Part shown: piece by piece, positions 1-64,000 of the stretch
Position numbering within the stretch: position 1 is the first letter of the stretch
How the letters are laid out: each line of letters starts with the position of its first letter
Translations under genes and position numbers: made by a program
The notes under the pieces: generated by a model
What the model was told of the DNA's origin: nothing
The model's input: the letters and a program-made list of their open reading frames with translations, nothing else
Database searches by the model: none
Source: Cytophagales bacterium
GTDB taxonomy: Bacteria > Bacteroidota > Bacteroidia > Cytophagales > Microscillaceae
Direction of reading: 5' to 3'
Length of the DNA stretch: 64,000 bases
Assembly (NCBI GenBank): GCA_013298075.1
Contig: JAAFJG010000005.1
Span: 1-64,000 of the forward strand

Positions 1-34
1 CTTGGTTTAGAATAAGCTAAATCAAAGGCTTTGT

Positions 35-88
35 CTAAGCTTTTTTTAATTCACGACGAAAAGGAACTATACCACTGAATTTTGACAT
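35..88 (-). other. possible 5' end of a frameshifted or truncated gene
   Basis: Reading leftward from the ATG at 88 gives MSKFSGIVPFRRELKKA followed by a stop at 35-37. One more A in the A7 run (T7 on the + strand, 41-47) would let the frame continue as ...KKSLDKAFDLAYSKP to the window edge, which looks more like real coding sequence than the stop does. This may be the start of a decayed gene whose body lies outside the window. The family was not recognised. Confidence 0.2.
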
Positions 89-220
89 ATTTTTTTAAGT
101 TAAATATTATACGTACCACAAAATTATAAAAACATAATACAAAAAACAAATTTATTTCAAAAAACAAAAAAACTTTTTTTAAATAATAGCAAAACAACTA
201 AATAACCCCTACAAGATAAG

Positions 221-287
221 CCCCAGCGGTGAGGGAACTAAAAATAAGTTTTTTTGAGTGGGTAATTTATTTTTTAGATGTTCCCTT
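221..287 (-). repeat. partial copy of a GC-rich dispersed repeat
   Basis: From CCCCAGCGGTGAGGGAACTA onward, about 65 bases match the reverse complement of 21318-21382 with only a few differences. The same CCCCAGCGGTGAGGG core also occurs near 37117. Upstream, 190-220 looks like a degraded version of the rest of that palindrome. The remainder of 89-361 is AT-rich with no open frame I can support. Confidence 0.6.
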
Positions 288-361
288 ATGTTTAACTTAA
301 TAAAAAATGAAATCTATAAAAAGTGAAAAAGATAGATTTTGAGTTATTTTTATTCTCTAAT

Positions 362-1360
362 TTATTCAATTAAATCTATCATTCTTTGAATATTAATATC
401 AAAAGCACATTTAAAATGGTTAAAAGGACATTTTTTATGTCCATGAATACCACAAGGGCGACAAGATAAATTCTGTTGTTCTTCTATGACAAAATTTTTG
501 TCTGATAAAGGAAAGTAACCAAAATCGACAATCGTAGAACAATAAATCGCACACGTGGGGGCATTGACCGCACTACACAAGTGCATAGGAGCAGAATCAT
601 TGACGTAATTCATTACTGCATTTTTCATCAAAGCCGCAGAGCCTAGCAAAGATATTTTGCCAGATAAATTAGTAATATTTATATTTTCTGAAGTTTTGAT
701 TAACTTTTCACAAAAATCAACATCACTTTTTGCACCTAATAAATAAATTTTATATTTTTGTGGTACTTTTTTTAGAAATTCTACCCATTTTTCGAACGCA
801 AATTGTTTCGTAAACCAAACCGAGGTAGGGGCTACACATATATATTGTTGATTATTTTCTTGAGATTGATAAATACTTATCTCTTCGAAATGTTTAGAAG
901 ATGGATATAATTTTGGGCGGATAAATTGATTATCTGTGAGGTTTTGAACCAGCGATAAATTACGTTGAGTTTCGTGCCAATTTGCTTTAAACTCGTGTTT
1001 TAATCGAGTAGAAAAAAGAAAAGAAAATGGATTTTTACTAAATCCAATCGTTTTTTTTGCTGCTGAAAAATACGTAAAAATACCCGAACTTGCAAATCTT
1101 TGTACATTAATTGTACAATCATATTTATTTTTTCTAATTTTTTGAATGATTTGGTACATATTTTTATACTTGTTTTTTTTCTTATCCCAGATAAAAACTT
1201 CATTCAAAAAAGGATGGCTTTCTAATAAACTTTCGTTGCCTTTGCATAGCAAAAAATCAATTTTTGCCTCTATAAAATGTTGATGTAATTTTTCCAATAA
1301 AACGGTGGCTAAAATAACATCTCCGATAAATGCTGTTTGAATAATTAAGATTCGATTCAT
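362..1360 (-). CDS. glycosyltransferase family 9 (heptosyltransferase-like)
   Basis: Protein of 332 residues resembling ADP-heptose:LPS heptosyltransferases (WaaF/RfaF, GT9, GT-B fold). It starts MNRILIIQTAFIGDVILATVL, the typical N-terminal strand and GD(V/I) loop of this family. The C-terminal half has the donor-site stretch around VNDSAPMHLCSAVNAPTCAIY, where the family usually has xDSGxxHLAxAxxxPTxxLF. A Cys cluster (CRPCGIHGHKKC) lies near the C-terminus. It probably adds a sugar to lipopolysaccharide or another surface glycan at the inner face of the membrane. The ATG at 1360 follows a TACCTTTG promoter box by four bases, so the mRNA is probably leaderless. Acceptor and exact sugar cannot be told. 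Confidence 0.85.
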   Translation of the reverse strand: MNRILIIQTAFIGDVILATVLLEKLHQHFIEAKIDFLLCKGNESLLESHPFLNEVFIWDKKKNKYKNMYQIIQKIRKNKYDCTINVQRFASSGIFTYFSAAKKTIGFSKNPFSFLFSTRLKHEFKANWHETQRNLSLVQNLTDNQFIRPKLYPSSKHFEEISIYQSQENNQQYICVAPTSVWFTKQFAFEKWVEFLKKVPQKYKIYLLGAKSDVDFCEKLIKTSENINITNLSGKISLLGSAALMKNAVMNYVNDSAPMHLCSAVNAPTCAIYCSTIVDFGYFPLSDKNFVIEEQQNLSCRPCGIHGHKKCPFNHFKCAFDINIQRMIDLIE

Positions 1361-1364
1361 AGTA

Positions 1365-1372
1365 CAAAGGTA
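1365..1372 (-). promoter_or_regulatory. -7 promoter box TACCTTTG for the glycosyltransferase
   Basis: On the minus strand TACCTTTG is followed by TACT and then the ATG. This fits the Bacteroidota TAnnTTTG consensus. Transcription would begin on or next to the start codon. Confidence 0.6.
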
Positions 1373-1530
1373 AAATATTTTTTTTGTAAAAGTTTTTTTT
1401 AAAATTTATTTATCTAAAAATAATCAATTTTTTTTTCTAGGTTGGTTTTTAGGCTAAAAAAATAAGTACTCTGCCTACACCTATTCGTGAAACTCCTAAC
1501 CTACTCAAAATAAAAATTTGGGTTCACTTT

Positions 1531-1727
1531 GAAATGATTGCGGATCTAATTTTGTTCTACTATGAAATAGAAATTTATTTTAAAAATATAGACAAATATC
1601 CATTTGAGAATCATAAAAATTTCGGATAGAGCCAATGATTGAATTTTATATTAACCTCCAGATAAATCTGGAGACAATTGAAAAAATACGGTTCAAAAAA
1701 ATATTTTCATTTTCCGCACAAATTTCC
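1531..1727 (-). mobile_element. MITE-like element, family A, copy 1
   Basis: About 197 bp with imperfect inverted ends (GAAATGATTGCGGA at 1531, TCCGCACAAATTTCC up to 1727) and a central palindrome at 1655-1674 (CCTCCAGATAAATCTGGAGA). It aligns along its length with copies at 12507-12673 (same orientation) and 59735-59939 and 61800-61999 (opposite orientation). It has no coding capacity. It fills most of the 510-base gap between purH and the glycosyltransferase; I see nothing else supportable in 1373-1871. Confidence 0.75.
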
Positions 1728-1871
1728 AAAAACCAAAATTTGGAATGAAGATAAAGTACTTAAAAAATGAAGAAAGATTAGACAAACTTTAATAAAAAAG
1801 AAAAAATGGCTTCCTTAAAAGAAAGCCAAATCTAAAATATTATCCAAAGTGTACTTAAAAAGAAATAAAAA

Positions 1872-3398
1872 TTAGTGTTTAAAATGCCTTACTCCCGTAA
1901 AAACCATTGCCACTTTATTTTTATTGCAATAATCAATCGAATCAACGTCTTTGACAGAGCCGCCGGGTTGCACAACTGCTGTAATTCCTGCTTTATGAGC
2001 AATTTCAACACAATCAGGAAAAGGAAAAAACGCATCAGAAGCCATTACTGCACCTTGCAAAGAAAATCCAAAATGTTTTGCTTTTTCAATGGCTTGTTCT
2101 AAGGCATCAACTCTCGAAGTTTGTCCCACTCCGCTGGCAATCAATACATTTTCATTGGCTAAAATAATCGTATTTGATTTGGTATGTTTACAAATTTTGA
2201 GGGCAAATTCTAAGGCTTTTATTTCATTTTTTGTAGGTATTTTTTCAGTAATGTTTTTAAATTGTTGCTCATTTTCAACTACATTATCTTTTTCTTGCCA
2301 AAGCACGCCATTTAATAAAGTTTTGTATTGAGCCGTATTTTTCAAAGGTTGTAATTGTTGTAAAATAATACGATTTTTTTTGCTGTTCAATGTTCCCAAT
2401 GCCTCAGGGTGAAAAGAAGGCGCAATCAATACTTCAAAAAATAATTTATTCAATTCCAAAGCCGTTACCAAATCCACAGGACGATTCGTAGCAATCACGC
2501 CACCAAAAGCCGAAATTGTATCACATGCAAAGGCTTTTTGGTATGCTTCCAAAGGCGTTTCTGCGATAGCCACTCCACAAGCGTTGGTATGTTTTACAAT
2601 CACAAAAGCCGTTTGCTCAAATTCTTCTACCAAAGCAATGGCTGCTTCCACATCTACCAAATTATTGTAAGAAAGTTCTTTGCCGTTTAATTGCTCAAAC
2701 ATATCGTATAAATTACCAAAAAAAACGCCTTTTTGATGCGGATTTTCGCCATACCTCAATACTTTTCCTTCCTTAAAACTTACTCTTAATTGTGTTAATT
2801 GTGTATGTTGATTAAAATAATTAAAAATATGACTATCATAATGCGAACTCGTAGCGAATGCGTGTGTAGCCAATAATTTTCTATCTTCTAAAGTTGTTCC
2901 GCCATTATTTTTTTCTAACATTTCAATCAATAATCGATATTGTGATTGAGCCGCAATAATAGCCACATCTTTGAAGTTTTTGGCAGCAGCACGAATTAAA
3001 GAAATGCCACCAATATCAATTTTTTCGATAATTTCGCTGTCTGAGGCTTGCGATTCTACCGTTTTTTCAAAAGGATATAAATCAACAATCACTAAATCGA
3101 AAGTAGGAATTTCATATTGTTCGGTTTGTTGTGCATCTTCAGAATTATCTTTTCGAGCCAAAATACCACCAAAAACTTTTGGGTGCAATGTTTTTACTCT
3201 GCCACCTAAAATAGAAGGATAACCTGTTAAACTTTCTATGCTTGTAACTTTTGCTCCTTGGCTTTCTAAAAATTGTTGTGTACCGCCTGTAGAATAAATA
3301 TGTACGTCAAATTGTTTTAATAATTGGGTAATAGTATCTAAATTTTCTTTGTGATAAACAGAAATTAAAGCGGATTTGATAGGCTTTATAAGATTCAT
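1872..3398 (-). CDS. purH: bifunctional AICAR transformylase / IMP cyclohydrolase
   Basis: Protein of 508 residues catalysing the last two steps of de novo IMP synthesis in the cytosol. The N-terminal MGS-like cyclohydrolase domain (about 1-145) carries STGGT (36-40) and GGRVKTLHPK (65-74). The AICAR transformylase domain has RYGENPHQ (215-222) and the catalytic KH of KHTNACG (269-270). The C-terminus SIDYCNKNKVAMVFTGVRHF is typical of the family. The length matches normal PurH. The ATG at 3398 is preceded at about 50 bases by GATATTTG, a near match to the -7 consensus. It is divergently transcribed from the epimerase gene and looks intact. Confidence 0.97.
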   Translation of the reverse strand: MNLIKPIKSALISVYHKENLDTITQLLKQFDVHIYSTGGTQQFLESQGAKVTSIESLTGYPSILGGRVKTLHPKVFGGILARKDNSEDAQQTEQYEIPTFDLVIVDLYPFEKTVESQASDSEIIEKIDIGGISLIRAAAKNFKDVAIIAAQSQYRLLIEMLEKNNGGTTLEDRKLLATHAFATSSHYDSHIFNYFNQHTQLTQLRVSFKEGKVLRYGENPHQKGVFFGNLYDMFEQLNGKELSYNNLVDVEAAIALVEEFEQTAFVIVKHTNACGVAIAETPLEAYQKAFACDTISAFGGVIATNRPVDLVTALELNKLFFEVLIAPSFHPEALGTLNSKKNRIILQQLQPLKNTAQYKTLLNGVLWQEKDNVVENEQQFKNITEKIPTKNEIKALEFALKICKHTKSNTIILANENVLIASGVGQTSRVDALEQAIEKAKHFGFSLQGAVMASDAFFPFPDCVEIAHKAGITAVVQPGGSVKDVDSIDYCNKNKVAMVFTGVRHFKH

Positions 3399-3573
3399 TT
3401 TTTACTGATTTTTGAATGAAAACGAAAAAATTTTGCAAATATCCATATTTTATTCGATTTAAACTATTTTTATTTAATTCTTAATAAAAACTTAATATTG
3501 AAATTTTAGAAAGATAATTTCAAATTTGAAAAATAAATTGATTACTTTTAATGATTATTTTTTTTAAAATCTT

Positions 3574-3581
3574 TATTTTTG
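3574..3581 (+). promoter_or_regulatory. -7 promoter box TATTTTTG for the epimerase gene
   Basis: A perfect TAnnTTTG match ending 25 bases before the ATG at 3607. Confidence 0.5.
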
Positions 3582-3606
3582 CATTTTTAAACCTAATTTT
3601 TTTTAT

Positions 3607-4011
3607 ATGATAAAAATTGAACACATTGGCATTGCTGTCAAAAACTTAGAAAATTCGAGTGAATTATTTTCTAAATTATTTAATCAAATGCCTTATAAAA
3701 TGGAAAAAGTTGAATCTGAAGGCGTAAATACTTCTTTTTTTAAAATTGGTGAAAATAAAATTGAACTCTTGGAGGCAACACAAGAACAAAGTCCCATTCA
3801 TAAATTTATAGAAAAAAAAGGAGAAGGAATACATCATATCGCTTTTGATGTCGAAGATATTGAAACCGAAATGAAAAGATTAGAAAATGAAGGTTTTATA
3901 TTATTAAATCAAATTCCCAAAAGGGGCGCAGATAATAAATTAGTTTGTTTTTTGCACCCAAAAGGAACAAATGGCGTATTGATTGAACTTTGTCAAGAAA
4001 TAAAAGAATAA
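3607..4011 (+). CDS. mce: methylmalonyl-CoA epimerase
   Basis: Protein of 134 residues in the vicinal-oxygen-chelate (glyoxalase) superfamily. It interconverts the (2S)- and (2R)-forms of methylmalonyl-CoA in propionate/succinate metabolism. It starts IEHIGIAVKNLENS and has the paired metal-ligand elements expected: His6, a Glu in NKIELLEAT, His in GIHHIAFDVED, and Glu in GVLIELCQ. The HPKGTNGVLIEL ending is typical of the epimerase rather than of glyoxalase I. The gene stands alone, divergent from purH. Length is normal for bacterial epimerases. Confidence 0.92.
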   Translation: MIKIEHIGIAVKNLENSSELFSKLFNQMPYKMEKVESEGVNTSFFKIGENKIELLEATQEQSPIHKFIEKKGEGIHHIAFDVEDIETEMKRLENEGFILLNQIPKRGADNKLVCFLHPKGTNGVLIELCQEIKE

Positions 4012-4148
4012 CGTTTTTTTTTGTTAAAAAAATCAATTTATCAAGATAAAAAGATAATTTTATCGACTAAAAAATGACAATTTTATTAAAAAACATACAC
4101 AAGTAATTAGATTTAATAAATTGACTTTCGAAATAATAATATTCAATT

Positions 4149-4290
4149 TATCTTTGCATTGTAATTAGTGAAAAAATGAAAAATAAGCGGTTGGATTAAT
4201 TACATTTTTAAAGTGAAAAGAAAACTATTTTGATTGTCAATAGTTTGTGTGTAATCAAAAAATCTCCCAATATTATTGAGAGATTTTTTT
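4149..4290 (+). ncRNA. candidate small RNA, about 130 nt
   Basis: A perfect -7 box TATCTTTG lies at 4149-4156. A transcript starting near 4161 would run about 130 bases to a good intrinsic terminator at 4261-4290. It holds a perfect 8-bp hairpin, AAACTATT (4222-4229) with AATAGTTT (4239-4246). Flanking GATTA/TAATC stretches may close an outer stem. The only reading frame inside is a seven-codon one (MKNKRLD). It matches no RNA family I can recognise; a stand-alone promoter, structured body and terminator in an intergenic gap is the evidence. Confidence 0.45.
4261..4290 (+). terminator. intrinsic terminator
   Basis: AATCTC (4261-4266) pairs with GAGATT (4280-4285), with an inner CAAT/ATTG stem, followed by seven T. 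It sits between the candidate small RNA and the 3' end of the oppositely oriented permease gene. Confidence 0.75.
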
Positions 4291-4294
4291 ATAT

Positions 4295-5479
4295 TTACAT
4301 AATTTCCGAAGGCTCAATAATCGCTCCTTGCCACGCAGGAATGATAGTGGCTAATAAATAAGGAAAAATTGATAACGCAAAAATCGACAAAATACTATTC
4401 CATTCCACAAAAGGATACAAAGAAAAATGTGGATACAAAACCGACCAGCCAACCAAAAAAGGAGTAAATAAAGGTGATTCTAAATAAAATGTATGCCATA
4501 AAGCTAATAAAATTCCTAACAAAGTAGCCGTTAAAGAGATAATAATTCCATCAAAAAATTTTACCAACAAAACTTCATCAATTTGCCAACCTAATGCTTT
4601 TAAAATACCCAATTCTTTTTTTTCATTTTGAGATAAACCCGAAGTTCGTTCCCAAATCAATAAAATAAAAGCAAAAATCGATAAAATAGACCCATAAATC
4701 CAAATTCCACCACGCCAACCAAACAAAGTTTCGTAAGTGGCTTGGAGTTGTTGTTTGGTAACGACTCGAATAGATGCATATTTTTGGTCTAATTTTCGGG
4801 CTACATTTTCAATTTCTGTTGCGTTATGTAAATTGATAGCAATATCTGTGATTTCATTCTCTTGGAAACCAATTATTTTTCGAGTATTTTCGGGAGAAAT
4901 AATAATCAAATCTCTGGTTAATAAATCTGATTTGCTATCAAAAGAAGCAATAATTTCAAAATTTATCATCTTTCCTTCCATATCAGGAACGCCAAAAAAT
5001 TCGCCTATTTGTAGCCCTCGCATTTCCAAAAAACCTGTTCCTACAATGGCTTGATTTTTTTGAATAGATAGATTTTTTTTGGATTGCATAAGAGCAGAAA
5101 ATTGTAGCATTTTTAATTCTTTGGACAATTCTTCGAAGTTTTTTTGCGTTCCCATCAATGTAAAAACTGCTCCTGTTGAGTTATCAAAATAATATCCCCA
5201 AATTCTTGGATAAACATTTTTAATTCCTCTTATATTTGTCAAACTATCTACCCAATTTTTTTGCATCGGAATTAGCCTTCCGCCTGCTAATTTTTGTACC
5301 CAAATTTGTGGTAAATCCTGCGTTACAAATTGCGTTTCTTGTCGTAAACTATTCGTAAAAAAAATAATAGACGCATAAAAACCAACCACCAAACTATATA
5401 CAAGGCATAAACTTAGTTGTTTACGCCATTTTCGTTGCATACTCATTATACTATATTTGAAAAGAGCAAAATAATTCAT
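4295..5479 (-). CDS. FtsX/MacB-like ABC transporter permease
   Basis: About 394 residues. An N-terminal membrane segment (QLSLCLVYSLVVGFYASIIFF) is followed by a periplasmic domain of roughly 200 residues, then three membrane segments near 265, 310 and 360. The sequence NEKKELGILKALGWQIDEVLLVKF is the cytoplasmic coupling motif of FtsX-type permeases. A partner ATPase is not adjacent. It is likely part of a MacB/LolC/DevC-type system for lipoprotein, peptide or stress-related export; substrate unknown. I start at the ATG at 5479: the upstream in-frame TTG at 5485 forms the end of the promoter box TAATTTTG. Confidence 0.85.
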   Translation of the reverse strand: MNYFALFKYSIMSMQRKWRKQLSLCLVYSLVVGFYASIIFFTNSLRQETQFVTQDLPQIWVQKLAGGRLIPMQKNWVDSLTNIRGIKNVYPRIWGYYFDNSTGAVFTLMGTQKNFEELSKELKMLQFSALMQSKKNLSIQKNQAIVGTGFLEMRGLQIGEFFGVPDMEGKMINFEIIASFDSKSDLLTRDLIIISPENTRKIIGFQENEITDIAINLHNATEIENVARKLDQKYASIRVVTKQQLQATYETLFGWRGGIWIYGSILSIFAFILLIWERTSGLSQNEKKELGILKALGWQIDEVLLVKFFDGIIISLTATLLGILLALWHTFYLESPLFTPFLVGWSVLYPHFSLYPFVEWNSILSIFALSIFPYLLATIIPAWQGAIIEPSEIM

Positions 5480-5482
5480 GCA

Positions 5483-5490
5483 CAAAATTA
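5483..5490 (-). promoter_or_regulatory. -7 promoter box TAATTTTG for the permease
   Basis: On the minus strand TAATTTTG is followed by TGC and the ATG, implying an essentially leaderless transcript and deciding the start codon. Confidence 0.55.
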
Positions 5491-5736
5491 CATTTAAAAA
5501 AATAAAAGTGGAAGTTTTTTAGGAATATTATTTGAAAAAAATAAGTTTAATTTTACCATTCTTTATAAAAATAACCTACTGTAAGTTTAACTTTTACATG
5601 ATTTATTGTACTTACATCAAATAAAAATAAATACTTAAAATTAGAAACTATAAAATTGATGAAAATACTTGTTTTTTCTAAAAAAATACTTATTTTTGCA
5701 AATAAAAAAATATCCTCTTATCTAAATTCTAAAATT

Positions 5737-6315
5737 ATGAAAAAATACTCTCTTATTATTTGCCTTTTTTTTCTATGTATATCAAATATATCCGCCCAAG
5801 ATTCGCCTTGGAAAGATTATAAAAGCAATGTTAGATTAAATTTTTTCTCTCTTTTTATAGGTAAACTTTCTGCACAATATGAATATCAATTTAAAAAACA
5901 TAGTTTAAATGTAGGTTATAATTTATCTTTCAACAACGATAAATTAGGTTATTTAGCAGGTTTGAATTATAGATATTATACAAGTGATAAAAGAAGTTCG
6001 TTTTTTTTTGGAGGCGTAGTTAATTATTCTGACTATTCGGAACAGGTAAGCACCAAAGATTTAGCTGATATTTCTCAAATTTTTAGGTTAAGAGGAAAAT
6101 GTATTACGATTGCACCCAATGCTGGTTTTCGTTGGAATATTTTGAGAATATTTAATATTACAGGACGCTTTGGAATAGGTGTACCTTTTGTTACAGATTT
6201 TAGTTGGCAAACGCCCACTACCTTGCCCAATGACGATAATCAAAGTAGTTTAAGGCGACAATTTAGGCTAAATTCTGCTTTTGATGGCGAACTTTCTTTT
6301 GGTATTAGATTTTAA
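5737..6315 (+). CDS. secreted/outer-membrane beta-barrel-like protein
   Basis: About 192 residues. The start at 5737 gives a clean signal peptide MKKYSLIICLFFLCISNISAQ with cleavage before DSPW. A -7 box TATTTTTG lies at 5691-5698. The frame is open upstream to 5656, but that would bury the signal peptide. The mature part alternates aromatic/hydrophobic and polar residues (SAQYEYQFKKHSLNVGYNLSF, GLNYRYYTS) and ends in an aromatic strand GELSFGIRF, as in outer-membrane barrels of Bacteroidota. Specific function is not recognisable. Confidence 0.7.
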   Translation: MKKYSLIICLFFLCISNISAQDSPWKDYKSNVRLNFFSLFIGKLSAQYEYQFKKHSLNVGYNLSFNNDKLGYLAGLNYRYYTSDKRSSFFFGGVVNYSDYSEQVSTKDLADISQIFRLRGKCITIAPNAGFRWNILRIFNITGRFGIGVPFVTDFSWQTPTTLPNDDNQSSLRRQFRLNSAFDGELSFGIRF

Positions 6316-6351
6316 ATTTTCTTTTTTTTACATATATATTTAAAACAAATT

Positions 6352-6972
6352 ATGAAATATTATTTCACACTTTTCTGTTATTTTTTCTTAATAACTTTGC
6401 CAATTTTTGCACAAGATAATGCAGAATTTGCTAGTTATGTACTGCCTGATTATGAAATTACCAATGCCAATAAAGGTGATATAAATAGTGATGGAATAAT
6501 AGACGCTGTTTTAGTTTTGAAACATAAAACAGAAGAAACGAGCAAACAACCTACTTTAAGACCTGTTTTGATTTTGATAGGTCAAAAAAATAAAAAATAT
6601 GTGGTGGCTTTGAGACAAGATAAGTTAATTTTGTGCAAAGCTTGTAATGCTTCTGCTAATCCAAAAGAGCCTGCTGCCAAAGTAGAATTTAATGAATTAA
6701 TAGTCGAAAAAGGACAATTTTCATTCAATTTTTATGGCGGAAAAAAAGCAAAATGGTCAAGAATTCTTATCTTTAAATTTGATGCAGCCGCTTCAAAAAC
6801 TGCCAAAAAAGATACTTGGTTTTTGCATACGGACACGATGGAAAGAATGGAACAATTACCCAATTTAGATTTTACTACTAAAACTTTGGTCAAAGGACCT
6901 CCAAAACCAAATTCAGTCAAGTCAGATTTTAAAGATTATGATTCAAAAGTAACTTGGTTTATCAAAAAATAA
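6352..6972 (+). CDS. secreted protein with a DxNxDGxxD calcium-loop-like motif
   Basis: 206 residues with signal peptide MKYYFTLFCYFFLITLPIFAQ. Right after it comes KGDINSDGIIDAVLVLKHK, which looks like the D-x-[DN]-x-DG-x-x-D loop of FG-GAP/VCBS or dockerin repeats. The rest (RPVLILIGQKNKKYVVALRQD...) resembles bacterial secreted proteins of unknown role with one such loop. It lies 36 bases after the beta-barrel gene and 20 before gldA, so the three may be cotranscribed. Function unknown. Confidence 0.65.
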   Translation: MKYYFTLFCYFFLITLPIFAQDNAEFASYVLPDYEITNANKGDINSDGIIDAVLVLKHKTEETSKQPTLRPVLILIGQKNKKYVVALRQDKLILCKACNASANPKEPAAKVEFNELIVEKGQFSFNFYGGKKAKWSRILIFKFDAAASKTAKKDTWFLHTDTMERMEQLPNLDFTTKTLVKGPPKPNSVKSDFKDYDSKVTWFIKK

Positions 6973-6992
6973 ATTAAAAAATATTGCAAAAA

Positions 6993-7904
6993 ATGTCAAT
7001 TTCAGTCGAAAATCTTACAAAAATATACGGCAAACAAAAAGCCGTTGATAATATTTCTTTTCAAATAGAAGCAGGAAAAATCATTGGCTTTTTGGGTCCG
7101 AATGGAGCAGGAAAATCAACCACAATGAAAATTGCTACAGGTTATATCCCGCCCACACAAGGCACAATCAAGGTTTGTGGGTATGATGTAAACCTTCATT
7201 CAATTGAAGTCAGAAAACAAATCGGTTACTTGCCTGAGCATAATCCTTTGTATTTAGAAATGTATATCAAAGAATATTTAGGATTTATTGGGCATTTGCA
7301 TCATATCAAAGGGCAAAAATTGACTAATAGAATTAAAGAACTAATCGAGACTTGTGGATTGACAAAAGAACAAAATAAAAAAATCGCTTCGCTTTCCAAA
7401 GGATATAGACAACGTGTAGGATTGGCGCAGGCTTTGTTGCATAATCCGCCCGTTTTGATTTTAGATGAGCCAACGACAGGTTTAGACCCCAACCAAATTT
7501 TAGAAATTAGACAACTTATTAAAGAAGTTGGAAAGGAAAAAACCGTTATTTTTTCTACGCATATTATGCAAGAAGTGCAGGCGTTGTGCGATAGAGTGAT
7601 TATTATCAATGGCGGACAAATTGTGGCTGATGGCACAGTCGATATGCTCAAAAACCAATCTCAAGAACAAAATATTATTTTGATTGAAGTAGATAAAAAA
7701 TTAAATACAGAAGATTTTTTGGTTTTAGAAGGTATAAACGATATAAAATATGTAAAAAATAATCGTTATCAAATTTCTGCTAATAAAGAAATTGACGTAA
7801 GAGCCGCTATTTTTCATAAAATTAATGAAAAGAAATTAGTGCTTTTAGGAATGCAACAAATTGAAAATTCTTTGGAAAATATATTTAGAAATTTAACTAA
7901 ATAA
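6993..7904 (+). CDS. gldA: ABC transporter ATP-binding protein, GldA-like
   Basis: 303 residues. Walker A GPNGAGKST near residue 38, Q-loop region LPEHNPLY, signature LSKGYRQRV, Walker B VLILDEPTTGLDP and the switch histidine in FSTHIM are all present, so ATPase activity is expected. Overall it matches the ABC-2 subfamily to which gliding-motility protein GldA belongs (KIYGKQKAVDNISFQIEAGKIIGFLGPNGAG). The C-terminus ends LGMQQIENSLENIFRNLTK as in GldA. The permease partners GldF/GldG are not in the window. The ATG at 6993 is chosen over an in-frame TTG at 6984. It could be a generic ABC-2 export ATPase. Confidence 0.78.
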   Translation: MSISVENLTKIYGKQKAVDNISFQIEAGKIIGFLGPNGAGKSTTMKIATGYIPPTQGTIKVCGYDVNLHSIEVRKQIGYLPEHNPLYLEMYIKEYLGFIGHLHHIKGQKLTNRIKELIETCGLTKEQNKKIASLSKGYRQRVGLAQALLHNPPVLILDEPTTGLDPNQILEIRQLIKEVGKEKTVIFSTHIMQEVQALCDRVIIINGGQIVADGTVDMLKNQSQEQNIILIEVDKKLNTEDFLVLEGINDIKYVKNNRYQISANKEIDVRAAIFHKINEKKLVLLGMQQIENSLENIFRNLTK

Positions 7905-7983
7905 AAACTAAATAATCGAATGGTATCAGAAAAATATGAAATCGTTAGGAACTAAGTAGCAAATAATATACCCACCGAGTACG

Positions 7984-8020
7984 ATTCCTTCAAGGTTTTT
8001 AAAACCTTGAAGGAATTTTT
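7984..8020 (+). terminator. intrinsic terminator after gldA (palindrome family)
   Basis: ATTCCTTCAAGGTTTT (7984-7999) pairs perfectly with the inverted copy at 8001-8016, followed by a T run. Degenerate relatives occur at 41197-41229 and, as a half-site, near 47388, so this terminator is also a dispersed repeat. Confidence 0.8.
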
Positions 8021-8040
8021 TCGATAAAAAACGCTTTTAA

Positions 8041-8437
8041 ATGGGTATTATATTTTTTAGAAGATCTCTTATTGGTTTAGAAATTCACGCACAACTCAAA
8101 ACCAATAGTAAAATTTTTGTAGGAGATAGTACACATTTTGGAAAAAATCCGAATATAAATGTGAGTGTAATTACGTTGGCTCACCCCGGAACTTTGCCAA
8201 AAACAAACAAAAAAGCAGTCGAAATCTGCGATTAAAATGGGAATGGCTACCGATTGTCATATAAACCAAAAAACAATATTTGCTCGAAAAAATTATTTTT
8301 ATTCTGATTTACCCAAAGGATTTCAAACGATAGGAGATAAAAATCCAATTTATAAAAATAGTAGTTTAACTATTCAATTTAAAAATAAAGAAAAAATAAA
8401 TGCTAAATTAGCAAATGAATTGTTTTTAAAAAAGTAA
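8041..8437 (+). pseudogene. gatB: gatB remnant with frameshift and internal deletion
   Basis: The first frame (8041-8235) reads LIGLEIHAQLKTNSKIFVGD...LAHPGTLPKTNKKAVE, the N-terminus of the Asp/Glu-tRNA amidotransferase B subunit. After VE an extra base (or loss of two) shifts the frame, and AIKMGMATDCHINQKTIFARKNYFYSDLPKG continues in the next frame to 8437. After LPKGFQ about 350 residues are missing: the frame soon ends with KINAKLANELFLKK, resembling the GatB C-terminal tail (K.NPKLVNELLKKK). It therefore keeps only both ends of the gene and cannot make an active subunit. A functional gatB is presumably elsewhere. Confidence 0.85.
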
Positions 8438-8444
8438 AAATAAT

Positions 8445-9077
8445 TTATTTTCGCCCATAATCTGCAGGAATCTGTCCCCAATTTTCTGTGTCCCATTTCA
8501 AAATCGGTACTCTAAATGTATTCGTTTTGAGCCATTCTAAAGCCCTATCTACTTGGCTGAACAATGGCTCATTTTTTTTGGTGCGTTCTTGGGTAGTCTT
8601 GATTTGTATTTTTCGAACCCAACTCATCGCAGTCAAAGAATCGGAATAAATAGGGAGATGAATTTGATTTTTTTCGAACCAAGCCAAAGCATATACCAAT
8701 GCTAAAAATTCTCCCAAATTATTGGTGCCATCTTCTAAATTCCCTTGCGAAAAAATAATTTCTTTTGTGGCAGTATTTACACCTCTATATTCTACCATAC
8801 CCGGATTTCCACTACAAGCTGCATCAACAGAAATACTTTCCAAAATAGGAAAAGTATTATTTTTATTAGTTATAGTATTTTCTTTTTTTTTATCTTTTTT
8901 TTTTGTAATAGATGCTTGATAAGGTTTTTGAAATGCTTGTTCTGCTTCATTTTTAGTAGCAAATGATTTGTATTTGGCATCTGCAAAACCATCAATTTGA
9001 GCCTTACAATCATTCCAATTTTCAAAAATACCTGTTTTTTTTCCTTTCCAAACTACATAAAATTTTTGTTTTGCCAT
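8445..9077 (-). CDS. ribonuclease H family protein with viroplasmin domain
   Basis: 210 residues from the ATG at 9077. Residues 5-50 (KFYVVWKGKKTGIFENWNDCKAQIDGF) form the viroplasmin/hybrid-binding domain that grips RNA-DNA duplexes. A Lys-rich linker follows. The RNase H fold holds the acidic residues D85 (SVDAACSGNPG), E123 (NLGEFLALVYAL), D146 (YSDSLTAM) and D206 (PADYGRK). It should remove RNA from RNA-DNA hybrids during replication. The frame is open to 9137, but the ATG at 9077 matches family starts and follows a TATTTTTG box at 9115-9122. Confidence 0.9.
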   Translation of the reverse strand: MAKQKFYVVWKGKKTGIFENWNDCKAQIDGFADAKYKSFATKNEAEQAFQKPYQASITKKKDKKKENTITNKNNTFPILESISVDAACSGNPGMVEYRGVNTATKEIIFSQGNLEDGTNNLGEFLALVYALAWFEKNQIHLPIYSDSLTAMSWVRKIQIKTTQERTKKNEPLFSQVDRALEWLKTNTFRVPILKWDTENWGQIPADYGRK

Positions 9078-9114
9078 TGTGAATATATGATAAAAAATAG
9101 TTGTTATTTCAGCA

Positions 9115-9122
9115 CAAAAATA
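9115..9122 (-). promoter_or_regulatory. -7 promoter box TATTTTTG for the RNase H gene
   Basis: A perfect TAnnTTTG on the minus strand, 37 bases before the ATG at 9077. Confidence 0.45.
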
Positions 9123-9161
9123 CTGCTTTTTATCCAAAAAAACAAAGCAATTTATTTGTTA

Positions 9162-9361
9162 TCAAATTTTATTTTTTCGTATCAATTCTTTGATATATTT
9201 TATTGGTATATCTAAAAGATTTGCTATTTCAGGAATTTTCATACCTTTTGAAAAGCATTTTAATATTATTTCATTTTTGCTTCTTGCTTCGCCTTCTGCT
9301 TTACCTCTTGCTCTTCGGCAGCTTCAAAGTAAGCGTTTTCTACTAATTCTATTATACCCAT
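9162..9361 (-). pseudogene. third, frameshifted copy of the Rpn-like gene tail
   Basis: From the ATG at 9361 the frame reads MGIIELVENAYFEAAE like the ends of the two neighbouring copies. A small insertion then shifts it to a stop. In the next frame ARGKAEGEARSKNEIILKCF...IKYIKELI resumes. The normal stop is lost and the frame ends at 9162. It is the most diverged of three copies and carries a single KAEG unit. It has no N-terminal nuclease domain. Confidence 0.75.
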
Positions 9362-9476
9362 ATTTTTTTGTTGTTTAGTGATAGTACTAATGTTACTATC
9401 TAATTGTTGAGTAACGATATTTTTTTTAATGCTAATATAATTACAAGTAGAATAAAATATTTGACTTAATGAAACT

Positions 9477-9511
9477 AAAAAAGTTATTTTTTTGAATAAA
9501 ATAACTTTTTT
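9477..9511 (-). terminator. intrinsic terminator of tail copy 2
   Basis: AAAAAAGTTATTTT (9477-9490) pairs perfectly with 9498-9511. It lies downstream of the stop at 9572 on the minus strand and ends in a U run. Confidence 0.7.
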
Positions 9512-9571
9512 AAAGTTTGTTCATAATCAATATTTTATATCAGAATTATAGAAAAAATATACAATCGAATT

Positions 9572-9811
9572 TTATTTTTTACCTATCAATTCTTTGATAT
9601 ATTCTATTGGTATATCTAAAAGATTTGCTATTTCAGGAATTTTCATACCTTTTGAAAAGCATTTTAATATCATTTCATTTTTGGCTCTTGCTTCGCCTTC
9701 TGCTTTACCTTCTGCTTTACCTTCTGCTTTGCCTTCTGCTTTGCCTTCTGCTTTGCCTCTTGCTTCGGCAGCTTCAAAGTAAGCGTTTTCTACTAATTCT
9801 ATTATACCCAT
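9572..9811 (-). pseudogene. second copy of the Rpn-like gene tail, frame intact
   Basis: 79 codons from MGIIELVENAYFEAAEARG through five tandem KAEG units to KNEMILKCFSKGMKIPEIANLLDIPIEYIKELIGKK. It is nearly identical to residues 245-306 of the full gene at 10020-10940 apart from the number of KAEG repeats. It lacks the catalytic region and a recognisable promoter, so it is probably a silent duplicate. It could serve as a recombination donor for the active gene's C-terminus. Confidence 0.7.
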
Positions 9812-9925
9812 ATTTTTTTGTTGTTTAGTGATAGTATAATATTACTATTTAATTATTGAGTAATGATATTTTTTTTAATACCAATATAATTACAAGTAGA
9901 ATAAAATATTTGACACAATGAAACT

Positions 9926-9960
9926 AAAAAAGTTATTTTTTTGAATAAAATAACTTTTTT
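9926..9960 (-). terminator. intrinsic terminator of the full Rpn-like gene
   Basis: AAAAAAGTTATTTT (9926-9939) pairs with 9947-9960, identical to the hairpin at 9477-9511, downstream of the stop at 10020. Confidence 0.75.
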
Positions 9961-10019
9961 AAAGTTAGTTCATAATCAATGTTTTATATCAGAATTATAG
10001 AAAAATATACAATCAAATT

Positions 10020-10940
10020 TTATTTTTTACCTATCAATTCTTTGATATATTCTATTGGTATATCTAAAAGATTTGCTATTTCAGGAATTTTCATACCTTT
10101 TGAAAAGCATTTTAATATCATTTCATTTTTGCCCTCATCTTTACCTTCCGCTTTGCCTCTTGCTTCGGCAGCTTCAAAGTAAGCGTTTTCTACTAATTCT
10201 ATTATGCCCATATTTTTTTGTTGTTTAGTGATAGTACTAATATTACTATCTAATTGTTGAGTAACGATATTTTCTTTAATGCTAATATAATTGTAAATAA
10301 AATATAAAATTTTTTTGACTTTTGCATCATTATATCCTGCCTCTACTAAGTCTTTTATCAAATTTGTTTTCCATTTTAGTTGTGCTGCATCTGTTTTGGA
10401 GTCTTTATCTAAGGCTTTTCGCACTGCTAACATTATGTAACTAAAAATATTATCTTTGATAAAAAGTGTATTAAGAGGTTTTTTCAATATTTTGAATGTT
10501 AAAAATTTATACACTAAGTTTACTGTTTCATTTTTATAAACAAACTGAGACGGCTCATAACTTTTATTTTCATCACTATACAAAGCAAAGGTCATAATAT
10601 TTTGAGAAGAATATCTATCAAAAAGTCTATAAAAAGTTACAAACATTCTTTCTGAAAAATTATCATCTTTATAACCTTGTACTTCTATATGAAAATAAAT
10701 AACTTTTTCTAACCCATTTTTCAAAAAAACTTTGATAAGTTTGTCTGCTCTTTTTAAGCCCAAAGCCGTTTTATCTTGAATTTTTGCTAATTCTGTGTCC
10801 AAAAACTCACAAGGTTTGTTCATATCTACGTTATTTTTTACCCAATCAGGTAAAAAATAAGCCATAAACTCAAAAGAAAAATCTTCAATAATTGATTTCC
10901 AAAGTAAATCTTTACTAATTTCAACGATGTTATTTGCCAT
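10020..10940 (-). CDS. Rpn-like PD-(D/E)XK nuclease / putative transposase
   Basis: 306 residues. The N-terminal two thirds match the Rpn/PDDEXK_2 group: SFEFMAYFLPDWV, then a nuclease core with D in GLKRADKLIKVF and E-x-Q in IYFHIEVQGYKD, followed by MFVTFYRLFDRY. The C-terminal part is a charged stretch with KAEG-like repeats (EARGKAEGKDEGKNE) and a short helical motif, MILKCFSKGMKIPEIANLLDIPIEYIKELI, common at the ends of these proteins. Family members are linked to RecA-independent recombination or act as transposase relatives; the role in this organism is unknown. Two tandem copies of its tail lie immediately downstream. Confidence 0.8.
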   Translation of the reverse strand: MANNIVEISKDLLWKSIIEDFSFEFMAYFLPDWVKNNVDMNKPCEFLDTELAKIQDKTALGLKRADKLIKVFLKNGLEKVIYFHIEVQGYKDDNFSERMFVTFYRLFDRYSSQNIMTFALYSDENKSYEPSQFVYKNETVNLVYKFLTFKILKKPLNTLFIKDNIFSYIMLAVRKALDKDSKTDAAQLKWKTNLIKDLVEAGYNDAKVKKILYFIYNYISIKENIVTQQLDSNISTITKQQKNMGIIELVENAYFEAAEARGKAEGKDEGKNEMILKCFSKGMKIPEIANLLDIPIEYIKELIGKK

Positions 10941-11022
10941 TTTTTATTTTTTTTCTTATTTATAACGGAAAATAATGTATTTTAGTTTTTTTGATTAAAC
11001 ATTTTTTTGAAACTTGTGCATT

Positions 11023-12486
11023 TTATTTTTTATCCTTATTTTGTATTATATCAATTTCATCGATACCAAAATAACCAGCAATATTTCTATTATAATAAAA
11101 ATCTTTATGTTTAAAATCTTCGTGAAATAAAAAAATTGATTTTAATGCTTTAGGAGTTTGCTCTAATTTGATTGATTTTTCTTTTCTTTTTACGGCTTCT
11201 TGAATTTCTATAAATCTTTTTTGATTAAAATTGGCATATTTCGGAGCGACTAAAAATATTTCATAATAAGCTGAATTAACTAAATAAGCACTTGGCATTA
11301 TCATCAAAATAATCAAAAACAACATAATATTTTTAGATATATTTTTATAATTTGATACAAATACTATCATAATATTATCATCAATTTTATTTGCTTTAAA
11401 AATATATGAAGCTAAAATTTGCAGGTTGCAAAAAAACAATATTAAAAACAATAAATATAACAAACTTTGAACTCTTGGTATTTGATAATGTCCTAATCGT
11501 ACATTCAAGGCATATATCAACCAAAACAACATAAAAGATAAAAAAACAAAGAAAAATGGGTGAATTATTTTTTGAATATTTAGTTTAAAATTGATATGAA
11601 TTTGATAAAAAATAGGTATAAAAACGAAAGATAGTATCCATAGTGAGCCATTATTTAACCAATTTCCTACATCAGAAATAGTAAAATACAACGTTAAAAT
11701 GATTAGTTTGAGAATCGGTTTTTGTGCATAAAAATCTAAATTTTGTCCGCTTGTATCTATCGCATTTAGTCTTGCAAAATTACCGGGCGCAGATATCATC
11801 ACACAAGAAGCGATAAAAGCAATCACTAATAAATAAAAAATAGGATTACATATTTTTTTAGTATTTATATAATGATGTGTCCAAAGAAAAAATAAAATTG
11901 CTCCATGAAAAACAACCAATAATTCGTGACAACCAATCACAATTATATTCAAAAGTTGTAAAAAAATATACAAAAATATATTGTATTTTGATGTATCAAA
12001 TAAGTATCGAAATAAAAAACTATAAAAAATAAATAAAAAAATAATAGGCAAAAAGTAAGCATTTGCACCCACAAACCAATATAAAAATTCACTCAAAGAT
12101 GGTATCGCATATAAAATAAATGCAAAGAAAAAAGTGGCGTATAAAAATGAAGATTCTGTTATTTTTGAGGTATTAGTTTGTAATATATTTTTAAAAAAAT
12201 AATATAAAACTCCCCAAAATGATAGTAAAAATGATATAGTGATTATTTTTAATCCTATCATAGCCATATTAAAATCATATTTTAATGGATTAAGAAAATA
12301 AGCAGTGGTAACGACAAAATATCTTCCTGTAAAATTAAAATAATATTTACTAAAAAAAGCACTAAGTCCTTCTTTGCTTGACATAGCAAAATGAAAATCA
12401 TCATTTTGAGGTTGAATATAAAAAGCCAACACAAAAAAAGGTAAAATAAGAATAATTAAACCAAAATATATTACTTGTTTTTTCAT
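11023..12486 (-). CDS. multi-pass membrane protein, DUF6056-like
   Basis: 487 residues with about ten to twelve hydrophobic segments. It starts with a membrane anchor followed by YIQPQNDDFHFAMSS and FNFTGRYFV, and has a later loop VMISAPGNFARLNAID. The pattern (DD after the first helix, a GR motif, SAPGN.AR in a middle loop) resembles DUF6056 and related GT-C-type lipid-linked glycosyltransferases such as GtrII. A role in surface glycan modification is inferred only. MITE copy 2 ends about 20 bases before its start codon and may have replaced its native promoter. Confidence 0.6.
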   Translation of the reverse strand: MKKQVIYFGLIILILPFFVLAFYIQPQNDDFHFAMSSKEGLSAFFSKYYFNFTGRYFVVTTAYFLNPLKYDFNMAMIGLKIITISFLLSFWGVLYYFFKNILQTNTSKITESSFLYATFFFAFILYAIPSLSEFLYWFVGANAYFLPIIFLFIFYSFLFRYLFDTSKYNIFLYIFLQLLNIIVIGCHELLVVFHGAILFFLWTHHYINTKKICNPIFYLLVIAFIASCVMISAPGNFARLNAIDTSGQNLDFYAQKPILKLIILTLYFTISDVGNWLNNGSLWILSFVFIPIFYQIHINFKLNIQKIIHPFFFVFLSFMLFWLIYALNVRLGHYQIPRVQSLLYLLFLILFFCNLQILASYIFKANKIDDNIMIVFVSNYKNISKNIMLFLIILMIMPSAYLVNSAYYEIFLVAPKYANFNQKRFIEIQEAVKRKEKSIKLEQTPKALKSIFLFHEDFKHKDFYYNRNIAGYFGIDEIDIIQNKDKK

Positions 12487-12506
12487 CTGAAATTTATAGT
12501 TTTTGT

Positions 12507-12673
12507 GAAATTATTGCGAAACTAATTTTACCATAAATAGAAAATATAAATTCGAACAGTACAAAATTTTTCAGCTAAAGCCATATTAAATTTTATATTA
12601 TCCTCCAGATAAATCTGGAGGAAATACAAGAAATATTTTGCAAAAAATAGATTTATTTTTCACATAAATTTTC
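12507..12673 (-). mobile_element. MITE-like element, family A, copy 2
   Basis: About 167 bp with ends GAAATTATTGCGAAA (12507) and CACATAAATTTTC (to 12673) and the perfect central palindrome TCCTCCAGAT-AA-ATCTGGAGGA at 12601-12622. It is the shortest and most diverged of four copies. It fills the gap between the membrane protein and SDR genes. Confidence 0.7.
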
Positions 12674-12690
12674 TAAAAATTACTATCTTT

Positions 12691-13458
12691 CTAAACAGTC
12701 AAACCACCATCAACCGTAATCATAGCCCCAGTAAAATACGCTCCTGCTTCTGCTGCCAACAATAAGGCAATATCTGCCACATCATTTGGTTCGCCAAAAT
12801 GTTGAATAGGTTGTTGTTTTAAAAGTTCTTTGCTGATATATTCGTTATCGGTCAAAGCCTGCGAAAATTTAGTTTTGATCACACCCGGACAAATTGAATT
12901 AACGCGTATATTTTCACCGCCCCATTCTTTTGCCATTACTTTTGTCACCATATTCAAAGACGCTTTTGTTACGCTATAAATACCCAAACCTTGCTCAGGA
13001 GAAAGCCCCGCCACACTGCTAATATTGATAATACTTCCGCCCCCTTTTTTACGCATCAAAGGTTGTGCTAATTGGCACAAATACATCGGACCTTTTACAT
13101 TAACCGCCATCATTTTATCAAACGCATTGAGGTCGGCTTGTAAAACGGGACCAAAAATAGGATTTGTAACCGCATTATTCACCACAATATCTACTCCACC
13201 ATACACTTCTACGGTTTTTTCAATCATTGCTTCGATTTGTTTCATATCGCCCATGTGACAAGCCAATGCCAAAACCTCAATGCCTTCTTGTCTAAATCTT
13301 CGGGCAACTTCTTCGACTGCATCTAATTTTCGGCTGCTGATAACTACTTTTGCACCCGCTTTTCCATACGTATATGCGATGGCTTCGCCAATGCCTTTGC
13401 TTGCCCCTGTGATGATGGCTACTTTGTTTGTGAGGTCAAATCGTTGAGATTGATTCAT
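12691..13458 (-). CDS. short-chain dehydrogenase/reductase
   Basis: 255 residues with the classical SDR pattern: NAD(P)-binding TGASKGIG (17-24), NNAV in place of NNAG, catalytic Ser in INISSVAG (147/148) and YSVTK (Tyr161, Lys165). The C-terminus YFTGAMITVDGGLTV is typical. The closest resemblance is to DHRS4/FabG-like oxidoreductases; the substrate cannot be inferred. Arg43 after the second strand (VVISSRK) suggests NADP preference. It lies 20 bases downstream of the muramidase gene in the same direction and is probably cotranscribed with it. Confidence 0.9.
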   Translation of the reverse strand: MNQSQRFDLTNKVAIITGASKGIGEAIAYTYGKAGAKVVISSRKLDAVEEVARRFRQEGIEVLALACHMGDMKQIEAMIEKTVEVYGGVDIVVNNAVTNPIFGPVLQADLNAFDKMMAVNVKGPMYLCQLAQPLMRKKGGGSIINISSVAGLSPEQGLGIYSVTKASLNMVTKVMAKEWGGENIRVNSICPGVIKTKFSQALTDNEYISKELLKQQPIQHFGEPNDVADIALLLAAEAGAYFTGAMITVDGGLTV

Positions 13459-13478
13459 TTTTTTATTTTTTTTGTATT

Positions 13479-14120
13479 TTATTTTTTAAAAAGTCTAAAT
13501 TTTCGTTTTTCTAATTTTGCTTTTTCCATAAATTCGAGTCCTTTATCAATATAAAATCTATCAAAAGTAATCGGAATTCCGTTGGCTGGCAACGTTTGTC
13601 CTGTGTTATGAATATGAAAAGCCTGCCTAAAATCTCTGTCTTCTAAATATTGTCCGTAATTTTTTTTTGCCCAAATAATACCAAATTTTACAGCATCTTT
13701 TCCTGTCAATTCATCAAGCGTAATGCCCAAAGGAATACAATGATAACCCATAATTTGAAATGGACCCCAAGAAGTAGCCATTTTTTTAAGTGTAGTTTCG
13801 GTCAAAATTTTGAGTTGTTTGGTCGTAAAACGTCCATATCTTTTAGATTTTCCATCTCTGACTTCTTTCAATCGTTTAAAAACGTGTGGTTCATATCGGT
13901 TGCCCGCAGGAAACTCTCCGCCTGATTCTAAAATACAAAGAGATTTAAAATAATGTGCTGGAAGATTGGTTTCAGTACAAATTTTATCGATTTCTTTTTC
14001 GTAATTCGCTTTCATTTTATCCCAAGCACCCAATTTTTTTTCTTCGAATGTAATTTGATACAGCCAATATAGGACTAAAAAAAAGAAAATCCAAAAAAAT
14101 AAATTGTATATCCAACGCAT
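13479..14120 (-). CDS. membrane-anchored N-acetylmuramidase-family protein
   Basis: 213 residues. A single N-terminal membrane helix (about 4-22) is followed by a domain resembling the N-acetylmuramidase family first seen in phage endolysins. It shows LCILESGGEFPAGNRYEPHVFKRL, with the likely catalytic Glu65, and MATSWGPFQIMGYH. The usual peptidoglycan-binding domain is absent. It probably cleaves peptidoglycan in the periplasm as part of wall remodelling, or is a domesticated prophage lysin; no other phage genes are nearby. Confidence 0.78.
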   Translation of the reverse strand: MRWIYNLFFWIFFFLVLYWLYQITFEEKKLGAWDKMKANYEKEIDKICTETNLPAHYFKSLCILESGGEFPAGNRYEPHVFKRLKEVRDGKSKRYGRFTTKQLKILTETTLKKMATSWGPFQIMGYHCIPLGITLDELTGKDAVKFGIIWAKKNYGQYLEDRDFRQAFHIHNTGQTLPANGIPITFDRFYIDKGLEFMEKAKLEKRKFRLFKK

Positions 14121-14258
14121 TTTACTTAAAAAAAATATTAATCAATGTTTTTTTACTAATTATTTTTACATTATTTTCCTACTCTTCACAAAAATTTTAT
14201 TCTTATAAAACGGATTTTTATACAAAAAATTATGTTTTTGATGCTACAAAAATAAAAC

Positions 14259-14300
14259 ATTCCCTCAAAGATAGCAAATAATAACTATATTTGAGGGAAT
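14259..14300 (-). terminator. intrinsic terminator after the TolC-like gene
   Basis: ATTCCCTCAAA (14259-14269) pairs perfectly with TTTGAGGGAAT (14290-14300), with an inner ATAG/CTAT stem. On the minus strand it is followed by GTTTTATTTTT. Confidence 0.75.
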
Positions 14301-14368
14301 ATTTTTTGTAAAATATTGATTATCAATACATTAAATAATAAAAAATATCAATTATTTTTCTGATTAGA

Positions 14369-15844
14369 TTAGTTCAAAGGTTTTCCTTGATAAAAATCTA
14401 ACACTTTTTTTCTGAATAAATAATCATATTTAGAACGAATTAAATCGGTAGCCGCATTATCGCGATTGATGCGGGCAATCGTAAAATCTGCCAAATTTGA
14501 TGCTCCCGCATTGTATCTTTTTTCTTGAATAGCAAAAGATTGTTGTTGTGCTTCTGCCTGCGTAGAGCGTGCTGTGTAAGTATTATAAGCCGAAAGTGCG
14601 TCAGTATAAGCCTGCTCAATCGTTTGTCTTAATTGATTACGCACCAATTTCGATTGTAATTCTGCATTGCGTAAATTCACTCTTGAGTTAGCAATATTAT
14701 TTTTTACTTGTCCTTGATTAAAAATCGGAATATTCAAAGAAAATCCAATTTGTTGACGAAAGTTATCCGAAACTTGCTCTCTAAAACGATAATCTTCCAC
14801 CGTTCTCGTACCCGAAAAAATCAAAGAATTAACAGGAAAATTTGGGTCATTGTTCACAAAACCAATCGTTTGTAAGGAAACAGAAGGCACAAAACCATAT
14901 TTTTTAGTGGCATTCGAATAACCCGAAAATAAAGTTCCATTCAAAGTCAAAGTCGGATACATACCTGCTCTCGCAATTTCTATGCTATACATTCTACTTC
15001 TAATCGTTTCGTCTGCACTTTTGATATTGGGCATTGCTCCCTCCGCACTTTGATAAATTTGTGCAGGCGTTTCAGCAATTTGTGTTACTTGTAAATTATC
15101 AATATTAACACTTTCAATATCAAAATTATTATCAGCAGGCATATTCATTTGTTGTTGCAAACGAACTTTTGCTAATAAAATTTGATTATTCGCATTCGTT
15201 ACCGCTAATTGATTATTTGCCAAAGTTGCTTTCAAATTGATTAAATCACCTTCTGCGACTGCTCCCGCTTTAAATAATTTTTCTGTTCTTTCTAATTGTG
15301 TTTGCGTAGAATTTACGTTTTTATCCGCCACGACTAATAATTCTTTTGCTTGCAACACATTCAAATATTCCAAAGCAACATTCAAAGAAACCGTATAACG
15401 TGATTGTTCTGCATTTAATTTTGAAATTTCAATTTCTTTTTGATTACGTCTGATAGTGTTTTTGGTCTGAAAACCATTGAACAAATTTACGCTTGCTTGC
15501 AAAGCAAAGTTATTCGAATTTACTTGTTGATTCACGAATTGATTAGTAAATGGATCTACTGAACGACCAAAATTGTAGTTTTGAGAAGCATTGGCATTCA
15601 AAGTTGGGTATCTTACCATTTTAGATTGCTCCAAATTATTTTCGTTACTTTGTATCAATAAATCATTTTGCATAATTATAATATTATTTTTTTGTGCAAA
15701 ATCGATACAAGTTTGTAAATTCCAAACATTTGTAATAGGTTTTTCTTGTGCATTTGCTTTTTTTGTACCAATAAACAACCAAACACAAATAAGGAAAAGC
15801 CAAGGTAAAATATAAGAATGATTTGATTTTTTTAAATTTTTCAT
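14369..15844 (-). CDS. TolC-family outer-membrane efflux protein
   Basis: 491 residues. A signal peptide ends near ANAQEKP. Two repeated long helical hairpin regions follow, each with the TolC-type ARxxxxP-like motif (EQSKMVRYPTLNANASQNYNFG; IEIARAGMYPTLTLNGTLFSGY) and the coiled-coil ladders NVALEYLNVLQAKELLVVADKNV and RQTIEQAYTDALSAYNTYTARSTQAEAQQ. It would form the outer-membrane duct of a type I secretion or RND efflux system. Inner-membrane partners are not adjacent. Length is normal. Confidence 0.93.
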   Translation of the reverse strand: MKNLKKSNHSYILPWLFLICVWLFIGTKKANAQEKPITNVWNLQTCIDFAQKNNIIIMQNDLLIQSNENNLEQSKMVRYPTLNANASQNYNFGRSVDPFTNQFVNQQVNSNNFALQASVNLFNGFQTKNTIRRNQKEIEISKLNAEQSRYTVSLNVALEYLNVLQAKELLVVADKNVNSTQTQLERTEKLFKAGAVAEGDLINLKATLANNQLAVTNANNQILLAKVRLQQQMNMPADNNFDIESVNIDNLQVTQIAETPAQIYQSAEGAMPNIKSADETIRSRMYSIEIARAGMYPTLTLNGTLFSGYSNATKKYGFVPSVSLQTIGFVNNDPNFPVNSLIFSGTRTVEDYRFREQVSDNFRQQIGFSLNIPIFNQGQVKNNIANSRVNLRNAELQSKLVRNQLRQTIEQAYTDALSAYNTYTARSTQAEAQQQSFAIQEKRYNAGASNLADFTIARINRDNAATDLIRSKYDYLFRKKVLDFYQGKPLN

Positions 15845-16132
15845 AAAAAAAATAATTTTAAAAAATGGATATATGTTGTATAATGCGTTACGCAGTAATT
15901 ATATTTTTATTTGTGAAAAAATAAAGAAAAATATTACAAAAAAACGAAAAAAAATATTTTTTATATAATTCTATGTAAAAACAACTACTATGTAATACAT
16001 ATAACTAAAAAGAAATAAAAAAGTTTCAAAAATTGATTTTTTTTTTATTTATTTTGATTTTTAGGGGACATATTAGATAAATTAACATAAAATTTTATTC
16101 AAAGCAAAACATTTTTATTGAAATGGTTGTTA
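15845..16132 (+). other. AT-rich intergenic region without recognised features
   Basis: Between the TolC-like gene and the 138-bp repeat there are only short, stop-rich frames and A/T runs. No promoter box with a clear downstream gene is evident. It probably contains the promoter of the TolC-like gene, but no consensus box could be placed. Confidence 0.5.
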
Positions 16133-16270
16133 CAATATGGGTGACATAGTTGTAAAGGCTATAAAGGCTTAAATTTAGTATAAAAGATTTTTTTGTATTT
16201 AAAACATTAATTAAAAATAGATACGACAAATTCCCGTAAGTATTTTTTATTCATTTAACCAGATACTAAA
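16133..16270 (+). repeat. 138-bp direct repeat, left copy
   Basis: From CAATATGGGTGACATAGTTG to CTAAA this segment matches 19600-19737 base for base except three substitutions that I can see. The two copies bracket a 3.3-kb block of a regulator and surface-protein genes. No reading frame spans the repeat. Confidence 0.85.
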
Positions 16271-16381
16271 ATTTAAAAGTATTGAAAAATGCCTTAATCA
16301 TCTTTAAATAGCCTTTTTATTTTAAATTCAAAATGTCACTCATATTGGTTGTTATGTTATCAAAAAAACGAAAAACTAAAA

Positions 16382-16791
16382 ATGAAAATTTTATTAGACG
16401 AACTTTTTTTATTAAAAATACAAAAACAAGTGCATCAGTTATTAAAAAGTAAAAATAAATACTTTGAAAATACGACTAATTTAGCATCTCCTTATATGGA
16501 TTGGAAGCTATCAGATTTTGAAAATTTATCAGAAATAATAAATAGTAAAACTATTATGGGGGGGGTAAAAATATAATTAGTTCCTCAACATTACAGCGAA
16601 TTTTTGGGCATAAAGATAAAAACAAATCTTTCAAAATACAGCCAAAAAACAAACAAATACTTGCTTTATTTTTGGAATATGAATGTTGGGAAAAGTTAGA
16701 ATTAGCATTATTTCATCTGCTTTCTGATAAAATTGTATTAGATATTGAAGTTAGAAAAAAAGTCAGCCAAATATTAATCGATATTGTGTGA
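16382..16791 (+). pseudogene. regulator-like protein interrupted at a G8 tract
   Basis: The first frame starts MKILLDELFLLKIQKQVHQLL, continues MDWKLSDFENLSEIINSKTIMGG, and stops at 16576 just after eight consecutive G (16558-16565). In another frame, reached by adding one G or losing two, it goes on ISSSTLQRIFGHKDKNKSF...ILALFLEYECWEKLELAL and ends at 16791. Together this is the pattern W.LSDF..LSE.I..KT...IS.STL.RIFGH.....LALFL.Y..W found at the start of many Bacteroidota helix-turn-helix proteins. It is either a dead gene or one switched by slippage in the G tract. An in-frame TTG at 16349 is a poorer start. Confidence 0.65.
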
Positions 16792-16856
16792 TAAAGTGTT
16801 GATAATCAATGCAATAAAAATATTCGATTTGGCTGAAATTAGTTTTTAAGATGCTT

Positions 16857-16864
16857 TAATTTTG
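16857..16864 (+). promoter_or_regulatory. -7 promoter box TAATTTTG with leader hairpin
   Basis: TAATTTTG lies 42 bases before the lipoprotein start. The leader contains a 7-bp hairpin, CTTAACA (16870-16876) with TGTTAAG (16882-16888). Confidence 0.5.
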
Positions 16865-16906
16865 CACCACTTAACAAATAGTGTTAAGCAACTTAAAAAA
16901 TAAAAA

Positions 16907-17947
16907 ATGAATTTTAAAACTTTTTTCCGACTCCTCTCAGTAATTTTAGTAATTTTCTGTTTGTATTCATGCAACAAACAAGTAAAAAATGAGGATTTAC
17001 CACCTTTGGGAAATTCTATAAAAAATAGTATTGTGAAAAGACAAGGTCAAACATACTTTGATGGTAGTAAAATCGTGTTCCAAGATCCAGAAACTTTTGA
17101 ACAAGAAATGAATACAATAGAAACAGAACAAGATGCTGAGATGTTTGAGCACAAGTTCTCTTACTACACATCATATAGGTCGAAGTATTATCAAATTAAC
17201 CAAAAACAAGATACGTTAATTGATGAAGCACTTTCTTCTGTTTTAAATAGCGATGGAGTCGTCCAAATAGGTGATTGGGTATTTAAGTTAGACATGCCAA
17301 ATGAAAAAGTTTATGTTATTGGGAACACTGATACTGATGGAAATTATCAGGACTTAGTATCAGGTAATACTCAGAATAGTAAAATATTAGAGTTTAGTAC
17401 AGATGATAATGTCATTGACTTGCTGAAAGAAGGCGTTAAAACTCAGTCTGATAACAGAGTTAAATTTTGGGGCTGGTTTTGTAGACGTGCAGGGTGCGGC
17501 AGTAGGCAGCAAATGAGTAAACGTATGCTAATAACTTCAAATACAGAACTACAAGTTACAAGTTGGTATAGAAAATTTGGAGTTTGGTTTACTTTTTCAT
17601 CAATAGCAAGATATCATAGAAATAATAATATGCCACCTGCTTTATTTAATGAAAGAGGATTTTCTCAAAATGTTAGCTTTAGATGGCGAGTAAAATGTAC
17701 AAATAGAAGAGGTGAAGGAAGATGGACTTCAAATCCTACATTATACTTTCAATTAGTTACAGGTAACGGAGGGAGTAATGCTCTTGAGTCTATTTATCAA
17801 TATAGAAAATATGCTTATCGTGGTGTTTCTGGTTTAATGTTATTAGACATGGACGCCAGCTATAGTTATAACGGCATTAGTGCCACTAATGGTGGAGTAT
17901 TTCCAGTAACAGCAACAGCACCAAGGATATTCTGTGATAATCAGTAA
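16907..17947 (+). CDS. surface lipoprotein of unknown function
   Basis: 346 residues. The N-terminus MNFKTFFRLLSVILVIFCLYSC is a lipoprotein signal with lipobox LYSC (Cys22), so the mature protein would be lipid-anchored. A central region (KFWGWFCRRAGCGSRQQMSKRML) and a Tyr/Trp-rich C-terminal half (ITSNTELQVTSWYRKFGVWFTF, VSFRWRVKCTNRRGEGRW) suggest an extracellular beta domain. I do not recognise the family. It has its own promoter and lies within the block bracketed by the 138-bp repeats, ahead of two outer-membrane proteins. Confidence 0.7.
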   Translation: MNFKTFFRLLSVILVIFCLYSCNKQVKNEDLPPLGNSIKNSIVKRQGQTYFDGSKIVFQDPETFEQEMNTIETEQDAEMFEHKFSYYTSYRSKYYQINQKQDTLIDEALSSVLNSDGVVQIGDWVFKLDMPNEKVYVIGNTDTDGNYQDLVSGNTQNSKILEFSTDDNVIDLLKEGVKTQSDNRVKFWGWFCRRAGCGSRQQMSKRMLITSNTELQVTSWYRKFGVWFTFSSIARYHRNNNMPPALFNERGFSQNVSFRWRVKCTNRRGEGRWTSNPTLYFQLVTGNGGSNALESIYQYRKYAYRGVSGLMLLDMDASYSYNGISATNGGVFPVTATAPRIFCDNQ

Positions 17948-18153
17948 AATTTATTTTATTAACATTTAAGATATTGCCATACAATGTTGAATTATAAGTG
18001 GTAAAAATTTTGTATAAAATTACTAAAATAAAATACCACTTCTATCTAACCAATAAAAACTATATAAAATATATTTTCACTCTCAAAATATATTTTATAT
18101 ACGTTTTTAGAATTGTTGTTAATTTTCAAATTTATATTTTTTACATACATTAT

Positions 18154-18858
18154 ATGAAAAAAAACATATTATTACTTTTATTTATTTTGCTTACATTTTC
18201 GCAGAATATAATCGCCCAAAATAATCAATCAAGATTAAAATTAGGTCTTTCAGTAGGTTTAAATTTAACAAGCCCAATGTCTCAAAACGATAACTTATCT
18301 CCTTACTTAACCAAATCTTTTTTAGGATATAGTTTCGGAGCAGAAGTGCGTTATCAATTACGAAATAGATTTATACTACATACAGGATTGTATTTTACAC
18401 ATAAAAGCTATCAAATGCCAACTACGGTAGTTATTTATACAGATATGCAAACACCTTCAGAACACAAAGCAATCGTAAAAGATGAATTTAACGACATAGA
18501 ATTGCCTATTATATTGAGGTACCAATTATCTAAAAAATATTTAATTGATGTAGGAGTCGGAGCAGTTCTTGGTTTTGCACAAAGAAGTCGACAAAATCTT
18601 ATCGTACAACAATTACCTATGTATAATTTTAGCTTTAATCCCGATGCAGGCGTAAAATCTCCACAAAGAATTAATTTTCATGTATCAGCAAGCTACACAC
18701 ATTCTTTTAATAATAAATATTATGTAGGCATAGAACCTTACTATCAATTTGACTTAAATGCTATTATTCTTGATACAGGTTATGAGCATATTAGTTATGG
18801 GGTACGTACTTTCTTTTTAATGCCTGTAAAATTAAGAAACAAGAATGCAAAAAAATAA
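18154..18858 (+). CDS. PorT-like outer-membrane beta-barrel protein
   Basis: 234 residues from the ATG at 18154, which gives the signal peptide MKKNILLLLFILLTFSQNIIAQ. The frame is open from 17998, but that extension would hide the signal. Alternating strands (KLGLSVGLNLTSP, YSFGAEVRYQLRNRFILHTGLYFTHKSY, INFHVSASYTHSFNNKYYVGIEPYYQF) fit an eight- to ten-strand barrel of the outer-membrane protein beta-barrel superfamily. Its last 14 bases overlap the next gene, indicating translational coupling. Function unknown. Confidence 0.75.
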   Translation: MKKNILLLLFILLTFSQNIIAQNNQSRLKLGLSVGLNLTSPMSQNDNLSPYLTKSFLGYSFGAEVRYQLRNRFILHTGLYFTHKSYQMPTTVVIYTDMQTPSEHKAIVKDEFNDIELPIILRYQLSKKYLIDVGVGAVLGFAQRSRQNLIVQQLPMYNFSFNPDAGVKSPQRINFHVSASYTHSFNNKYYVGIEPYYQFDLNAIILDTGYEHISYGVRTFFLMPVKLRNKNAKK

Positions 18859-19543
18859 ATATCTAATTTTAATATTTTTGTCCTGCATCTTATTTAAGTT
18901 ACAAGCACAATCTAATGATTTATCACTTCCTGCATTAGAAAAAAATAAATTTCAAAATTTAGGAATAAAATTTGGATTTTACGGCTCTAATCAAATTATA
19001 GAAGGAAGTGGTAGTTTGCCTTTGAATACAATTGGTCAATATCCGATTTTTACGCAAAGTTTTTTATTATTTTATGAATTTCAACCAGAAAAGGCAATTT
19101 CTTTTCAGTTGGGTTTGGGTTATAGGCAAAGAGGTTTTAAATCAGAATTTCGTTATGAACCAAGTATTCAAAAAAATGTTCCTAATTTGAATAATGAATT
19201 GAAGATTAGTAGATTTGGTAATTTGAATTTTGATTTTATCGTTAAAATAACTCTTGCCAGAAAAAAAGATTGGAAAATTTACTTCTTAGCAGGGAATCGA
19301 ATAGATAGACTTATTTCTTATGATAGCCCATTTTGGGGAGAAAATTCTGCTTATTATTCAAGAATTCAATGGGGAACAACTTTTGGAATAGGAGGAGAAT
19401 ATAAAATTAAAAAATTTGGAACTATATTTATTGAAACCGATATCGATACTAAATTTATGACTGTTATGCAAGATTTTGATTTCAAAACAAAACGAGTAAT
19501 TCAAGATGTAGCTTTGGGTATGCAAGTAGGTTTAAGGTTTTGA
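18845..19543 (+). CDS. outer-membrane beta-barrel-like protein
   Basis: 232 residues with signal peptide ending ILFKLQAQ. The body contains repeated amphipathic strands (LGIKFGFYGSNQII, AISFQLGLGYRQRGF, WGTTFGIGGEYKIKKFGTIFIETD) and a terminal aromatic strand ALGMQVGLRF typical of outer-membrane barrels. The start overlaps the end of the preceding barrel gene by 14 bases, so the two are probably made together and may pair in the membrane. Not otherwise recognised. Confidence 0.72.
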   Translation: MQKNKYLILIFLSCILFKLQAQSNDLSLPALEKNKFQNLGIKFGFYGSNQIIEGSGSLPLNTIGQYPIFTQSFLLFYEFQPEKAISFQLGLGYRQRGFKSEFRYEPSIQKNVPNLNNELKISRFGNLNFDFIVKITLARKKDWKIYFLAGNRIDRLISYDSPFWGENSAYYSRIQWGTTFGIGGEYKIKKFGTIFIETDIDTKFMTVMQDFDFKTKRVIQDVALGMQVGLRF

Positions 19544-19599
19544 AAAGAAAAATTTAATTCCATAACTGATTTAAGTATTAAGCAAAGCGTTACTTAAAT

Positions 19600-19737
19600 C
19601 AATATGGGTGACATAGTTGTAAAGGCTATAAAGGCTTAAATTTAGTATAAAAGAATTTTTTGTATTTAAAACATTAATTAAAAATAGATACGACAAATTC
19701 CCGTAAGTATTTTTTATTAATTTAACCAAATACTAAA
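19600..19737 (+). repeat. 138-bp direct repeat, right copy
   Basis: Near-identical to 16133-16270. Its right end (CTAAA) abuts a 224-bp element with inverted ends. The rest of the 615-base gap 19544-20159 consists of that element (19738-19961), the CGGATTTAGCGGATT repeat (20055-20110) and unremarkable AT-rich sequence. Confidence 0.85.
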
Positions 19738-19961
19738 TCCGACTTTCCGCACCGCTGTTTTAGTTTAGAGTATTTACTCAAAAAAATATAAATATTTAAA
19801 AATTTACACATAAAATATATTTAATTTATCTGAAAATTTACCCGATTTATTAATTTTTATTCAGTTTATTGTTAAAATAAAAATTATTAGATGATTTTGC
19901 CAATAAATTCTCGAATTTTAACGATAATACTCATTTTTAAAAATAGGGTGCGGAAGGTCGG
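19738..19961. mobile_element. MITE-like element with CCGACTTTCCGCACC ends
   Basis: Inverted ends CCGACTTTCCGCACC (19739-19753) and GGTGCGGAAGGTCGG (19947-19961) differ at one position. The 224-bp segment has no coding frame and is flanked by a 5-base direct duplication CTAAA (19733-19737 and 19962-19966). It looks like a non-autonomous insertion element mobilised by a transposase outside this window. Confidence 0.7.
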
Positions 19962-20054
19962 CTAAAAATATGCTCAAAAGTGTTAAAATAGCACCTATGA
20001 TAGTAAAAGAAACGCCTGATTGAAAACCCAATAAAGTATTAGTATTTTTTAAAT

Positions 20055-20110
20055 GAAAGAGATTTTAGCACACAGATAACACGGATTTAGCGGATTAATA
20101 CGGATTTTTT
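20055..20110 (+). repeat. dispersed CACGGATTTAGCGGATT repeat, copy 1
   Basis: GATTTTAGCACACAGATAAC continuing into ACGGATTTAGCGGATTAATACGG matches the reverse complement of 44804-44856. A looser relative lies near 47165-47210. It is non-coding. Confidence 0.6.
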
Positions 20111-20159
20111 TTCTTTTTTCTCGAATTTTTAATGATTTTTCTCAATTTTTGGCTACCAT

Positions 20160-20348
20160 TTAAAAAACTCTATTATAATAACTTTCTTTTGTTTTATAAA
20201 CAAGTAATTCTCTTTGTAGTGAATCTTCCTTAAATTTACTTTGTTGGGTAAGAATTTTGAATTTCACTTTAAATATAGAATCTATTTCTTGAATTGTAAG
20301 ATTTTTAATATTTGTTTTTTGGGCAAATATTGATGAGGCAAAAAACAT
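20160..20348 (-). CDS. small secreted protein fragment, start uncertain
   Basis: 62 codons from the ATG at 20348: MFFASSIFAQKTNIKNLTIQEIDSIFKVKFKI. The frame stays open upstream to 20411 and reads KKSVLIKYLLLLFF immediately before this ATG, so the natural product looks like a protein with signal peptide ...KYLLLLFFMFFASSIFAQ. However, no ATG, GTG or TTG exists further upstream in frame. Either the true start was lost and this is a decaying gene, or it uses a rare start codon. Function unknown. Confidence 0.35.
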   Translation of the reverse strand: MFFASSIFAQKTNIKNLTIQEIDSIFKVKFKILTQQSKFKEDSLQRELLVYKTKESYYNRVF

Positions 20349-20411
20349 AAAAAATAATAAAAGGAGATATTTTATAAGTACACTTTTTTTAAATTGATAA
20401 ATTTTTATTTC

Positions 20412-21250
20412 TTAAAATAAACTCAAAACTTCATTTGTTTTCAACATTATTTTTTCACATTCATAATTCGTAATCAAAACCTCAACACTTGCATTTTTAT
20501 CTCTTATCAAAGTTTGATAATTAGCATTTGCATAATCATTTTTGATAAAATTTGTATGCAAAAAATCATTTTTAGCCAGCCAATTTTTCAAAATTTCATT
20601 CGTTTTTTCTTTGTGTTCCAATACATTTGACAAAGCAAATTTAATATTTCGTTGGTGCAATTTTTCCAAAATATCTAATAATTGTATTTCGTGGTGTTCA
20701 TTCCAACCTGTAAAACCTCGTTTTCCATCATTATAAGTCCCCAAACTTATCAAATAGGGTGGGTCGCAATACACAAAATCATTTTCGTCCAAAATATTAA
20801 AATCAAATATTGTGAAGTCAAAACACGTAAAATCAATATTTTTTTGTTGTATATTCTGTGTAAATTGAATTAGATTTTTTCGCATATATCATTAAAACTA
20901 CTTCTTTCACGCCCAAAAGGATTGTTAAATTCGTGAGAATTATTAAATCTAATTTGGTGATTGAAAGAAAAAGCAATCAAAACAAATAAATCCAAAGGAT
21001 TTTTATGTGTGTTATAATGTTTGCGGATTTTTTTATAACCTTCTTCATTAGTTAAAGATAATTGAAATAGAAGTATTTGATTATCAACATTCAAACCAAC
21101 ATTTAAACCTCCTGCAAATAAATCTACAAAAATATTGATATTTTCAGGAAAAAAAGGCAAAATTTGGGGCAATAATTTCCCTTTTCCACCAATATAATTT
21201 AATGGAGATTTTGTTTGTTTAGATACTTTTTTTATTGTTACCATTTGCAT
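20412..21250 (-). pseudogene. Dam-type (D12 class) adenine methylase, broken
   Basis: The upstream frame (21250-20870) reads SPLNYIGGKGKLLPQILPFFP, then DLFAGGLNVGLNV, and FNHQIRFNNSHEFNNPFGRERSSFND. The downstream frame (20885-20412) carries motif IV VYCDPPY and the C-terminal half. They overlap by 16 bases at an A6 run (20875-20880 on the + strand); one extra A would fuse them as NDICEKNLIQF. In addition, the stretch between GLNV and LSLTNEEGY is about 40 residues shorter than in relatives, losing the usual NDxN region. The family methylates adenine (GATC in many members). Probably inactive. Confidence 0.8.
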
Positions 21251-21267
21251 TTCTTTTCGAAAAATAT

Positions 21268-21299
21268 AAATTACATCAAATTTATTTTTGATGTAATTT
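21268..21299. promoter_or_regulatory. 13-bp perfect hairpin upstream of the methylase remnant
   Basis: AAATTACATCAAA (21268-21280) pairs with TTTGATGTAATTT (21287-21299), 17 bases before the methylase start on the minus strand. It could be an operator or a transcript hairpin; nothing distinguishes the two. Confidence 0.3.
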
Positions 21300-21317
21300 A
21301 TTTTCTTTTTTTCTTAG

Positions 21318-21618
21318 GGAGCATATAAAAAATAAACTACCCACTCAAAAAAACTTATTTTTAGTTCCCTCACCGCTGGGGAGGGTTAGGGTCAGTGTTG
21401 TTAAATTCTTTTTTTTTAACAAGTAAAATAGAAATTAACTTGTATAATATTCTGTAAAAAATCTATAATTTTTTGAAAATCTTATAGATTTGGCAAATTA
21501 TATTTTGATTTGTAAAATAATTTACCTGACAAATATTAGAACTTAACAACACTGGGGTTAGGGTGGGGCTTTTTAGTCAAATTATGCCCCACCCCAGCCC
21601 TCCCCAAAGGTGAGGGAG
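21318..21618. repeat. GC-rich palindromic repeat, split by an inserted element
   Basis: CCCTCACCGCTGGGGAGGG (from 21368) and GCCCTCCCCAAAGGTGAGGG (to 21617) are the arms of a GC-rich inverted repeat also present at 37016-37131. The left arm is interrupted at 21392 by a 162-bp element. Sequence 21318-21367 continues into the part shared with 221-287. With the palindrome and its inserted element, this accounts for most of the 402-base gap 21251-21652. Confidence 0.75.
21393..21554. mobile_element. 162-bp MITE-like element with CAGTGTTGTTAA ends
   Basis: The ends CAGTGTTGTTAAATTC and GAACTTAACAACACTG are inverted copies with one mismatch. The element is flanked by a perfect 10-base duplication GGGTTAGGGT (21383-21392 and 21555-21564). 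The intact repeat at 37016-37131 contains the uninterrupted target, confirming an insertion. An internal 10-bp hairpin AAATCTATAA/TTATAGATTT lies near 21459-21490. No coding frame. Confidence 0.85.
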
Positions 21619-21652
21619 TTTTTTTTGGGTATAATATTTTCTACTTAGTCCC

Positions 21653-23104
21653 TTAAACCTTATCAAAAAAATCTAAAAACAAACGAACTCCAAAAGCTGT
21701 GCTGATGTGCATCGTTGAAAATTCTGTTACCTTAAAAGCAGTTCCTGCAATATCTAAATGGGCATACGCTTGATGTTTTTCTGTAAATACTTCTAAAAAC
21801 TTACCTGCAGCAATACAACCCGCCATATCTTTGCCACTAAAATTACGAACATCAGCCACATCAGAACTAATATCATCTTCATAATCGTCCCATAAAGGCA
21901 AACGCCACAATTTTTCACCTGTTTTTAAGCCCGAATCATACAAATTTTTGGCTAATTCTTCGTTATTTGTCAATAAAGCCGCAGCCGCATACCCAAAAGT
22001 TCTGACCGCACTTCCTGTCAAAGTAGCAATATCAATCAAAATTTCAGGGCTATAATTTCTATTCAAATAAGTCAATGCGTCTGCCATTATCAATCTCCCT
22101 TCTGCATCTGTATCGATTACCTCAACGGTTTTTCCTAAATAAGAAGTAAGCACGTCACCGGGCAAATACGCATTACTTCCTAATAAATTTTCAGCCACAG
22201 GCACTGCACAAACCAAATGAATATCTAATTGTAGTTTAGCAGCCGTTTCTATGGCACCCAAAACCGCTGCAGCCCCACCCATATCGGATTTCATAAAGTG
22301 CATATTTGTACTACCTTTGATAGAAACGCCACCGTTATCAAAAGTAATTCCTTTTCCAACTAAACCAATTTTTTTTCTGCTATTTTTAGGTTTATATTCC
22401 AACAAAATAAGAGCTGGTTCTACTCGTCCTGCATTGCCAACCGCCAACAAACAACCTAATTTTTCTTTTTCTAATTGTGCTTTATCGAGTATTTTTACGT
22501 CAAAACCATTGATTTCTCCTGATTTTTTTGCCCATTCTATCAATGTTTTGGGAGTTTTATAATTGGGGGCATCGTTGACCAAATCCATAATTGACATTTG
22601 CGAAGTAGCAATTTTTTGTCCTTTGTCTATCAATATAATACTTTTTTCTTTTGAAATATTGGTATAAAAAGTAACCTCACTTTCAGCATTTAAAAACCAA
22701 TTTTTTTCTTGTTTTTTTTCTGTTTTATGTAATTGACTATCATAACTTCCTAACAAAATTCCGTTCACAATTTCACTTAAATAATTATCAGGAATATGTT
22801 GTATTTCTAAGCCGATTTTTCCTTGCAACGCATTTTTTTGTTTTAAAAAGAAAAAACGAAAGGCTCTAATCAATTCATTTTCTTCGTATTTTTTACCCAA
22901 ACCTAACAAAGCAATTTTATGCGTAGGCGTGTATAATATGAGCATAGATTTTATATCCGCAGAAAAATCATTTTCTATATTTGGAATATTCATCTTGTAT
23001 TTTTCTAAAATATTTTTTAAAAAAATAGCATAATCATCTGTTTTTAAAACAGGAATTAAAACAAGACTTTCGGCTTGATAAGCATTTGAGATTTTAAAAT
23101 TCAT
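21653..23104 (-). CDS. pepA: leucyl aminopeptidase (M17)
   Basis: 483 residues from the ATG at 23104. The C-terminal catalytic domain has the M17 metal- and bicarbonate-binding motifs: VGKGITFDNGGVSIK, MKSDMGGAAAVLG and VIDTDAEGRLIMADAL (usually NTDAEGRL; Asp replaces Asn here), followed by DIATLTGSAV. The enzyme removes N-terminal residues from peptides in the cytosol. The frame is open to 23173, but that upstream TTG sits next to the promoter box TATATTTG (23161-23168), so the ATG is preferred. Confidence 0.93.
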   Translation of the reverse strand: MNFKISNAYQAESLVLIPVLKTDDYAIFLKNILEKYKMNIPNIENDFSADIKSMLILYTPTHKIALLGLGKKYEENELIRAFRFFFLKQKNALQGKIGLEIQHIPDNYLSEIVNGILLGSYDSQLHKTEKKQEKNWFLNAESEVTFYTNISKEKSIILIDKGQKIATSQMSIMDLVNDAPNYKTPKTLIEWAKKSGEINGFDVKILDKAQLEKEKLGCLLAVGNAGRVEPALILLEYKPKNSRKKIGLVGKGITFDNGGVSIKGSTNMHFMKSDMGGAAAVLGAIETAAKLQLDIHLVCAVPVAENLLGSNAYLPGDVLTSYLGKTVEVIDTDAEGRLIMADALTYLNRNYSPEILIDIATLTGSAVRTFGYAAAALLTNNEELAKNLYDSGLKTGEKLWRLPLWDDYEDDISSDVADVRNFSGKDMAGCIAAGKFLEVFTEKHQAYAHLDIAGTAFKVTEFSTMHISTAFGVRLFLDFFDKV

Positions 23105-23160
23105 ATAATTTTTTTGGAATATTTGTGAAATATTTTTTTGGTGATGTCCCAAATTCGTTG

Positions 23161-23168
23161 CAAATATA
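23161..23168 (-). promoter_or_regulatory. -7 promoter box TATATTTG for pepA
   Basis: A perfect TAnnTTTG on the minus strand, 56 bases before the ATG at 23104. Confidence 0.5.
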
Positions 23169-23340
23169 ATCAATTTATGTAAAATGACAAAAACAAAGGT
23201 ATGAAATTTTTGGTAACATATAACATGAAGTTAAACCTCTCTCCTACTCTACTCTACAAATATTTCTATTGTCTATTTTTCTAAAATTATAGTTTTCCAA
23301 TCGAATAAAGTGTTATTTCCAAACTTTTCAAATATTATTT

Positions 23341-23414
23341 TTCCAAAATCTTTTTTATATTTATTTTATATTTAGCATAAAAATATTTAACTTTGCGAAA
23401 ATAAAAAGAAAAAT
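23341..23414 (+). repeat. repeated promoter segment, copy P1
   Basis: A 74-base segment from TTCCAAAATCTTTTTTATAT to the ariA start, containing the -7 box TAACTTTG (23388-23395). It is identical to 25827-25900 and nearly identical to 27011-27076 in front of lysS. Homology with the lysS copy appears to extend further upstream (TTATTTCCAAAC near 23313 and 26974). Confidence 0.9.
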
Positions 23415-24774
23415 GAAATCGAGTAAAATAAAAAAGTTCTCTGTTTATGGCTTGTTTGGAACAAGTGATGTACATATTGACTTCGAGGAGAATATAAAAA
23501 TTCTTATTGGTGAAAATGGACTTGGTAAAACTCAAGTCTTAAATCTTTTTTACTATACACTAACAAGAGATTTTTTTAAACTAAATGACTACAATTTTGA
23601 TAAACTAATTTTATGTTTCTCAAATGATAAATCAATCGAAATATCCAAAAAAAATATAACAGAGTTAGTCGAAGAAACCTATAAACACCCAATAATTATA
23701 GATATTATTGAAAATATTGGTTTTGCTCAATTTGAGGTATTACGTAATAAATTTGACCAAAATAAAGGTAAAAGTAATTGGAGAGAAATTGAAGAACAAT
23801 TTATTCCATCTAATAGTAAACTTAGACATAAGTATCCTGTCCAGAGAATATTTAGAGCATTTTTAGAACTTGAATTTGGAAACTCAAAAACAACAAGCCA
23901 AACTCTTGATAAATGTAAAAAAGAAATTGCAAACGAGATTAAAGAGGTAGACATTATGTATTTTCCAACATTTAGACGAGTCGAGGAGAATTTATATAAT
24001 TTGGGCTATGGTGAGGAAGACTTGAACTTTAATCAAGAAAATATGCTGATTCAGTTTGGTATGGATGATGTCCAAAAAAACTTCAATAAAATTGAAAATA
24101 TCATCGATAAACTTCTAAAAGAAGGCTTAGCACAATTTACCAAAGATATTCTTAGTATTGTAATTGATGACCCAACACCCACAGAAAGTATTCTCGATAA
24201 AATAACAGAAAATGATATAGAAATTATTTTATCAAGAGTTGGAAGTCTTCTTCCTGATTCACAAAAACAAGCAGTCAAAGATATTGTATTGAAAAAACAA
24301 CTTAAAAACCCTCTCTCTGCGTACCTTTTACATAAACTTGCTGATATATATGAAAAACAAAAAGAGTTAGATAATTCTATTAAAATTTTTAGAGATATAT
24401 GTAATAAATATTTGATTAACAAACAAGTATTTTACGATGAAAGTGGTATTAATATCTTCATAAAATCCGACTTGACACACGATAAAATTGAACTTAAATA
24501 CTTGTCTTCTGGCGAAAAACAAATCATTTCAATTTTTTCTAAGATATATTTATCAGACGAAAATAAAAGATTTATCGTGCTTTTTGACGAACCAGAATTA
24601 TCTCTTAGTATAATTTGGCAAAAACAACTTTTACCAGATATTATAAACTCCAAAAAATGTGATTTTTTATTGGCAGTTACTCATTCTCCATTCATTTTTG
24701 ACAATGAATTAGATGTATATGCAGTTGGTCTAAATGAATATATTAAACCCATAAAAGAAACCATTTTGTTATGA
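23413..24774 (+). CDS. ariA: AAA/ABC-type ATPase, PARIS AriA-like
   Basis: 453 residues of the RecF/SMC-like AAA ATPases found in defence systems. Walker A GENGLGKT (33-40), signature LSSGEKQ (364-370), Walker B FIVLFDEPE (Asp392, Glu393) and the switch His in VTHSPF (424) are intact. A long helical insertion separates the two halves. It overlaps the next gene by four bases (ATGA), a DUF4435 protein. In PARIS, AriA assembles around AriB and releases it when it senses phage anti-restriction proteins. Assignment rests on domain pairing, size and order; other ATPase-DUF4435 pairs exist. Confidence 0.75.
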   Translation: MKSSKIKKFSVYGLFGTSDVHIDFEENIKILIGENGLGKTQVLNLFYYTLTRDFFKLNDYNFDKLILCFSNDKSIEISKKNITELVEETYKHPIIIDIIENIGFAQFEVLRNKFDQNKGKSNWREIEEQFIPSNSKLRHKYPVQRIFRAFLELEFGNSKTTSQTLDKCKKEIANEIKEVDIMYFPTFRRVEENLYNLGYGEEDLNFNQENMLIQFGMDDVQKNFNKIENIIDKLLKEGLAQFTKDILSIVIDDPTPTESILDKITENDIEIILSRVGSLLPDSQKQAVKDIVLKKQLKNPLSAYLLHKLADIYEKQKELDNSIKIFRDICNKYLINKQVFYDESGINIFIKSDLTHDKIELKYLSSGEKQIISIFSKIYLSDENKRFIVLFDEPELSLSIIWQKQLLPDIINSKKCDFLLAVTHSPFIFDNELDVYAVGLNEYIKPIKETILL

Positions 24775-25697
24775 TAGATATAGAGCAACTGAGGGCAAGT
24801 AAAAATAAAGCACAAGTTGCTTTTCTTGAATTTGTACTTTCTATAAGAAAATATCCCAATCATTTATTTTGCTTTTTCGAAGGAAAAGATAATCCTTATT
24901 ATGTGCCAAGAATCAAACGTATTACCGAATTTTATCAACCAATAAAATGTGGTGGCAGAGATAGTATTTTGAAAGTTCACAAACTTATCTTGAATCATAA
25001 AGAATATGATAATTACAAAAAAGCCTTTTTTATTGATAAAGATTTTAATCAGCCTCTTGCACAATTAAATCCTCCTATTTTTGAAACGCCTTATTATTCT
25101 ATCGAGAATTTTTATGTTTCTGTTGATGTTTTTAAAGAAATTTTAGTCAATGAGTTTAATCTATCAGAATTTAATGATAGTAATATTTTTGAATCTTGTC
25201 TTTCTCTTTATCAACAAAGGCAAAATGAATTTCACGATGCTGTTTGTTTATTTAATTCTTGGTATGCGTGCCTAATTGAAATTAGAAACTCAACAGGAAA
25301 AACTACAGGTGTAATTTTAAATGAAAAACTACCAAGAGGTTACATTGATGTTACGCTTCAATCTGTAACTTCTAACTACAACTTTGAAACCATTAAAAGT
25401 ACATTTCTAAAAGCTACAGAAGTTGAAGAAGTTATCTTGAGTAATAAGTTAGATGACTTTGATAAGTGTGAAAAAAAATATGTTTTTAGAGGAAAGTACG
25501 AACTACAATTTTTAATAGATTTTATTAGGTTACTTTTGACTGATAGTAAAAATGAAAAAACAATTATTAACAAAAACATCAACTTTACTTTTGGCGATGC
25601 AAGTTCGATAGGACAACAGCAAGCCTTGCTTATCTTTTCTACTTATGCAGAAACTCCAGAAAATCTAATTGAATATTTACAAATGGTAACGAAGTAA
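24771..25697 (+). CDS. ariB: DUF4435 TOPRIM-like nuclease, PARIS AriB-like
   Basis: 308 residues with the DUF4435 pattern: FFEGKDNPYYVPRI (Glu37, Asp40), KCGGRDSILKVHKLI, AFFIDKDFNQ (Asp89, Asp91) and YYSIENFYV (Glu112). These acidic positions fit a TOPRIM/OLD nuclease-like active site. In PARIS the released AriB is the toxic effector, cutting host tRNA and stopping phage growth. It is translationally coupled to the upstream ATPase. The C-terminal half is helical and not further identifiable. Confidence 0.75.
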   Translation: MIDIEQLRASKNKAQVAFLEFVLSIRKYPNHLFCFFEGKDNPYYVPRIKRITEFYQPIKCGGRDSILKVHKLILNHKEYDNYKKAFFIDKDFNQPLAQLNPPIFETPYYSIENFYVSVDVFKEILVNEFNLSEFNDSNIFESCLSLYQQRQNEFHDAVCLFNSWYACLIEIRNSTGKTTGVILNEKLPRGYIDVTLQSVTSNYNFETIKSTFLKATEVEEVILSNKLDDFDKCEKKYVFRGKYELQFLIDFIRLLLTDSKNEKTIINKNINFTFGDASSIGQQQALLIFSTYAETPENLIEYLQMVTK

Positions 25698-25826
25698 AAT
25701 TTGTTATATAATCCATTTACACTTATTTATTCACATAGACAATAAAAATCAATCTAAAATAAGATAAACAATTTCATTATGAAAGTAAGTTGTTTAAGAT
25801 AAGGGAGAGATTTTAAGACATAGAAA

Positions 25827-25900
25827 TTTCCAAAATCTTTTTTATATTTATTTTATATTTAGCATAAAAATATTTAACTTTGCGAAAATAAAAAGAAAAA
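25827..25900 (+). repeat. repeated promoter segment, copy P2
   Basis: 74 bases identical to P1 (23341-23414), with -7 box TAACTTTG at 25874-25881. It follows the ariB stop by 129 bases and precedes the small gene at 25927. Confidence 0.9.
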
Positions 25901-25926
25901 TAAAGTCAAATTAATAATCTTACACA

Positions 25927-26157
25927 ATGAAAAAACACGATTTTTTGAATTTAAAAATTGGTAGTATTCAAGAATACCCAATGGTTATTAAGAAGAAAGA
26001 TTTAGATTATTGGAAAAAGTTAGGCTGGTTGACTTATACTGAAGTTAGATTACCAGAAGGCGATGAAGAGGCGTTTATGCTTTATGGAAAAATTAAGAAA
26101 AGTGAAATATTGATTTTTAATAGACCTACTTTTCAGAGCATTATCAAATTATTATAA
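25927..26157 (+). CDS. small protein of unknown function in the defence island
   Basis: 76 residues, MKKHDFLNLKIGSIQEYPMVIKKKDLDYWKKLGWLTYTEVRLPEGDEEAFMLYGKIKK..., with no signal peptide or membrane segment. I do not recognise it. It has its own promoter copy (P2) 45 bases upstream, and a toxin-antitoxin pair follows after 121 bases. Position between two defence modules suggests an accessory or antitoxin-like role, but nothing in the sequence shows this. Confidence 0.5.
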   Translation: MKKHDFLNLKIGSIQEYPMVIKKKDLDYWKKLGWLTYTEVRLPEGDEEAFMLYGKIKKSEILIFNRPTFQSIIKLL

Positions 26158-26278
26158 AAGTTCGTTGAAATAAAAATAATAGTTTTTTTTAGGATAAATT
26201 TCGATGTTTTTTCAAATTTCCTAATATCTGCAATAATTCGTTATTGATTATCGTTATAAAAATAAATAAACTAAAAAT

Positions 26279-26506
26279 ATGCGAACATTGCAAATAAAAG
26301 TGAGTGAAACTGACTTTCAAAGATATAACTTAGGAAGTGGAGAAATAAAGTTTACTGATTTAGTAGCGGCAGTAAGTCGTGAATATGCACGAGAAACACT
26401 TCTGGCGTGTAATAAAATTGCTGAACAAGTAGGACTTTCTAACATGACAATAGAAGAAATTAATGCTGAAATTAAAGCAGTAAGAGATGCAAAAAATAAT
26501 TCTTGA
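26279..26506 (+). CDS. antitoxin of a PIN toxin-antitoxin pair
   Basis: 75 residues, MRTLQIKVSETDFQRYNLGSGEIKFTDLVAAVSREYARETL.... A short beta strand followed by helices fits a small DNA-binding antitoxin of the kind encoded before PIN-domain toxins. Its 3' end overlaps the toxin start by 20 bases, the usual coupling in such pairs. It should neutralise the toxin and repress the pair's promoter. Confidence 0.7.
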   Translation: MRTLQIKVSETDFQRYNLGSGEIKFTDLVAAVSREYARETLLACNKIAEQVGLSNMTIEEINAEIKAVRDAKNNS

Positions 26507-26903
26507 TACAAATATTATTGTGTCTGCACTCATTTCAAATTCTATTCCAAGTAATATTTTGTACGAACTGGTACTATCTGAAAAAGTTAAAAATTATCTC
26601 TCAGAAGAGATTTTTACTGAATATGTGGAGGTATTAAACAGAGATAAATTTACCAAGTTTGTTAACTTCAAAATAAAAGCGGAAGTAGTATTAAAGAAAC
26701 TACGCGAAATCTCAATTTTCTATAAAACAGATAAAAAAATAGAAATTTTGGCTGACGCAAGTGATAACAAATTTTTAGAATTGGCTGCTGTAAGTAAGGC
26801 AGACTATTTGATAACAGGTAATACACTTACAATAACAGAGTTTGAATATACACGAATCTTGACCCCAAGAGAATATTGGGATAGTTACGCACCACGAGAA
26901 TAA
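26487..26903 (+). CDS. PIN-domain toxin (putative ribonuclease)
   Basis: 138 residues with the PIN pattern: LDTNIIVSALIS (first Asp), SEEIFTEYVEVL (Glu), ILADASDNKFLELAAVSKADYLITGN (Asp residues and the ITGN loop). These acidic residues form the Mg-dependent RNase site; the last usual TGDxDL position is TGNTLTI, one acidic residue short of some relatives. The gene overlaps its antitoxin by 20 bases. The module lies between promoter copies P2 and P3. Confidence 0.85.
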   Translation: MQKIILDTNIIVSALISNSIPSNILYELVLSEKVKNYLSEEIFTEYVEVLNRDKFTKFVNFKIKAEVVLKKLREISIFYKTDKKIEILADASDNKFLELAAVSKADYLITGNTLTITEFEYTRILTPREYWDSYAPRE

Positions 26904-27010
26904 TAAATTTAGATATTACTATAATCTTCGCAAATATTCTGAAATACTATACTCATCTTTATAAAATAATATATTATTTCCAAACTACTCAAAAAAAAAC
27001 AATATTACTT

Positions 27011-27076
27011 TTCCAAAATCTTTTTTATATTTATTTTATATTTAGCATAAAAATATTTAACTTTGCAAAAATAAAA
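27011..27076 (+). repeat. repeated promoter segment, copy P3 (lysS promoter)
   Basis: The first 56 bases are identical to P1 and P2, including the -7 box TAACTTTG (27058-27065). The box lies 26 bases before the lysS ATG. As lysS is the housekeeping gene, this is probably the original copy. Confidence 0.85.
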
Positions 27077-27091
27077 GAATTTTATAAAAAA

Positions 27092-28813
27092 ATGCAAAAA
27101 CTTAGCGACTTAGAGATTTTACGCAGACAAAAATTACAAGAATTGCGTACATTAGGCATCGAGCCTTACCCCGCACCACTTTATCCAATTACTCATAAAA
27201 GCAACGATATAAAACAAAATTTTGATACCAATCCTGACGATTTTACCTCTGTTTGTCTGGCAGGTCGTGTGATGAGCATACGCATACAAGGCTCAGCGGC
27301 TTTTGCAGAATTGCAAGATGGCGAAGGACGTATTCAAATTTATTTGCGTCGAGATGATTTATGTCCCGATGAAGACAAAACTTTGTATAATACAGTATTC
27401 AAAAAATTGGTCGATTTAGGTGATTTTTTGGGCGTAAAAGGATATGTTTTTAAAACGCAAATGGGCGAAACTACGATTCATGTAACTGAATTTACTATTT
27501 TAGCCAAATCTCTAAAACCTTTGCCTGTCGTAAAACGCGATGAAGAAGGCAATGTATATGATGAAGTTACTGATGTAGAATTTCGTTATAGACAACGTTA
27601 TGCTGATTTGATTGTCAATCCACAAATCAAAGATACATTTATCAAACGCACTAAAATTTATCAAACGATTAGAGAATATTTTAATCAATATAATTATCTA
27701 GAAGTTGAAACACCTATTTTGCAAGCAATTCCGGGTGGAGCAACTGCACGCCCATTTATTACACATCATAATGCGTTGGATATTCCTTTGTATTTGCGTG
27801 TTGCCAACGAATTATATCTCAAAAGATTGATTGTAGGCGGTTTTGAAGGCGTTTATGAATTTGCAAAAGATTTTAGAAATGAGGGAATGGATAGAACACA
27901 TAATCCTGAATTTACCGTTTTAGAATTTTATGTGGCGTATAAAGATTATATTTGGATGGCTGAATTTACCGAAAAAATGTTTGAAAAAATCGCCCTTAAT
28001 TTATATAACACGACTGAAATAAAAGTGGGTGAAAATACGATAAGTTTCAAAGCACCTTTTCGCCGTTTGACTATGTATGATGCTATTCAAGAATATGCCA
28101 AAATAGATATTTCAAATCTTGATGAAAATGGTTTGCGTGAGGCGTGTAAAACGTTGAATATTCCTACTACAACTTCGATGGGAAAAGGAAAATTGATTGA
28201 TGAAATTTTTGGAGCAACTTGTGAACATCATCTCATTCAACCAACTTTTATTACCGATTATCCTGTAGAAATGTCGCCATTAACCAAAAAACATAGAACA
28301 AAAGCAGGTTTGACCGAGCGTTTCGAGTTGATTGTGAATGGAAAAGAAATTGCAAATGCGTATTCGGAATTAAATGACCCAATAGACCAAAGAGAGCGTT
28401 TTGAGGAGCAAATGAAATTGCAACAACGTGGAGATGACGAGGCAATGTTTATTGACCAAGATTTTTTACGTGCTTTAGAATATGGTATGCCGCCTACTTC
28501 GGGCATTGGTTTTGGTATGGATAGAATTGCGATGCTTTTCACTGATTCACCTTCTATTCAAGATGTATTATTTTTCCCTCAAATGCGTCCTGAAAAAGTG
28601 GTTGAATTAGCAAAAACAGAAGATTATTTAGCTTGTGGTGTATCTGAAGCCTTAATTCCACTTTTGCAACACATGAATATTTTGACGATTGAAGATTTAA
28701 AAAAATCAAATCCTAACAAAATATTTAATGATATTGGTGGCGTAAGAAAGAAAATGAAGTTAGATAATGTAAAATTACCTACCAAAGAAGAAGTTGAAAA
28801 TTGGGTGAAATAA
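27092..28813 (+). CDS. lysS: lysyl-tRNA synthetase, class II
   Basis: 573 residues. The N-terminal OB-fold anticodon-binding domain (about 50-150; VCLAGRVMSIRIQGSAAFAELQDGEGRIQIYLRR) is followed by the class II core with motif 1 (ETPILQAIPGGATARPF), motif 2 (FRNEGMDRTHNPEFT) and motif 3 (SGIGFGMDRIAMLFTDSPSIQDVLFFPQMR). A C-terminal extension of about 60 residues (LLQHMNILTIEDLKKSNPNKIFNDIGGVRKKM) is common in Bacteroidota LysS. It charges tRNA-Lys and is intact. Confidence 0.97.
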   Translation: MQKLSDLEILRRQKLQELRTLGIEPYPAPLYPITHKSNDIKQNFDTNPDDFTSVCLAGRVMSIRIQGSAAFAELQDGEGRIQIYLRRDDLCPDEDKTLYNTVFKKLVDLGDFLGVKGYVFKTQMGETTIHVTEFTILAKSLKPLPVVKRDEEGNVYDEVTDVEFRYRQRYADLIVNPQIKDTFIKRTKIYQTIREYFNQYNYLEVETPILQAIPGGATARPFITHHNALDIPLYLRVANELYLKRLIVGGFEGVYEFAKDFRNEGMDRTHNPEFTVLEFYVAYKDYIWMAEFTEKMFEKIALNLYNTTEIKVGENTISFKAPFRRLTMYDAIQEYAKIDISNLDENGLREACKTLNIPTTTSMGKGKLIDEIFGATCEHHLIQPTFITDYPVEMSPLTKKHRTKAGLTERFELIVNGKEIANAYSELNDPIDQRERFEEQMKLQQRGDDEAMFIDQDFLRALEYGMPPTSGIGFGMDRIAMLFTDSPSIQDVLFFPQMRPEKVVELAKTEDYLACGVSEALIPLLQHMNILTIEDLKKSNPNKIFNDIGGVRKKMKLDNVKLPTKEEVENWVK

Positions 28814-28937
28814 AATTTATTTTTTTTGTAAATACTTTTGATTTTTTTTGAAAGTATTTACAAAAATGTTATTTTTTTTAAAATATATTTGTTATTTTTG
28901 CAAATATTTTTTTATAACCTTAAAAAATGATGATAAT

Positions 28938-31103
28938 ATGGAATATTATATTTCTCTTTTAGATGATACAATTAAAAATAATGTTTCTTTTATGGTTGAA
29001 GAACCTTCAATAAACATTACTTTAGATATATTTGAAAATACTAAAAGTGCAGATTTGAATATAAACAAAGTATCAGATATTATTTATAGACAATATTTGC
29101 AGATTAAAAAAATATTAGTACAAAATGAAAATAATATTATGTTCATTAATACACTAATATTATTCAAAATTGCTGATTGCTCTAAAAATAATGAAGCGTA
29201 TAAAGAAAAAATTCAAGAATTTACCAATCAAAAATATAATATTTTATTGAATAAATATGATAAAGTATTCGTTATAAATCACATCAAGGAACTAGCAATA
29301 AAATTGAGTATTGAAATAAATGATGATATAGTTGATAAAATAGTCTCTTTTATCAATCAAATGAATTTAGGATTAATTGTAAATAATTATTCTGTAAAAA
29401 TGAATAAAATACTTGGTCAAGTTTTTGAAAAAATTATTACAAAAAAAGAAATAGGTGCATATTATACAAACGAAAATACGACTAAATATATAACAGAAAA
29501 TTGTATTATTCCAAGTTTAATTTTAGAATGGGCAAACTTAGAAACTTCTTTATTTAATTACTTAGAAGACTATAAAAATGAAAATAAAATATCTCTTGTT
29601 GAATATTCGATTAAGCAAAATATTTTATTAAAAAATGTTATATTTAAACTCATAGAAAAATTTGATACATCATTATTGCTCAAATCTATTCATCAAATAA
29701 AAATTATAGATATTTCTTGTGGTTCAGGTTCGTTTATTTTTTCTTCTTATTATTTATTAAAAGAGATACTTCAAAAAATAGATTTTAAAAATAATATAAA
29801 TAATTATTCTGAAATATTTGAAAATAATATTTTTGGTATTGATATAGATATTGATGCAGTTAATATATTAAAATTTCGTATTTTTATTGAAAAATTGTTT
29901 GAGGAAAAAATGGTAAATTCTGATTACACTCGCTTAACAGATAATTTTATTATAGCAAATTCTTTACTTTATAATAAATCTCACGAAAAAAAAACATCAT
30001 TATTTGAAGTTGATAATAATAACGAAGAACCAATTTTTGAATCAAATGATAAATTAAAATATATTATTAAAAATGGAGGGTTTGACGTTGTTCTGGGTAA
30101 TCCACCTTATTTAGAATACAAAAATATTCTATCTTATAAAATTGAAAACTATAAAAGTGAAAAATGTAATAATTTATATGCCTTTATGCTCGAAAAAAAT
30201 TTTGATATTTTGAAAGAAAATGGTCACATGGGAGTGATTATACCCATATCTTATATATCAACAAAAAGAATGAAACCTATTAGAAAATATTTAATAGAAA
30301 ATTCTCAGTATCAATTTTGTTCGAATTATGCAGACAGACCTTCGTGTTTGTTTAATGGCGTGCATCAAAAATTAAATATTGTATTATTAGAAAAAAAAAC
30401 ATTACAGAATAATAAAAAAGTTTATACTACAAACTATTTACATTGGTATTCAGAAAATAAAAACAATATCTATGACGTAATTTCGTATCAAGAAAATAAA
30501 TTTGAAACAGAAGATTTTTTATTTAAAATTGGGAATGAAATAGAAGAAAATATCATTAAAAAACTTTGTTTTAATAATAATAAATCTTTATCAGAAAATA
30601 TTGGTTTTAACAAAGACTATGCGGTTTGGGTAAATATGCGTATGACTTTTTGGAATAAATCTTTTGTAAATCCGCAGAAATCAAATGAATACAAAGTATT
30701 CTATTTTGATTCAAAAGAAAATGCTGTTTTATTTTCTTTATTATTAAATTCTAATATTTTCTTTTTTTATTGGGAGTGTATTTCTGATGTTTGGCATATA
30801 ACTTTAAAGGATTTATCGCATATAAAGATTGATTTTAATGATTTTGATAATATACAAAAACAAAAAATGTTAATTCTATACCAACAATTAGAAGATAATC
30901 TTGAACTCAATAAAAGAGAAATAAATACAAAACAAACAGAGTTTGAATATCAACATAAAAAAGATAAAAAACTTATTGATAAAATCGATTTATTGTTTAA
31001 AGATTATTTCATTTTTACAGATGGAGAAATAGAATATATAAAAAATTATCAATTAAAATTTAGATTAAATGGAGAATTATCTAATTACTTAAATGAAATA
31101 TAA
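28938..31103 (+). CDS. N6-adenine DNA methyltransferase of a restriction locus (Eco57I/TaqI-like)
   Basis: 721 residues from the ATG at 28938; the open frame reaches 28848, but the -7 box TATTTTTG (28893-28900) lies inside that extension. Motif X region GAYYTNENTTKYI, motif I IDISCGSGSFIF (near 256) and motif IV GNPPY (near 388) identify a gamma-type adenine methylase. The C-terminal 250 residues are likely a target-recognition region (TLKDLSHIKIDF). It is followed after two bases by a chimeric remnant and then a McrC-like nuclease, so it was probably the protective methylase of an McrBC/LlaJI-like system. Confidence 0.85.
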   Translation: MEYYISLLDDTIKNNVSFMVEEPSINITLDIFENTKSADLNINKVSDIIYRQYLQIKKILVQNENNIMFINTLILFKIADCSKNNEAYKEKIQEFTNQKYNILLNKYDKVFVINHIKELAIKLSIEINDDIVDKIVSFINQMNLGLIVNNYSVKMNKILGQVFEKIITKKEIGAYYTNENTTKYITENCIIPSLILEWANLETSLFNYLEDYKNENKISLVEYSIKQNILLKNVIFKLIEKFDTSLLLKSIHQIKIIDISCGSGSFIFSSYYLLKEILQKIDFKNNINNYSEIFENNIFGIDIDIDAVNILKFRIFIEKLFEEKMVNSDYTRLTDNFIIANSLLYNKSHEKKTSLFEVDNNNEEPIFESNDKLKYIIKNGGFDVVLGNPPYLEYKNILSYKIENYKSEKCNNLYAFMLEKNFDILKENGHMGVIIPISYISTKRMKPIRKYLIENSQYQFCSNYADRPSCLFNGVHQKLNIVLLEKKTLQNNKKVYTTNYLHWYSENKNNIYDVISYQENKFETEDFLFKIGNEIEENIIKKLCFNNNKSLSENIGFNKDYAVWVNMRMTFWNKSFVNPQKSNEYKVFYFDSKENAVLFSLLLNSNIFFFYWECISDVWHITLKDLSHIKIDFNDFDNIQKQKMLILYQQLEDNLELNKREINTKQTEFEYQHKKDKKLIDKIDLLFKDYFIFTDGEIEYIKNYQLKFRLNGELSNYLNEI

Positions 31104-31105
31104 AA

Positions 31106-31579
31106 ATGAATGTGATAGATTTATTTTCAGGAGTTGGAGGGTTTTCGATAGGATTAAAAAATATAGGTTTTAATATTGTTGCTTTCAAAAGGCGTTGGGA
31201 TTGGGAATATGTGCCAATAGATTACATAGACGCAGAAAATCAAACTATTCAAATAACAAACAAAAAATATAGTTGGGCAATATTTTTGGAAAAAATCAAT
31301 GAAAAAATAAGTGAAATTACAGAAAGCGAAGACAAACAAATGGGAAACCGTTTTGTGAATATGGCTGATAATATCATCACAGAAGAAGTTTTAAAAAATA
31401 AAATTATGTTTTATTTGTGGTTTGATATTTTTAAAAATGAGGACAAAAAAGATAAAAACTATATTTTCAAAACCGCAGAAAAAGACTATTTTAAATATGC
31501 AGATTTGTTTCACAAAGAAAATGGCACAAAAACCCTTTTAGCATTTTTTGACTATCATAAAATATCCGAAAAATCATGA
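31106..31579 (+). pseudogene. in-frame chimera: start of a C5-cytosine methylase joined to the end of an McrB-like GTPase
   Basis: Residues 1-27 (MNVIDLFSGVGGFSIGLKNI then GFNIVAF) are the N-terminal SAM-binding motif I of a Dcm-type C5-methylase. From residue 28 (KRRWDWEYVPIDYID) onward the sequence resembles the C-terminal end of McrB/LlaJI-R1-type AAA GTPases (EDKQMGNRFVN, NKIMFYLWFDIFKNE). The methylase catalytic Cys and all McrB Walker motifs are absent. A large deletion with a junction near 31184-31190 best explains this. The product cannot have either activity. It overlaps the next gene by four bases (ATGA). Confidence 0.75.
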
Positions 31580-33237
31580 AAATATTGATAGAACAATTTG
31601 ATTATGACATCAATACGATTGAAAATCTATTGCCACAAATATTCCTCACGCTTAAGCAAAATGCAAAGGTAAGCGTGGATTTAGTGGGATATTACAATCA
31701 TTTTGAAATCAATGAAACCATTATTATTTTACCTAAAATTTTTTTGAACGAAAATAATAATTGTGTTTTTGGTAACATTCCTGTGTCGGATTTTATTACT
31801 GAAAATTCATTAGAAATTTTAAAAAATCATCAAAAATCAAACTCAGATATTGATTTTGTCTATCGTTTTGCTTTTATTTTTTACTTGTCTTTGCGTGAAT
31901 TTCAACAACGAAATTCTGATAATACTATCACAAAAGCATCAAATACCAAAAATATTATTTCTAATATTGAAAAAACAGATATAAGCGAATTGGATTTAGT
32001 TTTTAGTTTGTTGCGTTTTTATCAAGAAAATAAAGATTTGATTATTTTTAAAGAAAAAGAAACAGAAAAACAGCATTTCAAAAAAACAAATTGGACAAAA
32101 ACTACTCATAAAAAAAATCCTATTTTTCAAGATAATACGCCTATTTACACAGAAAACAACCAGAAAAACAAAACACAAGATAATGATAATCAATTATTGC
32201 GCATTTTTTTTGCGGTTTTGTATCGTTTCAAAAAACAATATAATTTTAATATTTCATTAGAAAATAAATCTATTCAAAAAATAAATCAAGATTTTGATAG
32301 AAAATCATTACAAATCTTAAAAAAAATAAAAAATCAATATTTTAGCGATAAGTTCAAAAAATTATTATTGCTTTTGATAAGTTATTTTGAAAAAAGAGAT
32401 AAAACAAGTGCAAAAGAAAGCAAAGAAGAATTTATTTTGTGTGATAATTATAACATTGTTTTTGAGGATATGATTGATAAACTTTTATCAGATAACAATG
32501 CTACTATCGAAAAAATGAAAAATCAAGATGATGGAAAAATAGTAGACCATATTTTTGAATATAAATCTTTTTTTGAGCCTGACAACATTTTTTATATTGG
32601 AGATGCCAAATATTATAAGCAAACAACGCAATATAGCAAAAATAGTATTTACAAACAACATACTTACGCCAAAAACATCATTCAATACAATATAAATCTA
32701 TTTAATGATAGTAAACCAAATAATTTGGTGCGTTATCGTGATGAACTTACAGAAGGATATAATATTACACCCAATTTTTTTATTCAAGGATATATTGACC
32801 ACCAAAATATCGCAGATTTTTCGGATAATTTTCAAAAAGATAACACCCAGAAACCAAAAATAAGTTTCCACTTTGAAAATCGTATTTTTGATAGAGATAC
32901 TTTATTTGTTTATAATTTTCGTATAAATTTTGTTTTTGTTTTACAAAGTTACATTGAAAATACAGAAAATAATCTACAAGAATTTAAAAAACACACAAAA
33001 GAAACCATCAAAAATGAAATCTATACACATATTCAACAAAAATATGATTTTTATATTTTAACGCCACAAACCAATATAAGTACATTTGTAAAAGATAATT
33101 TTAAACTTTTGAATGGAAAAATTTATCAAAATTCTAATGATAAAACGCATTTGATTTTAGGCTTGGAGAAAAATCATATTGAAAATGAAACCATTAAAAA
33201 TCAATTTAAAAATTGTATAATTCCTTACCAAAAATAA
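31576..33237 (+). CDS. McrC/LlaJI-R2-like restriction endonuclease subunit
   Basis: 553 residues. The N-terminal part is poorly conserved and Asn/Lys-rich. The C-terminal half holds a PD-(D/E)XK core, FEPDNIFYIGDAKYYK, with Asp343 and Lys345 in the GDAKYY motif, as in McrC-like nucleases. In such systems this subunit cuts DNA under control of the McrB GTPase. Here the GTPase is reduced to a fragment, so this nuclease is probably not activatable unless a partner exists elsewhere. The reading frame is intact. Confidence 0.75.
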   Translation: MKILIEQFDYDINTIENLLPQIFLTLKQNAKVSVDLVGYYNHFEINETIIILPKIFLNENNNCVFGNIPVSDFITENSLEILKNHQKSNSDIDFVYRFAFIFYLSLREFQQRNSDNTITKASNTKNIISNIEKTDISELDLVFSLLRFYQENKDLIIFKEKETEKQHFKKTNWTKTTHKKNPIFQDNTPIYTENNQKNKTQDNDNQLLRIFFAVLYRFKKQYNFNISLENKSIQKINQDFDRKSLQILKKIKNQYFSDKFKKLLLLLISYFEKRDKTSAKESKEEFILCDNYNIVFEDMIDKLLSDNNATIEKMKNQDDGKIVDHIFEYKSFFEPDNIFYIGDAKYYKQTTQYSKNSIYKQHTYAKNIIQYNINLFNDSKPNNLVRYRDELTEGYNITPNFFIQGYIDHQNIADFSDNFQKDNTQKPKISFHFENRIFDRDTLFVYNFRINFVFVLQSYIENTENNLQEFKKHTKETIKNEIYTHIQQKYDFYILTPQTNISTFVKDNFKLLNGKIYQNSNDKTHLILGLEKNHIENETIKNQFKNCIIPYQK

Positions 33238-33279
33238 TCAAATTAAGTAAAAAATTACAATTTATTTTTATATTTTAAT

Positions 33280-33432
33280 ATGTTTCATATATTCATCTCA
33301 CTAATCATACTCCTAATCAATTTTATATTGGCAAGTTATAAAGGCAATTATATTTATTCAAATATCATCGAAGGAAAAATAAATAAATCACAATTCAAAG
33401 AGTGGAATTATTTGATACAATACACAAATTAA
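33280..33432 (+). CDS. possible small membrane protein
   Basis: 50 codons, MFHIFISLIILLINFILASY followed by KGNYIYSNIIEGKINKSQFKEWNYLIQYTN. One N-terminal membrane helix and a polar tail make a plausible small protein, and it is followed directly by a strong terminator. It lies 42 bases after the McrC-like gene. No family recognised; it may be a chance frame. Confidence 0.35.
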   Translation: MFHIFISLIILLINFILASYKGNYIYSNIIEGKINKSQFKEWNYLIQYTN

Positions 33433-33440
33433 ATCATAAA

Positions 33441-33481
33441 AAAACACATAACATATTGATTATCAATATTTTATGTGTTTT
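33441..33481. terminator. strong bidirectional terminator
   Basis: AAAACACATAA (33441-33451) and ATATTGAT (33453-33460) pair with ATCAATAT (33462-33469) and TTATGTGTTTT (33471-33481). The hairpin is flanked by A and T runs between convergent genes. Confidence 0.85.
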
Positions 33482-33505
33482 GTTTTGTCAATAAAAATCT
33501 ACTAT

Positions 33506-35893
33506 TTAGAATTTAAAATTATAAGAAACCGAAGGAATAAAACTTCCCACTACAGAATAACGAATCGATTCTGTTTGTGTAGGTATTTCAGGATTTTGTC
33601 TAAAATAAATTGAAAAGGGATTGCGTCTATTATACACATTATACACAGAAAAAACCCAATAATCATCATTTTTACGTTTTTTACCATTCTTTTTGAACTT
33701 TCTACCATGCAAAGTAGCAGAAATATCTATTCTATGATACCAAGGAATACGCACATTGTTTCGAGATTCTTGCGAGTTATGCGGAATTGTATAACCTTGT
33801 ACTTCAATTCTATTCGTTGGAAAAGTCGCAGGCGTACCCGTAGACATCACAAAATCAGCCGAAAAAGTCCATCTATCATTCAAATCATAAAAACCAACTA
33901 AATTTAATCGATGTAATTGGTCAAAACGATTAGGATACCAATCATTTCGATTGATTCCATTGACTTGCCTTTCTGTGCGTGCCAATGTGTAACTTATCCA
34001 ACCATTAAATTTTCCTGTTGCTTTTTTTAGAAAAAATTCTATGCCATACGCTCTGCCTCTTCCTGTCAATAAATCTCCTTCCAAATATTTGTTCAATAAT
34101 AAATCTGCTCCATCTACATAATCTATCACATTTTGGAAGGTTTTATAATAAGTTTCTACTGAAAATTCATATTTTTGTTCTTTGATAGTCGCATTTCTAA
34201 AATATCCTACGGCTACTTGGTCGGCAATTTGTGGCTTTAAATTATTGGTACTCGGAGTCCAAACATCAAGCGGAGTCGAGGCAGTTGTATTCGAAATCAA
34301 ATGAATATATTGAGCCATTCGATTGTAACTCAATTTGATAGATTGATTAGAAGTTAATTCATATTTACTCGAAAAACGTGGCTCAAAATTATCATACGTT
34401 TTTATATTTTCAAAATTCCCTGCTTGCCTAACATTTGTTACAGGTCTGCGTTGTCCCACAGGAACCTCATTACCAAATTCATACACTTCGCCAGGTCCGA
34501 GATAATTAAACCAAGAATAACGCAAACCATACTGGAAAGATAAACGAGAATTAACGATTTGTTCGTTGGCAATAAATACAGCATTTTCTAACGCATATCT
34601 TTTTGGTAAACTAATATTTACGCTTTGTCCATTGCTTGTTGCCAATGCACTCCCCGGTTCAAATGTATAAAAAATAGATTGTCCACCAAAAGTAAGTGTA
34701 TTTTTTTCGTTATAATACCAAGTAAATTCAGGTTTTACGCTATAATTTAAAATTTTTGAGTCCCAATCAAACGTATCTTTTCCTGTTCCAAAACCTAAAC
34801 TATAATCATAATTACTATAAAAAGTAGTCAAGTTCATAAATAATTTATCTCCAAAAACGTGATTCCAACGCAAAGTTGCCGTCGTATTTCCCCAATTAAA
34901 TTTAAAAGCATTGGGACTTCCAAAATTATCACGCCCAAAATAACCAGAAAGAAAAATTTGGTCTTTTGTACCTAATTTATAATTGGCTTTCATAGTCAAA
35001 TCATAAAAATTAAAGACTGCTTCTTTCAATGAACCACTCAAAAAAGGTTTTGCCAAAACATCTAAATAAGAACGTCTTGCCGCAATAATAAACGAACCTT
35101 TGTCTTTTTTGATAGGTGCTTCCACCATCAAACGACTAAAAATCAAACCAACTCCACCTGCAACTCCCCAAGTTTTATTATTTCCTTCTTTCAATCTTAC
35201 ATCTAAAATAGACGATAAACGACCTCCATATTGTGCTTGTACGCCACCTTTTATCAATTTTACGTCTTTTACTACATCAGGATTGAACACAGAAAAGAAA
35301 CCAAATAAATGCGAAGAATTATAAACGGGTGCTTCATCTAATAAGACTAAATTTTGGTCTACTCCACCACCACGCACATTAAAACCTGTTGCACCTTCGC
35401 CCACAGTAGAAACGCCGGGCAAAAATAAAAGACTTCGAACAATATCTACTTCGCCTAAAAAAGCAGGAATTTTAGAAATTGTATTGATGTCTAATTTATT
35501 GATACTCATTTCAACCGATTTTACTTGGTCAGGCTCGCCTGTGATAACGACTTCTTTGAGTTCGTTTTCTTCTTCTTTGAGTTCAAAATCAATTTTTTTA
35601 CTTTCTTGCAAATCTAATTCTAAAGATTGTGTTTGATAAGTAATAAAAGCCGTTACAATCGTATATTGTCCTTTGGGAACAGAAAGCGAATAAAATCCAT
35701 ACGCATTTGTCGAAACGCCCACTTCTTTATCTTTCAAATAAACAGACGCACCAATTAAAGTTTCACCTGATTTGGCATCTTTGACATAACCACTAATAGT
35801 TATTTTTTCTTGTGCCAATATATTTTTTTGGTCAAGAAATAGAAAAATAACAAATAGCAAAACGAAATTTTGCTTTGTAAAAAAATAAGTCAT
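33506..35893 (-). CDS. TonB-dependent outer-membrane receptor
   Basis: 795 residues. A signal peptide ends ...NILAQ, followed by a carboxypeptidase-regulatory-like beta-sandwich (about 31-110; ISGYVKDAKSGETLIGASVYLKDKEVGVSTNAYGFYSL). Then comes the plug domain with FNVRGGGVDQNLVLLDEAPVYNSSHLFGFFSVFNPDVVKDVKLIKGGVQAQYGGRLSS, and a beta barrel ending in the aromatic strand VPSVSYNFKF (read here as IPSVSYNFKF). It imports an unknown large or chelated substrate across the outer membrane using TonB energy. No SusD partner is adjacent, so polysaccharide uptake is not indicated. Confidence 0.92.
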   Translation of the reverse strand: MTYFFTKQNFVLLFVIFLFLDQKNILAQEKITISGYVKDAKSGETLIGASVYLKDKEVGVSTNAYGFYSLSVPKGQYTIVTAFITYQTQSLELDLQESKKIDFELKEEENELKEVVITGEPDQVKSVEMSINKLDINTISKIPAFLGEVDIVRSLLFLPGVSTVGEGATGFNVRGGGVDQNLVLLDEAPVYNSSHLFGFFSVFNPDVVKDVKLIKGGVQAQYGGRLSSILDVRLKEGNNKTWGVAGGVGLIFSRLMVEAPIKKDKGSFIIAARRSYLDVLAKPFLSGSLKEAVFNFYDLTMKANYKLGTKDQIFLSGYFGRDNFGSPNAFKFNWGNTTATLRWNHVFGDKLFMNLTTFYSNYDYSLGFGTGKDTFDWDSKILNYSVKPEFTWYYNEKNTLTFGGQSIFYTFEPGSALATSNGQSVNISLPKRYALENAVFIANEQIVNSRLSFQYGLRYSWFNYLGPGEVYEFGNEVPVGQRRPVTNVRQAGNFENIKTYDNFEPRFSSKYELTSNQSIKLSYNRMAQYIHLISNTTASTPLDVWTPSTNNLKPQIADQVAVGYFRNATIKEQKYEFSVETYYKTFQNVIDYVDGADLLLNKYLEGDLLTGRGRAYGIEFFLKKATGKFNGWISYTLARTERQVNGINRNDWYPNRFDQLHRLNLVGFYDLNDRWTFSADFVMSTGTPATFPTNRIEVQGYTIPHNSQESRNNVRIPWYHRIDISATLHGRKFKKNGKKRKNDDYWVFSVYNVYNRRNPFSIYFRQNPEIPTQTESIRYSVVGSFIPSVSYNFKF

Positions 35894-36115
35894 AAAATTA
35901 AAATAAATAATGTTTTTTTGTATAAACTAAGAACAAATAAAAAACTATAATAGTTTCCAAAGTTTTCTAATAAGTATGTTAAAATACTAAAAAATTACAT
36001 ATTGAATTGAAATTAAGAAAAAAAATTAGATTTTTTGATAAGGAATTTTTTAAAAAAAGATTTTATTTTTCAAAAAAATGATAATCAAAATATATTAATT
36101 TAAAAAAATAGTAGT

Positions 36116-36123
36116 TATATTTG
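36116..36123 (+). promoter_or_regulatory. -7 promoter box TATATTTG
   Basis: A perfect consensus 40 bases before the start of the secreted protein gene at 36164. Confidence 0.5.
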
Positions 36124-36163
36124 CAACTTAAATTGATACAATTTTTTAAAAAAATCTAAAAAA

Positions 36164-36997
36164 ATGAAAAAAATATTTTTTATTTTATTGTTGGCTTTTA
36201 TGCCAATGTTTTCAAATGCTCAAAGCATCAATCACAAAGAATTAAATGATTTTTGGCAAGACGTGCAAGCAGCCATCACAGGCGGATATGGCACAAAAGT
36301 AATTCGATTGAGCCAAATAAGTTTTAAAGGAGCAGACATCGAAAAAATGATAAAAACAATTCAAAAAAATCGTTGTATTTTGAGTGCATTAATGAACACA
36401 AAAAGTGATGAATTGAGTTATAATCCCGATATGAATGAATTTATTTTTATTTGTATGACTACAAAAGGTGGTAGGGCTTTTTTGAGAATGAAGCAAAATG
36501 ATAGCGGTTTTTTTAGGTTGATAAATTTCGAAACCAATGGTAATATTATTTGTCCTGTTACTAATATTGATAATACAAATATGTACGACAAAGCAGATTT
36601 TATAGGTGATTGGAGTTTTGAAAAAATGGATTGGATTGAAAAATCAGCCGATTTAAGACAAGAATTAACCAATAATGGACATGATGAGAAAAAAATTCAA
36701 GACCATTTAGATAAAAGAGTGAAAGAACTCGAAACAGAAAATGCTTATTTGATGACTATCGAAAAAGTAAAATTTAACGCAAAAAAAATGGAAATAATTA
36801 GCAAAAATGGTAATGAAAGTTATTTTTGGCGTTTAAGTTATAATCAATTACAGGTTCGAAAAAATGAACAAGAAAAATGGATAGTCTGGAAATATGCTTT
36901 TAGAATAAATAAAGATAGAAACTTAGATTTTTTTATCAATGATTATTCTGATTTAAAAAAAGGTTGTGTGAGATGGGGCTTTGTGAGAAAAAAATAA
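36164..36997 (+). CDS. secreted protein of unknown function
   Basis: 277 residues with signal peptide MKKIFFILLLAFMPMFSNAQ. The mature protein is mixed alpha/beta with a charged helix (KKIQDHLDKRVKELETENAYLM) and a Trp-rich end (YFWRLSYNQLQVRKNEQEKWIVWKYAF). No known domain could be recognised. It has its own promoter and is followed by a GC-rich palindromic repeat that probably acts as its terminator. Confidence 0.65.
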   Translation: MKKIFFILLLAFMPMFSNAQSINHKELNDFWQDVQAAITGGYGTKVIRLSQISFKGADIEKMIKTIQKNRCILSALMNTKSDELSYNPDMNEFIFICMTTKGGRAFLRMKQNDSGFFRLINFETNGNIICPVTNIDNTNMYDKADFIGDWSFEKMDWIEKSADLRQELTNNGHDEKKIQDHLDKRVKELETENAYLMTIEKVKFNAKKMEIISKNGNESYFWRLSYNQLQVRKNEQEKWIVWKYAFRINKDRNLDFFINDYSDLKKGCVRWGFVRKK

Positions 36998-37015
36998 ATT
37001 AAAAAAATACAAAAA

Positions 37016-37131
37016 ACTCCCTCAACTTTGGGGAGGGCTGGGGTGGGGCATAAAACTCACTTAATTTTAAAGAGATTAAAGACATAATTTCTGAAAAAGC
37101 CCCACCCTAACCCTCCCCAGCGGTGAGGGAA
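37016..37131. repeat. GC-rich palindromic repeat, intact copy
   Basis: CTCCCTCAACTTTGGGGAGG at the left pairs with CCCTCCCCAGCGGTGAGGG at the right, with GGGGTGGGGC/GCCCCACCC inside and a 48-base AT-rich loop. It is the uninterrupted version of 21365-21618. It lies between two genes of the same direction. Confidence 0.8.
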
Positions 37132-37153
37132 TATAAAAAAAACTATTAAACCA

Positions 37154-38902
37154 ATGAAAAAAACATCAATATGTACATTTTTTTTCTTATTTTTGATAAT
37201 ATTTTCTATCAAAAGTCAAGAAAAAGAATGGCTAACTACTTTTGAATTATCCGCAGGAAAAGAAACTTTTACGTATGAAAATGGAATTCAATTTGTAGAA
37301 AAATTAGCCAAAAATTATCCTTTTTTCCAACTTAAAACCATTGGAAATACAGATATTGGAAAACCTTTGCACGTCTTGGTTTATTCTTTGGATAAAGATT
37401 TTGACATCAATAGTTTACGAAAAAAAGGAAAAAATATCGTTTTTTTTAATAATGCCATTCACGCAGGCGAGCCTGATGGCGTAGATGCTACCTTGATGCT
37501 CATGCGAGATATTGCTCAACAAAAAGAATTACAAAAAATGACAGAAAATACCGTTATTGTTGTTATTCCTTTTTATAATGTTGATGGCGTTTTGCAGCGA
37601 AATGCTACGAGTAGAGCCAATCAAAACGGACCGAAAGAATATGGCTTTAGAGGAAATGCTAAAAATTTAGATTTGAATCGAGATTTTATCAAATTGGATA
37701 GTGAAAATGCGCATACATTTACACAAATTTTTCAATATTGGCAACCTGATGTTTTTCTCGATAATCACGTAACAAATGGAGCAGATTATCAATATACTTT
37801 TACTTGTTTGATGACGCAACCCGAAAAATTGGGGAATATTTTAGGCGAATATTTAAAAAAAGAAATGTATCCTGAATTAGAAAAAGAAATGAAATCGAAA
37901 AAATGGGAAATGATGCAATATGTTAATGTGCATGATACTCCGCCTGATTCTGGTTTTGTTCAATTTTTAGAAACGCCTCGATATTCTACAGGTTATACAA
38001 CTTTATTTCAAACGATTGGCTTTGTCCCCGAAACACACATGCTCAAAGAATTTTCTCAAAGAGTGAAATCTAATTATGATTTTATGTTTGTGATATTAAA
38101 ATACGTAGAAAAAAATGGAAAAAATATCCAAAATTTACGTAAAAAAGCCTTAGAAAATATTCAATATCAACAAAAAAATTTCATTGTAGATTGGAAAAAT
38201 AACAAAAATAAATTTGAATTAATTGATTTTAAAGGCTACCAAGCAAGCTTAATGAAAAGTAAAACGACAGGAAAAAGTAGACTTTTTTATGATACAAATA
38301 AAAAATTCACCAAAAAAATAAAGTTTTTTAATGCTTTTGAACCGAAAACAACGATTGAAAAACCGAAATCTTACATCATTCCAAAAGCATACAAAGAAGT
38401 AATTAAGCGTTTAGAATTGAATGGTGTAAAAATGGAAAAAATCAAAGAAACCAAAAAAATGTCTTTGCAAGTCTATTATATTGATGATTTTAAAACGTTT
38501 AAAAGCCCATTTGAAAGCCATTATTTGCATTATGAAACCAAAGTAAAAAAAGAAATGCAAACCATAACCATACCAGAAGGCGATTATATTGTGTATGTCA
38601 ATCAAATTTCGAATCGATATATTATCGAAACTTTGGAGCCAGAAGCGCCTGATTCTTTCTTTAATTGGAATTTTTTTGATGGAATATTGCAACAAAAAGA
38701 AGGTTATTCTGCTTATATTTTTGAAGAAACAGCCCAAAAAGTATTGGCACAAAATCCAGATTTGAAACAAAAATTTGAAGAAAAAAAGAAAAAAGATAAA
38801 AATTTTGCTGATAACTCAGAATTACAATTAGATTTTATTTATCAAAATTCAGAATTTTATGAAAAATCTCATTTGCGTTATCCTATTTTTAGAGAATTAT
38901 AA
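37154..38902 (+). CDS. M14-family zinc carboxypeptidase
   Basis: 582 residues with a signal peptide (to about KSQ, residue 21). Zinc ligands are visible in NAIHAGEPDG (HxxE) and DNHVTNGADY (His). The substrate-binding Arg/Asn pair is in NLDLNRDFIKL, and the probable catalytic Glu is in FVPETHMLKEF. This is the layout of secreted M14 peptidases of Bacteroidota, which cleave residues from the C-terminus of peptides in the periplasm or outside the cell. The last third (from about 370) lacks a recognised domain. The gene ends at a strong terminator. Confidence 0.88.
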   Translation: MKKTSICTFFFLFLIIFSIKSQEKEWLTTFELSAGKETFTYENGIQFVEKLAKNYPFFQLKTIGNTDIGKPLHVLVYSLDKDFDINSLRKKGKNIVFFNNAIHAGEPDGVDATLMLMRDIAQQKELQKMTENTVIVVIPFYNVDGVLQRNATSRANQNGPKEYGFRGNAKNLDLNRDFIKLDSENAHTFTQIFQYWQPDVFLDNHVTNGADYQYTFTCLMTQPEKLGNILGEYLKKEMYPELEKEMKSKKWEMMQYVNVHDTPPDSGFVQFLETPRYSTGYTTLFQTIGFVPETHMLKEFSQRVKSNYDFMFVILKYVEKNGKNIQNLRKKALENIQYQQKNFIVDWKNNKNKFELIDFKGYQASLMKSKTTGKSRLFYDTNKKFTKKIKFFNAFEPKTTIEKPKSYIIPKAYKEVIKRLELNGVKMEKIKETKKMSLQVYYIDDFKTFKSPFESHYLHYETKVKKEMQTITIPEGDYIVYVNQISNRYIIETLEPEAPDSFFNWNFFDGILQQKEGYSAYIFEETAQKVLAQNPDLKQKFEEKKKKDKNFADNSELQLDFIYQNSEFYEKSHLRYPIFREL

Positions 38903-38917
38903 TTGGTGATTTTATCA

Positions 38918-38960
38918 AAAAAACGCACAAAAATTAGTTTGATTTTTTGTGCGTTTTTTT
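38918..38960. terminator. bidirectional intrinsic terminator
   Basis: AAAAAACGCACAAAAA (38918-38933) pairs with the inverted sequence at 38943-38958, followed by T. It separates the converging carboxypeptidase and TPR genes. Confidence 0.85.
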
Positions 38961-38990
38961 ATTTTCTTTTATGAATATTTGCTAAAAAAA

Positions 38991-40754
38991 CTATTCATAT
39001 AATTTTTTATCTACAATTTTTTTATCGATTAAAGTAGTTGTTCCGCCAATTTTTTTGGCTTTTTGCCATTGTTCTATCGCCAAATTATGTTCGCCTAATT
39101 GATACAAGACATCTCCATATCTCTCAAAATACGCACCATTTACCGCATTTTTTTGCAATACTTTTTCAAAAATTGCTTTTGATTTTTTATAATCACCTTT
39201 GGCATAAAGTACCCAACCGTAAGTATCTAAAAAAGTAGCATTATCAGGATATTTTTCGGCTAATTTTGATGCCATTTTCATCGCATCGTCTAATTTTTCT
39301 TTGCGAATTGCCAAATAATAACTATAATTATTCAACACAAAAGGATTTTCATTGTCAATTTTTAAGGCATCTTCAAAACTTTTATCTGCTTCAGGATAAC
39401 GTTGCAAAGAATTATACGTATCACCCAAACGAATCAAAAAATCTAATTTTAATTCTCTATTATTGATTGCCAACATTTTTCCTTCTTGAAAAGAATTTAA
39501 TGCTTTTTGATAATTTTTTTTGCCCGCCAAACCATTGCCATAATGCAACCAAAAAGGGGCGTAATTAGGAAAAGTTTCTAAGGCAGTTTCAGCGTGTTTT
39601 GCCAAACTATCAGGTTGTTGCAATTCTTGGTCTAAGCCTAAAACTCTTTTCCAAATCTCGATATTATTCGCATCAACACGTGAGGCACGCACATAAAAAT
39701 CTAACGCTTCTTTTTTATTTTTTTTCAATAACTGCACATCAGCCTGCAAAATAAGCGTTCTTGGGTGAAAAGGTTGTGCTTTTTGAAGAGCTTGCACCAA
39801 TTCAGTTACTTCAGGTTTATTTACTTTTTCAGGTGATTTTTGTAAAATGGCATTCAAAATTTTTACCTTTTCGTTGGGGTCAAGGTCTGGACTTTGAAAA
39901 GCACCTTTTAAATATCGCATAGATTTATCTTCCTCATTTTTATCTTGATAAATTTTAGCCAACAATAAAAAAGTACGAGGGTCTGGATTTTGTTCTTGGG
40001 CTATTTTTTCGAGTAACGGCAAGGCTTGTTCTGTTTTTTGATAACTCAATAACATATCCGCCAAACTCACTACATATCTTTGGTCGTTTGGATTGGCAGC
40101 AATCAATTTTTCGCCTTCTTGAATGGCTTTATCAGTTTGATTTAATTGCAAATAAACACGTTGTTTTTGTTGAATTACGTTTTCCAATGCGCCAAAATGT
40201 TTTTCTAATTTATCATAACATTCCAACGCTTTTTGAGGATTTTCATTTTTGAGATATAATTCTGCTAACTCATAATTATATTCGATGGGCGAATTTTTGG
40301 TGGCTAATAATTCTTTAAAAGTATTGATAGCATCGCCATAACGGCGTTGCGCCCCATAAATATTAGCCAACATCAAATAAATATACTTATTATTTTTTTC
40401 TTTTTGGAGTGCATCTTTGGCGTATCCTTCTGCTTCGGGCATTTGGTTGAGTTTATAACAAGTTTCAGCCAATTTAAAATTGATGGTTGCGTTATCACTT
40501 CCAGCCACCAACAATGCTTTTCTAAAACTTTCTAAGGCTTTTCTTTGGTCATCGATAGCACTAAATTTCATTCCCTCAATCAAATATATTTCAGTTTCTC
40601 GTGCGGAACTGCCATTTTCTTGTCCTAATGCTTCTAAAGCGGCTTCTTTATTATCTTTTTTCTCATCTTTTTTACGTTTGCGTTGGGCATTTGTTTCGAG
40701 ATGAAGTGAAAAAATAATGATAATAATGGTAAGAATTTTTGTTATTTTTTTCAT
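38991..40754 (-). CDS. secreted/periplasmic TPR-repeat protein
   Basis: 587 residues. A signal peptide (IIIIIFSLHLETNAQ) is followed by a Lys-rich linker (RKRKKDEKKDNKEAALEAL) and about a dozen tetratricopeptide repeats from residue 55 to the end (DQRKALESFRKALLVA, YAQ-type variants such as MPEAEGYAKDALQKEKNNKYIYLMLANIYG). It is a scaffold for protein-protein contacts in the periplasm or at the outer membrane; resemblance to BamD/PilF-like or gliding-associated TPR proteins is general only. The partner is unknown. Confidence 0.85.
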   Translation of the reverse strand: MKKITKILTIIIIIFSLHLETNAQRKRKKDEKKDNKEAALEALGQENGSSARETEIYLIEGMKFSAIDDQRKALESFRKALLVAGSDNATINFKLAETCYKLNQMPEAEGYAKDALQKEKNNKYIYLMLANIYGAQRRYGDAINTFKELLATKNSPIEYNYELAELYLKNENPQKALECYDKLEKHFGALENVIQQKQRVYLQLNQTDKAIQEGEKLIAANPNDQRYVVSLADMLLSYQKTEQALPLLEKIAQEQNPDPRTFLLLAKIYQDKNEEDKSMRYLKGAFQSPDLDPNEKVKILNAILQKSPEKVNKPEVTELVQALQKAQPFHPRTLILQADVQLLKKNKKEALDFYVRASRVDANNIEIWKRVLGLDQELQQPDSLAKHAETALETFPNYAPFWLHYGNGLAGKKNYQKALNSFQEGKMLAINNRELKLDFLIRLGDTYNSLQRYPEADKSFEDALKIDNENPFVLNNYSYYLAIRKEKLDDAMKMASKLAEKYPDNATFLDTYGWVLYAKGDYKKSKAIFEKVLQKNAVNGAYFERYGDVLYQLGEHNLAIEQWQKAKKIGGTTTLIDKKIVDKKLYE

Positions 40755-40896
40755 AAATGAAATTGTCTAAAAATGTTGAGATAATTAAATGGGGGTTCTG
40801 TATTATAAACGTTTTTTTTATGAAATAGATTTTATTTTGTGAAAATATTTTTTTTTATGTTTATTTTTTTGAAACTTATACACAAAAAGTAAAAAT

Positions 40897-41139
40897 ATCA
40901 GGTTAAGCGCACCTAAAAAGGCACATTTTATGATTTTTTTAAGTGATATTTATATTTTTTCAAAAATTAAAGTATTACTAATAATAAAATTCTATATTTT
41001 TAACAGATTTTGAAAATAAAAAATTTATGACTATTTTATCTGTTAAATTATTTAATATTTTAAGTAATAAAATAAAAATATGTTTATTTATATAGTTTAA
41101 AAAATCAAATAATGCCTTTTTAGATGCGTTTAACCTGAT
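40897..41139. mobile_element. MITE-like element with 27-bp inverted ends
   Basis: The left end ATCAGGTTAAGCGCACCTAA (continuing AAAGGCA, 40897-40923) is matched by the inverted right end ending GTTTAACCTGAT (41113-41139), with three mismatches over 27 bases. Inside, TTAACAGAT/ATCTGTTAA can form a further stem. Total 243 bp. A 75-codon minus-strand frame across it is not convincing. The flanking bases do not show a clear target duplication. Confidence 0.65.
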
Positions 41140-41196
41140 CATATAAAGATACTTTGATACTGACATTTCTTTTATGTTTATAATAATGTTATAAAA

Positions 41197-41320
41197 TTCT
41201 TTCAAGCTTTTTAAAACTTTGAAGGAATAATAAAATAAATATTTATTTACAAAATTAAAAAGTCGCTATCAAAATGTAAAAAAATGATGCACAAATTTAA
41301 AAAGTCGTTATCAAAATATT
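41197..41320 (+). repeat. composite dispersed repeat (degenerate palindrome plus AAAGTCGCTATCAAA units)
   Basis: ATTCTTTCAAGCTTTTTAAA continuing to AGGAAT (41197-41229) is a degraded copy of the terminator palindrome at 7984-8016. Then come two tandem units with AAAAAGTCGCTATCAAAATG (41260) and AAAAAGTCGTTATCAAAATA. The same composite occurs inverted at 47341-47396. With the element at 40897-41139 this accounts for much of the 677-base gap 40755-41431. Confidence 0.65.
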
Positions 41321-41394
41321 CATAAACAAAACTAAAACATTAGATATTTGTTTAGTTTTGGGCTATTTTTTTTGATTTTATTTTAAAAAATAAC

Positions 41395-41402
41395 TAACTT
41401 TG
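41395..41402 (+). promoter_or_regulatory. -7 promoter box TAACTTTG for trhO
   Basis: A perfect consensus 29 bases before the trhO ATG. Confidence 0.55.
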
Positions 41403-41431
41403 CATTTCCAATAAATATATATCAAAAAGTT

Positions 41432-42397
41432 ATGAAATCTTATAGTGTTTTATTGTATTATTGTTATGCAACGATTGAAAATCCAGAAGAATTTAGAAAT
41501 GCACATCATCAATTTTGTTTAGATGCTCATTTGAGAGGAAGAATTATTGTTGCTAAAGAAGGCTTAAATGGCACAGTGTCTGGTCTGAAAGAAGATTGTG
41601 AAAAATATATGCAAGCACTCAAAACAGAAAAACGTTTTGAAAATATCGATTTTAAAATAGAATACACAGAAAAACCTGCTTTTCAAAAATTATATGTAAG
41701 AGTAAAAGATGAAATTGTTCATTCGAGTTTGGCATATATCAATCCCAATGAAAAAACAGGAAAATATATCGAACCCAAAGAATTTAAACAAATTTTGAAT
41801 ACTATCGAGCAAAATGAGGACGTACTTATTCTTGATGTGCGTTCTAATTATGAGCATAATGTAGGAAAATTTAAAAATGCTTTGACGTTGGATATTGAAA
41901 ATTTTAGAGATTTCCCCGACAAAGTAAAAGAATTAGACCATTATAAAAACAAAAAAATAATCACTTATTGCACAGGCGGAATTAAATGCGAAAAAGCAAG
42001 TGCTTATTTATTAGAAAAAGGTTTTGAAAATGTCTATCAATTACACGGCGGAATTATCAAATATGGCATAGAAGCAGGCGGCGAAAATTTCGAAGGAAAA
42101 TGTTATGTATTTGATGAAAGAATTGTGGTTGATGTCAATGTTATCAATCCTATCATCAAATCTACTTGTTTTGTATGCGGGACAATTAGTGATAGAATGG
42201 TGAATTGTGCCAATCCTGACTGCAACGAACACGTGCCTATATGTGAGAAATGTGGTCATGAATTAGAAGGGGCATGTTCTAAATTATGCCAAATTCACCC
42301 AAAAAAACGCCCATACAACGGCACAGGCTATTATCAAAAAGAATTAAATGGATATGATCCACAACAAAATTCGTTCAGAAAAAAAATAAATCATTAA
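41432..42397 (+). CDS. trhO: tRNA uridine(34) hydroxylase (rhodanese family)
   Basis: 321 residues in the TrhO/YceA family, which forms 5-hydroxyuridine at the tRNA wobble position. N-terminal ferredoxin-like domain (VLLYYCYATIENPEEF, GRIIVAKEGLNGTVSG), then a rhodanese domain with DVRSNYEHNVGKFKNA and the active-site loop YCTGGIKC (Cys180), continuing EKASAYLLEKGFENVYQLHGGI. A C-terminal Cys-rich tail (CFVCGTISDRMVNCANPDC, CEKCGHELEGACSKLC) may bind zinc. Length and all key residues are normal. Confidence 0.95.
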   Translation: MKSYSVLLYYCYATIENPEEFRNAHHQFCLDAHLRGRIIVAKEGLNGTVSGLKEDCEKYMQALKTEKRFENIDFKIEYTEKPAFQKLYVRVKDEIVHSSLAYINPNEKTGKYIEPKEFKQILNTIEQNEDVLILDVRSNYEHNVGKFKNALTLDIENFRDFPDKVKELDHYKNKKIITYCTGGIKCEKASAYLLEKGFENVYQLHGGIIKYGIEAGGENFEGKCYVFDERIVVDVNVINPIIKSTCFVCGTISDRMVNCANPDCNEHVPICEKCGHELEGACSKLCQIHPKKRPYNGTGYYQKELNGYDPQQNSFRKKINH

Positions 42398-42411
42398 AAA
42401 AAAATAAAACT

Positions 42412-42510
42412 ATGTTTGTTACCGCTGTTATTATCTTATTATTGAGTCTTATTTTTCCTTTGGTGGGCTATTATTTTGATTGGCAAGCAAATCAAAAAAG
42501 GAAAAAATAA
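42412..42510 (+). CDS. small single-pass membrane protein
   Basis: 32 codons, MFVTAVIILLLSLIFPLVGY then YFDWQANQKRKKK-type basic tail. One hydrophobic helix followed by positively charged residues predicts an inner-membrane protein with a cytoplasmic tail. It starts 15 bases after trhO and is followed by a terminator, so it would be cotranscribed. Too short to assign. Confidence 0.45.
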   Translation: MFVTAVIILLLSLIFPLVGYYFDWQANQKRKK

Positions 42511-42535
42511 CGTCCATATTTTTGAAATAGAATAG

Positions 42536-42576
42536 AAAAAACAATCTAAAAAAATAAGTTTTTGGATTGTTTTTTG
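42536..42576 (+). terminator. intrinsic terminator after the trhO unit
   Basis: AAAAAACAATC (42536-42546) pairs with GATTGTTTTTT, with an inner AAAAA/TTTTT stem. Confidence 0.75.
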
Positions 42577-42592
42577 TAAAATAAATTATATT

Positions 42593-44602
42593 ATGAAAAA
42601 AATAACATTGATATTTTTAATTTTAGCAAATTTTCATCTTTCAGCACAAAATTTAATTTTAGATAGTTTGTATCAAATCAATCAAAATAAAAAAATGAAT
42701 GATACGACTAAAATTTTGGTGTTGAATGAAATTGCGTTAGAACTTAGATATACTTTGCCCGATTCATCTTTGAGAATGGTCGAAAAAAACCTAAAAAATG
42801 CCACAAAAATGAATTTTATCAATGGAATCGCAGGAGCAGAATATATTTTAGGCATACACCAAACCACGCAATCTAATTATGCAGAGGCTATCAAAATATA
42901 TTTTAAATGTTTAGATACATTTGAAAAAACAAAAAATAACATACAAATTGCCAGAGTTATCAATAATATTGCTATTATTTACTATCGACAAAAAAAATAT
43001 GATAAAGCAGAAGCTTTTTTTAAAAAAGCATTAAAAATCAATCAAAAAATTAGTAATTACGATGAAATAGCGCGTTGTTATAATAATTTAGGAAGAATTT
43101 ATTTTTCTCAAAATAAAACTTTAATTGCTTTGACGTATGCCCAAAAAGTTTTGCAAGTAATAGAACTCAATAAAGTAAAAGGAGATTTGGCTATTTATTA
43201 TTGCAATGTAGCAGAATACTCTATGAAATTGGATAAAACAAAACAATCTTTGGAGTATGCAAAAAAAACACTCGATTTTGCTATGAATACAAAAAACCCA
43301 AGAATGATAGCCAGAGCATATATTATAGAAGCAGCCGTTTTTAATAAAGAAAATCAAATAGAAAAAGCAGCCATGCTGCTCGCAAAAGCAGAAGAAATTT
43401 TATTAAAATCAAAATATACAGAAGAAGAATTATTGTATTTAGAATATGCGTATCAAATCAACCAAAAACAAAAAAACTACGAAAAATCTTTGTTACTTTT
43501 TCAAAAATATATCAACTTGAAGGATAGTGTCGAAAGTACAAGAAATTATAAAGCAACTTTACAAAAAGATTATGAATATACCGAAAAAATAAACGAGCAA
43601 AATAGAGAAATTGAAAGAGAAAAGGAACTTTTGACAAGAGTCTTTTTGTATTCAGGATTGAGTATTTTGCTGATTTTATTGTTTTTTACGTTTAGAGCAT
43701 TTTATATGAAATCAAAAACATTGCGTATTATTTCTGAACAAAAAAATATTATTGAACTCAAAACTACAGAAATTACTACACAAAAATCGATTCTAGAACA
43801 AACCTATAAAGAACTAAAATCAACTTCTGATGAATTAGATAGGAGTTTAAATTATGCGTCCAAAGTTCAAAATTTAATTCTACCCACTTCGCAAGATTTA
43901 AAAGATTTTTTTGGTGATTTTTTTGTCATTTTTAAACCCAAAGATGTTGTTTCAGGTGATTTTTATTCTTTTACTCAAATAAATAACGAAAAAGGAATAT
44001 TTGTGATGGCAGATTGCACAGGGCATGGCGTTTCGGGAGCATTTATGACTATGTTGAGCAATGCGTTGTTACACGAAATTATCAAGGAAAGAATGATTAC
44101 TTCGCCCGCTTTGATTATCAAAGAATTACACGATAGTATTTTTCAGATTTTGAAACAACATAATGGCAATAATACAGATGGCATGGACGTTTCGATTTGT
44201 TTATTTGATAAAAATGAAATAGAAAATAAATTAGAAATTACATTTGCAGGCTCAAAATCTTCTATGTATTATATTGATAATCAATCTCTTACAAAAATAT
44301 CAGGCGATAAATCAAGAGTCGGCGGCAAAGAATATAAAAATTTTGAAATCAATAATCAATATTTTGTACTACCTCTCAAAACTACACAATTCTATTTTAT
44401 TACTGATGGTTTTTATGACCAAAATAATGGTTTAAGAAAAAAATTTGGTCTATATACTTTACAAAATATGCTCGTAGAAAATAGCCATTTTTCGTTAGAT
44501 ATTCAAAAACAAAATATTTTACAAGCCCTCGAAACACATCAAGGAAACGAAATGCAAAGAGATGATATTTCTTTGATTGGTTTAAATTTTGGAAAAAAAT
44601 AA
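42593..44602 (+). CDS. TPR-SpoIIE (PP2C-type) phosphatase
   Basis: 669 residues. A signal peptide (to SAQ, residue 19) precedes TPR repeats to about 340 (ARCYNNLGRIYFSQNKTLIALTYAQKVL). A membrane helix near 350-372 and a coiled coil (IIELKTTEITTQKSILEQTYKELKSTSDELD) lead to a C-terminal SpoIIE phosphatase domain (about 445-669). The metal-binding aspartates are visible in VSGDFYSF, VMADCTGHGVSGAFM, TDGMDVSICL, ITDGFYDQ and QRDDISLIGL. It senses something in the periplasm through the TPRs and dephosphorylates a cytoplasmic Ser/Thr target, probably an anti-sigma-antagonist-type protein. Such fusions are common in Cytophagales. Confidence 0.9.
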   Translation: MKKITLIFLILANFHLSAQNLILDSLYQINQNKKMNDTTKILVLNEIALELRYTLPDSSLRMVEKNLKNATKMNFINGIAGAEYILGIHQTTQSNYAEAIKIYFKCLDTFEKTKNNIQIARVINNIAIIYYRQKKYDKAEAFFKKALKINQKISNYDEIARCYNNLGRIYFSQNKTLIALTYAQKVLQVIELNKVKGDLAIYYCNVAEYSMKLDKTKQSLEYAKKTLDFAMNTKNPRMIARAYIIEAAVFNKENQIEKAAMLLAKAEEILLKSKYTEEELLYLEYAYQINQKQKNYEKSLLLFQKYINLKDSVESTRNYKATLQKDYEYTEKINEQNREIEREKELLTRVFLYSGLSILLILLFFTFRAFYMKSKTLRIISEQKNIIELKTTEITTQKSILEQTYKELKSTSDELDRSLNYASKVQNLILPTSQDLKDFFGDFFVIFKPKDVVSGDFYSFTQINNEKGIFVMADCTGHGVSGAFMTMLSNALLHEIIKERMITSPALIIKELHDSIFQILKQHNGNNTDGMDVSICLFDKNEIENKLEITFAGSKSSMYYIDNQSLTKISGDKSRVGGKEYKNFEINNQYFVLPLKTTQFYFITDGFYDQNNGLRKKFGLYTLQNMLVENSHFSLDIQKQNILQALETHQGNEMQRDDISLIGLNFGKK

Positions 44603-44719
44603 TCATTTTTAAAGCCCATTTAAAATCCTTTTCTTACTTTTTTACTTATTTTCAATCTATTTTTATCGAAAAAATCAATTTTATTAAAACGATATATTGC
44701 ATAAAACAAATATTTTAGT

Positions 44720-44727
44720 TATGTTTG
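44720..44727 (+). promoter_or_regulatory. -7 promoter box TATGTTTG, distant from its gene
   Basis: A good consensus, but 203 bases before the next ATG (44931). A dispersed repeat (44804-44856) lies between them and may have lengthened the leader. Confidence 0.4.
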
Positions 44728-44803
44728 CAACGTATTTTTAATAAATTTTTTAAAATGGGAATTAAAAATTGATAAAAAACACTAACATTTCAAAAAAAAG
44801 AAA

Positions 44804-44856
44804 AAAAATCGTTTTAATCCGCTAAATCCGCGTTATCTGCGTGCTAAAATCTTTGT
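44804..44856 (-). repeat. dispersed CGGATTTAGCGGATT repeat, copy 2
   Basis: TTTTAATCCGCTAAATCCGC continuing GTTATCTGCGTGCTAAAATC is the inverted match to 20055-20110. It sits within the 328-base gap 44603-44930, in the leader of the following gene. Confidence 0.6.
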
Positions 44857-44930
44857 CATTTTAAAAATCATAATAAATAAAAAATTAAAATAAAATCTAT
44901 TTTTTCCAACACAATTTTTAATTTAATAGA

Positions 44931-46976
44931 ATGTTATCGCCTAAAAATAATATCAGTATTTTCATTTATGTCAATCTTTTGAGTTGGTTATTATTACTGA
45001 TTATCAGGATGATTGTGCTATTTGGATTTCATTCGGATTCTGCTTTTGATACTTATTTTTATTTAAAAGGTTTGATTTTAAATTTATATTTGTTGTCTGT
45101 ATTTTTTTATTTTAATAACAAAATAGAAAAAAATGTGGAGATGACTTTTATTGATATTCTCATAAATTTATTTTTCAGAGGATTGATTACCGTAACATTA
45201 TCATTGATTATTCAACTGATTCTAACCTTTATTCAGGCTCCCCCGATTAGCGAAACACGTGCTTCTATTATCAATATTTTGTATCATATTGATATTATTT
45301 TGGTAACAATTTATTTGACGCAATTATTTTTTTATTGGAAAAGGCTCGTATTATATCAACAAACAAAAATTTTACAAAATACTTGGAATACTTTCGAATA
45401 TCTTTTATTGATAAGTTTACTATTTAATTTTTTTGAGTTTGATTTAACACATTATCCTTTTACGATTGCTTTAGGTGGTTTGATTGCGATTGGTTTTTAT
45501 TTATCTTTGCATTTGAAATGGGTTGCGTACTTGAATGCACGTGAAAAATGGCAAAGTATCGTTTTATTGTTGTTTATTGCATCTTTTTCTTATTATTTTT
45601 TTTATAGCGTTATTAGTCATTCTGATATTCCTTATTTCACAACCGATTTGATGCACAGCGTTTTTGTGTTAGGAATATTTATTTTTGTATTGTTTTATAG
45701 TATTTTTTCTTTGTTAGTAATTTTATTTAATCTTCCAACGAGTTCAGTTTTTGAACAAAAATTAGAAGAAGTAATCGGTTTTCAAAGATTGGCACAAGCC
45801 TTCGAAAGCGAAGAAAATGTATATGAAATATTATTAGATACCGCCATTGAGTCTGTAGATACAGATACAGCTTGGTTAGAAATCAAACATGAATCAAAAG
45901 AATCTTATACCGTAGAACGAAATTTAGATAAAAATATAGTAGGCGAAATGCAAAAAATATTAGAAAGTCGCCGTTTGCATCGATTGGTAGAAACTACATT
46001 TGCTAAACCAAATTCACAAACCAATCAAGATGAATTATCTATTTTTGGTTTCGAGTCGATTTTAATTGTACCTTTGATAAGCAACGAAAGGTCATTAGGA
46101 AAATTGGTTTTATTAAAATCACAAAAGGAATATTTTGATGAAGAAAAAAGGCAACTTATTCATACATTTGCCCAACAAGCGTCTGTGGCGATTGATAATT
46201 TTAGATTATTTACCAAAACGTTAGAGGCAGAAAGATATAAAGAAGACTTAAAAATCGCCCAAAGAGTGCAAGAAAGTTTGTTACCAACTGATTTTTTATT
46301 GTCAGAAAAATATGATATTAGTGGATTTTCTCAACCTGCCTACGAAGTAGGAGGCGATTATTATGATGTTCATTTTTTTGATAAAAAAATCATTTTAATT
46401 ATTGGTGATGTATCTGGAAAAGGTACTACTGCGGCTTTTCACATGGCACAAATGAAAGGTATTTTTCAAACCTTAGCACAAATCAATGATTTAACTGCCG
46501 AAGATTTTTTAAAATATGCCAATAATGCGTTGAGTAATTGTTTGGCTAAAAACACTTTTATTACCGCCACTTTGGTGATGATTGATACAGAAGGGCATCA
46601 AATTGAAGTCGTCAGAGCGGGACATTGCCCTGCTTTATATTATGCTCAATCAGTCGGAAAATGTGTTTATTTAAAAGCAGGCGGAATTGGTTTGGGAATT
46701 ATTAGAAGTCAAAAATATGAAAATTATATCCAAAAAGAAAAATTTATTTATGGCATTGGGCATTTGTTAGTGCTTTATACTGATGGTTTGGTCGAGGCAA
46801 GAAATATGAATGGTGAAGAATTTGGAGAAGAAAGATTAGAAAACATAATCGAAACCAATCAACATAAATCTCCTGCGGATATTAACAAAAAAATAAAAGA
46901 AGAAGTAGCAAAATTTAGGCATGAAACTCCTATTTTTGATGATTATACGGCTTTAATTATTAGAAGAAATCAGTAG
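44931..46976 (+). CDS. membrane-bound GAF-SpoIIE phosphatase
   Basis: 681 residues. The N-terminal 265 residues contain about seven to eight membrane helices (VNLLSWLLLLIIRMIVLF ... GIFIFVLFYSIFSLLVILF). A GAF-like domain (about 280-425; LAQAFESEENVYEILLDTAIESVDTDTAWLEI, FESILIVPLISNERSLGKLVLL) precedes the RsbU-type SpoIIE domain (about 435-680). The latter has KIAQRVQESLLP, VGGDYYDV, IGDVSGKGTTAAFHMAQMKG, YTDGLVEARN and FDDYTALIIRR, with metal-binding aspartates intact. It should act as a signalling phosphatase regulated by the membrane domain and a small-ligand GAF. It follows another SpoIIE gene, so they may act in one partner-switching pathway. Confidence 0.92.
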   Translation: MLSPKNNISIFIYVNLLSWLLLLIIRMIVLFGFHSDSAFDTYFYLKGLILNLYLLSVFFYFNNKIEKNVEMTFIDILINLFFRGLITVTLSLIIQLILTFIQAPPISETRASIINILYHIDIILVTIYLTQLFFYWKRLVLYQQTKILQNTWNTFEYLLLISLLFNFFEFDLTHYPFTIALGGLIAIGFYLSLHLKWVAYLNAREKWQSIVLLLFIASFSYYFFYSVISHSDIPYFTTDLMHSVFVLGIFIFVLFYSIFSLLVILFNLPTSSVFEQKLEEVIGFQRLAQAFESEENVYEILLDTAIESVDTDTAWLEIKHESKESYTVERNLDKNIVGEMQKILESRRLHRLVETTFAKPNSQTNQDELSIFGFESILIVPLISNERSLGKLVLLKSQKEYFDEEKRQLIHTFAQQASVAIDNFRLFTKTLEAERYKEDLKIAQRVQESLLPTDFLLSEKYDISGFSQPAYEVGGDYYDVHFFDKKIILIIGDVSGKGTTAAFHMAQMKGIFQTLAQINDLTAEDFLKYANNALSNCLAKNTFITATLVMIDTEGHQIEVVRAGHCPALYYAQSVGKCVYLKAGGIGLGIIRSQKYENYIQKEKFIYGIGHLLVLYTDGLVEARNMNGEEFGEERLENIIETNQHKSPADINKKIKEEVAKFRHETPIFDDYTALIIRRNQ

Positions 46977-47340
46977 TTTTTTTGAAAAATATTTTTTTTT
47001 AGTCTATTTCTAATAATTTTATTTTCAAATCTCGTACCCAATTATCATTGTTGGGTTGTATCCAAATAACGTTAAAATTATATTTTTGACATTATATTTT
47101 TCAGATTCTATTTTTACGTACTCTACTCTACCATTTTTTTCAATGATAGTTTCAAGATAAAATCAAATCCGTGTTAATTTATCTAATCTATATCATTTGT
47201 GTTCCATTTTTAGAATACAGATGCTATGGATTGAACAAATAAAACACATATTTTTTAAATAAAAATTTTTAGTAGGTAGAGTAAATTACACCAACAAATT
47301 TTTTGACAATTTCTAATTTTTAGACTAAATAATATCAGTT

Positions 47341-47396
47341 TGATAGCGACTTTTTAAATTTGTAAATAATTATTTATTTTATTATTCCTTCAAGGT
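47341..47396 (-). repeat. inverted copy of the composite AAAGTCGCTATCA repeat
   Basis: TGATAGCGACTTTTTAAATT continuing to ATTATTCCTTCAAGGT is the reverse complement of the 41216-41275 region with few differences. It ends in a half-site of the palindrome seen at 7984. Confidence 0.6.
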
Positions 47397-47477
47397 AGGC
47401 TGTTCAAGATATGCTAAAAATACATTCGTTTTTTCATCCAAAATTTGGTCTAAATTTACCAAAAAATAGTTCTTTTC

Positions 47478-47508
47478 TACTCGGTCTGTGTGACCCACAG
47501 ACCGAGTA
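47478..47508. repeat. GC-rich perfect hairpin
   Basis: TACTCGGTCTGTG (47478-47490) pairs perfectly with CACAGACCGAGTA (47496-47508) around a 5-base loop TGACC. It stands out from the AT-rich surroundings and is not followed by a T run, so it is more like a REP-type repeat than a terminator. Confidence 0.6.
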
Positions 47509-47537
47509 TTAAATTACTCCAGAAAAACAATCAACCT

Positions 47538-47588
47538 AAAAAAATAAATCCACAAATTTTGTTTTAATTTTTGTGGATTTATTTTTAT
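47538..47588. terminator. intrinsic terminator after the DUF5606 gene
   Basis: AAATAAATCCACAAA pairs with TTTGTGGATTTATTT, flanked by A and T runs, just beyond the stop at 47610 on the minus strand. Confidence 0.75.
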
Positions 47589-47609
47589 TTTTTAGAATAC
47601 GCAATTTTA

Positions 47610-48113
47610 TTAAACGCCTTTAGAGAAGTCTATTTCTACTTCTAATAATCTTGTTGTGCTTATTAATTTTGGCACTATTTCTTCTTCTTCTTCTTCTACT
47701 ACTACTACTTCGTTCAATTCTTCAAAAGTAGTTGGAGAGTATTTTATCAAAATATTATACCAGGTTAATAATTTTTTGACATCAGAAGGTCTTACTTTTT
47801 CTTTATCAAATTCAGGTAATATTTCTTCTAAAAAATTTAATAATACTTGATTGTCAGCCTTTGGCTCGATAGGCAAAACACCCTTAAATTTTTCGTTAAT
47901 TTTTTTTAATACATCTGCCAAAGGTATCGAACCATCTTTTGTGGTGGTATAAATAGAAACTTCGTGCAAAATAGAAACTTTATGAGAACTTGAAACGATT
48001 GTTTTTGATTTTTTATCATCAAGGGCTTCGATAATAACACCGCCTTTTGTAGGCTTGAAAATTAGGAACAAGCCCGGCTTGCCTGATACGGTAGCAATTT
48101 TGCTTAACTTCAT
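47610..48113 (-). CDS. DUF5606 family protein
   Basis: 167 residues matching a Bacteroidota-specific family: MKLSKIATVSGKPGLFLIFK, GGVIIEALDDKKSKTIVSSSHKVSILHEVSIYTTTKDGSIPLADVL. The N-terminal half forms a small beta-rich domain. A helical region (VRPSDVKKLLTWYNILIKYSPTTFEEL) and an acidic tail (VVVVEEEEEEIVPK) follow. No signal peptide, so cytosolic. Function unknown; the family is widely conserved in the phylum, suggesting a core role. Confidence 0.85.
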   Translation of the reverse strand: MKLSKIATVSGKPGLFLIFKPTKGGVIIEALDDKKSKTIVSSSHKVSILHEVSIYTTTKDGSIPLADVLKKINEKFKGVLPIEPKADNQVLLNFLEEILPEFDKEKVRPSDVKKLLTWYNILIKYSPTTFEELNEVVVVEEEEEEIVPKLISTTRLLEVEIDFSKGV

Positions 48114-48272
48114 ATTAAAATGTGTATCCTTTTCCCCAACGGATTTTTTTGTAAAAGATAAATTTATATTTTAATTTCTAATTTAGGGTGATTAGAACTA
48201 TATAAAAACTCTTTTTTTTTAATTTTATTATATATTTTATTAAATTTTATCTTAAAATATATAAATTCTGCT

Positions 48273-48280
48273 TACTTTTG
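48273..48280 (+). promoter_or_regulatory. -7 promoter box TACTTTTG for the histidine kinase
   Basis: A perfect TAnnTTTG 28 bases before the ATG at 48309. Confidence 0.5.
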
Positions 48281-48308
48281 CGTATTAAAGGGTAAATATT
48301 TTAATTTT

Positions 48309-50789
48309 ATGATTTTCTTTCTACCTAATTTTTTATTTTTTTTATATCAATACCTATCTAAAAATATTACTTTTTATGTTTTGATGAGTGTATTTTGTTT
48401 TGTGATACCTATTAATTTATCCGCACAAAATAATTTTAAAGAAATTCAAAGCCTTATTTTAAAACTGAATTATGAACAGAAAGAAGATTATCTGACAAAT
48501 ATTTCAGAGGATTCTATTCGTATATTATTAAAAAATATTGAACACCCAATCATACAAATTGATTTAAAAAATATATTGGCTCTAAAATTATTGCCTACAA
48601 AAATATCAGAGGCAGAAAAATTATTGTACGAAACAAAAAAAGAAAGTAAACAATATGAATATATTTTTGGGCAATATTGGAATGTAAGATTACAAAGTTG
48701 GGTACATCAACTCAAAGATGATTTTGAGAAAGCAAAATATTTGCTTTTAAAAGCCATAGCATATACACAAAAAATACAATACAAACACGGAGAAGCACTT
48801 TGCTATCGTTTTTTGGCAGAATTATCAGAAAAACAAAATTTTTATAAAAATGCCTTAGAAAACTATCAAAAAGCCATCGATATTCACGAAGAAACGAATA
48901 ATATCAAAGGAATTACATCAGATTATTGGAGAGTTTCTATTTTTTATGATAAATTAGGTAACTATGAATTTGCCATAGAAGCAAACGAAAAAAGCCTTGA
49001 ACAAGCCAAAAAATTAAATCAAATCGAATGGATTATTAGAAATTATAATCGAATGGCATTGAGTTATCAAAAACAAGGAAATTTTCAAAAAGCACTCGAA
49101 TACCTGAATAAAGGCTATGAATTATATACACAAAAAATTAATGAAAATTTAAAAGCAAAAGTAGATTTTGCGACTAATTTACACGCCTTAGCCAAAACTT
49201 ATGCAAGTATGAGTAAAGGTGAAAAGGATACAACTAATAATAAAAAAGCATTTCAATTTTTTAATCAAAGTATTGATTTTCAACAAAAATATTTCAAAAG
49301 AACCGTCCCCGAAACTTATATCGAAAAAGGAATTTTATGTAATAAACTCAATCAAATAAAAGATGCACTGGGTAATTTTGAGAAAGCAGAAAAATACGCA
49401 CTCATCGAGAACAATAACAACAAATATATAACAAGTATGCTCAAAATGGCTGAAATGTTATTAAAATTAAATAGTATTTCTAATGCTCTAGCAAAAACAA
49501 AATTGGCTTATCAAATGGCTCACGAAAAAAAATTATTGCCCGAAAAAGCAGCTGCTCTATTATTATTGAGTGATATTTATACCAAACAAGGCAATATAAA
49601 AGATGCTTTTATTTCTCAAAAACAATATCAAAATACAATCGATACATTAACAATAAGAGAAAATAGAGATAAAAGTTATCAAATTTATCAACAAAAACTA
49701 TGGCAAGACCAAAGAAATGAAGTCTTAATCAAAAAAGAACAAAATAGATTGCAACAAAAAAACGAAATTGAAAACACAAAATTAGTTAGAAATACATTTG
49801 TGATTAGTTTGGCGTTTGCTTTATTGGGAATTTTGATTATTGGACTGATGTATCGAAAACAAAAAAGGTATAACCAAGAATTAACTAAAAAAACGATTGA
49901 AACCGAAAAACAAAGAAAAGAACTCCAAAAAAGAAGTGATATTTTAGAAAAAGCATACATAAAACTAAGAGAAGCAAATCAATATCAGGAAAATTTGATG
50001 ACCGAAATTAGTTCGCAAAAAGATGAAATTAATCAAATCAATAAAAATTTAGAAACAAAAATCGTAGAAAGAACACAAACTCTTTCTCATTCACTGTTGG
50101 AAACAGCCCGATTAAACGATGAATTAGACGCTTTTTTGTATCACGCCTCACACGATTTACGTCGCCCGATTACTACTTTATTTGGTTTGTATGAATTAGC
50201 AAAAATGACTTTGGAAGAATCTAAAAAAAGCCTCGAAATATTTGATTTGGTCAAACAAACTGCTTTTAATATGGATAAAATGCTCACAAAATTGATTATG
50301 ATTCATGAAATAAACAATGTTAAAAAAGAAAAAACAAAAAAAGAAGAAATAAAATTTGGAGAAATTATCCAAAATATGCAAAAAATATATACCAATCAAA
50401 TTAACGAAAAAAATATGACATGGAAAATCAAAATAGAAAACAATTTGAATTTTTTGAGCGATAAAAATTTAATTGAATTTATCATTCAAAATCTAATTGA
50501 AAATGCTGTTATTTTTTCACAAGGCGAAAAACCTTTTCTTCGTATCAAAATAAATAAACAAGATAATTTTTTACGATTTAGCATTGAAGACAATGGACAA
50601 GGCATAGATACTGATATTCAAAACCGTATTTTTGAGATGTATTTTAGAGGAAGTGAACAATCGCAAGGCAACGGATTAGGCTTATATGTGGTACATAGAG
50701 CCGTTCATCATCTCAAAGGTCGTTTAGAATTTAATAGTGAAATAGCCAGAGGAAGTACTTTTGAAATATATTTACCTTTTGAAAATTAA
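48309..50789 (+). CDS. TPR-containing sensor histidine kinase
   Basis: 826 residues. An N-terminal hydrophobic region with cleavage likely after LSAQ (about 40) leads to TPR repeats (about 95-440; YKNALENYQKAIDIHEETNNIKGI). A membrane helix (FVISLAFALLGILIIGLMY, near 500) and a long coiled coil follow. The kinase core shows the H box FLYHASHDLRRPITTLFG (His near 618), N box NLIENAVIFS, G1 EDNGQGID, F box EMYFRGSEQ and G2 GNGLGLYVVHRAV. It autophosphorylates in response to a periplasmic cue. No response regulator is adjacent, so its partner is elsewhere. Confidence 0.92.
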   Translation: MIFFLPNFLFFLYQYLSKNITFYVLMSVFCFVIPINLSAQNNFKEIQSLILKLNYEQKEDYLTNISEDSIRILLKNIEHPIIQIDLKNILALKLLPTKISEAEKLLYETKKESKQYEYIFGQYWNVRLQSWVHQLKDDFEKAKYLLLKAIAYTQKIQYKHGEALCYRFLAELSEKQNFYKNALENYQKAIDIHEETNNIKGITSDYWRVSIFYDKLGNYEFAIEANEKSLEQAKKLNQIEWIIRNYNRMALSYQKQGNFQKALEYLNKGYELYTQKINENLKAKVDFATNLHALAKTYASMSKGEKDTTNNKKAFQFFNQSIDFQQKYFKRTVPETYIEKGILCNKLNQIKDALGNFEKAEKYALIENNNNKYITSMLKMAEMLLKLNSISNALAKTKLAYQMAHEKKLLPEKAAALLLLSDIYTKQGNIKDAFISQKQYQNTIDTLTIRENRDKSYQIYQQKLWQDQRNEVLIKKEQNRLQQKNEIENTKLVRNTFVISLAFALLGILIIGLMYRKQKRYNQELTKKTIETEKQRKELQKRSDILEKAYIKLREANQYQENLMTEISSQKDEINQINKNLETKIVERTQTLSHSLLETARLNDELDAFLYHASHDLRRPITTLFGLYELAKMTLEESKKSLEIFDLVKQTAFNMDKMLTKLIMIHEINNVKKEKTKKEEIKFGEIIQNMQKIYTNQINEKNMTWKIKIENNLNFLSDKNLIEFIIQNLIENAVIFSQGEKPFLRIKINKQDNFLRFSIEDNGQGIDTDIQNRIFEMYFRGSEQSQGNGLGLYVVHRAVHHLKGRLEFNSEIARGSTFEIYLPFEN

Positions 50790-50852
50790 AAATATTGTCT
50801 TATATTTTGTAAAAAAATAATACTTTTTGAGCAATAAATGTAAAAAAAATCA

Positions 50853-50860
50853 TACCTTTG
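50853..50860 (+). promoter_or_regulatory. -7 promoter box TACCTTTG
   Basis: A perfect consensus 57 bases before the ATG at 50918. Confidence 0.45.
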
Positions 50861-50917
50861 CAATGAATTTAATATGTGTTAGTTTATCATCAATAAAAAA
50901 TCTATTTTAATAAAAAT

Positions 50918-52033
50918 ATGAAAAAAATAGTTACTTTTCTACTTTATTTTTCTCTTTCTTTTTACGCATTACACGCACAAGAAGATAGTTTGAAACAACA
51001 AAAAGAAATCAATACAATAGTCGAAATTTTGTCTGCTGTCAAAGTTCAAGACTCTGATTATCAAGATATTGCCACACAAACAAAATCACATTACACTGAA
51101 TTTAATACTGCTTGGGAAAAATTAGAAGAACAAAAACTAAGCAAAATGAGAATTTGGAGAAATACAGAATTAGAAAAAATAAATTTATCTACTCAAAATT
51201 TGTTCTATCCTTTTAGCGGTCCAGATTTTTTAAATGCTTATTTATTGTATCCTGATTGTGATAATTATTTGATGTTTGGATTAGAAAAAATTGGAGAATT
51301 ACCAAAATTAAGCGAAATGAAAGGCGTTTTCTTAACCAATTATCTCAAAAATGTTCGAGGAGCAATGAGTGAAATTATGTCAAGAAATTATTTTATTACC
51401 AAAAATATGATGACGCAAGTAAGTTATCAACTCAAAGGAGTTTTACCTATTTTGAGTATTTTTATAAAACGTTTTGATAACGATATTTTGAGTATTAAAA
51501 AAGTGTATATCGAAAAAAGTGGTAAACCAACGCTTACCTCATTAAGTTATCAAAGTAAATTTAATTTGATAACAGGTTTGCAAATTGTTTTTAAAAATAA
51601 ACAAAAAAATAAAATTCAAACCATTTATTATTTTAGTACAGATGTGCAGGATAATGCAATCACAAATAAAGTTGAATTACTTAAATTTATTAAATCTTTT
51701 CCCGAAAAATCTACTTTTATTAAATCTGCTTCATATTTATTACACGGTGAAAATTTTAGCGTGATGCGAAATTTTATTTTGAGTGATACAAAATCGGTGG
51801 TGCAAGACGACACAGGTATTCCCTATAAATTTTATAATAAACAAAATTGGTATGTGCAGTTATTTGGAAAATATGCTCGCCCCGTCAAAGATTTTAATTA
51901 TGGATATCAAACCGATTTAGCCAATAGATTTGAGGTAGATAAAACCATCAAACCTATTAATTTTACTTTTGGGTATCATTGGTGGACTGACAAATCAAGT
52001 ATTTTGAAATGCACAAGACCAGAAAAAAAATAA
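50918..52033 (+). CDS. secreted protein of unknown function
   Basis: 371 residues with signal peptide MKKIVTFLLYFSLSFYALHAQ. The rest is mixed alpha/beta (EKLEEQKLSKMRIWRNTELEKINLSTQNLFYPFSGPDFLNAYLLYPDCDNYLMFGLEKIGELP). The FYPFSGPDFLNAYLLYP stretch is distinctive, and I recall similar stretches in uncharacterised Bacteroidota proteins, but I cannot name a domain. It has its own promoter. Five ATCT repeats lie just after the stop. Confidence 0.65.
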   Translation: MKKIVTFLLYFSLSFYALHAQEDSLKQQKEINTIVEILSAVKVQDSDYQDIATQTKSHYTEFNTAWEKLEEQKLSKMRIWRNTELEKINLSTQNLFYPFSGPDFLNAYLLYPDCDNYLMFGLEKIGELPKLSEMKGVFLTNYLKNVRGAMSEIMSRNYFITKNMMTQVSYQLKGVLPILSIFIKRFDNDILSIKKVYIEKSGKPTLTSLSYQSKFNLITGLQIVFKNKQKNKIQTIYYFSTDVQDNAITNKVELLKFIKSFPEKSTFIKSASYLLHGENFSVMRNFILSDTKSVVQDDTGIPYKFYNKQNWYVQLFGKYARPVKDFNYGYQTDLANRFEVDKTIKPINFTFGYHWWTDKSSILKCTRPEKK

Positions 52034-52036
52034 AGA

Positions 52037-52058
52037 ATCTATCTATCTATCTATCTAT
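52037..52058 (+). repeat. ATCT tetranucleotide tandem repeat
   Basis: Five consecutive ATCT units starting three bases after the preceding stop codon. Outside any reading frame I accept. Confidence 0.8.
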
Positions 52059-52096
52059 TTATTAGTCCAAAGTTTAATTAAGATTCTATTTTAATA

Positions 52097-52417
52097 CTAA
52101 AAAAATTTTCGCCAACCCCAAAATTTTCTATTTTTCAAATAGGTTAAATCTTGTTCATTTTGATACGCCTCTTTTTCAAATACGATATTAAAATAAGCGT
52201 CAAAATGATTTTTATATTTAAAATATTTTCTTACATAATCCAATCCATATAAAATATAAAAAGGAATAATCAACATTTCTAATTGTTGTTTGATGTGTAT
52301 TTTTTCGTGATTCATCAATACTTCGTTTTTTTCTAATCCTCTCTCTTTCAAAATAATAAAAGGAAAAATAGTCATACCATCATAAGGAATTAACTTAGAA
52401 TAAATAATTATAAACAT
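52097..52417 (-). CDS. small membrane protein with HExxH-like motif
   Basis: 106 residues from the ATG at 52417. A hydrophobic start is followed by FPFIILKERGLEKNEVLMNHEKIHIKQQLEMLIIPFYILYGLDYV. HEKIH fits HExxH, and the downstream EKEAY may give a third ligand, as in gluzincin-like membrane peptidases; it resembles conserved Bacteroidota proteins of this size. Activity is unproven. A TTG start at 52453 is possible in frame, but that TTG lies beside the promoter box TAGATTTG (52451-52458). Confidence 0.65.
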   Translation of the reverse strand: MFIIIYSKLIPYDGMTIFPFIILKERGLEKNEVLMNHEKIHIKQQLEMLIIPFYILYGLDYVRKYFKYKNHFDAYFNIVFEKEAYQNEQDLTYLKNRKFWGWRKFF

Positions 52418-52589
52418 AAATAAAAAAATAAAATGGTTTTGTATTCTTTGCAAATCTAATATTTTTTTTCAAATTTTCAAAGAAATAAAAATATTTCTCA
52501 AAAAAAATAAAAAAAAGATATAATTTCTCAAAAAAAGATACTAACTTGGGCAAAAATTTATTCACATTTTCATTTAAACATTTTTAATT

Positions 52590-52964
52590 ATGGAAGATTT
52601 AGCTAAAAAAATCGCTGAAAAAGCAGGAATCACAGAAGAACAAGCAAAATTAGCCGCAGAAGCAGCACAAGAATACGTAGAATCAAAAATTGCTGGCACT
52701 GTGGAAGGAAAAATTGCTGAATATTTAAAAGATATTTCTGCGATGATAAAATCACAAGTTCACGAAGCATTGACAGGCAAACCTTTGGTAACTATGGCTG
52801 AAAGAGTAGGCGATTTTGCAGAAGGTGCCAAAGATAAATTAGGCGATTTTGCAGAAGGTGCCAAAGATAAATTAGGAAAAATAGCAGGAAGTATTGGTAG
52901 TTTTTTCACAGGTGGAGGCAAAGATAAAGAAGAAGAGGAAAAAAAAGAAGAACCTAAAAAATAA
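52590..52964 (+). CDS. small charged cytosolic protein with internal duplication
   Basis: 124 residues, no signal peptide. The N-terminal 60 residues are helical (EDLAKKIAEKAGITEEQAKLAAEAAQEYVESKI). GDFAEGAKDKL is then repeated twice in tandem (33-bp DNA repeats at 52809-52841 and 52842-52874), followed by a Gly-rich loop and a Lys/Glu tail (KDKEEEEKKEEPKK). The repeat resembles the 11-residue amphipathic repeats of LEA-like stress proteins, but two copies are too few to be sure. Function unknown. Confidence 0.65.
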   Translation: MEDLAKKIAEKAGITEEQAKLAAEAAQEYVESKIAGTVEGKIAEYLKDISAMIKSQVHEALTGKPLVTMAERVGDFAEGAKDKLGDFAEGAKDKLGKIAGSIGSFFTGGGKDKEEEEKKEEPKK

Positions 52965-52982
52965 GCAAAAAAGTAATAAACA

Positions 52983-53017
52983 AAATTCATTATAAATTCG
53001 TTTTATAGTGAATTTTG
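52983..53017. terminator. stem-loop downstream of the charged protein
   Basis: AAAATTCATTATAAA can pair with TTTATAGTGAATTTT (one G-T pair). There is no long T run, so terminator function is plausible but weak. Confidence 0.4.
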
Positions 53018-53061
53018 AATGTTACCAAAAAAAATTATTGTAATACATATAATATAAAAAA

Positions 53062-54675
53062 ATGATAACTTTTGATTACATTATTATCGGAGCAGGTTCT
53101 GCAGGATGCGTATTAGCCAATCGCCTTTCAGAAAATCCATCTATTCAAGTCTTATTATTAGAAGCTGGCGGAAAAGATAATAAATTTGAAATTCACGTAC
53201 CTGCAGCCTATTCAAAATTGAATAAAAGCGACGTAGATTGGGCTTTTTGGACTACTCCACAAAAAAACGTGGACAATCGAGTAATGTTTCAACCACGTGG
53301 AAAAGTTTTGGGCGGTTGCAGTTCGACCAATGCAATGGCGTATATTCGTGGCAATAAAAAAGATTATGATGATTGGGAAATTTTAGGAAATAAAGGTTGG
53401 AAATATGAAGATATATTGCCTTATTTCAAAAAAGCAGAACATAATGAACAATTGAATAACCATTTTCATAGTCAAAATGGACTTTTAAATGTTACTTTTC
53501 CAAAAAAATTTCAAACTCCTTTAGCAAATGCTTTTGTAGAAGCTTGTCAAGAAATTGGTATGCCAAAAAATGAAGATTTTAACGGAGAAAATCAAGAAGG
53601 AGCAGGGATTTTTCAGTTTACTATCAAAAATGAAAAAAGACACAGCACCGCACAGGCTTATCTTGTTCCCGCACTTTCACGAAAAAATTTAACCGTTTTG
53701 ACGTATGCACACACGAGAAATGTCATTATTGAAAATGATAAAGCCGTAGGAGTGGAGTTTTATATAGGAAAAAACAATCAAATAACAGCACAAAAAGCCT
53801 TTTGTAGCAAAGAAGTTATTTTGTCAGCAGGTGCATTTCAATCTCCTCAAATTTTGATGTTATCAGGAATTGGAGAAAAAGAACATTTGAAAAAGCATAA
53901 TATTGTACTGAAAAAAGAATTAATGGGCGTAGGAAAAAATCTACAAGACCACGTTTTTTGTGTCGCAAGTTCTTTTGCCAACGGAAATATTACGCTCAAT
54001 CACGTGTCTAAACCTTTCAATAAATTAAAAAGTTTGGCGAATTATTTATTGTTCAAAAAAGGTGCTTTTACGATTAGTCCTTTGGAAGCTTGTGCTTTTT
54101 TTAAGTCTGATGTGCAAGAAGATAGACCCAATTTGCAATTTCATTTCACGCCTGTTCACGTGGGAGGTTATGGAACTGATTTATATAATGCAGATTCTTA
54201 TCCAAATACTGATGGTTTTACTATTTTACCTACGCTTTTAAGACCAGAAAGTATAGGAGAACTTTCTTTGAACTCAAATAATCCTTTTGATGTACCTTTG
54301 ATAAATCCTAATTATTTGGAGTCAGATATGGACAAAAAAAACTTAATTATTGCGTTTAAAAAATCAATCGAAACGTTGGAATCCAATGCTTTTGCCAAAT
54401 ATACAAAGGAAATTTATTTCCCCAAAAATCTAAAATCTGACGAGGAAATATTATCACATATCAAAAAAACATTAGAAACAGTTTATCATCCTGTGGGTAC
54501 GTGTAAAATGGGAAATGATGAAATGAGTGTGGTTGATGCCGATTTAAAAGTGAAAGGAATCGAAAATTTAAGGGTAGTTGATGCGTCAATTATGCCTAAC
54601 ATCGTGATGGGAAATACGAATGCACCTGTGATTATGATAGCAGAAAAAGCAGCGGATTTGATAAAAAATAGTTAA
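53062..54675 (+). CDS. GMC-family FAD-dependent oxidoreductase
   Basis: 537 residues. FAD-binding GAGSAG (10-15) with the E in LLLEAGG. GMC signature 1 in [20 protein letters not shown] and signature 2 in [17 protein letters not shown]. Catalytic His476 in [11 protein letters not shown] and the Asn of NTNAP near 519. It oxidises an alcohol or choline-like substrate; the overall form is that of BetA-like choline dehydrogenases, but the substrate is not determined by these motifs. No signal peptide. It precedes a restriction-methylase pair by 21 bases, a coincidental neighbour. Confidence 0.93.
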
Positions 54676-54696
54676 AAACACACATAAAATCTACCA

Positions 54697-57156
54697 ATGA
54701 AATATCAAAATATCCAAGAACAAGAAATTAAAAATAAAATAACGATAGATTATTTTAAAGTATATGATTGTACCAAAATGATAGGAAACATAGATTTTTG
54801 TGTGGCAATTTTTCAAGAAACTCAAGACATTTCTGAACAAGAATCGTTTTTATGGGCAGAAGCAAAAACAGGTAATTCAGATTTATCTAAATCAATTACA
54901 CAACTTATTCTAACTATTGGCAAAGCAAAAACTTTTGATAAATTTTTACCTCCTAATATGTTGGGTGCTTTTGATGGCGAGAAAATGGCTTTTGTTCCTT
55001 ACAATGAAATACAAGATATTTTTTATATGAATGATTTTAATTGGAATGTTATGCCCTCTAATCATAATACCAGAGAATTTAAGCTCGTTCATGAAAAAGT
55101 AAAAAACACGATTGATGAGAAAGCATTGCTTTTTTATTACGAAAAAGACGATAAAGAACTCAATAACTTTATCGTAGATAATTTCAAAATAGGAAAATTT
55201 GGTGTTACTAAAACTAAAATTGATAAAAATAATTTTATTACCATTTATAATAAATGGGTACAAAATGTAAAACCAAGTATTGCTGTCAATTGGGATATTG
55301 CCAAAAAAAGTGGTATTATTGATGGTGATTTTTACTTGGCTGATTTGCTATCATCTAATAATGAAAGTTTGAAAGATAATTTATACGTGTTACTCAAAAA
55401 AAATCATTATGAATTGGATCGCAAAGTGGATGAAGCGGGAATGTTTGGGAGCAAAAAAACAGAATTTAAAGATAAACAAATCGCACACACACAATTTTGG
55501 AATAAATATGAACGTCCTCCGAAAGAGGAATATTGGGATTACATTATAGGTCGCAGAGATTTGCTCGTGCCTCAAGACGTGAGAGAGCGAAAAGGTAGTT
55601 TTTTTACGCCACAAATTTGGGTAGAATTATCTCAAAAATATCTAAGCGATACGTTGGGTGAAGATTGGCAAGATGAATATTATATTTGGGATTGTGCAGC
55701 GGGAACAGGAAATTTATTGACAGGATTGACCAATAAATTCAATATTTTTGCTTCTACTTTGGACAAGCAAGACGTTGATGTTATTCATGATCGGATAAAA
55801 AATGGGGCTAATTTAGTAGAAAAAAATGTTTTTCAATTTGATTTTTTGAATGATGATTTTAAAAAACTGCCTAAACTTTTACAAGATATTATTAACGATC
55901 CTGAAAAAAGAAAAAAACTATTAATTTACATCAATCCACCTTATGCGGAGGCGAGCGATAAAAAAACATTAGACCAAAAAGATGGAAAAAAGGAAGGAAA
56001 AAAAGGCGTAGAACAAAATAGAATAAATAAAAAATATGCGAAGGAATTAGGACAAGGAAATGCAGAACTCTTCGTACAATTTTTAACTCGAATTTATTTT
56101 GAAATACCTAATTGTCTTATTGCAGAATTTTCAAAAATTAAAATTATTTCGGGTCCTCATTTTATTGATTTTAGAAATTTTTTTAAAGCAAAATTAAAAA
56201 AAGCGTTTATATGTCCTTCGGAGTCATTTGATAATGTGAAAGGTAAATTTCCTATTGGATTTATGATTTGGGATACTGCCATCAAAGAACAATTCAAAAA
56301 AATTGAAACTTATGTATATGATAATCTAGGCAAGGAATTAACAACTAAAATATTCCATACGTATGATGAAAGCCAATATATAAATGATTGGGTAAAACCT
56401 TTTAGAGGTGATATTGTAACTAATCAACTCATTGGTAAATTTCCTTTTAAAGGCAATGATTTCCAAAATCAAAATATGATTCAAATTGTACATCATAAAA
56501 TGGACTATAATACTGAAGCAGGACAATTTTTAATCAATCAAAAAAATATAAAATATACTTGTGTATATTTTGCAGTTCGTAAATCTATCGAGGCTACTTG
56601 GCTCAATGACCGAGACCAGTTTTTATTTCCAAAAGATGCTTGGGAAACAGATATAGAATTTCATAATAATTGCTTAATTTACACATTATTTAGTAATAAT
56701 ATTCAATCAAAATTTGGTACAAATCATTGGATACCTTTTACAGAATATGAAGTAAATCCAAAAGAGAAATTTGAAAGTGATTTTATGGCGAAATATATTG
56801 CAGGAAAAATAGATACTAAAGTAACATTTAATTTGTTTAATAAGGTTGAAAAGAAAGACCAAAAACCTTTAATATTTTCAAAAGAAGCAAAAGAAGTTTT
56901 TAAAGCAGGACTCGAACTTTGGAAATATTATCACAGCCAAACATTTCCTGCGTATGAAATAGAAACGTATAATGCAAATGCAAGTTTGTATGATATTCGT
57001 GAATATTTTCAAGGTAGAAATGAATCGGGAAAAATGAATCACAAAAGTAAAGATGAAACTTATACAAAGTTGATTAATGATTTGAGAGAGAAATTAAAAG
57101 TTTTGGCAAAAAAAATAGAACCAAAAGTATATGAACACGCGTTTTTATTGGAATAA
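54697..57156 (+). CDS. type IIG-like restriction/N6-adenine methyltransferase fusion
   Basis: 819 residues. The N-terminal 300 residues hold a putative PD-(D/E)XK nuclease: Asp33 in NIDFCVAI and Glu55-x-Lys57 in WAEAKTG. The methyltransferase part begins with GSFFTPQIWVELSQKYL (motif X, near 303), motif I IWDCAAGTGNLL (near 333) and motif IV INPPYAEA (near 412). The C-terminal part is probably the target-recognition domain. A single chain that both methylates and cuts is the type IIG plan. A partial duplicate follows four bases later. Confidence 0.8.
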   Translation: MKYQNIQEQEIKNKITIDYFKVYDCTKMIGNIDFCVAIFQETQDISEQESFLWAEAKTGNSDLSKSITQLILTIGKAKTFDKFLPPNMLGAFDGEKMAFVPYNEIQDIFYMNDFNWNVMPSNHNTREFKLVHEKVKNTIDEKALLFYYEKDDKELNNFIVDNFKIGKFGVTKTKIDKNNFITIYNKWVQNVKPSIAVNWDIAKKSGIIDGDFYLADLLSSNNESLKDNLYVLLKKNHYELDRKVDEAGMFGSKKTEFKDKQIAHTQFWNKYERPPKEEYWDYIIGRRDLLVPQDVRERKGSFFTPQIWVELSQKYLSDTLGEDWQDEYYIWDCAAGTGNLLTGLTNKFNIFASTLDKQDVDVIHDRIKNGANLVEKNVFQFDFLNDDFKKLPKLLQDIINDPEKRKKLLIYINPPYAEASDKKTLDQKDGKKEGKKGVEQNRINKKYAKELGQGNAELFVQFLTRIYFEIPNCLIAEFSKIKIISGPHFIDFRNFFKAKLKKAFICPSESFDNVKGKFPIGFMIWDTAIKEQFKKIETYVYDNLGKELTTKIFHTYDESQYINDWVKPFRGDIVTNQLIGKFPFKGNDFQNQNMIQIVHHKMDYNTEAGQFLINQKNIKYTCVYFAVRKSIEATWLNDRDQFLFPKDAWETDIEFHNNCLIYTLFSNNIQSKFGTNHWIPFTEYEVNPKEKFESDFMAKYIAGKIDTKVTFNLFNKVEKKDQKPLIFSKEAKEVFKAGLELWKYYHSQTFPAYEIETYNANASLYDIREYFQGRNESGKMNHKSKDETYTKLINDLREKLKVLAKKIEPKVYEHAFLLE

Positions 57157-57160
57157 AATA

Positions 57161-58750
57161 ATGGACAAAATAAAAAGAGAAAGAACAGGAAGCTTTTATA
57201 CACCACAAATTTGGGTAGAATTATCTCAAAAATATCTAAGTGATACGTTGGGTGAAGATTGGCAAGATGAATATTATATTTGGGATTGTGCAGCGGGAAC
57301 AGGAAATTTATTGACAGGATTGACCAATAAATTCAATATTTTTGCTTCTACTTTGGACAAGCAAGACGTTGATGTTATTCATGATCGGATAAAAAATGGG
57401 GCTAATTTAGTAGAAAAAAATGTTTTTCAATTTGATTTTTTGAATGATGATTTTAAAAAACTGCCTAAACTTTTACAAGATATTATTAACGATCCTGAAA
57501 AAAGAAAAAAACTATTAATTTACATCAATCCACCTTATGCGGAGGCGAGCGATAAAAAAACATTAGACCAAAAAGATGGAAAAAAGGAAGGAAAAAAAGG
57601 CGTAGAACAAAATAGAATAAATAAAAAATATGCGAAGGAATTAGGACAAGGAAATGCAGAACTCTTCGTACAATTTTTAACTCGAATTTATTTTGAAATA
57701 CCTAATTGTCTTATTGCAGAATTTTCAACTTTAAAAATTATTACGGGTCCTCATTTTATTGATTTTAGAAAATTTTTTAAAGCAAAATTAAAAAAAGCAT
57801 TTATATGCCCTGCTAATTCTTTTGATAATGTAAAAGGTAAATTTCCTATTGGATTTATGATTTGGGATACTGCCATCAAAGAACAATTCAAAAAAATTGA
57901 AACTTATGTATATGATAATGTAGGCAAGGAATTAACAACTAAAATATTTCATATATACGATGAAAACCAATATATAAATGATTGGGTAAAACCTTTTAGA
58001 GGTGATATTGTAACTAATCAACTCATTGGTAAATTCCCTTTTAAAGGCAATGATTTTCAAAATCAAGATATGGTACAAATTGTACATCATAAAATGGACT
58101 ATAATACTGAAGCAGGGCAATTTTTAATCAATCAAAAAAATGTAAAATATGCTTGCATTTATTTTGCAGTACGTAAATGTATTACTACAAATTGGATAAT
58201 TAATAGTGATCAATTTTTGTATCCGAATGCGAGTTGGGAAACAGATTTATTTTTTCAATCAGATTGTTTGATATTTACGTTGCTAACAAATAAAGTTCAA
58301 TCAAAATTTGGTACAAATCATTGGATACCCTTTACAGAATATGAAGTAAATGCAAAAGAGAAATTTGAAAGTGATTTTATGGCGAAATATATCGCAGGAA
58401 AAATAGATACTAAAGTAACATTTAATTTATTTAATAAGATTGAAAAGAAAGACCAAAAACCTTTAATATTTTCAAAAGAAGCAAAAGAAGTTTTTAAAGC
58501 AGGACTCGAACTTTGGAAATATTACCACGCACACCAGTTTCCTGCGTATGAAATAGAAACGTACAATACAAATGCAAGTTTGTATGATATTCGTGAATAT
58601 TTTCAAGGTAGAAATGAATCGGGAAAAATGAATCACAAAAGTAAAGATGAAACTTATACAAAGTTGATTAATGATTTGAGAGAGAAATTAAAATTACTCG
58701 GAGATAAAATAGCCCCCAAAGTATATGAACACGGTTTTTTGTTGGAATAA
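57161..58750 (+). CDS. tandem paralogue: methyltransferase part only, nuclease domain missing
   Basis: 529 residues from the ATG at 57161; an in-frame ATG at 57131 would overlap the upstream gene. It corresponds to residues about 300-819 of the preceding gene. The first 530 bases (57199-57728) are almost identical to 55605-56134, with one difference seen, giving identical motifs X, I (near 43) and IV (near 122). After that the sequences diverge, most strongly in a patch around 58180-58300 (CITTNWIINSDQFLYPNASW against SIEATWLNDRDQFLFPKDAW) likely to lie in target recognition. It probably methylates a related or the same site without cutting. Confidence 0.8.
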   Translation: MDKIKRERTGSFYTPQIWVELSQKYLSDTLGEDWQDEYYIWDCAAGTGNLLTGLTNKFNIFASTLDKQDVDVIHDRIKNGANLVEKNVFQFDFLNDDFKKLPKLLQDIINDPEKRKKLLIYINPPYAEASDKKTLDQKDGKKEGKKGVEQNRINKKYAKELGQGNAELFVQFLTRIYFEIPNCLIAEFSTLKIITGPHFIDFRKFFKAKLKKAFICPANSFDNVKGKFPIGFMIWDTAIKEQFKKIETYVYDNVGKELTTKIFHIYDENQYINDWVKPFRGDIVTNQLIGKFPFKGNDFQNQDMVQIVHHKMDYNTEAGQFLINQKNVKYACIYFAVRKCITTNWIINSDQFLYPNASWETDLFFQSDCLIFTLLTNKVQSKFGTNHWIPFTEYEVNAKEKFESDFMAKYIAGKIDTKVTFNLFNKIEKKDQKPLIFSKEAKEVFKAGLELWKYYHAHQFPAYEIETYNTNASLYDIREYFQGRNESGKMNHKSKDETYTKLINDLREKLKLLGDKIAPKVYEHGFLLE

Positions 58751-58861
58751 AGCAAGTAAATAGGCTGATAAAAATTAGCAAAGTAAATGTTAATTTATAA
58801 TAAAAAATAAATATTTTCATTAAAAACTAAAAATATTTTTGGAAAATTGAAAAAAACATTT

Positions 58862-58869
58862 TAACTTTG
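58862..58869 (+). promoter_or_regulatory. -7 promoter box TAACTTTG for tRNA-Leu
   Basis: TAACTTTG, with TTG 20 bases upstream (58839-58841), fits the full Bacteroidota TTTG-N19/20-TAnnTTTG promoter. It ends 10 bases before the mature tRNA. Confidence 0.65.
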
Positions 58870-58879
58870 CAAAAAATAA

Positions 58880-58966
58880 GCGGATGTGGTGAAATTGGTA
58901 GACACGCTACCTTGAGGTGGTAGAGCCAGCAATGGTGTAGGAGTTCGAGTCTCCTCATTCGCACCA
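58880..58966 (+). tRNA. tRNA-Leu (anticodon GAG)
   Basis: Acceptor stem GCGGATG (58880-58886) pairs with CATTCGC. The anticodon stem CTACC/GGTAG encloses TTGAGGT, giving anticodon GAG (codons CUC and CUU). A variable arm typical of class II tRNAs is followed by the T loop GTTCGAGTC. CCA is encoded (58964-58966). Confidence 0.97.
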
Positions 58967-59049
58967 AAAATTTAATTGAGCATCAGTTTTTCTCTATAAA
59001 AATGAAATCAAAATTTATTGGTTTCATTTTTTTATATCAATTCAACAAT

Positions 59050-59676
59050 ATGAAAGCAACTTATTTAAAAATATATCCCGAAAATCCAGACGAAAAAAAA
59101 ATACAAATGGTTGTGGATTGCTTGAAAAGTGGTGGCGTAATTATTTATCCGACAGACACCGTTTATGGTATTGGTTGTGATATTTTTCAACAAAAAGCAG
59201 TAGAAAGAATTTGTGAAATTAAAAATATTTTGCCCCAAAAAAGTAATTTATCTTTTATTTGTTATGATTTGAGCAATATCTCGGAATATGCACGCGTGGA
59301 AGACAATGTTTTTAAAGTAATGAAAAAAGCATTACCGGGTGCCTTTACTTTTATTTTGAAAGCAAGTAGCAAATCTCCCAAAATAGTCAATTCAAAGAAA
59401 AAAACCGTTGGCATCAGAATTCCTGATAATAATATTACTCGGTTGATAGTCAAAGAATTAGGCTGTCCCATTTTAACTTCATCTGTCAAAGACGATGATG
59501 AAATTATAGAATATTCGACTGACCCTGAATTGATTTACGAAAAATTTAAACATCAAGTAGATATGGTGATTGATGGTGGTTTTGGGAATAATGTAGCTTC
59601 CACGATTGTAGATTGCTCGGAAGGTGATTTTGAGGTGATAAGAGAAGGTTTGGGTGATATTTCTTTATACGTATAA
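59050..59676 (+). CDS. Sua5/YciO/YrdC-family protein (L-threonylcarbamoyladenylate synthase-like)
   Basis: 208 residues from the ATG at 59050, matching the usual start (MKATYLKIYPENPDEKKIQMVVDCLKSGGVIIYPTDTVYGIGCD). Motifs PTDTVYGIG, the KNILPQKSNLSFICYDLSNISEYA stretch (KxRxxxxPL.. loop as in YciO, with N for R) and LPGAFTFILKAS define the family. TsaC/Sua5 makes threonylcarbamoyl-AMP for tRNA t6A; YciO is a relative with lower activity. This sequence is closer to YciO, so its part in t6A synthesis is uncertain. The frame is open from 59002. Confidence 0.85.
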   Translation: MKATYLKIYPENPDEKKIQMVVDCLKSGGVIIYPTDTVYGIGCDIFQQKAVERICEIKNILPQKSNLSFICYDLSNISEYARVEDNVFKVMKKALPGAFTFILKASSKSPKIVNSKKKTVGIRIPDNNITRLIVKELGCPILTSSVKDDDEIIEYSTDPELIYEKFKHQVDMVIDGGFGNNVASTIVDCSEGDFEVIREGLGDISLYV

Positions 59677-59734
59677 TTTTTGAAACTGCATTTTTTGGCA
59701 ATTTCTAAAATATAGCCATCAAAAAAATAGGTTC

Positions 59735-59939
59735 TTAGGAAATTTATGTGAAAAATTAAAATATTTTTTTTTGAAATGTATTTTTTGAATTGCCTCCAGA
59801 TTTATCTGGAGGATAATAAAAAATTCAATCGTTGGCTTTAGCCAAAATCTCTGTGTTTTTCAAATTGATATTTTTCTATATTTTCAAAATAAATAGCTAT
59901 TTATAGTAGAATAAAATTAGTTCCACAATAATTTCCTAA
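59735..59939 (+). mobile_element. MITE-like element, family A, copy 3
   Basis: 205 bp with perfect 10-bp inverted ends TTAGGAAATT (59735-59744) and AATTTCCTAA (59930-59939). The central palindrome CCTCCAGATTTATCTGGAGG is at 59793-59812, and a second hairpin TTGGCT-TT-AGCCAA lies near 59831. It fills most of the 363-base gap before recJ. Confidence 0.8.
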
Positions 59940-60024
59940 AAACCAAAAATTCTTATTTTAATATCATATTCATAAAAAAAAGCAAAGAAATAAAACAAAA
60001 TTTGTAGTTTCTTAGTTTTTTAGT

Positions 60025-60032
60025 TATTTTTG
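60025..60032 (+). promoter_or_regulatory. -7 promoter box TATTTTTG for recJ
   Basis: A perfect consensus only seven bases before the ATG at 60040; the transcript should be leaderless or nearly so. Confidence 0.6.
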
Positions 60033-60039
60033 TAACCAA

Positions 60040-61752
60040 ATGAAGAAACGTTGGATTTTTAAGCCCTTACCTGATGCTGATTTAGTCAATAATTTAGCAG
60101 AGAATTTATCAATAGAAACAATATTAGCACAATTATTAGTGCAACGCAATATTATTACTTTTGATGAGTCAAAGTTTTTTTTTCGCCCTTCTCTCGAAGA
60201 TTTACATAATCCTTTTTTAATGAAAGGTATGGAAAATGCAGTCAATAGAATCGAAAAAGCCATTCGCAAAAAAGAAAAAATATTAGTGTATGGAGATTAT
60301 GACGTAGATGGCACTACTTCGGTGGCGTTGGTATATGGTTTTTTATCTAAATTTCATACCAATATAGATTTTTATATTCCTGATAGACAAATTGAAGGAT
60401 ATGGCATCTCAAAATTGGGTATTGATTGGGCAAAAAGTGAAAATGTAAATTTAATTATTGCCTTAGATTGTGGCATCAAATCAAACGAAATGATTGATTA
60501 TGCCAAAACGCAACAGATTGATTTTATTATTTGCGACCACCATTTACCCGCAGGAGAAATTCCCGATGCGATAGCAGTCTTAGACCCAAAACAAGAAAAT
60601 TGCGATTATCCTTTCAAAGAATTGTCAGGTTGTGGGATTGGTTTTAAAATGATGCAGGCTTTTTCTATTCAAAACGAAGTTCCCTTAGATTTTTTATTCG
60701 AATTTTTGGATTTAGTAGTTGTGAGTATCGCATCTGATTTGGTTTTAATGGTGGGAGAAAATAGGATTTTAGCTTATTTTGGACTCGAAAAATTAAACAG
60801 AAATCCAAGAATTGGTTTGCGTGCTTTGATGAATGTGTCAGGTTTTCATAGAGAAAGTACATTAGAAATTAGTAATTTAGTGTTTACTATCGGACCCAGA
60901 ATTAACGCTGTGGGAAGACTTACACAAGGAAAAAAAGCAGTCGAATTGTTGGTTTCGCACAACAAAGAAGAGGCTGAAAATTTTGCTGTCAATATCAATA
61001 AAACTAATTATGATAGACAAGATTTAGATTTAATTTCTACACAAGAAGCGTTTAAAATTGTTGATGAACGCAAAAAAGACAGGCCTGATTTAAAAGCCAT
61101 TATTATTTATAAAGAAGATTGGCACAAAGGAATTGTCGGAATTATTGCGTCAAGATGTGTAGATAAATATCATTTACCAACGATTGCATTGACTTTGCAA
61201 GATGGAAAAATTGCAGGTTCGGCGCGCTCTATTATTGATTTTAATATGTATGAAATGTTGGCAAGATGTTCAGATTTATTGACAGAATTTGGTGGACATC
61301 AACAAGCTTCGGGCTTGGCAATGCCGATTGAAAATTTGGAAAAATTTACGAATATGTTCGAAACCATTGCAGAAAATACGCTCACGCCTGCGATGCTTAT
61401 TCCTCCGCAAGACATAGATTTGAAATTAGAATTGCATCAAATTACGCCTAAATTTTATAAAATTTTGAAACAAATGGCTCCTTTCGGACCTGAAAATATG
61501 CGACCTATTTTTTCAACCGAAAATTTAATGCCAATGAAAGTTCAAATTATGAAAGAAAAGCATTTAAAATTTTATGTAGTTGATGAAAAAACAGGAATTT
61601 CTCTTGTAGTAGTTGCCTTTGGTTTGATTGATTTTTACCCTGATTTATTGAGAGCAAAAAAAATAGATTTATGCTATTCAATAGAAGAAAATGTATTTCA
61701 AAGTAGGTCAAGTTTACAACTTAGAGCAAGAGATATTAGAACTTATTTTTGA
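60040..61752 (+). CDS. recJ: single-stranded-DNA exonuclease RecJ
   Basis: 570 residues. DHH motifs are in order: VYGDYDVDGTTSVAL (motif I, near 85), ALDCGIK, CDHHLPAGE (motif III, Asp166-His-His), VASDLV-type IASDLV, and the DHHA1 part with HKGIVGIIASR and SARSIIDFNMYEML...GGHQQASGLAM. The C-terminal OB fold follows. It degrades single strands 5' to 3' in recombination and mismatch repair. Length is normal. The gene is bracketed by two same-orientation copies of the family A element. Confidence 0.96.
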   Translation: MKKRWIFKPLPDADLVNNLAENLSIETILAQLLVQRNIITFDESKFFFRPSLEDLHNPFLMKGMENAVNRIEKAIRKKEKILVYGDYDVDGTTSVALVYGFLSKFHTNIDFYIPDRQIEGYGISKLGIDWAKSENVNLIIALDCGIKSNEMIDYAKTQQIDFIICDHHLPAGEIPDAIAVLDPKQENCDYPFKELSGCGIGFKMMQAFSIQNEVPLDFLFEFLDLVVVSIASDLVLMVGENRILAYFGLEKLNRNPRIGLRALMNVSGFHRESTLEISNLVFTIGPRINAVGRLTQGKKAVELLVSHNKEEAENFAVNINKTNYDRQDLDLISTQEAFKIVDERKKDRPDLKAIIIYKEDWHKGIVGIIASRCVDKYHLPTIALTLQDGKIAGSARSIIDFNMYEMLARCSDLLTEFGGHQQASGLAMPIENLEKFTNMFETIAENTLTPAMLIPPQDIDLKLELHQITPKFYKILKQMAPFGPENMRPIFSTENLMPMKVQIMKEKHLKFYVVDEKTGISLVVVAFGLIDFYPDLLRAKKIDLCYSIEENVFQSRSSLQLRARDIRTYF

Positions 61753-61799
61753 TATATTTCTAAAAATTAGTGTATCAATTAAATAAAGAAAAAGTTTTT

Positions 61800-61999
61800 G
61801 GGAAATTTGTGTGGAAAATAAAAAGGTTTTTGGGAAATGTATTTCTTGAATTGCCTCCAGATTTATCTGGAGGTTAATATAAAATACAATTCTGGGCTTT
61901 AGCCGAAATTTTTATGTTTCTCAAATGAATATTTTTCTATATTTTTAAAATAAAAAAATATTCATATATAGACTAAAATTAGATCCACGATAATTTCCC
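61800..61999 (+). mobile_element. MITE-like element, family A, copy 4
   Basis: 200 bp with inverted ends GGGAAATT...GTGGA and TCCAC...AATTTCCC and the central palindrome CCTCCAGATTTATCTGGAGG at 61854-61873. It is collinear with copy 3. It fills half of the 383-base gap between recJ and parE. Confidence 0.8.
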
Positions 62000-62058
62000 C
62001 TGAACTAAAGAAAAAATAATTATTTTTCAAAAAATTTGACATTTCTTAAAAAATTATT

Positions 62059-62066
62059 TAATTTTG
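62059..62066 (+). promoter_or_regulatory. -7 promoter box TAATTTTG for parE
   Basis: A perfect consensus 69 bases before the ATG at 62136. Confidence 0.5.
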
Positions 62067-62135
62067 CACAAAAAATAAATAATATTTACTAATTTTGTAA
62101 AAAAATAGTAAAAACATAAAAATAAATAATTAAAA

Positions 62136-63986
62136 ATGGAAGCTACTTATACCGAAGACAATATCAAAACGCTTGATTGGAAAGAACATATCAGAAAAAG
62201 ACCAGGTATGTATATCGGAAAATTAGGCAATGGCTCTGCCCATGATGATGGTATTTACATTTTATCCAAAGAAATTATGGACAATGCAGTCGATGAATAT
62301 TTGATGGGAAATGGTAAAAAAATTGATGTAAAATTAGATAAAAAACGAATTACTATCAGAGATTATGGCAGAGGCGTGCCACTCGGAAAAGTAGTAGATT
62401 GTTTTTCTAAAATAAATACAGGAGGAAAATATGATTCGGAAGCTTTTCAAAAATCGGTAGGTTTGAATGGAGTAGGAGCAAAAGCAACCAATGCCCTTTC
62501 AAAATATTTAAAAGTGCAATCTTTTAGAAATGGTGAAAGTAAAATGGCTGAATTTCAATTTGGTGAACTCATAAACGAAACACCCATCAGCTCAACAAAA
62601 GAAGGGAACGGAACTTTGGTTATTTTCGAACCAGACGAAACAATTTTTGAAGAGTATAGTTTTAAAGCCGAATTTTTAGAAGAATTGATGTGGAATTATG
62701 CATATTTGAATGCAGGTTTAAAACTTCATTTTAATGGCAAAGATTTTTTTTCTAAAAATGGTTTGTTAGATTTATTAAAAAATAAAACCAATGAAGATGA
62801 ACTTTGTTATCCCATCGTACATTTCAAAGGAGAAGATTTTGAGGTCGCACTCACACACGGAAAACAATATGGAGAGGAATATTACACTTTTGTAAACGGG
62901 CAACATACGACGCAAGGCGGAACGCATTTAGTTGCTTTTCGAGAGGCAATCGTTAAAACGGTGAGAGATTTTTATAAAAAAGATTATGACCCCAATGATG
63001 TGCGTGCTTCTATCGTGGCTGCGGTCAGTATTCGTATTCAAGAACCTGTTTTTGAATCTCAAACGAAGACTAAATTAGGTTCACAATATACTACGCCTAA
63101 TGGTAGTACAACTATTCGTTCTGTGGTCAATGATTTTATGAAAGAACATTTTGATAAATTTCTTCACATGAATCCAAGCGTAAAAGATGCTTTGCAAAAG
63201 AAAATTTTACAATCCGAAAAAGAAAGAAAAGAAATTTCAGGAATACGTAAATTAGCCAATGAAAAAGCAAAAAAAGCAAATTTACACAACAAAAAATTAA
63301 GAGATTGCCAAACGCATTTTACTGATTTGAGAAAAGAAAAAAGATTTGAAACGACTATTTTTATCACCGAAGGAGATTCTGCGAGTGGTTCTATCACCAA
63401 AGCAAGACAAGTAGAAACGCAAGCCGTTTTTAGTTTGAGAGGAAAACCGCTTAATTGTTATGGAATGACCAAAAAAGTAGTCTATCAAAATGAAGAATTT
63501 AATTTGTTGCAACACGCCTTAGACATCGAAAATGGAGTAGAAAATGTGCGTTATAATAAAGTGGTGATTGCTACTGATGCCGATGTAGATGGAGCGCATA
63601 TTCGATTGCTTTTATTGACTTTTTTCTTACAATTTTTTCCCGATTTGGTCAAACAAGGACATTTATATATTTTAGAAACACCATTGTTTCGAGTGCGTAA
63701 CAAAAAAGATACGATTTATTGTTATGATGAAAAGGAAAAACAAAAGGCAATTACAAAACTAGGACCTGACAACGAAATAACTCGTTTTAAAGGTTTGGGT
63801 GAGATTTCTCCTGATGAATTTTCTAAATTTATTGGCAAAGATATTCGTTTAGAACCTGTTTTGATGAAAAAAGAAACACAAATTTCTAAAATTTTAGATT
63901 ATTATATGGGTAAAAATACGCCTGATAGACAAATTTTTATCGTAGATAATTTAAGACCTGAAGAAGTGGATAGAGTTGAAAATTAA
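62136..63986 (+). CDS. parE: DNA topoisomerase IV subunit B
   Basis: 616 residues, type IIA topoisomerase ATPase subunit. GHKL ATP-binding motifs [24 protein letters not shown] and [14 protein letters not shown] are followed by the transducer domain (QTKTKLGS). The TOPRIM domain contains [16 protein letters not shown] (near 410) and [16 protein letters not shown]. Short length without the GyrB insert, and the Bacteroidota-type start ([20 protein letters not shown]), favour ParE over GyrB. It decatenates chromosomes with ParC, which would lie beyond the window if adjacent. Confidence 0.93.
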
Positions 63987-64000
63987 ATCCGTTGAGAATT

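Follow-up and report, generated by a model that had tools for sequence, protein, structure and literature searches.

We analysed a stretch of 64,000 nt from the draft genome of a Cytophagales bacterium (hereafter the window), in which two accessory modules, a predicted PARIS system and a predicted PIN toxin-antitoxin pair, lie one behind the other upstream of lysS, with a segment of the lysS promoter present in three direct copies around them. We consider that the two modules were probably inserted in succession at the lysS promoter, each insertion duplicating its target.

Genes and repeats of the locus

The locus exhibits the following features (positions in the window).

21653..23173, minus strand: pepA-like leucyl aminopeptidase (M17), the left neighbour (Pfam Peptidase_M17, 1e-106)
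23304..23339, plus strand: L, the left flank of P1, resembling the left flank of P3 (anchored alignment and BLAST)
23340..23414, plus strand: P1, with a TAACTTTG box at 23388 (direct-repeat comparison)
23413..24774, plus strand: predicted AriA, AAA ATPase of PARIS (PADLOC AriA, 1.1e-29; Pfam AAA_15)
24771..25697, plus strand: predicted AriB, DUF4435/Toprim effector of PARIS (PADLOC AriB, 4.3e-37; Pfam DUF4435, 1.8e-42)
25827..25901, plus strand: P2, with the box at 25875 (direct-repeat comparison)
25927..26157, plus strand: ORFan of 76 aa, the first gene after P2 (no profile match)
26279..26506, plus strand: putative antitoxin of 75 aa, overlapping the toxin gene (tblastn conservation)
26487..26903, plus strand: predicted PIN-domain toxin (TIGR00305, 82.1 bits, cut-off 29.15; PIN_3, 2.4e-20)
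26965..27009, plus strand: L', the left flank of P3, a diverged copy of L (BLAST and anchored alignment)
27010..27066, plus strand: P3, before lysS, with the box at 27058 (direct-repeat comparison)
27092..28813, plus strand: lysS, lysine--tRNA ligase with a C-terminal DUF4332 extension (TIGR00499, 601.9 bits, cut-off 427.6; Pfam)

By its sequence, the first module is a PARIS system: AriA and AriB are adjacent and the acidic residues of the Toprim domain are in place, as in the known systems. These residues of AriB (E37, D89 and D91) are invariant in all three aligned homologues, and we infer that they are equivalent to the E26 site of the Escherichia coli protein. The second module is predicted to consist of the ORFan and a PIN toxin-antitoxin pair. 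The 76-aa ORFan has no match in Pfam, PADLOC or NCBIfam, and was present in one of 193 genomes of the order, its own, with none in the 192 others. The 75-aa putative antitoxin has no match in Pfam or NCBIfam; tblastn matched this partner gene in 23 of 24 other toxin loci. With a toxin above the curated TIGR00305 cut-off and a conserved partner gene, the pair is classified as toxin-antitoxin. The five module proteins match no recombinase, transposase or integrase in Pfam and PADLOC, in agreement with the first-pass annotation, which had described modules without an integrase.

The three local direct repeats of the segment P are certain. A 57-nt segment starts at 23340, 25827 and 27010, within a base of the positions proposed in the first-pass annotation, and P1 and P2, for which identity over 74 bases had been claimed, are 100% identical over 75 nt. 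Between P1 and P3 there is an identical run of 58 nt, starting one base earlier and ending at a G/A mismatch. Their BLAST alignment reaches 112 columns (86% identity; 23304-23406 against 26965-27076), because their left flanks are alike too. The likeness of these two flanks is not due to chance: they obtain an anchored score of 17, against a maximum of 10.5 in a null set of 400 AT-rich genome segments. L and L' differ much more from each other than do the copies of the P core. The left flanks exhibit no likeness between P1 and P2 or between P2 and P3 (anchored score 0), nor do the right flanks of P1 and P2 past the 75 nt, where 71 of 400 random segments score equally well. The copies are thus nested, P1 having its left flank in common with P3 and its right side in common with P2.

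Every copy carries the TAACTTTG box, which fits TAnnTTTG, a motif that we take to be the -7 box of Bacteroidota. The box is enriched before the long ORFs of the 123-kb contig: of 77 such ORFs, 33 have it correctly oriented in the 100 nt preceding them, and 16 have it in the reverse orientation. The distance from the box to the start codon is 25 nt for AriA (23413), 52 nt for the ORFan (25927) and 34 nt for lysS (27092). The proposal that each module has its own lysS-type promoter copy is thus borne out in that each P is positioned to drive the next gene, and each module is presumably transcribed from its own copy. With an essential gene's promoter as the target, every inserted module would gain a housekeeping promoter.

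Probable successive insertions at the lysS promoter

The nested flanks, in which P1 resembles P3 on its left and P2 on its right, fit two successive insertions, the toxin pair first. In the first step, the ORFan and the PIN toxin pair would enter between L-P and lysS, giving L-P-module-L'-P-lysS. In the second step, PARIS would enter at the left copy, giving L-P1-PARIS-P2-module-L'-P3-lysS. The route would most likely be homologous recombination over a short shared segment, not a recombinase of the modules' own. The first-pass annotation had claimed that recombination between any pair of copies would delete a module and that lysS would retain its promoter. The layout of the repeats supports this for an event that we treat as hypothetical: crossing-over between P1 and P2 could excise 2,487 bp, and crossing-over between P2 and P3 could excise 1,183 bp, lysS keeping a working promoter in both cases. 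Toxin activity would select against the loss of a module, and would so preserve the repeats.

The same layout may be read in the opposite order, the modules having come first and the lysS promoter having later been copied before each of them (promoter capture through local duplication, template switching or gene conversion). In that case, regulation and not insertion would be reflected in the repeats. The sharp ends of P2 (left-flank score 0, no right-hand likeness past 75 nt) and the usable distance from the box to the start codon in all three copies speak for such copying, as does the fact that no empty site is known. However, P1 carries the upstream flank of P3 for about 36 nt past the promoter, which a promoter copy would not need, and the repeats at several other loci described below (G006, L091/L093 and L098) are fragments of coding sequence. 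We therefore regard later copying of the promoter as rather unlikely. No empty allele was found for the lysS site or for any compared site (searches including G020 and G007), nor any strain with other modules at lysS, and for want of an empty allele it is from the repeats that we infer the mechanism of the two insertions.

A further possibility is that addiction and defence modules of this lineage need no recombinase to move, since crossing-over between the copies of a duplicated target would release them as circles; we offer this tentatively and think it unlikely. If it were true, circles would re-enter by homologous recombination at the same or a similar promoter, housekeeping promoters would be safe docking sites where the essential gene always regains its promoter, and the toxicity of the module would protect the repeats from loss.

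Occurrence of the repeated segment

The draft genome itself (4.7 Mb in 153 contigs, completeness 97.9%) was searched for P, and of 126 first-look candidates 40 were scored. Among five matching places, the strong ones are P1, P2 and P3 alone; the other two are weaker (39 nt at 82% identity, 57 nt at 77%) and resemble promoter sequence in general. Across 291 genomes of the order, nothing outside its own genome matches better than a 44-nt stretch of a congener (86% identity), and lysS is absent from the 4.9 kb around it. We accordingly rejected P as a general promoter repeat. The first-pass annotation had named such a repeat, found genome-wide before many genes, as the observation that would speak against its reading; what is seen is local repeats in three strong copies. 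This locality marks the repeat as target sequence and not as an IS or a dispersed element, and the position of P3 suggests that P is lysS's own sequence.

As a background, 27 local direct-repeat entries were obtained in 356 kb of the same genome (window included), three of which are the promoter copies; the two background regions inspected (C83 and C70) contain tandem paralogues. Another repeat pair of the window, at 16133 and 19600, was considered as a second case and rejected, as it belongs to a dispersed family with at least 29 matches listed. A search of viral contigs with a 46-nt piece of the promoter gave no matches, and one distant AriB match was found in viral contigs. Plasmid records (25 and 7, each below 60% identity) gave no lead to a vehicle.

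Neighbourhood of lysS in relatives

Nine lysS loci from eight genomes of the family were surveyed, with one upstream gene scanned per locus (in seven, the closest ORF of 70 aa or more; in L058 and L062, the closest longer one). These genes are ordinary or unrecognised, including citrate synthase, SHMT, AcrB, sigma-70 and others. There is no recognised defence gene among the genes scanned at the nine loci, and the sole PADLOC match is a weak one to a MacB/FtsX permease. The nine stretches cover between 1.1 and 6.8 kb on the upstream side of lysS, and none contains pepA. The congeners G001 and G002 gave no lysS match; in G002 pepA lies in a different neighbourhood, and in G001 the contig ends about 119 nt upstream of pepA. 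Since relatives carry ordinary genes upstream of lysS, the idea of a standing cassette site (hotspot) at lysS, also part of the first-pass annotation, is not supported.

Other loci of the PIN toxin pair

Matches to the toxin were found in 38 of 291 genomes, and the loci of the best 24 other than our own were examined. Flanking direct repeats of at least 60 nt are present at 8 of 25 loci (window included), against 20 of 608 control anchors, which overlap and so are not independent; 17 of the 25 loci have no flanking repeat by this criterion. Genome-wide copy numbers of the repeats were then considered; each genome yielded up to 203 first-look candidates, of which no more than 40 were scored. 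Four of the eight positives (L144, L149, L151 and L153) have repeats dispersed wholly or partly in their genomes, and are therefore arrays and not unique duplications. At L161 the repeat is the start of the module itself, and at L165 it is weak (66 nt at 80%). Our initial view that most positive loci are unique target duplications was withdrawn on account of these dispersed repeats; after the checks, two of the eight remain, the window and G016. G006, which resembles the lysS case most closely, stands outside the count, since its left repeat lies just beyond the limit of 1.29 kb set by the size of the loci.

The toxin pair of G006 corresponds to that of the window with 79% identity. Together with further ORFs, it has an intact acyl-CoA dehydrogenase gene on one side and, on the other, a second, truncated copy of that gene's promoter and start. 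The repeat is 225 nt long (90% identity) and comprises the promoter and the first 49 codons of the acyl-CoA dehydrogenase gene; in its own genome it is found in two strong places, and a third match is weak (73 nt at 74%). For the truncated second gene start, duplication of the target is the best reading. In G016 a segment of 103-107 nt occurs three times around two toxin modules, these being the three places found in the genome; the anatomy is that of the window, three copies bracketing two modules, with a different sequence. G006 and G016 suggest that the same process is at work elsewhere.

Some toxin loci raise another explanation, in which a recombinase supplied in trans uses P as its attachment site (integron-like or cis-mobilisable-like) and the region is an array of two cassettes. 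Relatives of the toxin pair do lie amid dispersed direct repeats in G007 and, seemingly, in G010, G101 and G020. The flanking repeat of G007 has 25 matches, many in same-strand clusters; those of G020, G101 and G010 are dispersed wholly or in part, and copies of the G010 repeat with up to 90% identity are present in G101, which belongs to another family. These four loci look like cassette arrays. Chromosomal integron cassette arrays can carry toxin-antitoxin genes, and the locus resembles them in its tandem modules and in the repeats, all of one orientation, that border each of them. In contrast to integron arrays, P folds into no attC-like hairpin beyond what its shuffles give (five folds, z from -0.26 to 0.67), no integron integrase exceeds the cut-off in any of 18 genomes, our own included, and the strong copies of P are three in number, all at this locus. 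P is also unlike the repeats of the arrays when compared by eye. An integron-type site was rejected on the fold and the integrase search, and a recombinase acting in trans on P appears decidedly improbable.

Other PARIS loci

The PARIS set consists of 24 named loci, two more that are apparently among the same sites, and the window (27 entries, 23 of them usable). L105 and L114 were dropped as being without AriA or upstream sequence, and L089 and L090, apparently the same sites as L108 and L112, as having less than 200 nt upstream. A locus was counted as flanked if direct repeats of 60 nt or more lay on both sides of it, no farther than 1.5 kb away. By this criterion, 4 of 23 loci (window included) have flanking repeats, against 6 of 321 control anchors, where the six stem from two repeat pairs and the anchors overlap and are not independent. 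At L091 and L093, on two cyanobacterial contigs, a fragment of the 3' end of the upstream gene is repeated 87-104 nt after AriB; these two are one site, so that the independent positive cases are three. At L098, 264 nt of the upstream gene are repeated, up to the contig end. We count L091/L093 and L098 as further parallels to insertion with target duplication. No flanking repeat by the criterion is present at 18 of the 23 loci, and a fifth locus, L092, exhibits only a 36-nt match among repeats recurring nearby.

A connection between PARIS and lysS is tempting because AriB of E. coli cleaves foremost tRNA-Lys(UUU), then tRNA-Thr(UGU) and more weakly tRNA-Asn(GUU) (PMC12409363): PARIS might have been recruited beside lysS, with AriB cutting tRNA-Lys and a common control being advantageous. 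lysS is, however, beside PARIS at none of the 26 other loci (many with flanks of up to 10 kb, several on short contigs), and we give such a functional pairing hardly any credence.

Core identity and flank divergence

An identical core between diverged flanks, the block that a crossover might leave, is seen in 8 of 12 repeat pairs from these loci (p <= 0.0016), and is absent in L093, L098 and both pairs of G016. The same signature is exhibited by 18 of 56 other local repeat pairs taken as a control (p <= 0.005), so that an identical core is no proof of crossover, and we rejected it as a diagnostic. The divergence of L and L' may reflect age, selection on the promoter, a diverged donor sequence or gene conversion, among which we make no choice, such core-identical mosaics being frequent in local repeats.

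Relation to known systems

The locus matches "insertion with long target duplication", and the process is thus not new in kind. Nobusato et al. (2000) are reported to have found the pattern between two Helicobacter pylori strains, and it is said to be frequently associated with restriction-modification genes (PMC1643837); "long and variable target duplications" are mentioned for all types of restriction systems (PMC3031569). As in the cases described there, a module lies between long direct repeats of its target, and the repeats (75 nt for P1 and P2; a core of 57-58 nt, or 112 columns, for P1 and P3) are far longer than a transposon target duplication. Unlike the restriction cases presented in these reports, the lysS locus combines PARIS with a PIN toxin pair, has an essential gene's promoter as its target and seemingly holds two stacked insertions. 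The H. pylori case as reported rested on the comparison with a second strain, whereas no empty allele is available for the lysS locus. The essential gene's promoter as target and the two stacked insertions seem to be what is new here. In the open-access literature, outside which most subscription journals lie, we found no report of a target-duplication insertion of PARIS or of a PIN toxin pair, nor, in the open-access literature, of defence cassettes in Bacteroidota.

Hotspots of antiviral systems have been described in P2-like phages and P4-like satellites of E. coli (PMC9122126); in contrast to the hotspots presented there, the PARIS of the window stands at a housekeeping promoter. In Arabidopsis, transposed genes were found between direct repeats, with circle formation and homologous re-insertion proposed (PMC2869330). 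Direct repeats of host sequence flank the moved genes there as at the lysS locus, but that work, as far as its account goes, concerns a eukaryote and is not a study of addiction modules.

The entry of small defence and toxin-antitoxin modules into chromosomes without a recombinase is a poorly understood route, which the lysS locus addresses through apparent stacked insertions before an essential gene whose order can still be read. Insertion in two steps further predicts that excised circles and clean empty alleles should occur.

Genes and domains around lysS

Directly downstream of lysS lie a putative methylase and a putative endonuclease, so that lysS is flanked by defence genes on both sides. 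The features of this neighbourhood are as follows.

20412-21250: D12-type adenine methyltransferase, divided between two overlapping ORFs
28637-28813: C-terminal DUF4332 extension of LysRS (residues 516-573)
28848-33237: Eco57I-like methylase, 157-aa ORF and LlaJI-like endonuclease, immediately downstream of lysS

Residues 1-33 of the 157-aa ORF resemble a C5 methylase. The D12-type methyltransferase is apparently broken. In the homologue search, most LysRS relatives align up to residue 571-573 and others end near residue 500; judged from these alignments, the DUF4332 extension thus seems variable among relatives.

In a congener (G001), the contig carrying pepA ends about 119 nt upstream of this gene, and no lysS match was found in that genome. 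Repeats at that place might produce such a result.

Repeats around toxin and PARIS modules in other genomes

Repeated segments also accompany such modules elsewhere, as at the following loci.

L205 (genome G016 of the order), 9284-11297: segment of 103-107 nt, three copies around two toxin modules
L092 (Bacteroidales MAG), 1214-2300: PARIS amid imperfect-palindrome repeats with inverted GCACATTTGCAATTTGAGGTGCT arms

The first of the two toxin modules in L205 has apparently decayed. The repeats around PARIS in L092 may represent an integron-type array. Three loci of G007, another genome of the order (L217, L218 and L207), exhibit clustered direct repeats on the same strand, up to about 430 nt long and with 25 matches in the genome. 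Two of the clusters are near short open frames resembling the C-terminus of a tyrosine recombinase (C13:18713 and C11:512833), and a piece of about 60 nt of the repeat is also present in several of the order's other families. These clusters are possibly an undescribed type of cassette array.

Other repeats in the window

Two further kinds of repetition were identified in the window.

16133-16270 and 19600-19737: 138-nt repeat, two copies
55582-58751: tandem duplication of 1.58 kb, 93% identity

The 138-nt repeat belongs to a dispersed, MITE- or REP-like family, with 29 matches listed genome-wide, the majority at 95-100% identity. Its two copies in the window are separated by 3.3 kb containing two outer-membrane-like genes.

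Follow-up and report, generated by a model that had tools for sequence, protein, structure and literature searches.

Gene content of the locus

The window analysed here comprises 64,000 nucleotides (positions 1-64000) of contig JAAFJG010000005.1 (G000:C99) from a Cytophagales bacterium, whose draft genome (4.71 Mb in 153 contigs) is 97.9% complete. On the + strand, lysS is followed by three open reading frames of a restriction-modification (R-M) operon, P0002, P0001, and P0003, and the features of this region are as follows:

27092-28813, + strand: lysS, which precedes the R-M operon
28938-31103, + strand: P0002, intact N6-adenine methylase of the Eco57I type (721 aa; PF07669), the first surviving gene of the operon
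31106-31180, + strand: leftover start of a C5-cytosine methylase gene (residues 1-25, motif I only; PF00145 and match to genome G090), opening P0001
31179-31181, + strand: deletion junction, where the window lacks 2,533 bp present in G090 (L113 7972-10504), located by the base-by-base switch
31181-31579, + strand: leftover C-terminal end of an McrB/YdiS-like GTPase gene, in frame with the C5 start (match to G090 McrB residues 480-609), closing P0001
31190-31195, + strand: Arg-Arg finger of the McrB remnant, read from the sequence
31576-31579, + strand: ATGA overlap between the stop of the chimera and the start of the nuclease, read from the sequence
31576-33237, + strand: P0003, intact LlaJI/McrC-like nuclease (553 aa; PF09563, identity to the G090 and L014 nucleases, structure model)
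about 32545-32610, + strand: PD-(D/E)xK site (D324, D343-x-K345) within P0003

This arrangement agrees, down to the open reading frames and their coordinates, with the original prediction of a 157-codon chimera lying between an intact adenine methylase and an intact McrC-like nuclease, and the ATGA overlap said to be kept with the nuclease gene is present.

The region around the operon (28500-33500) has a GC content of 19-25%, compared with 34% in lysS and 33% in the downstream gene, a pattern as in acquired islands. At 3.2 kb upstream of the broken operon there is a PARIS-like pair (23413-25697) composed of AriA (AAA_15, PADLOC E 1e-29) and AriB (DUF4435, E 4e-37). Between this pair and lysS, a small gene overlaps the gene of a PIN_3-domain protein (26279-26903, E 2e-20), and the two are likely to represent a toxin-antitoxin pair.

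The flanking methylase and nuclease

P0002 contains an Eco57I domain (PF07669, E 2.5e-23 in Pfam) with the motifs DISCGSGSF at residue 258 and NPPY at residue 388, and it shares 63% identity over 712 aa with the methylase that occupies the equivalent place in the intact operon of G090. To judge from its sequence, the adenine methylase may still methylate alone as an orphan enzyme.

P0003 matches RE_LlaJI (PF09563, E 1.2e-8 in Pfam) and shares 59% identity with the nuclease of G090 and 60% with that of L014. Residues D324, D343, and K345 are invariant across 26 homologues, and the protein has the features of an McrC-like nuclease with a PD-(D/E)xK site. Although no PDB chain was matched at the sequence level by the alignment of the nuclease profile (A1), the fold is shown by prediction instead: the structural model resembles YdjA (9a5m_A, which is part of an integrative model and not a crystal structure) with a Foldseek probability of 1.00 and E 3e-13 (VIA Z 17.8, 397 aligned, rmsd 9.7), as well as Thermococcus McrC (6ut7_G, Z 10.3). 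The locus does not correspond to a canonical McrBC (type IV) system, given that P0003 matches RE_LlaJI and not PF10117 and that methylase genes are present in the operon.

The chimeric protein

P0001 (157 aa) is composed of 25 C5-methylase residues and 132 residues of an McrB C-terminus. Its beginning matches DNA_methylase (PF00145, residues 1-33, E 4.9e-6 in Pfam) and a PADLOC C5-methylase model (residues 1-32), whereas residues 17-112 match the LlaJI.R1-like REase_II model of PADLOC (profile positions 424-531 of 585). Compared with G090, residues 1-25 are 84% identical to the start of the C5 methylase (over 25 aa, E 3e-12) and residues 26-153 are 60% identical to residues 480-609 of the McrB-like protein (over 131 aa, E 3e-50). 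The C5 part had been described as a methylase start of 27 residues with motif I; its nature and motif stand, but V25 is the last C5 codon, and A26-F27 belong to McrB (AFKRRW).

Very little of either parent is left. From the C5 methylase only motif I is kept, since GGPPCQ and the later motifs (ENV, REAARLQ, GNAV) lie in the deleted stretch, so that the later catalytic and target-binding motifs of a C5-cytosine methylase are missing at the locus. The N-terminal domain of McrB has been lost. Its P-loop (GCPGTGKS), Walker B, and MNTSDQ loop are gone as well, none of the three being found in a motif search of the chimera, and what is kept is only the Arg-Arg finger and the lid. This Arg-Arg pair appears to be the counterpart of the pair that provides, in trans, the arginine finger and sensor II of Thermococcus McrB (PMC7680126), and the GTPase activity of McrB is reduced or abolished by Walker mutations (PMC7680126). 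We infer that the chimera can bind neither GTP nor DNA. Lacking the P-loop, Walker B, and NxxD loop of an McrB-like GTPase, the locus is a remnant and not a working member of the BsuM/LlaJI type.

In the AlphaFold2 model, residues 1-28 are predicted to be disordered (pLDDT <50), whereas most of residues 41-157 have a pLDDT of 81-97; the lid retains its conserved residues and is predicted to fold well. The only meaningful Foldseek match of this model was YdiS of Bacillus subtilis (9a5m_B, probability 1.00, E 3e-3).

An intact sister operon and the deletion

A search with P0002 against 146 relatives yielded one strong match, in G090, a member of a different family of the same order. There, locus L113 (G090:C4:52000-68000) contains, in this order, two N6/N4 methylase genes, an N6-adenine methylase (735 aa), a C5 methylase (389 aa, PF00145 9e-68), an McrB-like AAA_5 protein (609 aa), and a nuclease (566 aa), thus bearing out the proposed ancestor of adenine methylase, C5 methylase, McrB-type GTPase, and nuclease as an intact series in the same order. 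Identity between the window and G090 covers the shared parts of all four genes, at the levels given above. The McrB and nuclease genes of G090 do not overlap by ATGA as in the window but are separated by a repeat-rich insert (L113 10875-11010) with 25-nt perfect inverted repeats and two 45-nt direct copies.

Aligned with G090, the chimera spans its junction as a 2,533-bp deletion, in line with the predicted deletion origin. Base by base, the window fits the C5 side alone up to 31179 and the McrB side alone from 31180 or 31181; the switch previously placed near 31187 therefore exists, but its base-level position is 31179/31180-31181. The join is in frame, as had been proposed, the C5 start continuing into the McrB tail in one open frame. 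Because the C5 methylase and McrB genes of G090 occupy different reading frames, such a join would be about a one-in-three outcome. Short direct repeats had been suggested at the breakpoint, but a repeat search of L113 7800-11100 in G090 found none that pair the two breakpoints, and microhomology amounts to 0-1 nt when the undetermined third base of the ancestral codon is taken into account. A deletion driven by repeats and a repeat-driven collapse of the assembly are thus both unlikely.

These data also bear on the possibility that the genome has an intact operon and that the draft assembly joined two distant points. The fragmentation of the draft into 153 contigs is compatible with such an error, as is the scaffold gap of L014 at the same gene boundary, which indicates that such loci break assemblies. 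However, with breakpoints sharing only 0-1 nt and no repeat, a k-mer or overlap assembler would have no reason to join them; furthermore, there are no Ns at the junction, and the deleted stretch was not found elsewhere in the genome. We regard an artefact of this kind as unlikely. In a draft such as this one, a chimeric read or clone at the junction is a formal possibility.

Distribution and decay of the operon type

The related loci examined amounted to 94, comprising 80 genome and six viral-contig loci from a profile scan, one plasmid record, one phage record, G090, and five order-level loci. The profile (A1) was needed, as single-sequence nuclease scans of the genome and viral contigs gave no match. 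An McrB-type gene lies upstream of the nuclease in 88 of the 94 loci, and a C5 methylase is present in 68. All four McrB motifs were recognized by pattern in 78 of the 88 McrB-type genes. The remaining genes run into a contig end, are split in frame, or lack one pattern match, as in G090, whose own Walker B (EEINRGN) the pattern misses. None of the 94 loci has the start of a C5 methylase joined to the tail of an McrB. The same short chimera in other species would have pointed to a genuine conserved gene, and no related locus has one.

Within the order, the nuclease was detected in at least seven of 390 genomes, a lower bound because scoring was limited to three candidates per genome. The loci of G090 and G682 look intact, and those of G088 and G127 run into contig ends, although G088 retains most of an McrB. 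In G688, a full nuclease (within L125 7774-11589) has no McrB or C5 match within 9.9 kb upstream. All that G768 retains (L129 9754-10434) is an McrB segment (FGDIFQCLDR) fused in frame to the C-terminal portion of the nuclease, which is a second, independent collapse of this operon type. The window is thus one of three differently decayed loci among the five readable ones in the order. G688 and G768 belong to the same genus, and their losses may share an early step.

The nuclease of G688 follows an HNH_2 nuclease gene and an apparent PIN-type toxin-antitoxin pair, and in L014, an HNH_2 gene likewise adjoins a nuclease start. As a case of McrB loss, L014, the closest nuclease relative (60%), was set aside as uninformative: a scaffold gap (Ns 9989-9998) lies upstream, following the start of a second nuclease copy. 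The chimera also matched C76, which encodes an AAA ATPase of OLD-like layout, and C1; both matches were judged to be unrelated. The surroundings of lysS in the family members G009 and G012 share no flanks with the window, and an empty site could not be defined from them.

Constraint on the remaining genes

Compared with G090, the McrB remnant is 77% identical at codon positions 1+2 and 54% at position 3, and the nuclease 75% and 50%, respectively. Counting estimates against G090, which are rough because dS is near saturation, give dN 0.28 and dS 1.6 for the remnant and dN 0.31 and dS 2.2 for the nuclease. Relative-rate counts are even with most outgroups, the exception being L015, with which the window nuclease shows excess change (chi2 9.1). 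Among 77 near-invariant nuclease positions, nine are missed in the window, seven in G090, and nine in L014; these are mostly the same ones, which argues for a lineage effect and not for decay of the nuclease. Judged from these substitution patterns, constraint on the McrB remnant and the nuclease is not relaxed, without excess amino-acid change in either. Therefore, the deletion may be recent compared with the divergence from G090, or the remaining pieces may still be under constraint; both readings fit these data.

Alternatively, the chimera might be a working small protein, either a lid that binds the nuclease and holds it bound or inactive, or a leader for translation coupling, by which the nuclease would stay expressed for a new use together with the adenine methylase. 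The in-frame fusion, the retained ATGA coupling, the conserved lid residues with their predicted fold, and the lack of excess amino-acid change are compatible with such a role. On the other hand, residues 1-28 are predicted to be disordered, the protein was found in no other genome searched, sibling genomes show plain decay, and the retained conservation is equally expected after a recent deletion. We thus consider a working chimera quite improbable, and hold the same view of the specific form in which a GTPase-less McrB lid holds the nuclease inactive and the adenine methylase serves as an orphan genome regulator.

Other restriction systems in the genome

The genome yielded no further McrB of this type. 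Two separate systems were observed: an intact-looking canonical McrBC pair on C125 (L102 709-3382) and a HindVP-type R-M system with its own intact C5 methylase on C119 (L116 3891-5911). The McrBC pair could, as a speculation, exert pressure against C5 methylation, considering that McrBC is able to kill cells upon methylation of their genome (PMC2614495); however, the intact C5 methylase on C119 indicates that there is no general ban on C5 methylation in this genome.

It might also be asked whether restriction has been redirected rather than lost, with the nuclease being driven in trans by the canonical McrBC system. An intact-looking McrB and McrC are indeed available on C125, but that McrB has its own adjacent McrC and is only 39% identical, over about 150 aa, to a Pedobacter member of the nuclease-associated McrB family. 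To our knowledge, there is no known case of an exchange of McrB and nuclease partners of this kind, and we consider this the most improbable of the explanations weighed here.

Proposed course of the collapse

With high confidence, we interpret the locus as the remnant of a BsuM/LlaJI-type, McrBC-related type II R-M operon that collapsed by one illegitimate deletion of about 2.5 kb. A single event whose ends shared almost no homology would have removed most of the C5 methylase together with those parts of the McrB-like motor that bind DNA and GTP, joining the ends in frame. The nuclease would still be translated from its coupled ATGA start, yet it would be neither loaded nor driven, and restriction would be switched off, with the adenine methylase persisting as a possible orphan enzyme. 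Simultaneous loss of modification and restriction motor would avoid the self-cutting expected if the methylase alone were lost. The nuclease is probably disarmed, and restriction probably lost, because the GTPase motifs are gone and the LlaJI system depends on both of its subunits (PMC1459862); the open frame of the chimera and the predicted folding of its lid are a counterpoint, which leaves room for some residual role.

Comparison with known systems

The closest structural likeness is to BsuM (YdiS-YdjA) of B. subtilis, as YdiS and YdjA are the top Foldseek matches of the chimera and the nuclease, respectively. The window differs in that its McrB partner is cut down to the C-terminus and its operon opens with an Eco57I-type adenine methylase.

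LlaJI of Lactococcus lactis combines methylases, R1 (McrB-like), and R2 (McrC-like) in one cassette (PMC1459862), and the Pfam family RE_LlaJI matches the window nuclease. However, R1 is intact in LlaJI and is accompanied by two methylases, whereas the window has one N6-adenine methylase, a C5 stub, and no GTPase. In vivo, R1 and R2 are both absolutely required, neither alone restricting phage (PMC1459862), and by analogy the window locus should not restrict. PcaRCI of Pectobacterium carotovorum likewise contains a Dcm-like methylase, the McrB-like PcaIA, and PcaIB, which has an McrC-like domain with large extensions (PMC8989522); in contrast to the window it is intact and active, and the available portion of its description does not include an Eco57I-type adenine methylase (PMC8989522).

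The layout of an Eco57I-type N6-adenine methylase, C5 methylase, McrB, and LlaJI-like nuclease was not found described in the literature searched. The finding is chiefly ordinary decay of a known kind, a clear example of a decaying restriction system and not a new kind of system. It illustrates at good resolution how cells may survive the loss of a restriction system that protects itself, with modification and motor going in one event. Of the methylases of the operon, the N6-adenine enzyme is intact and conserved in G090, and the C5 enzyme is destroyed. The G090 operon shares four genes with the window in identical order and differs in being undeleted, in having two further N6/N4 methylase genes upstream, and in its repeat-rich insert between McrB and the nuclease. 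Together with the separate decay in G768 and G688, this sister operon would make the order of losses in the family testable.
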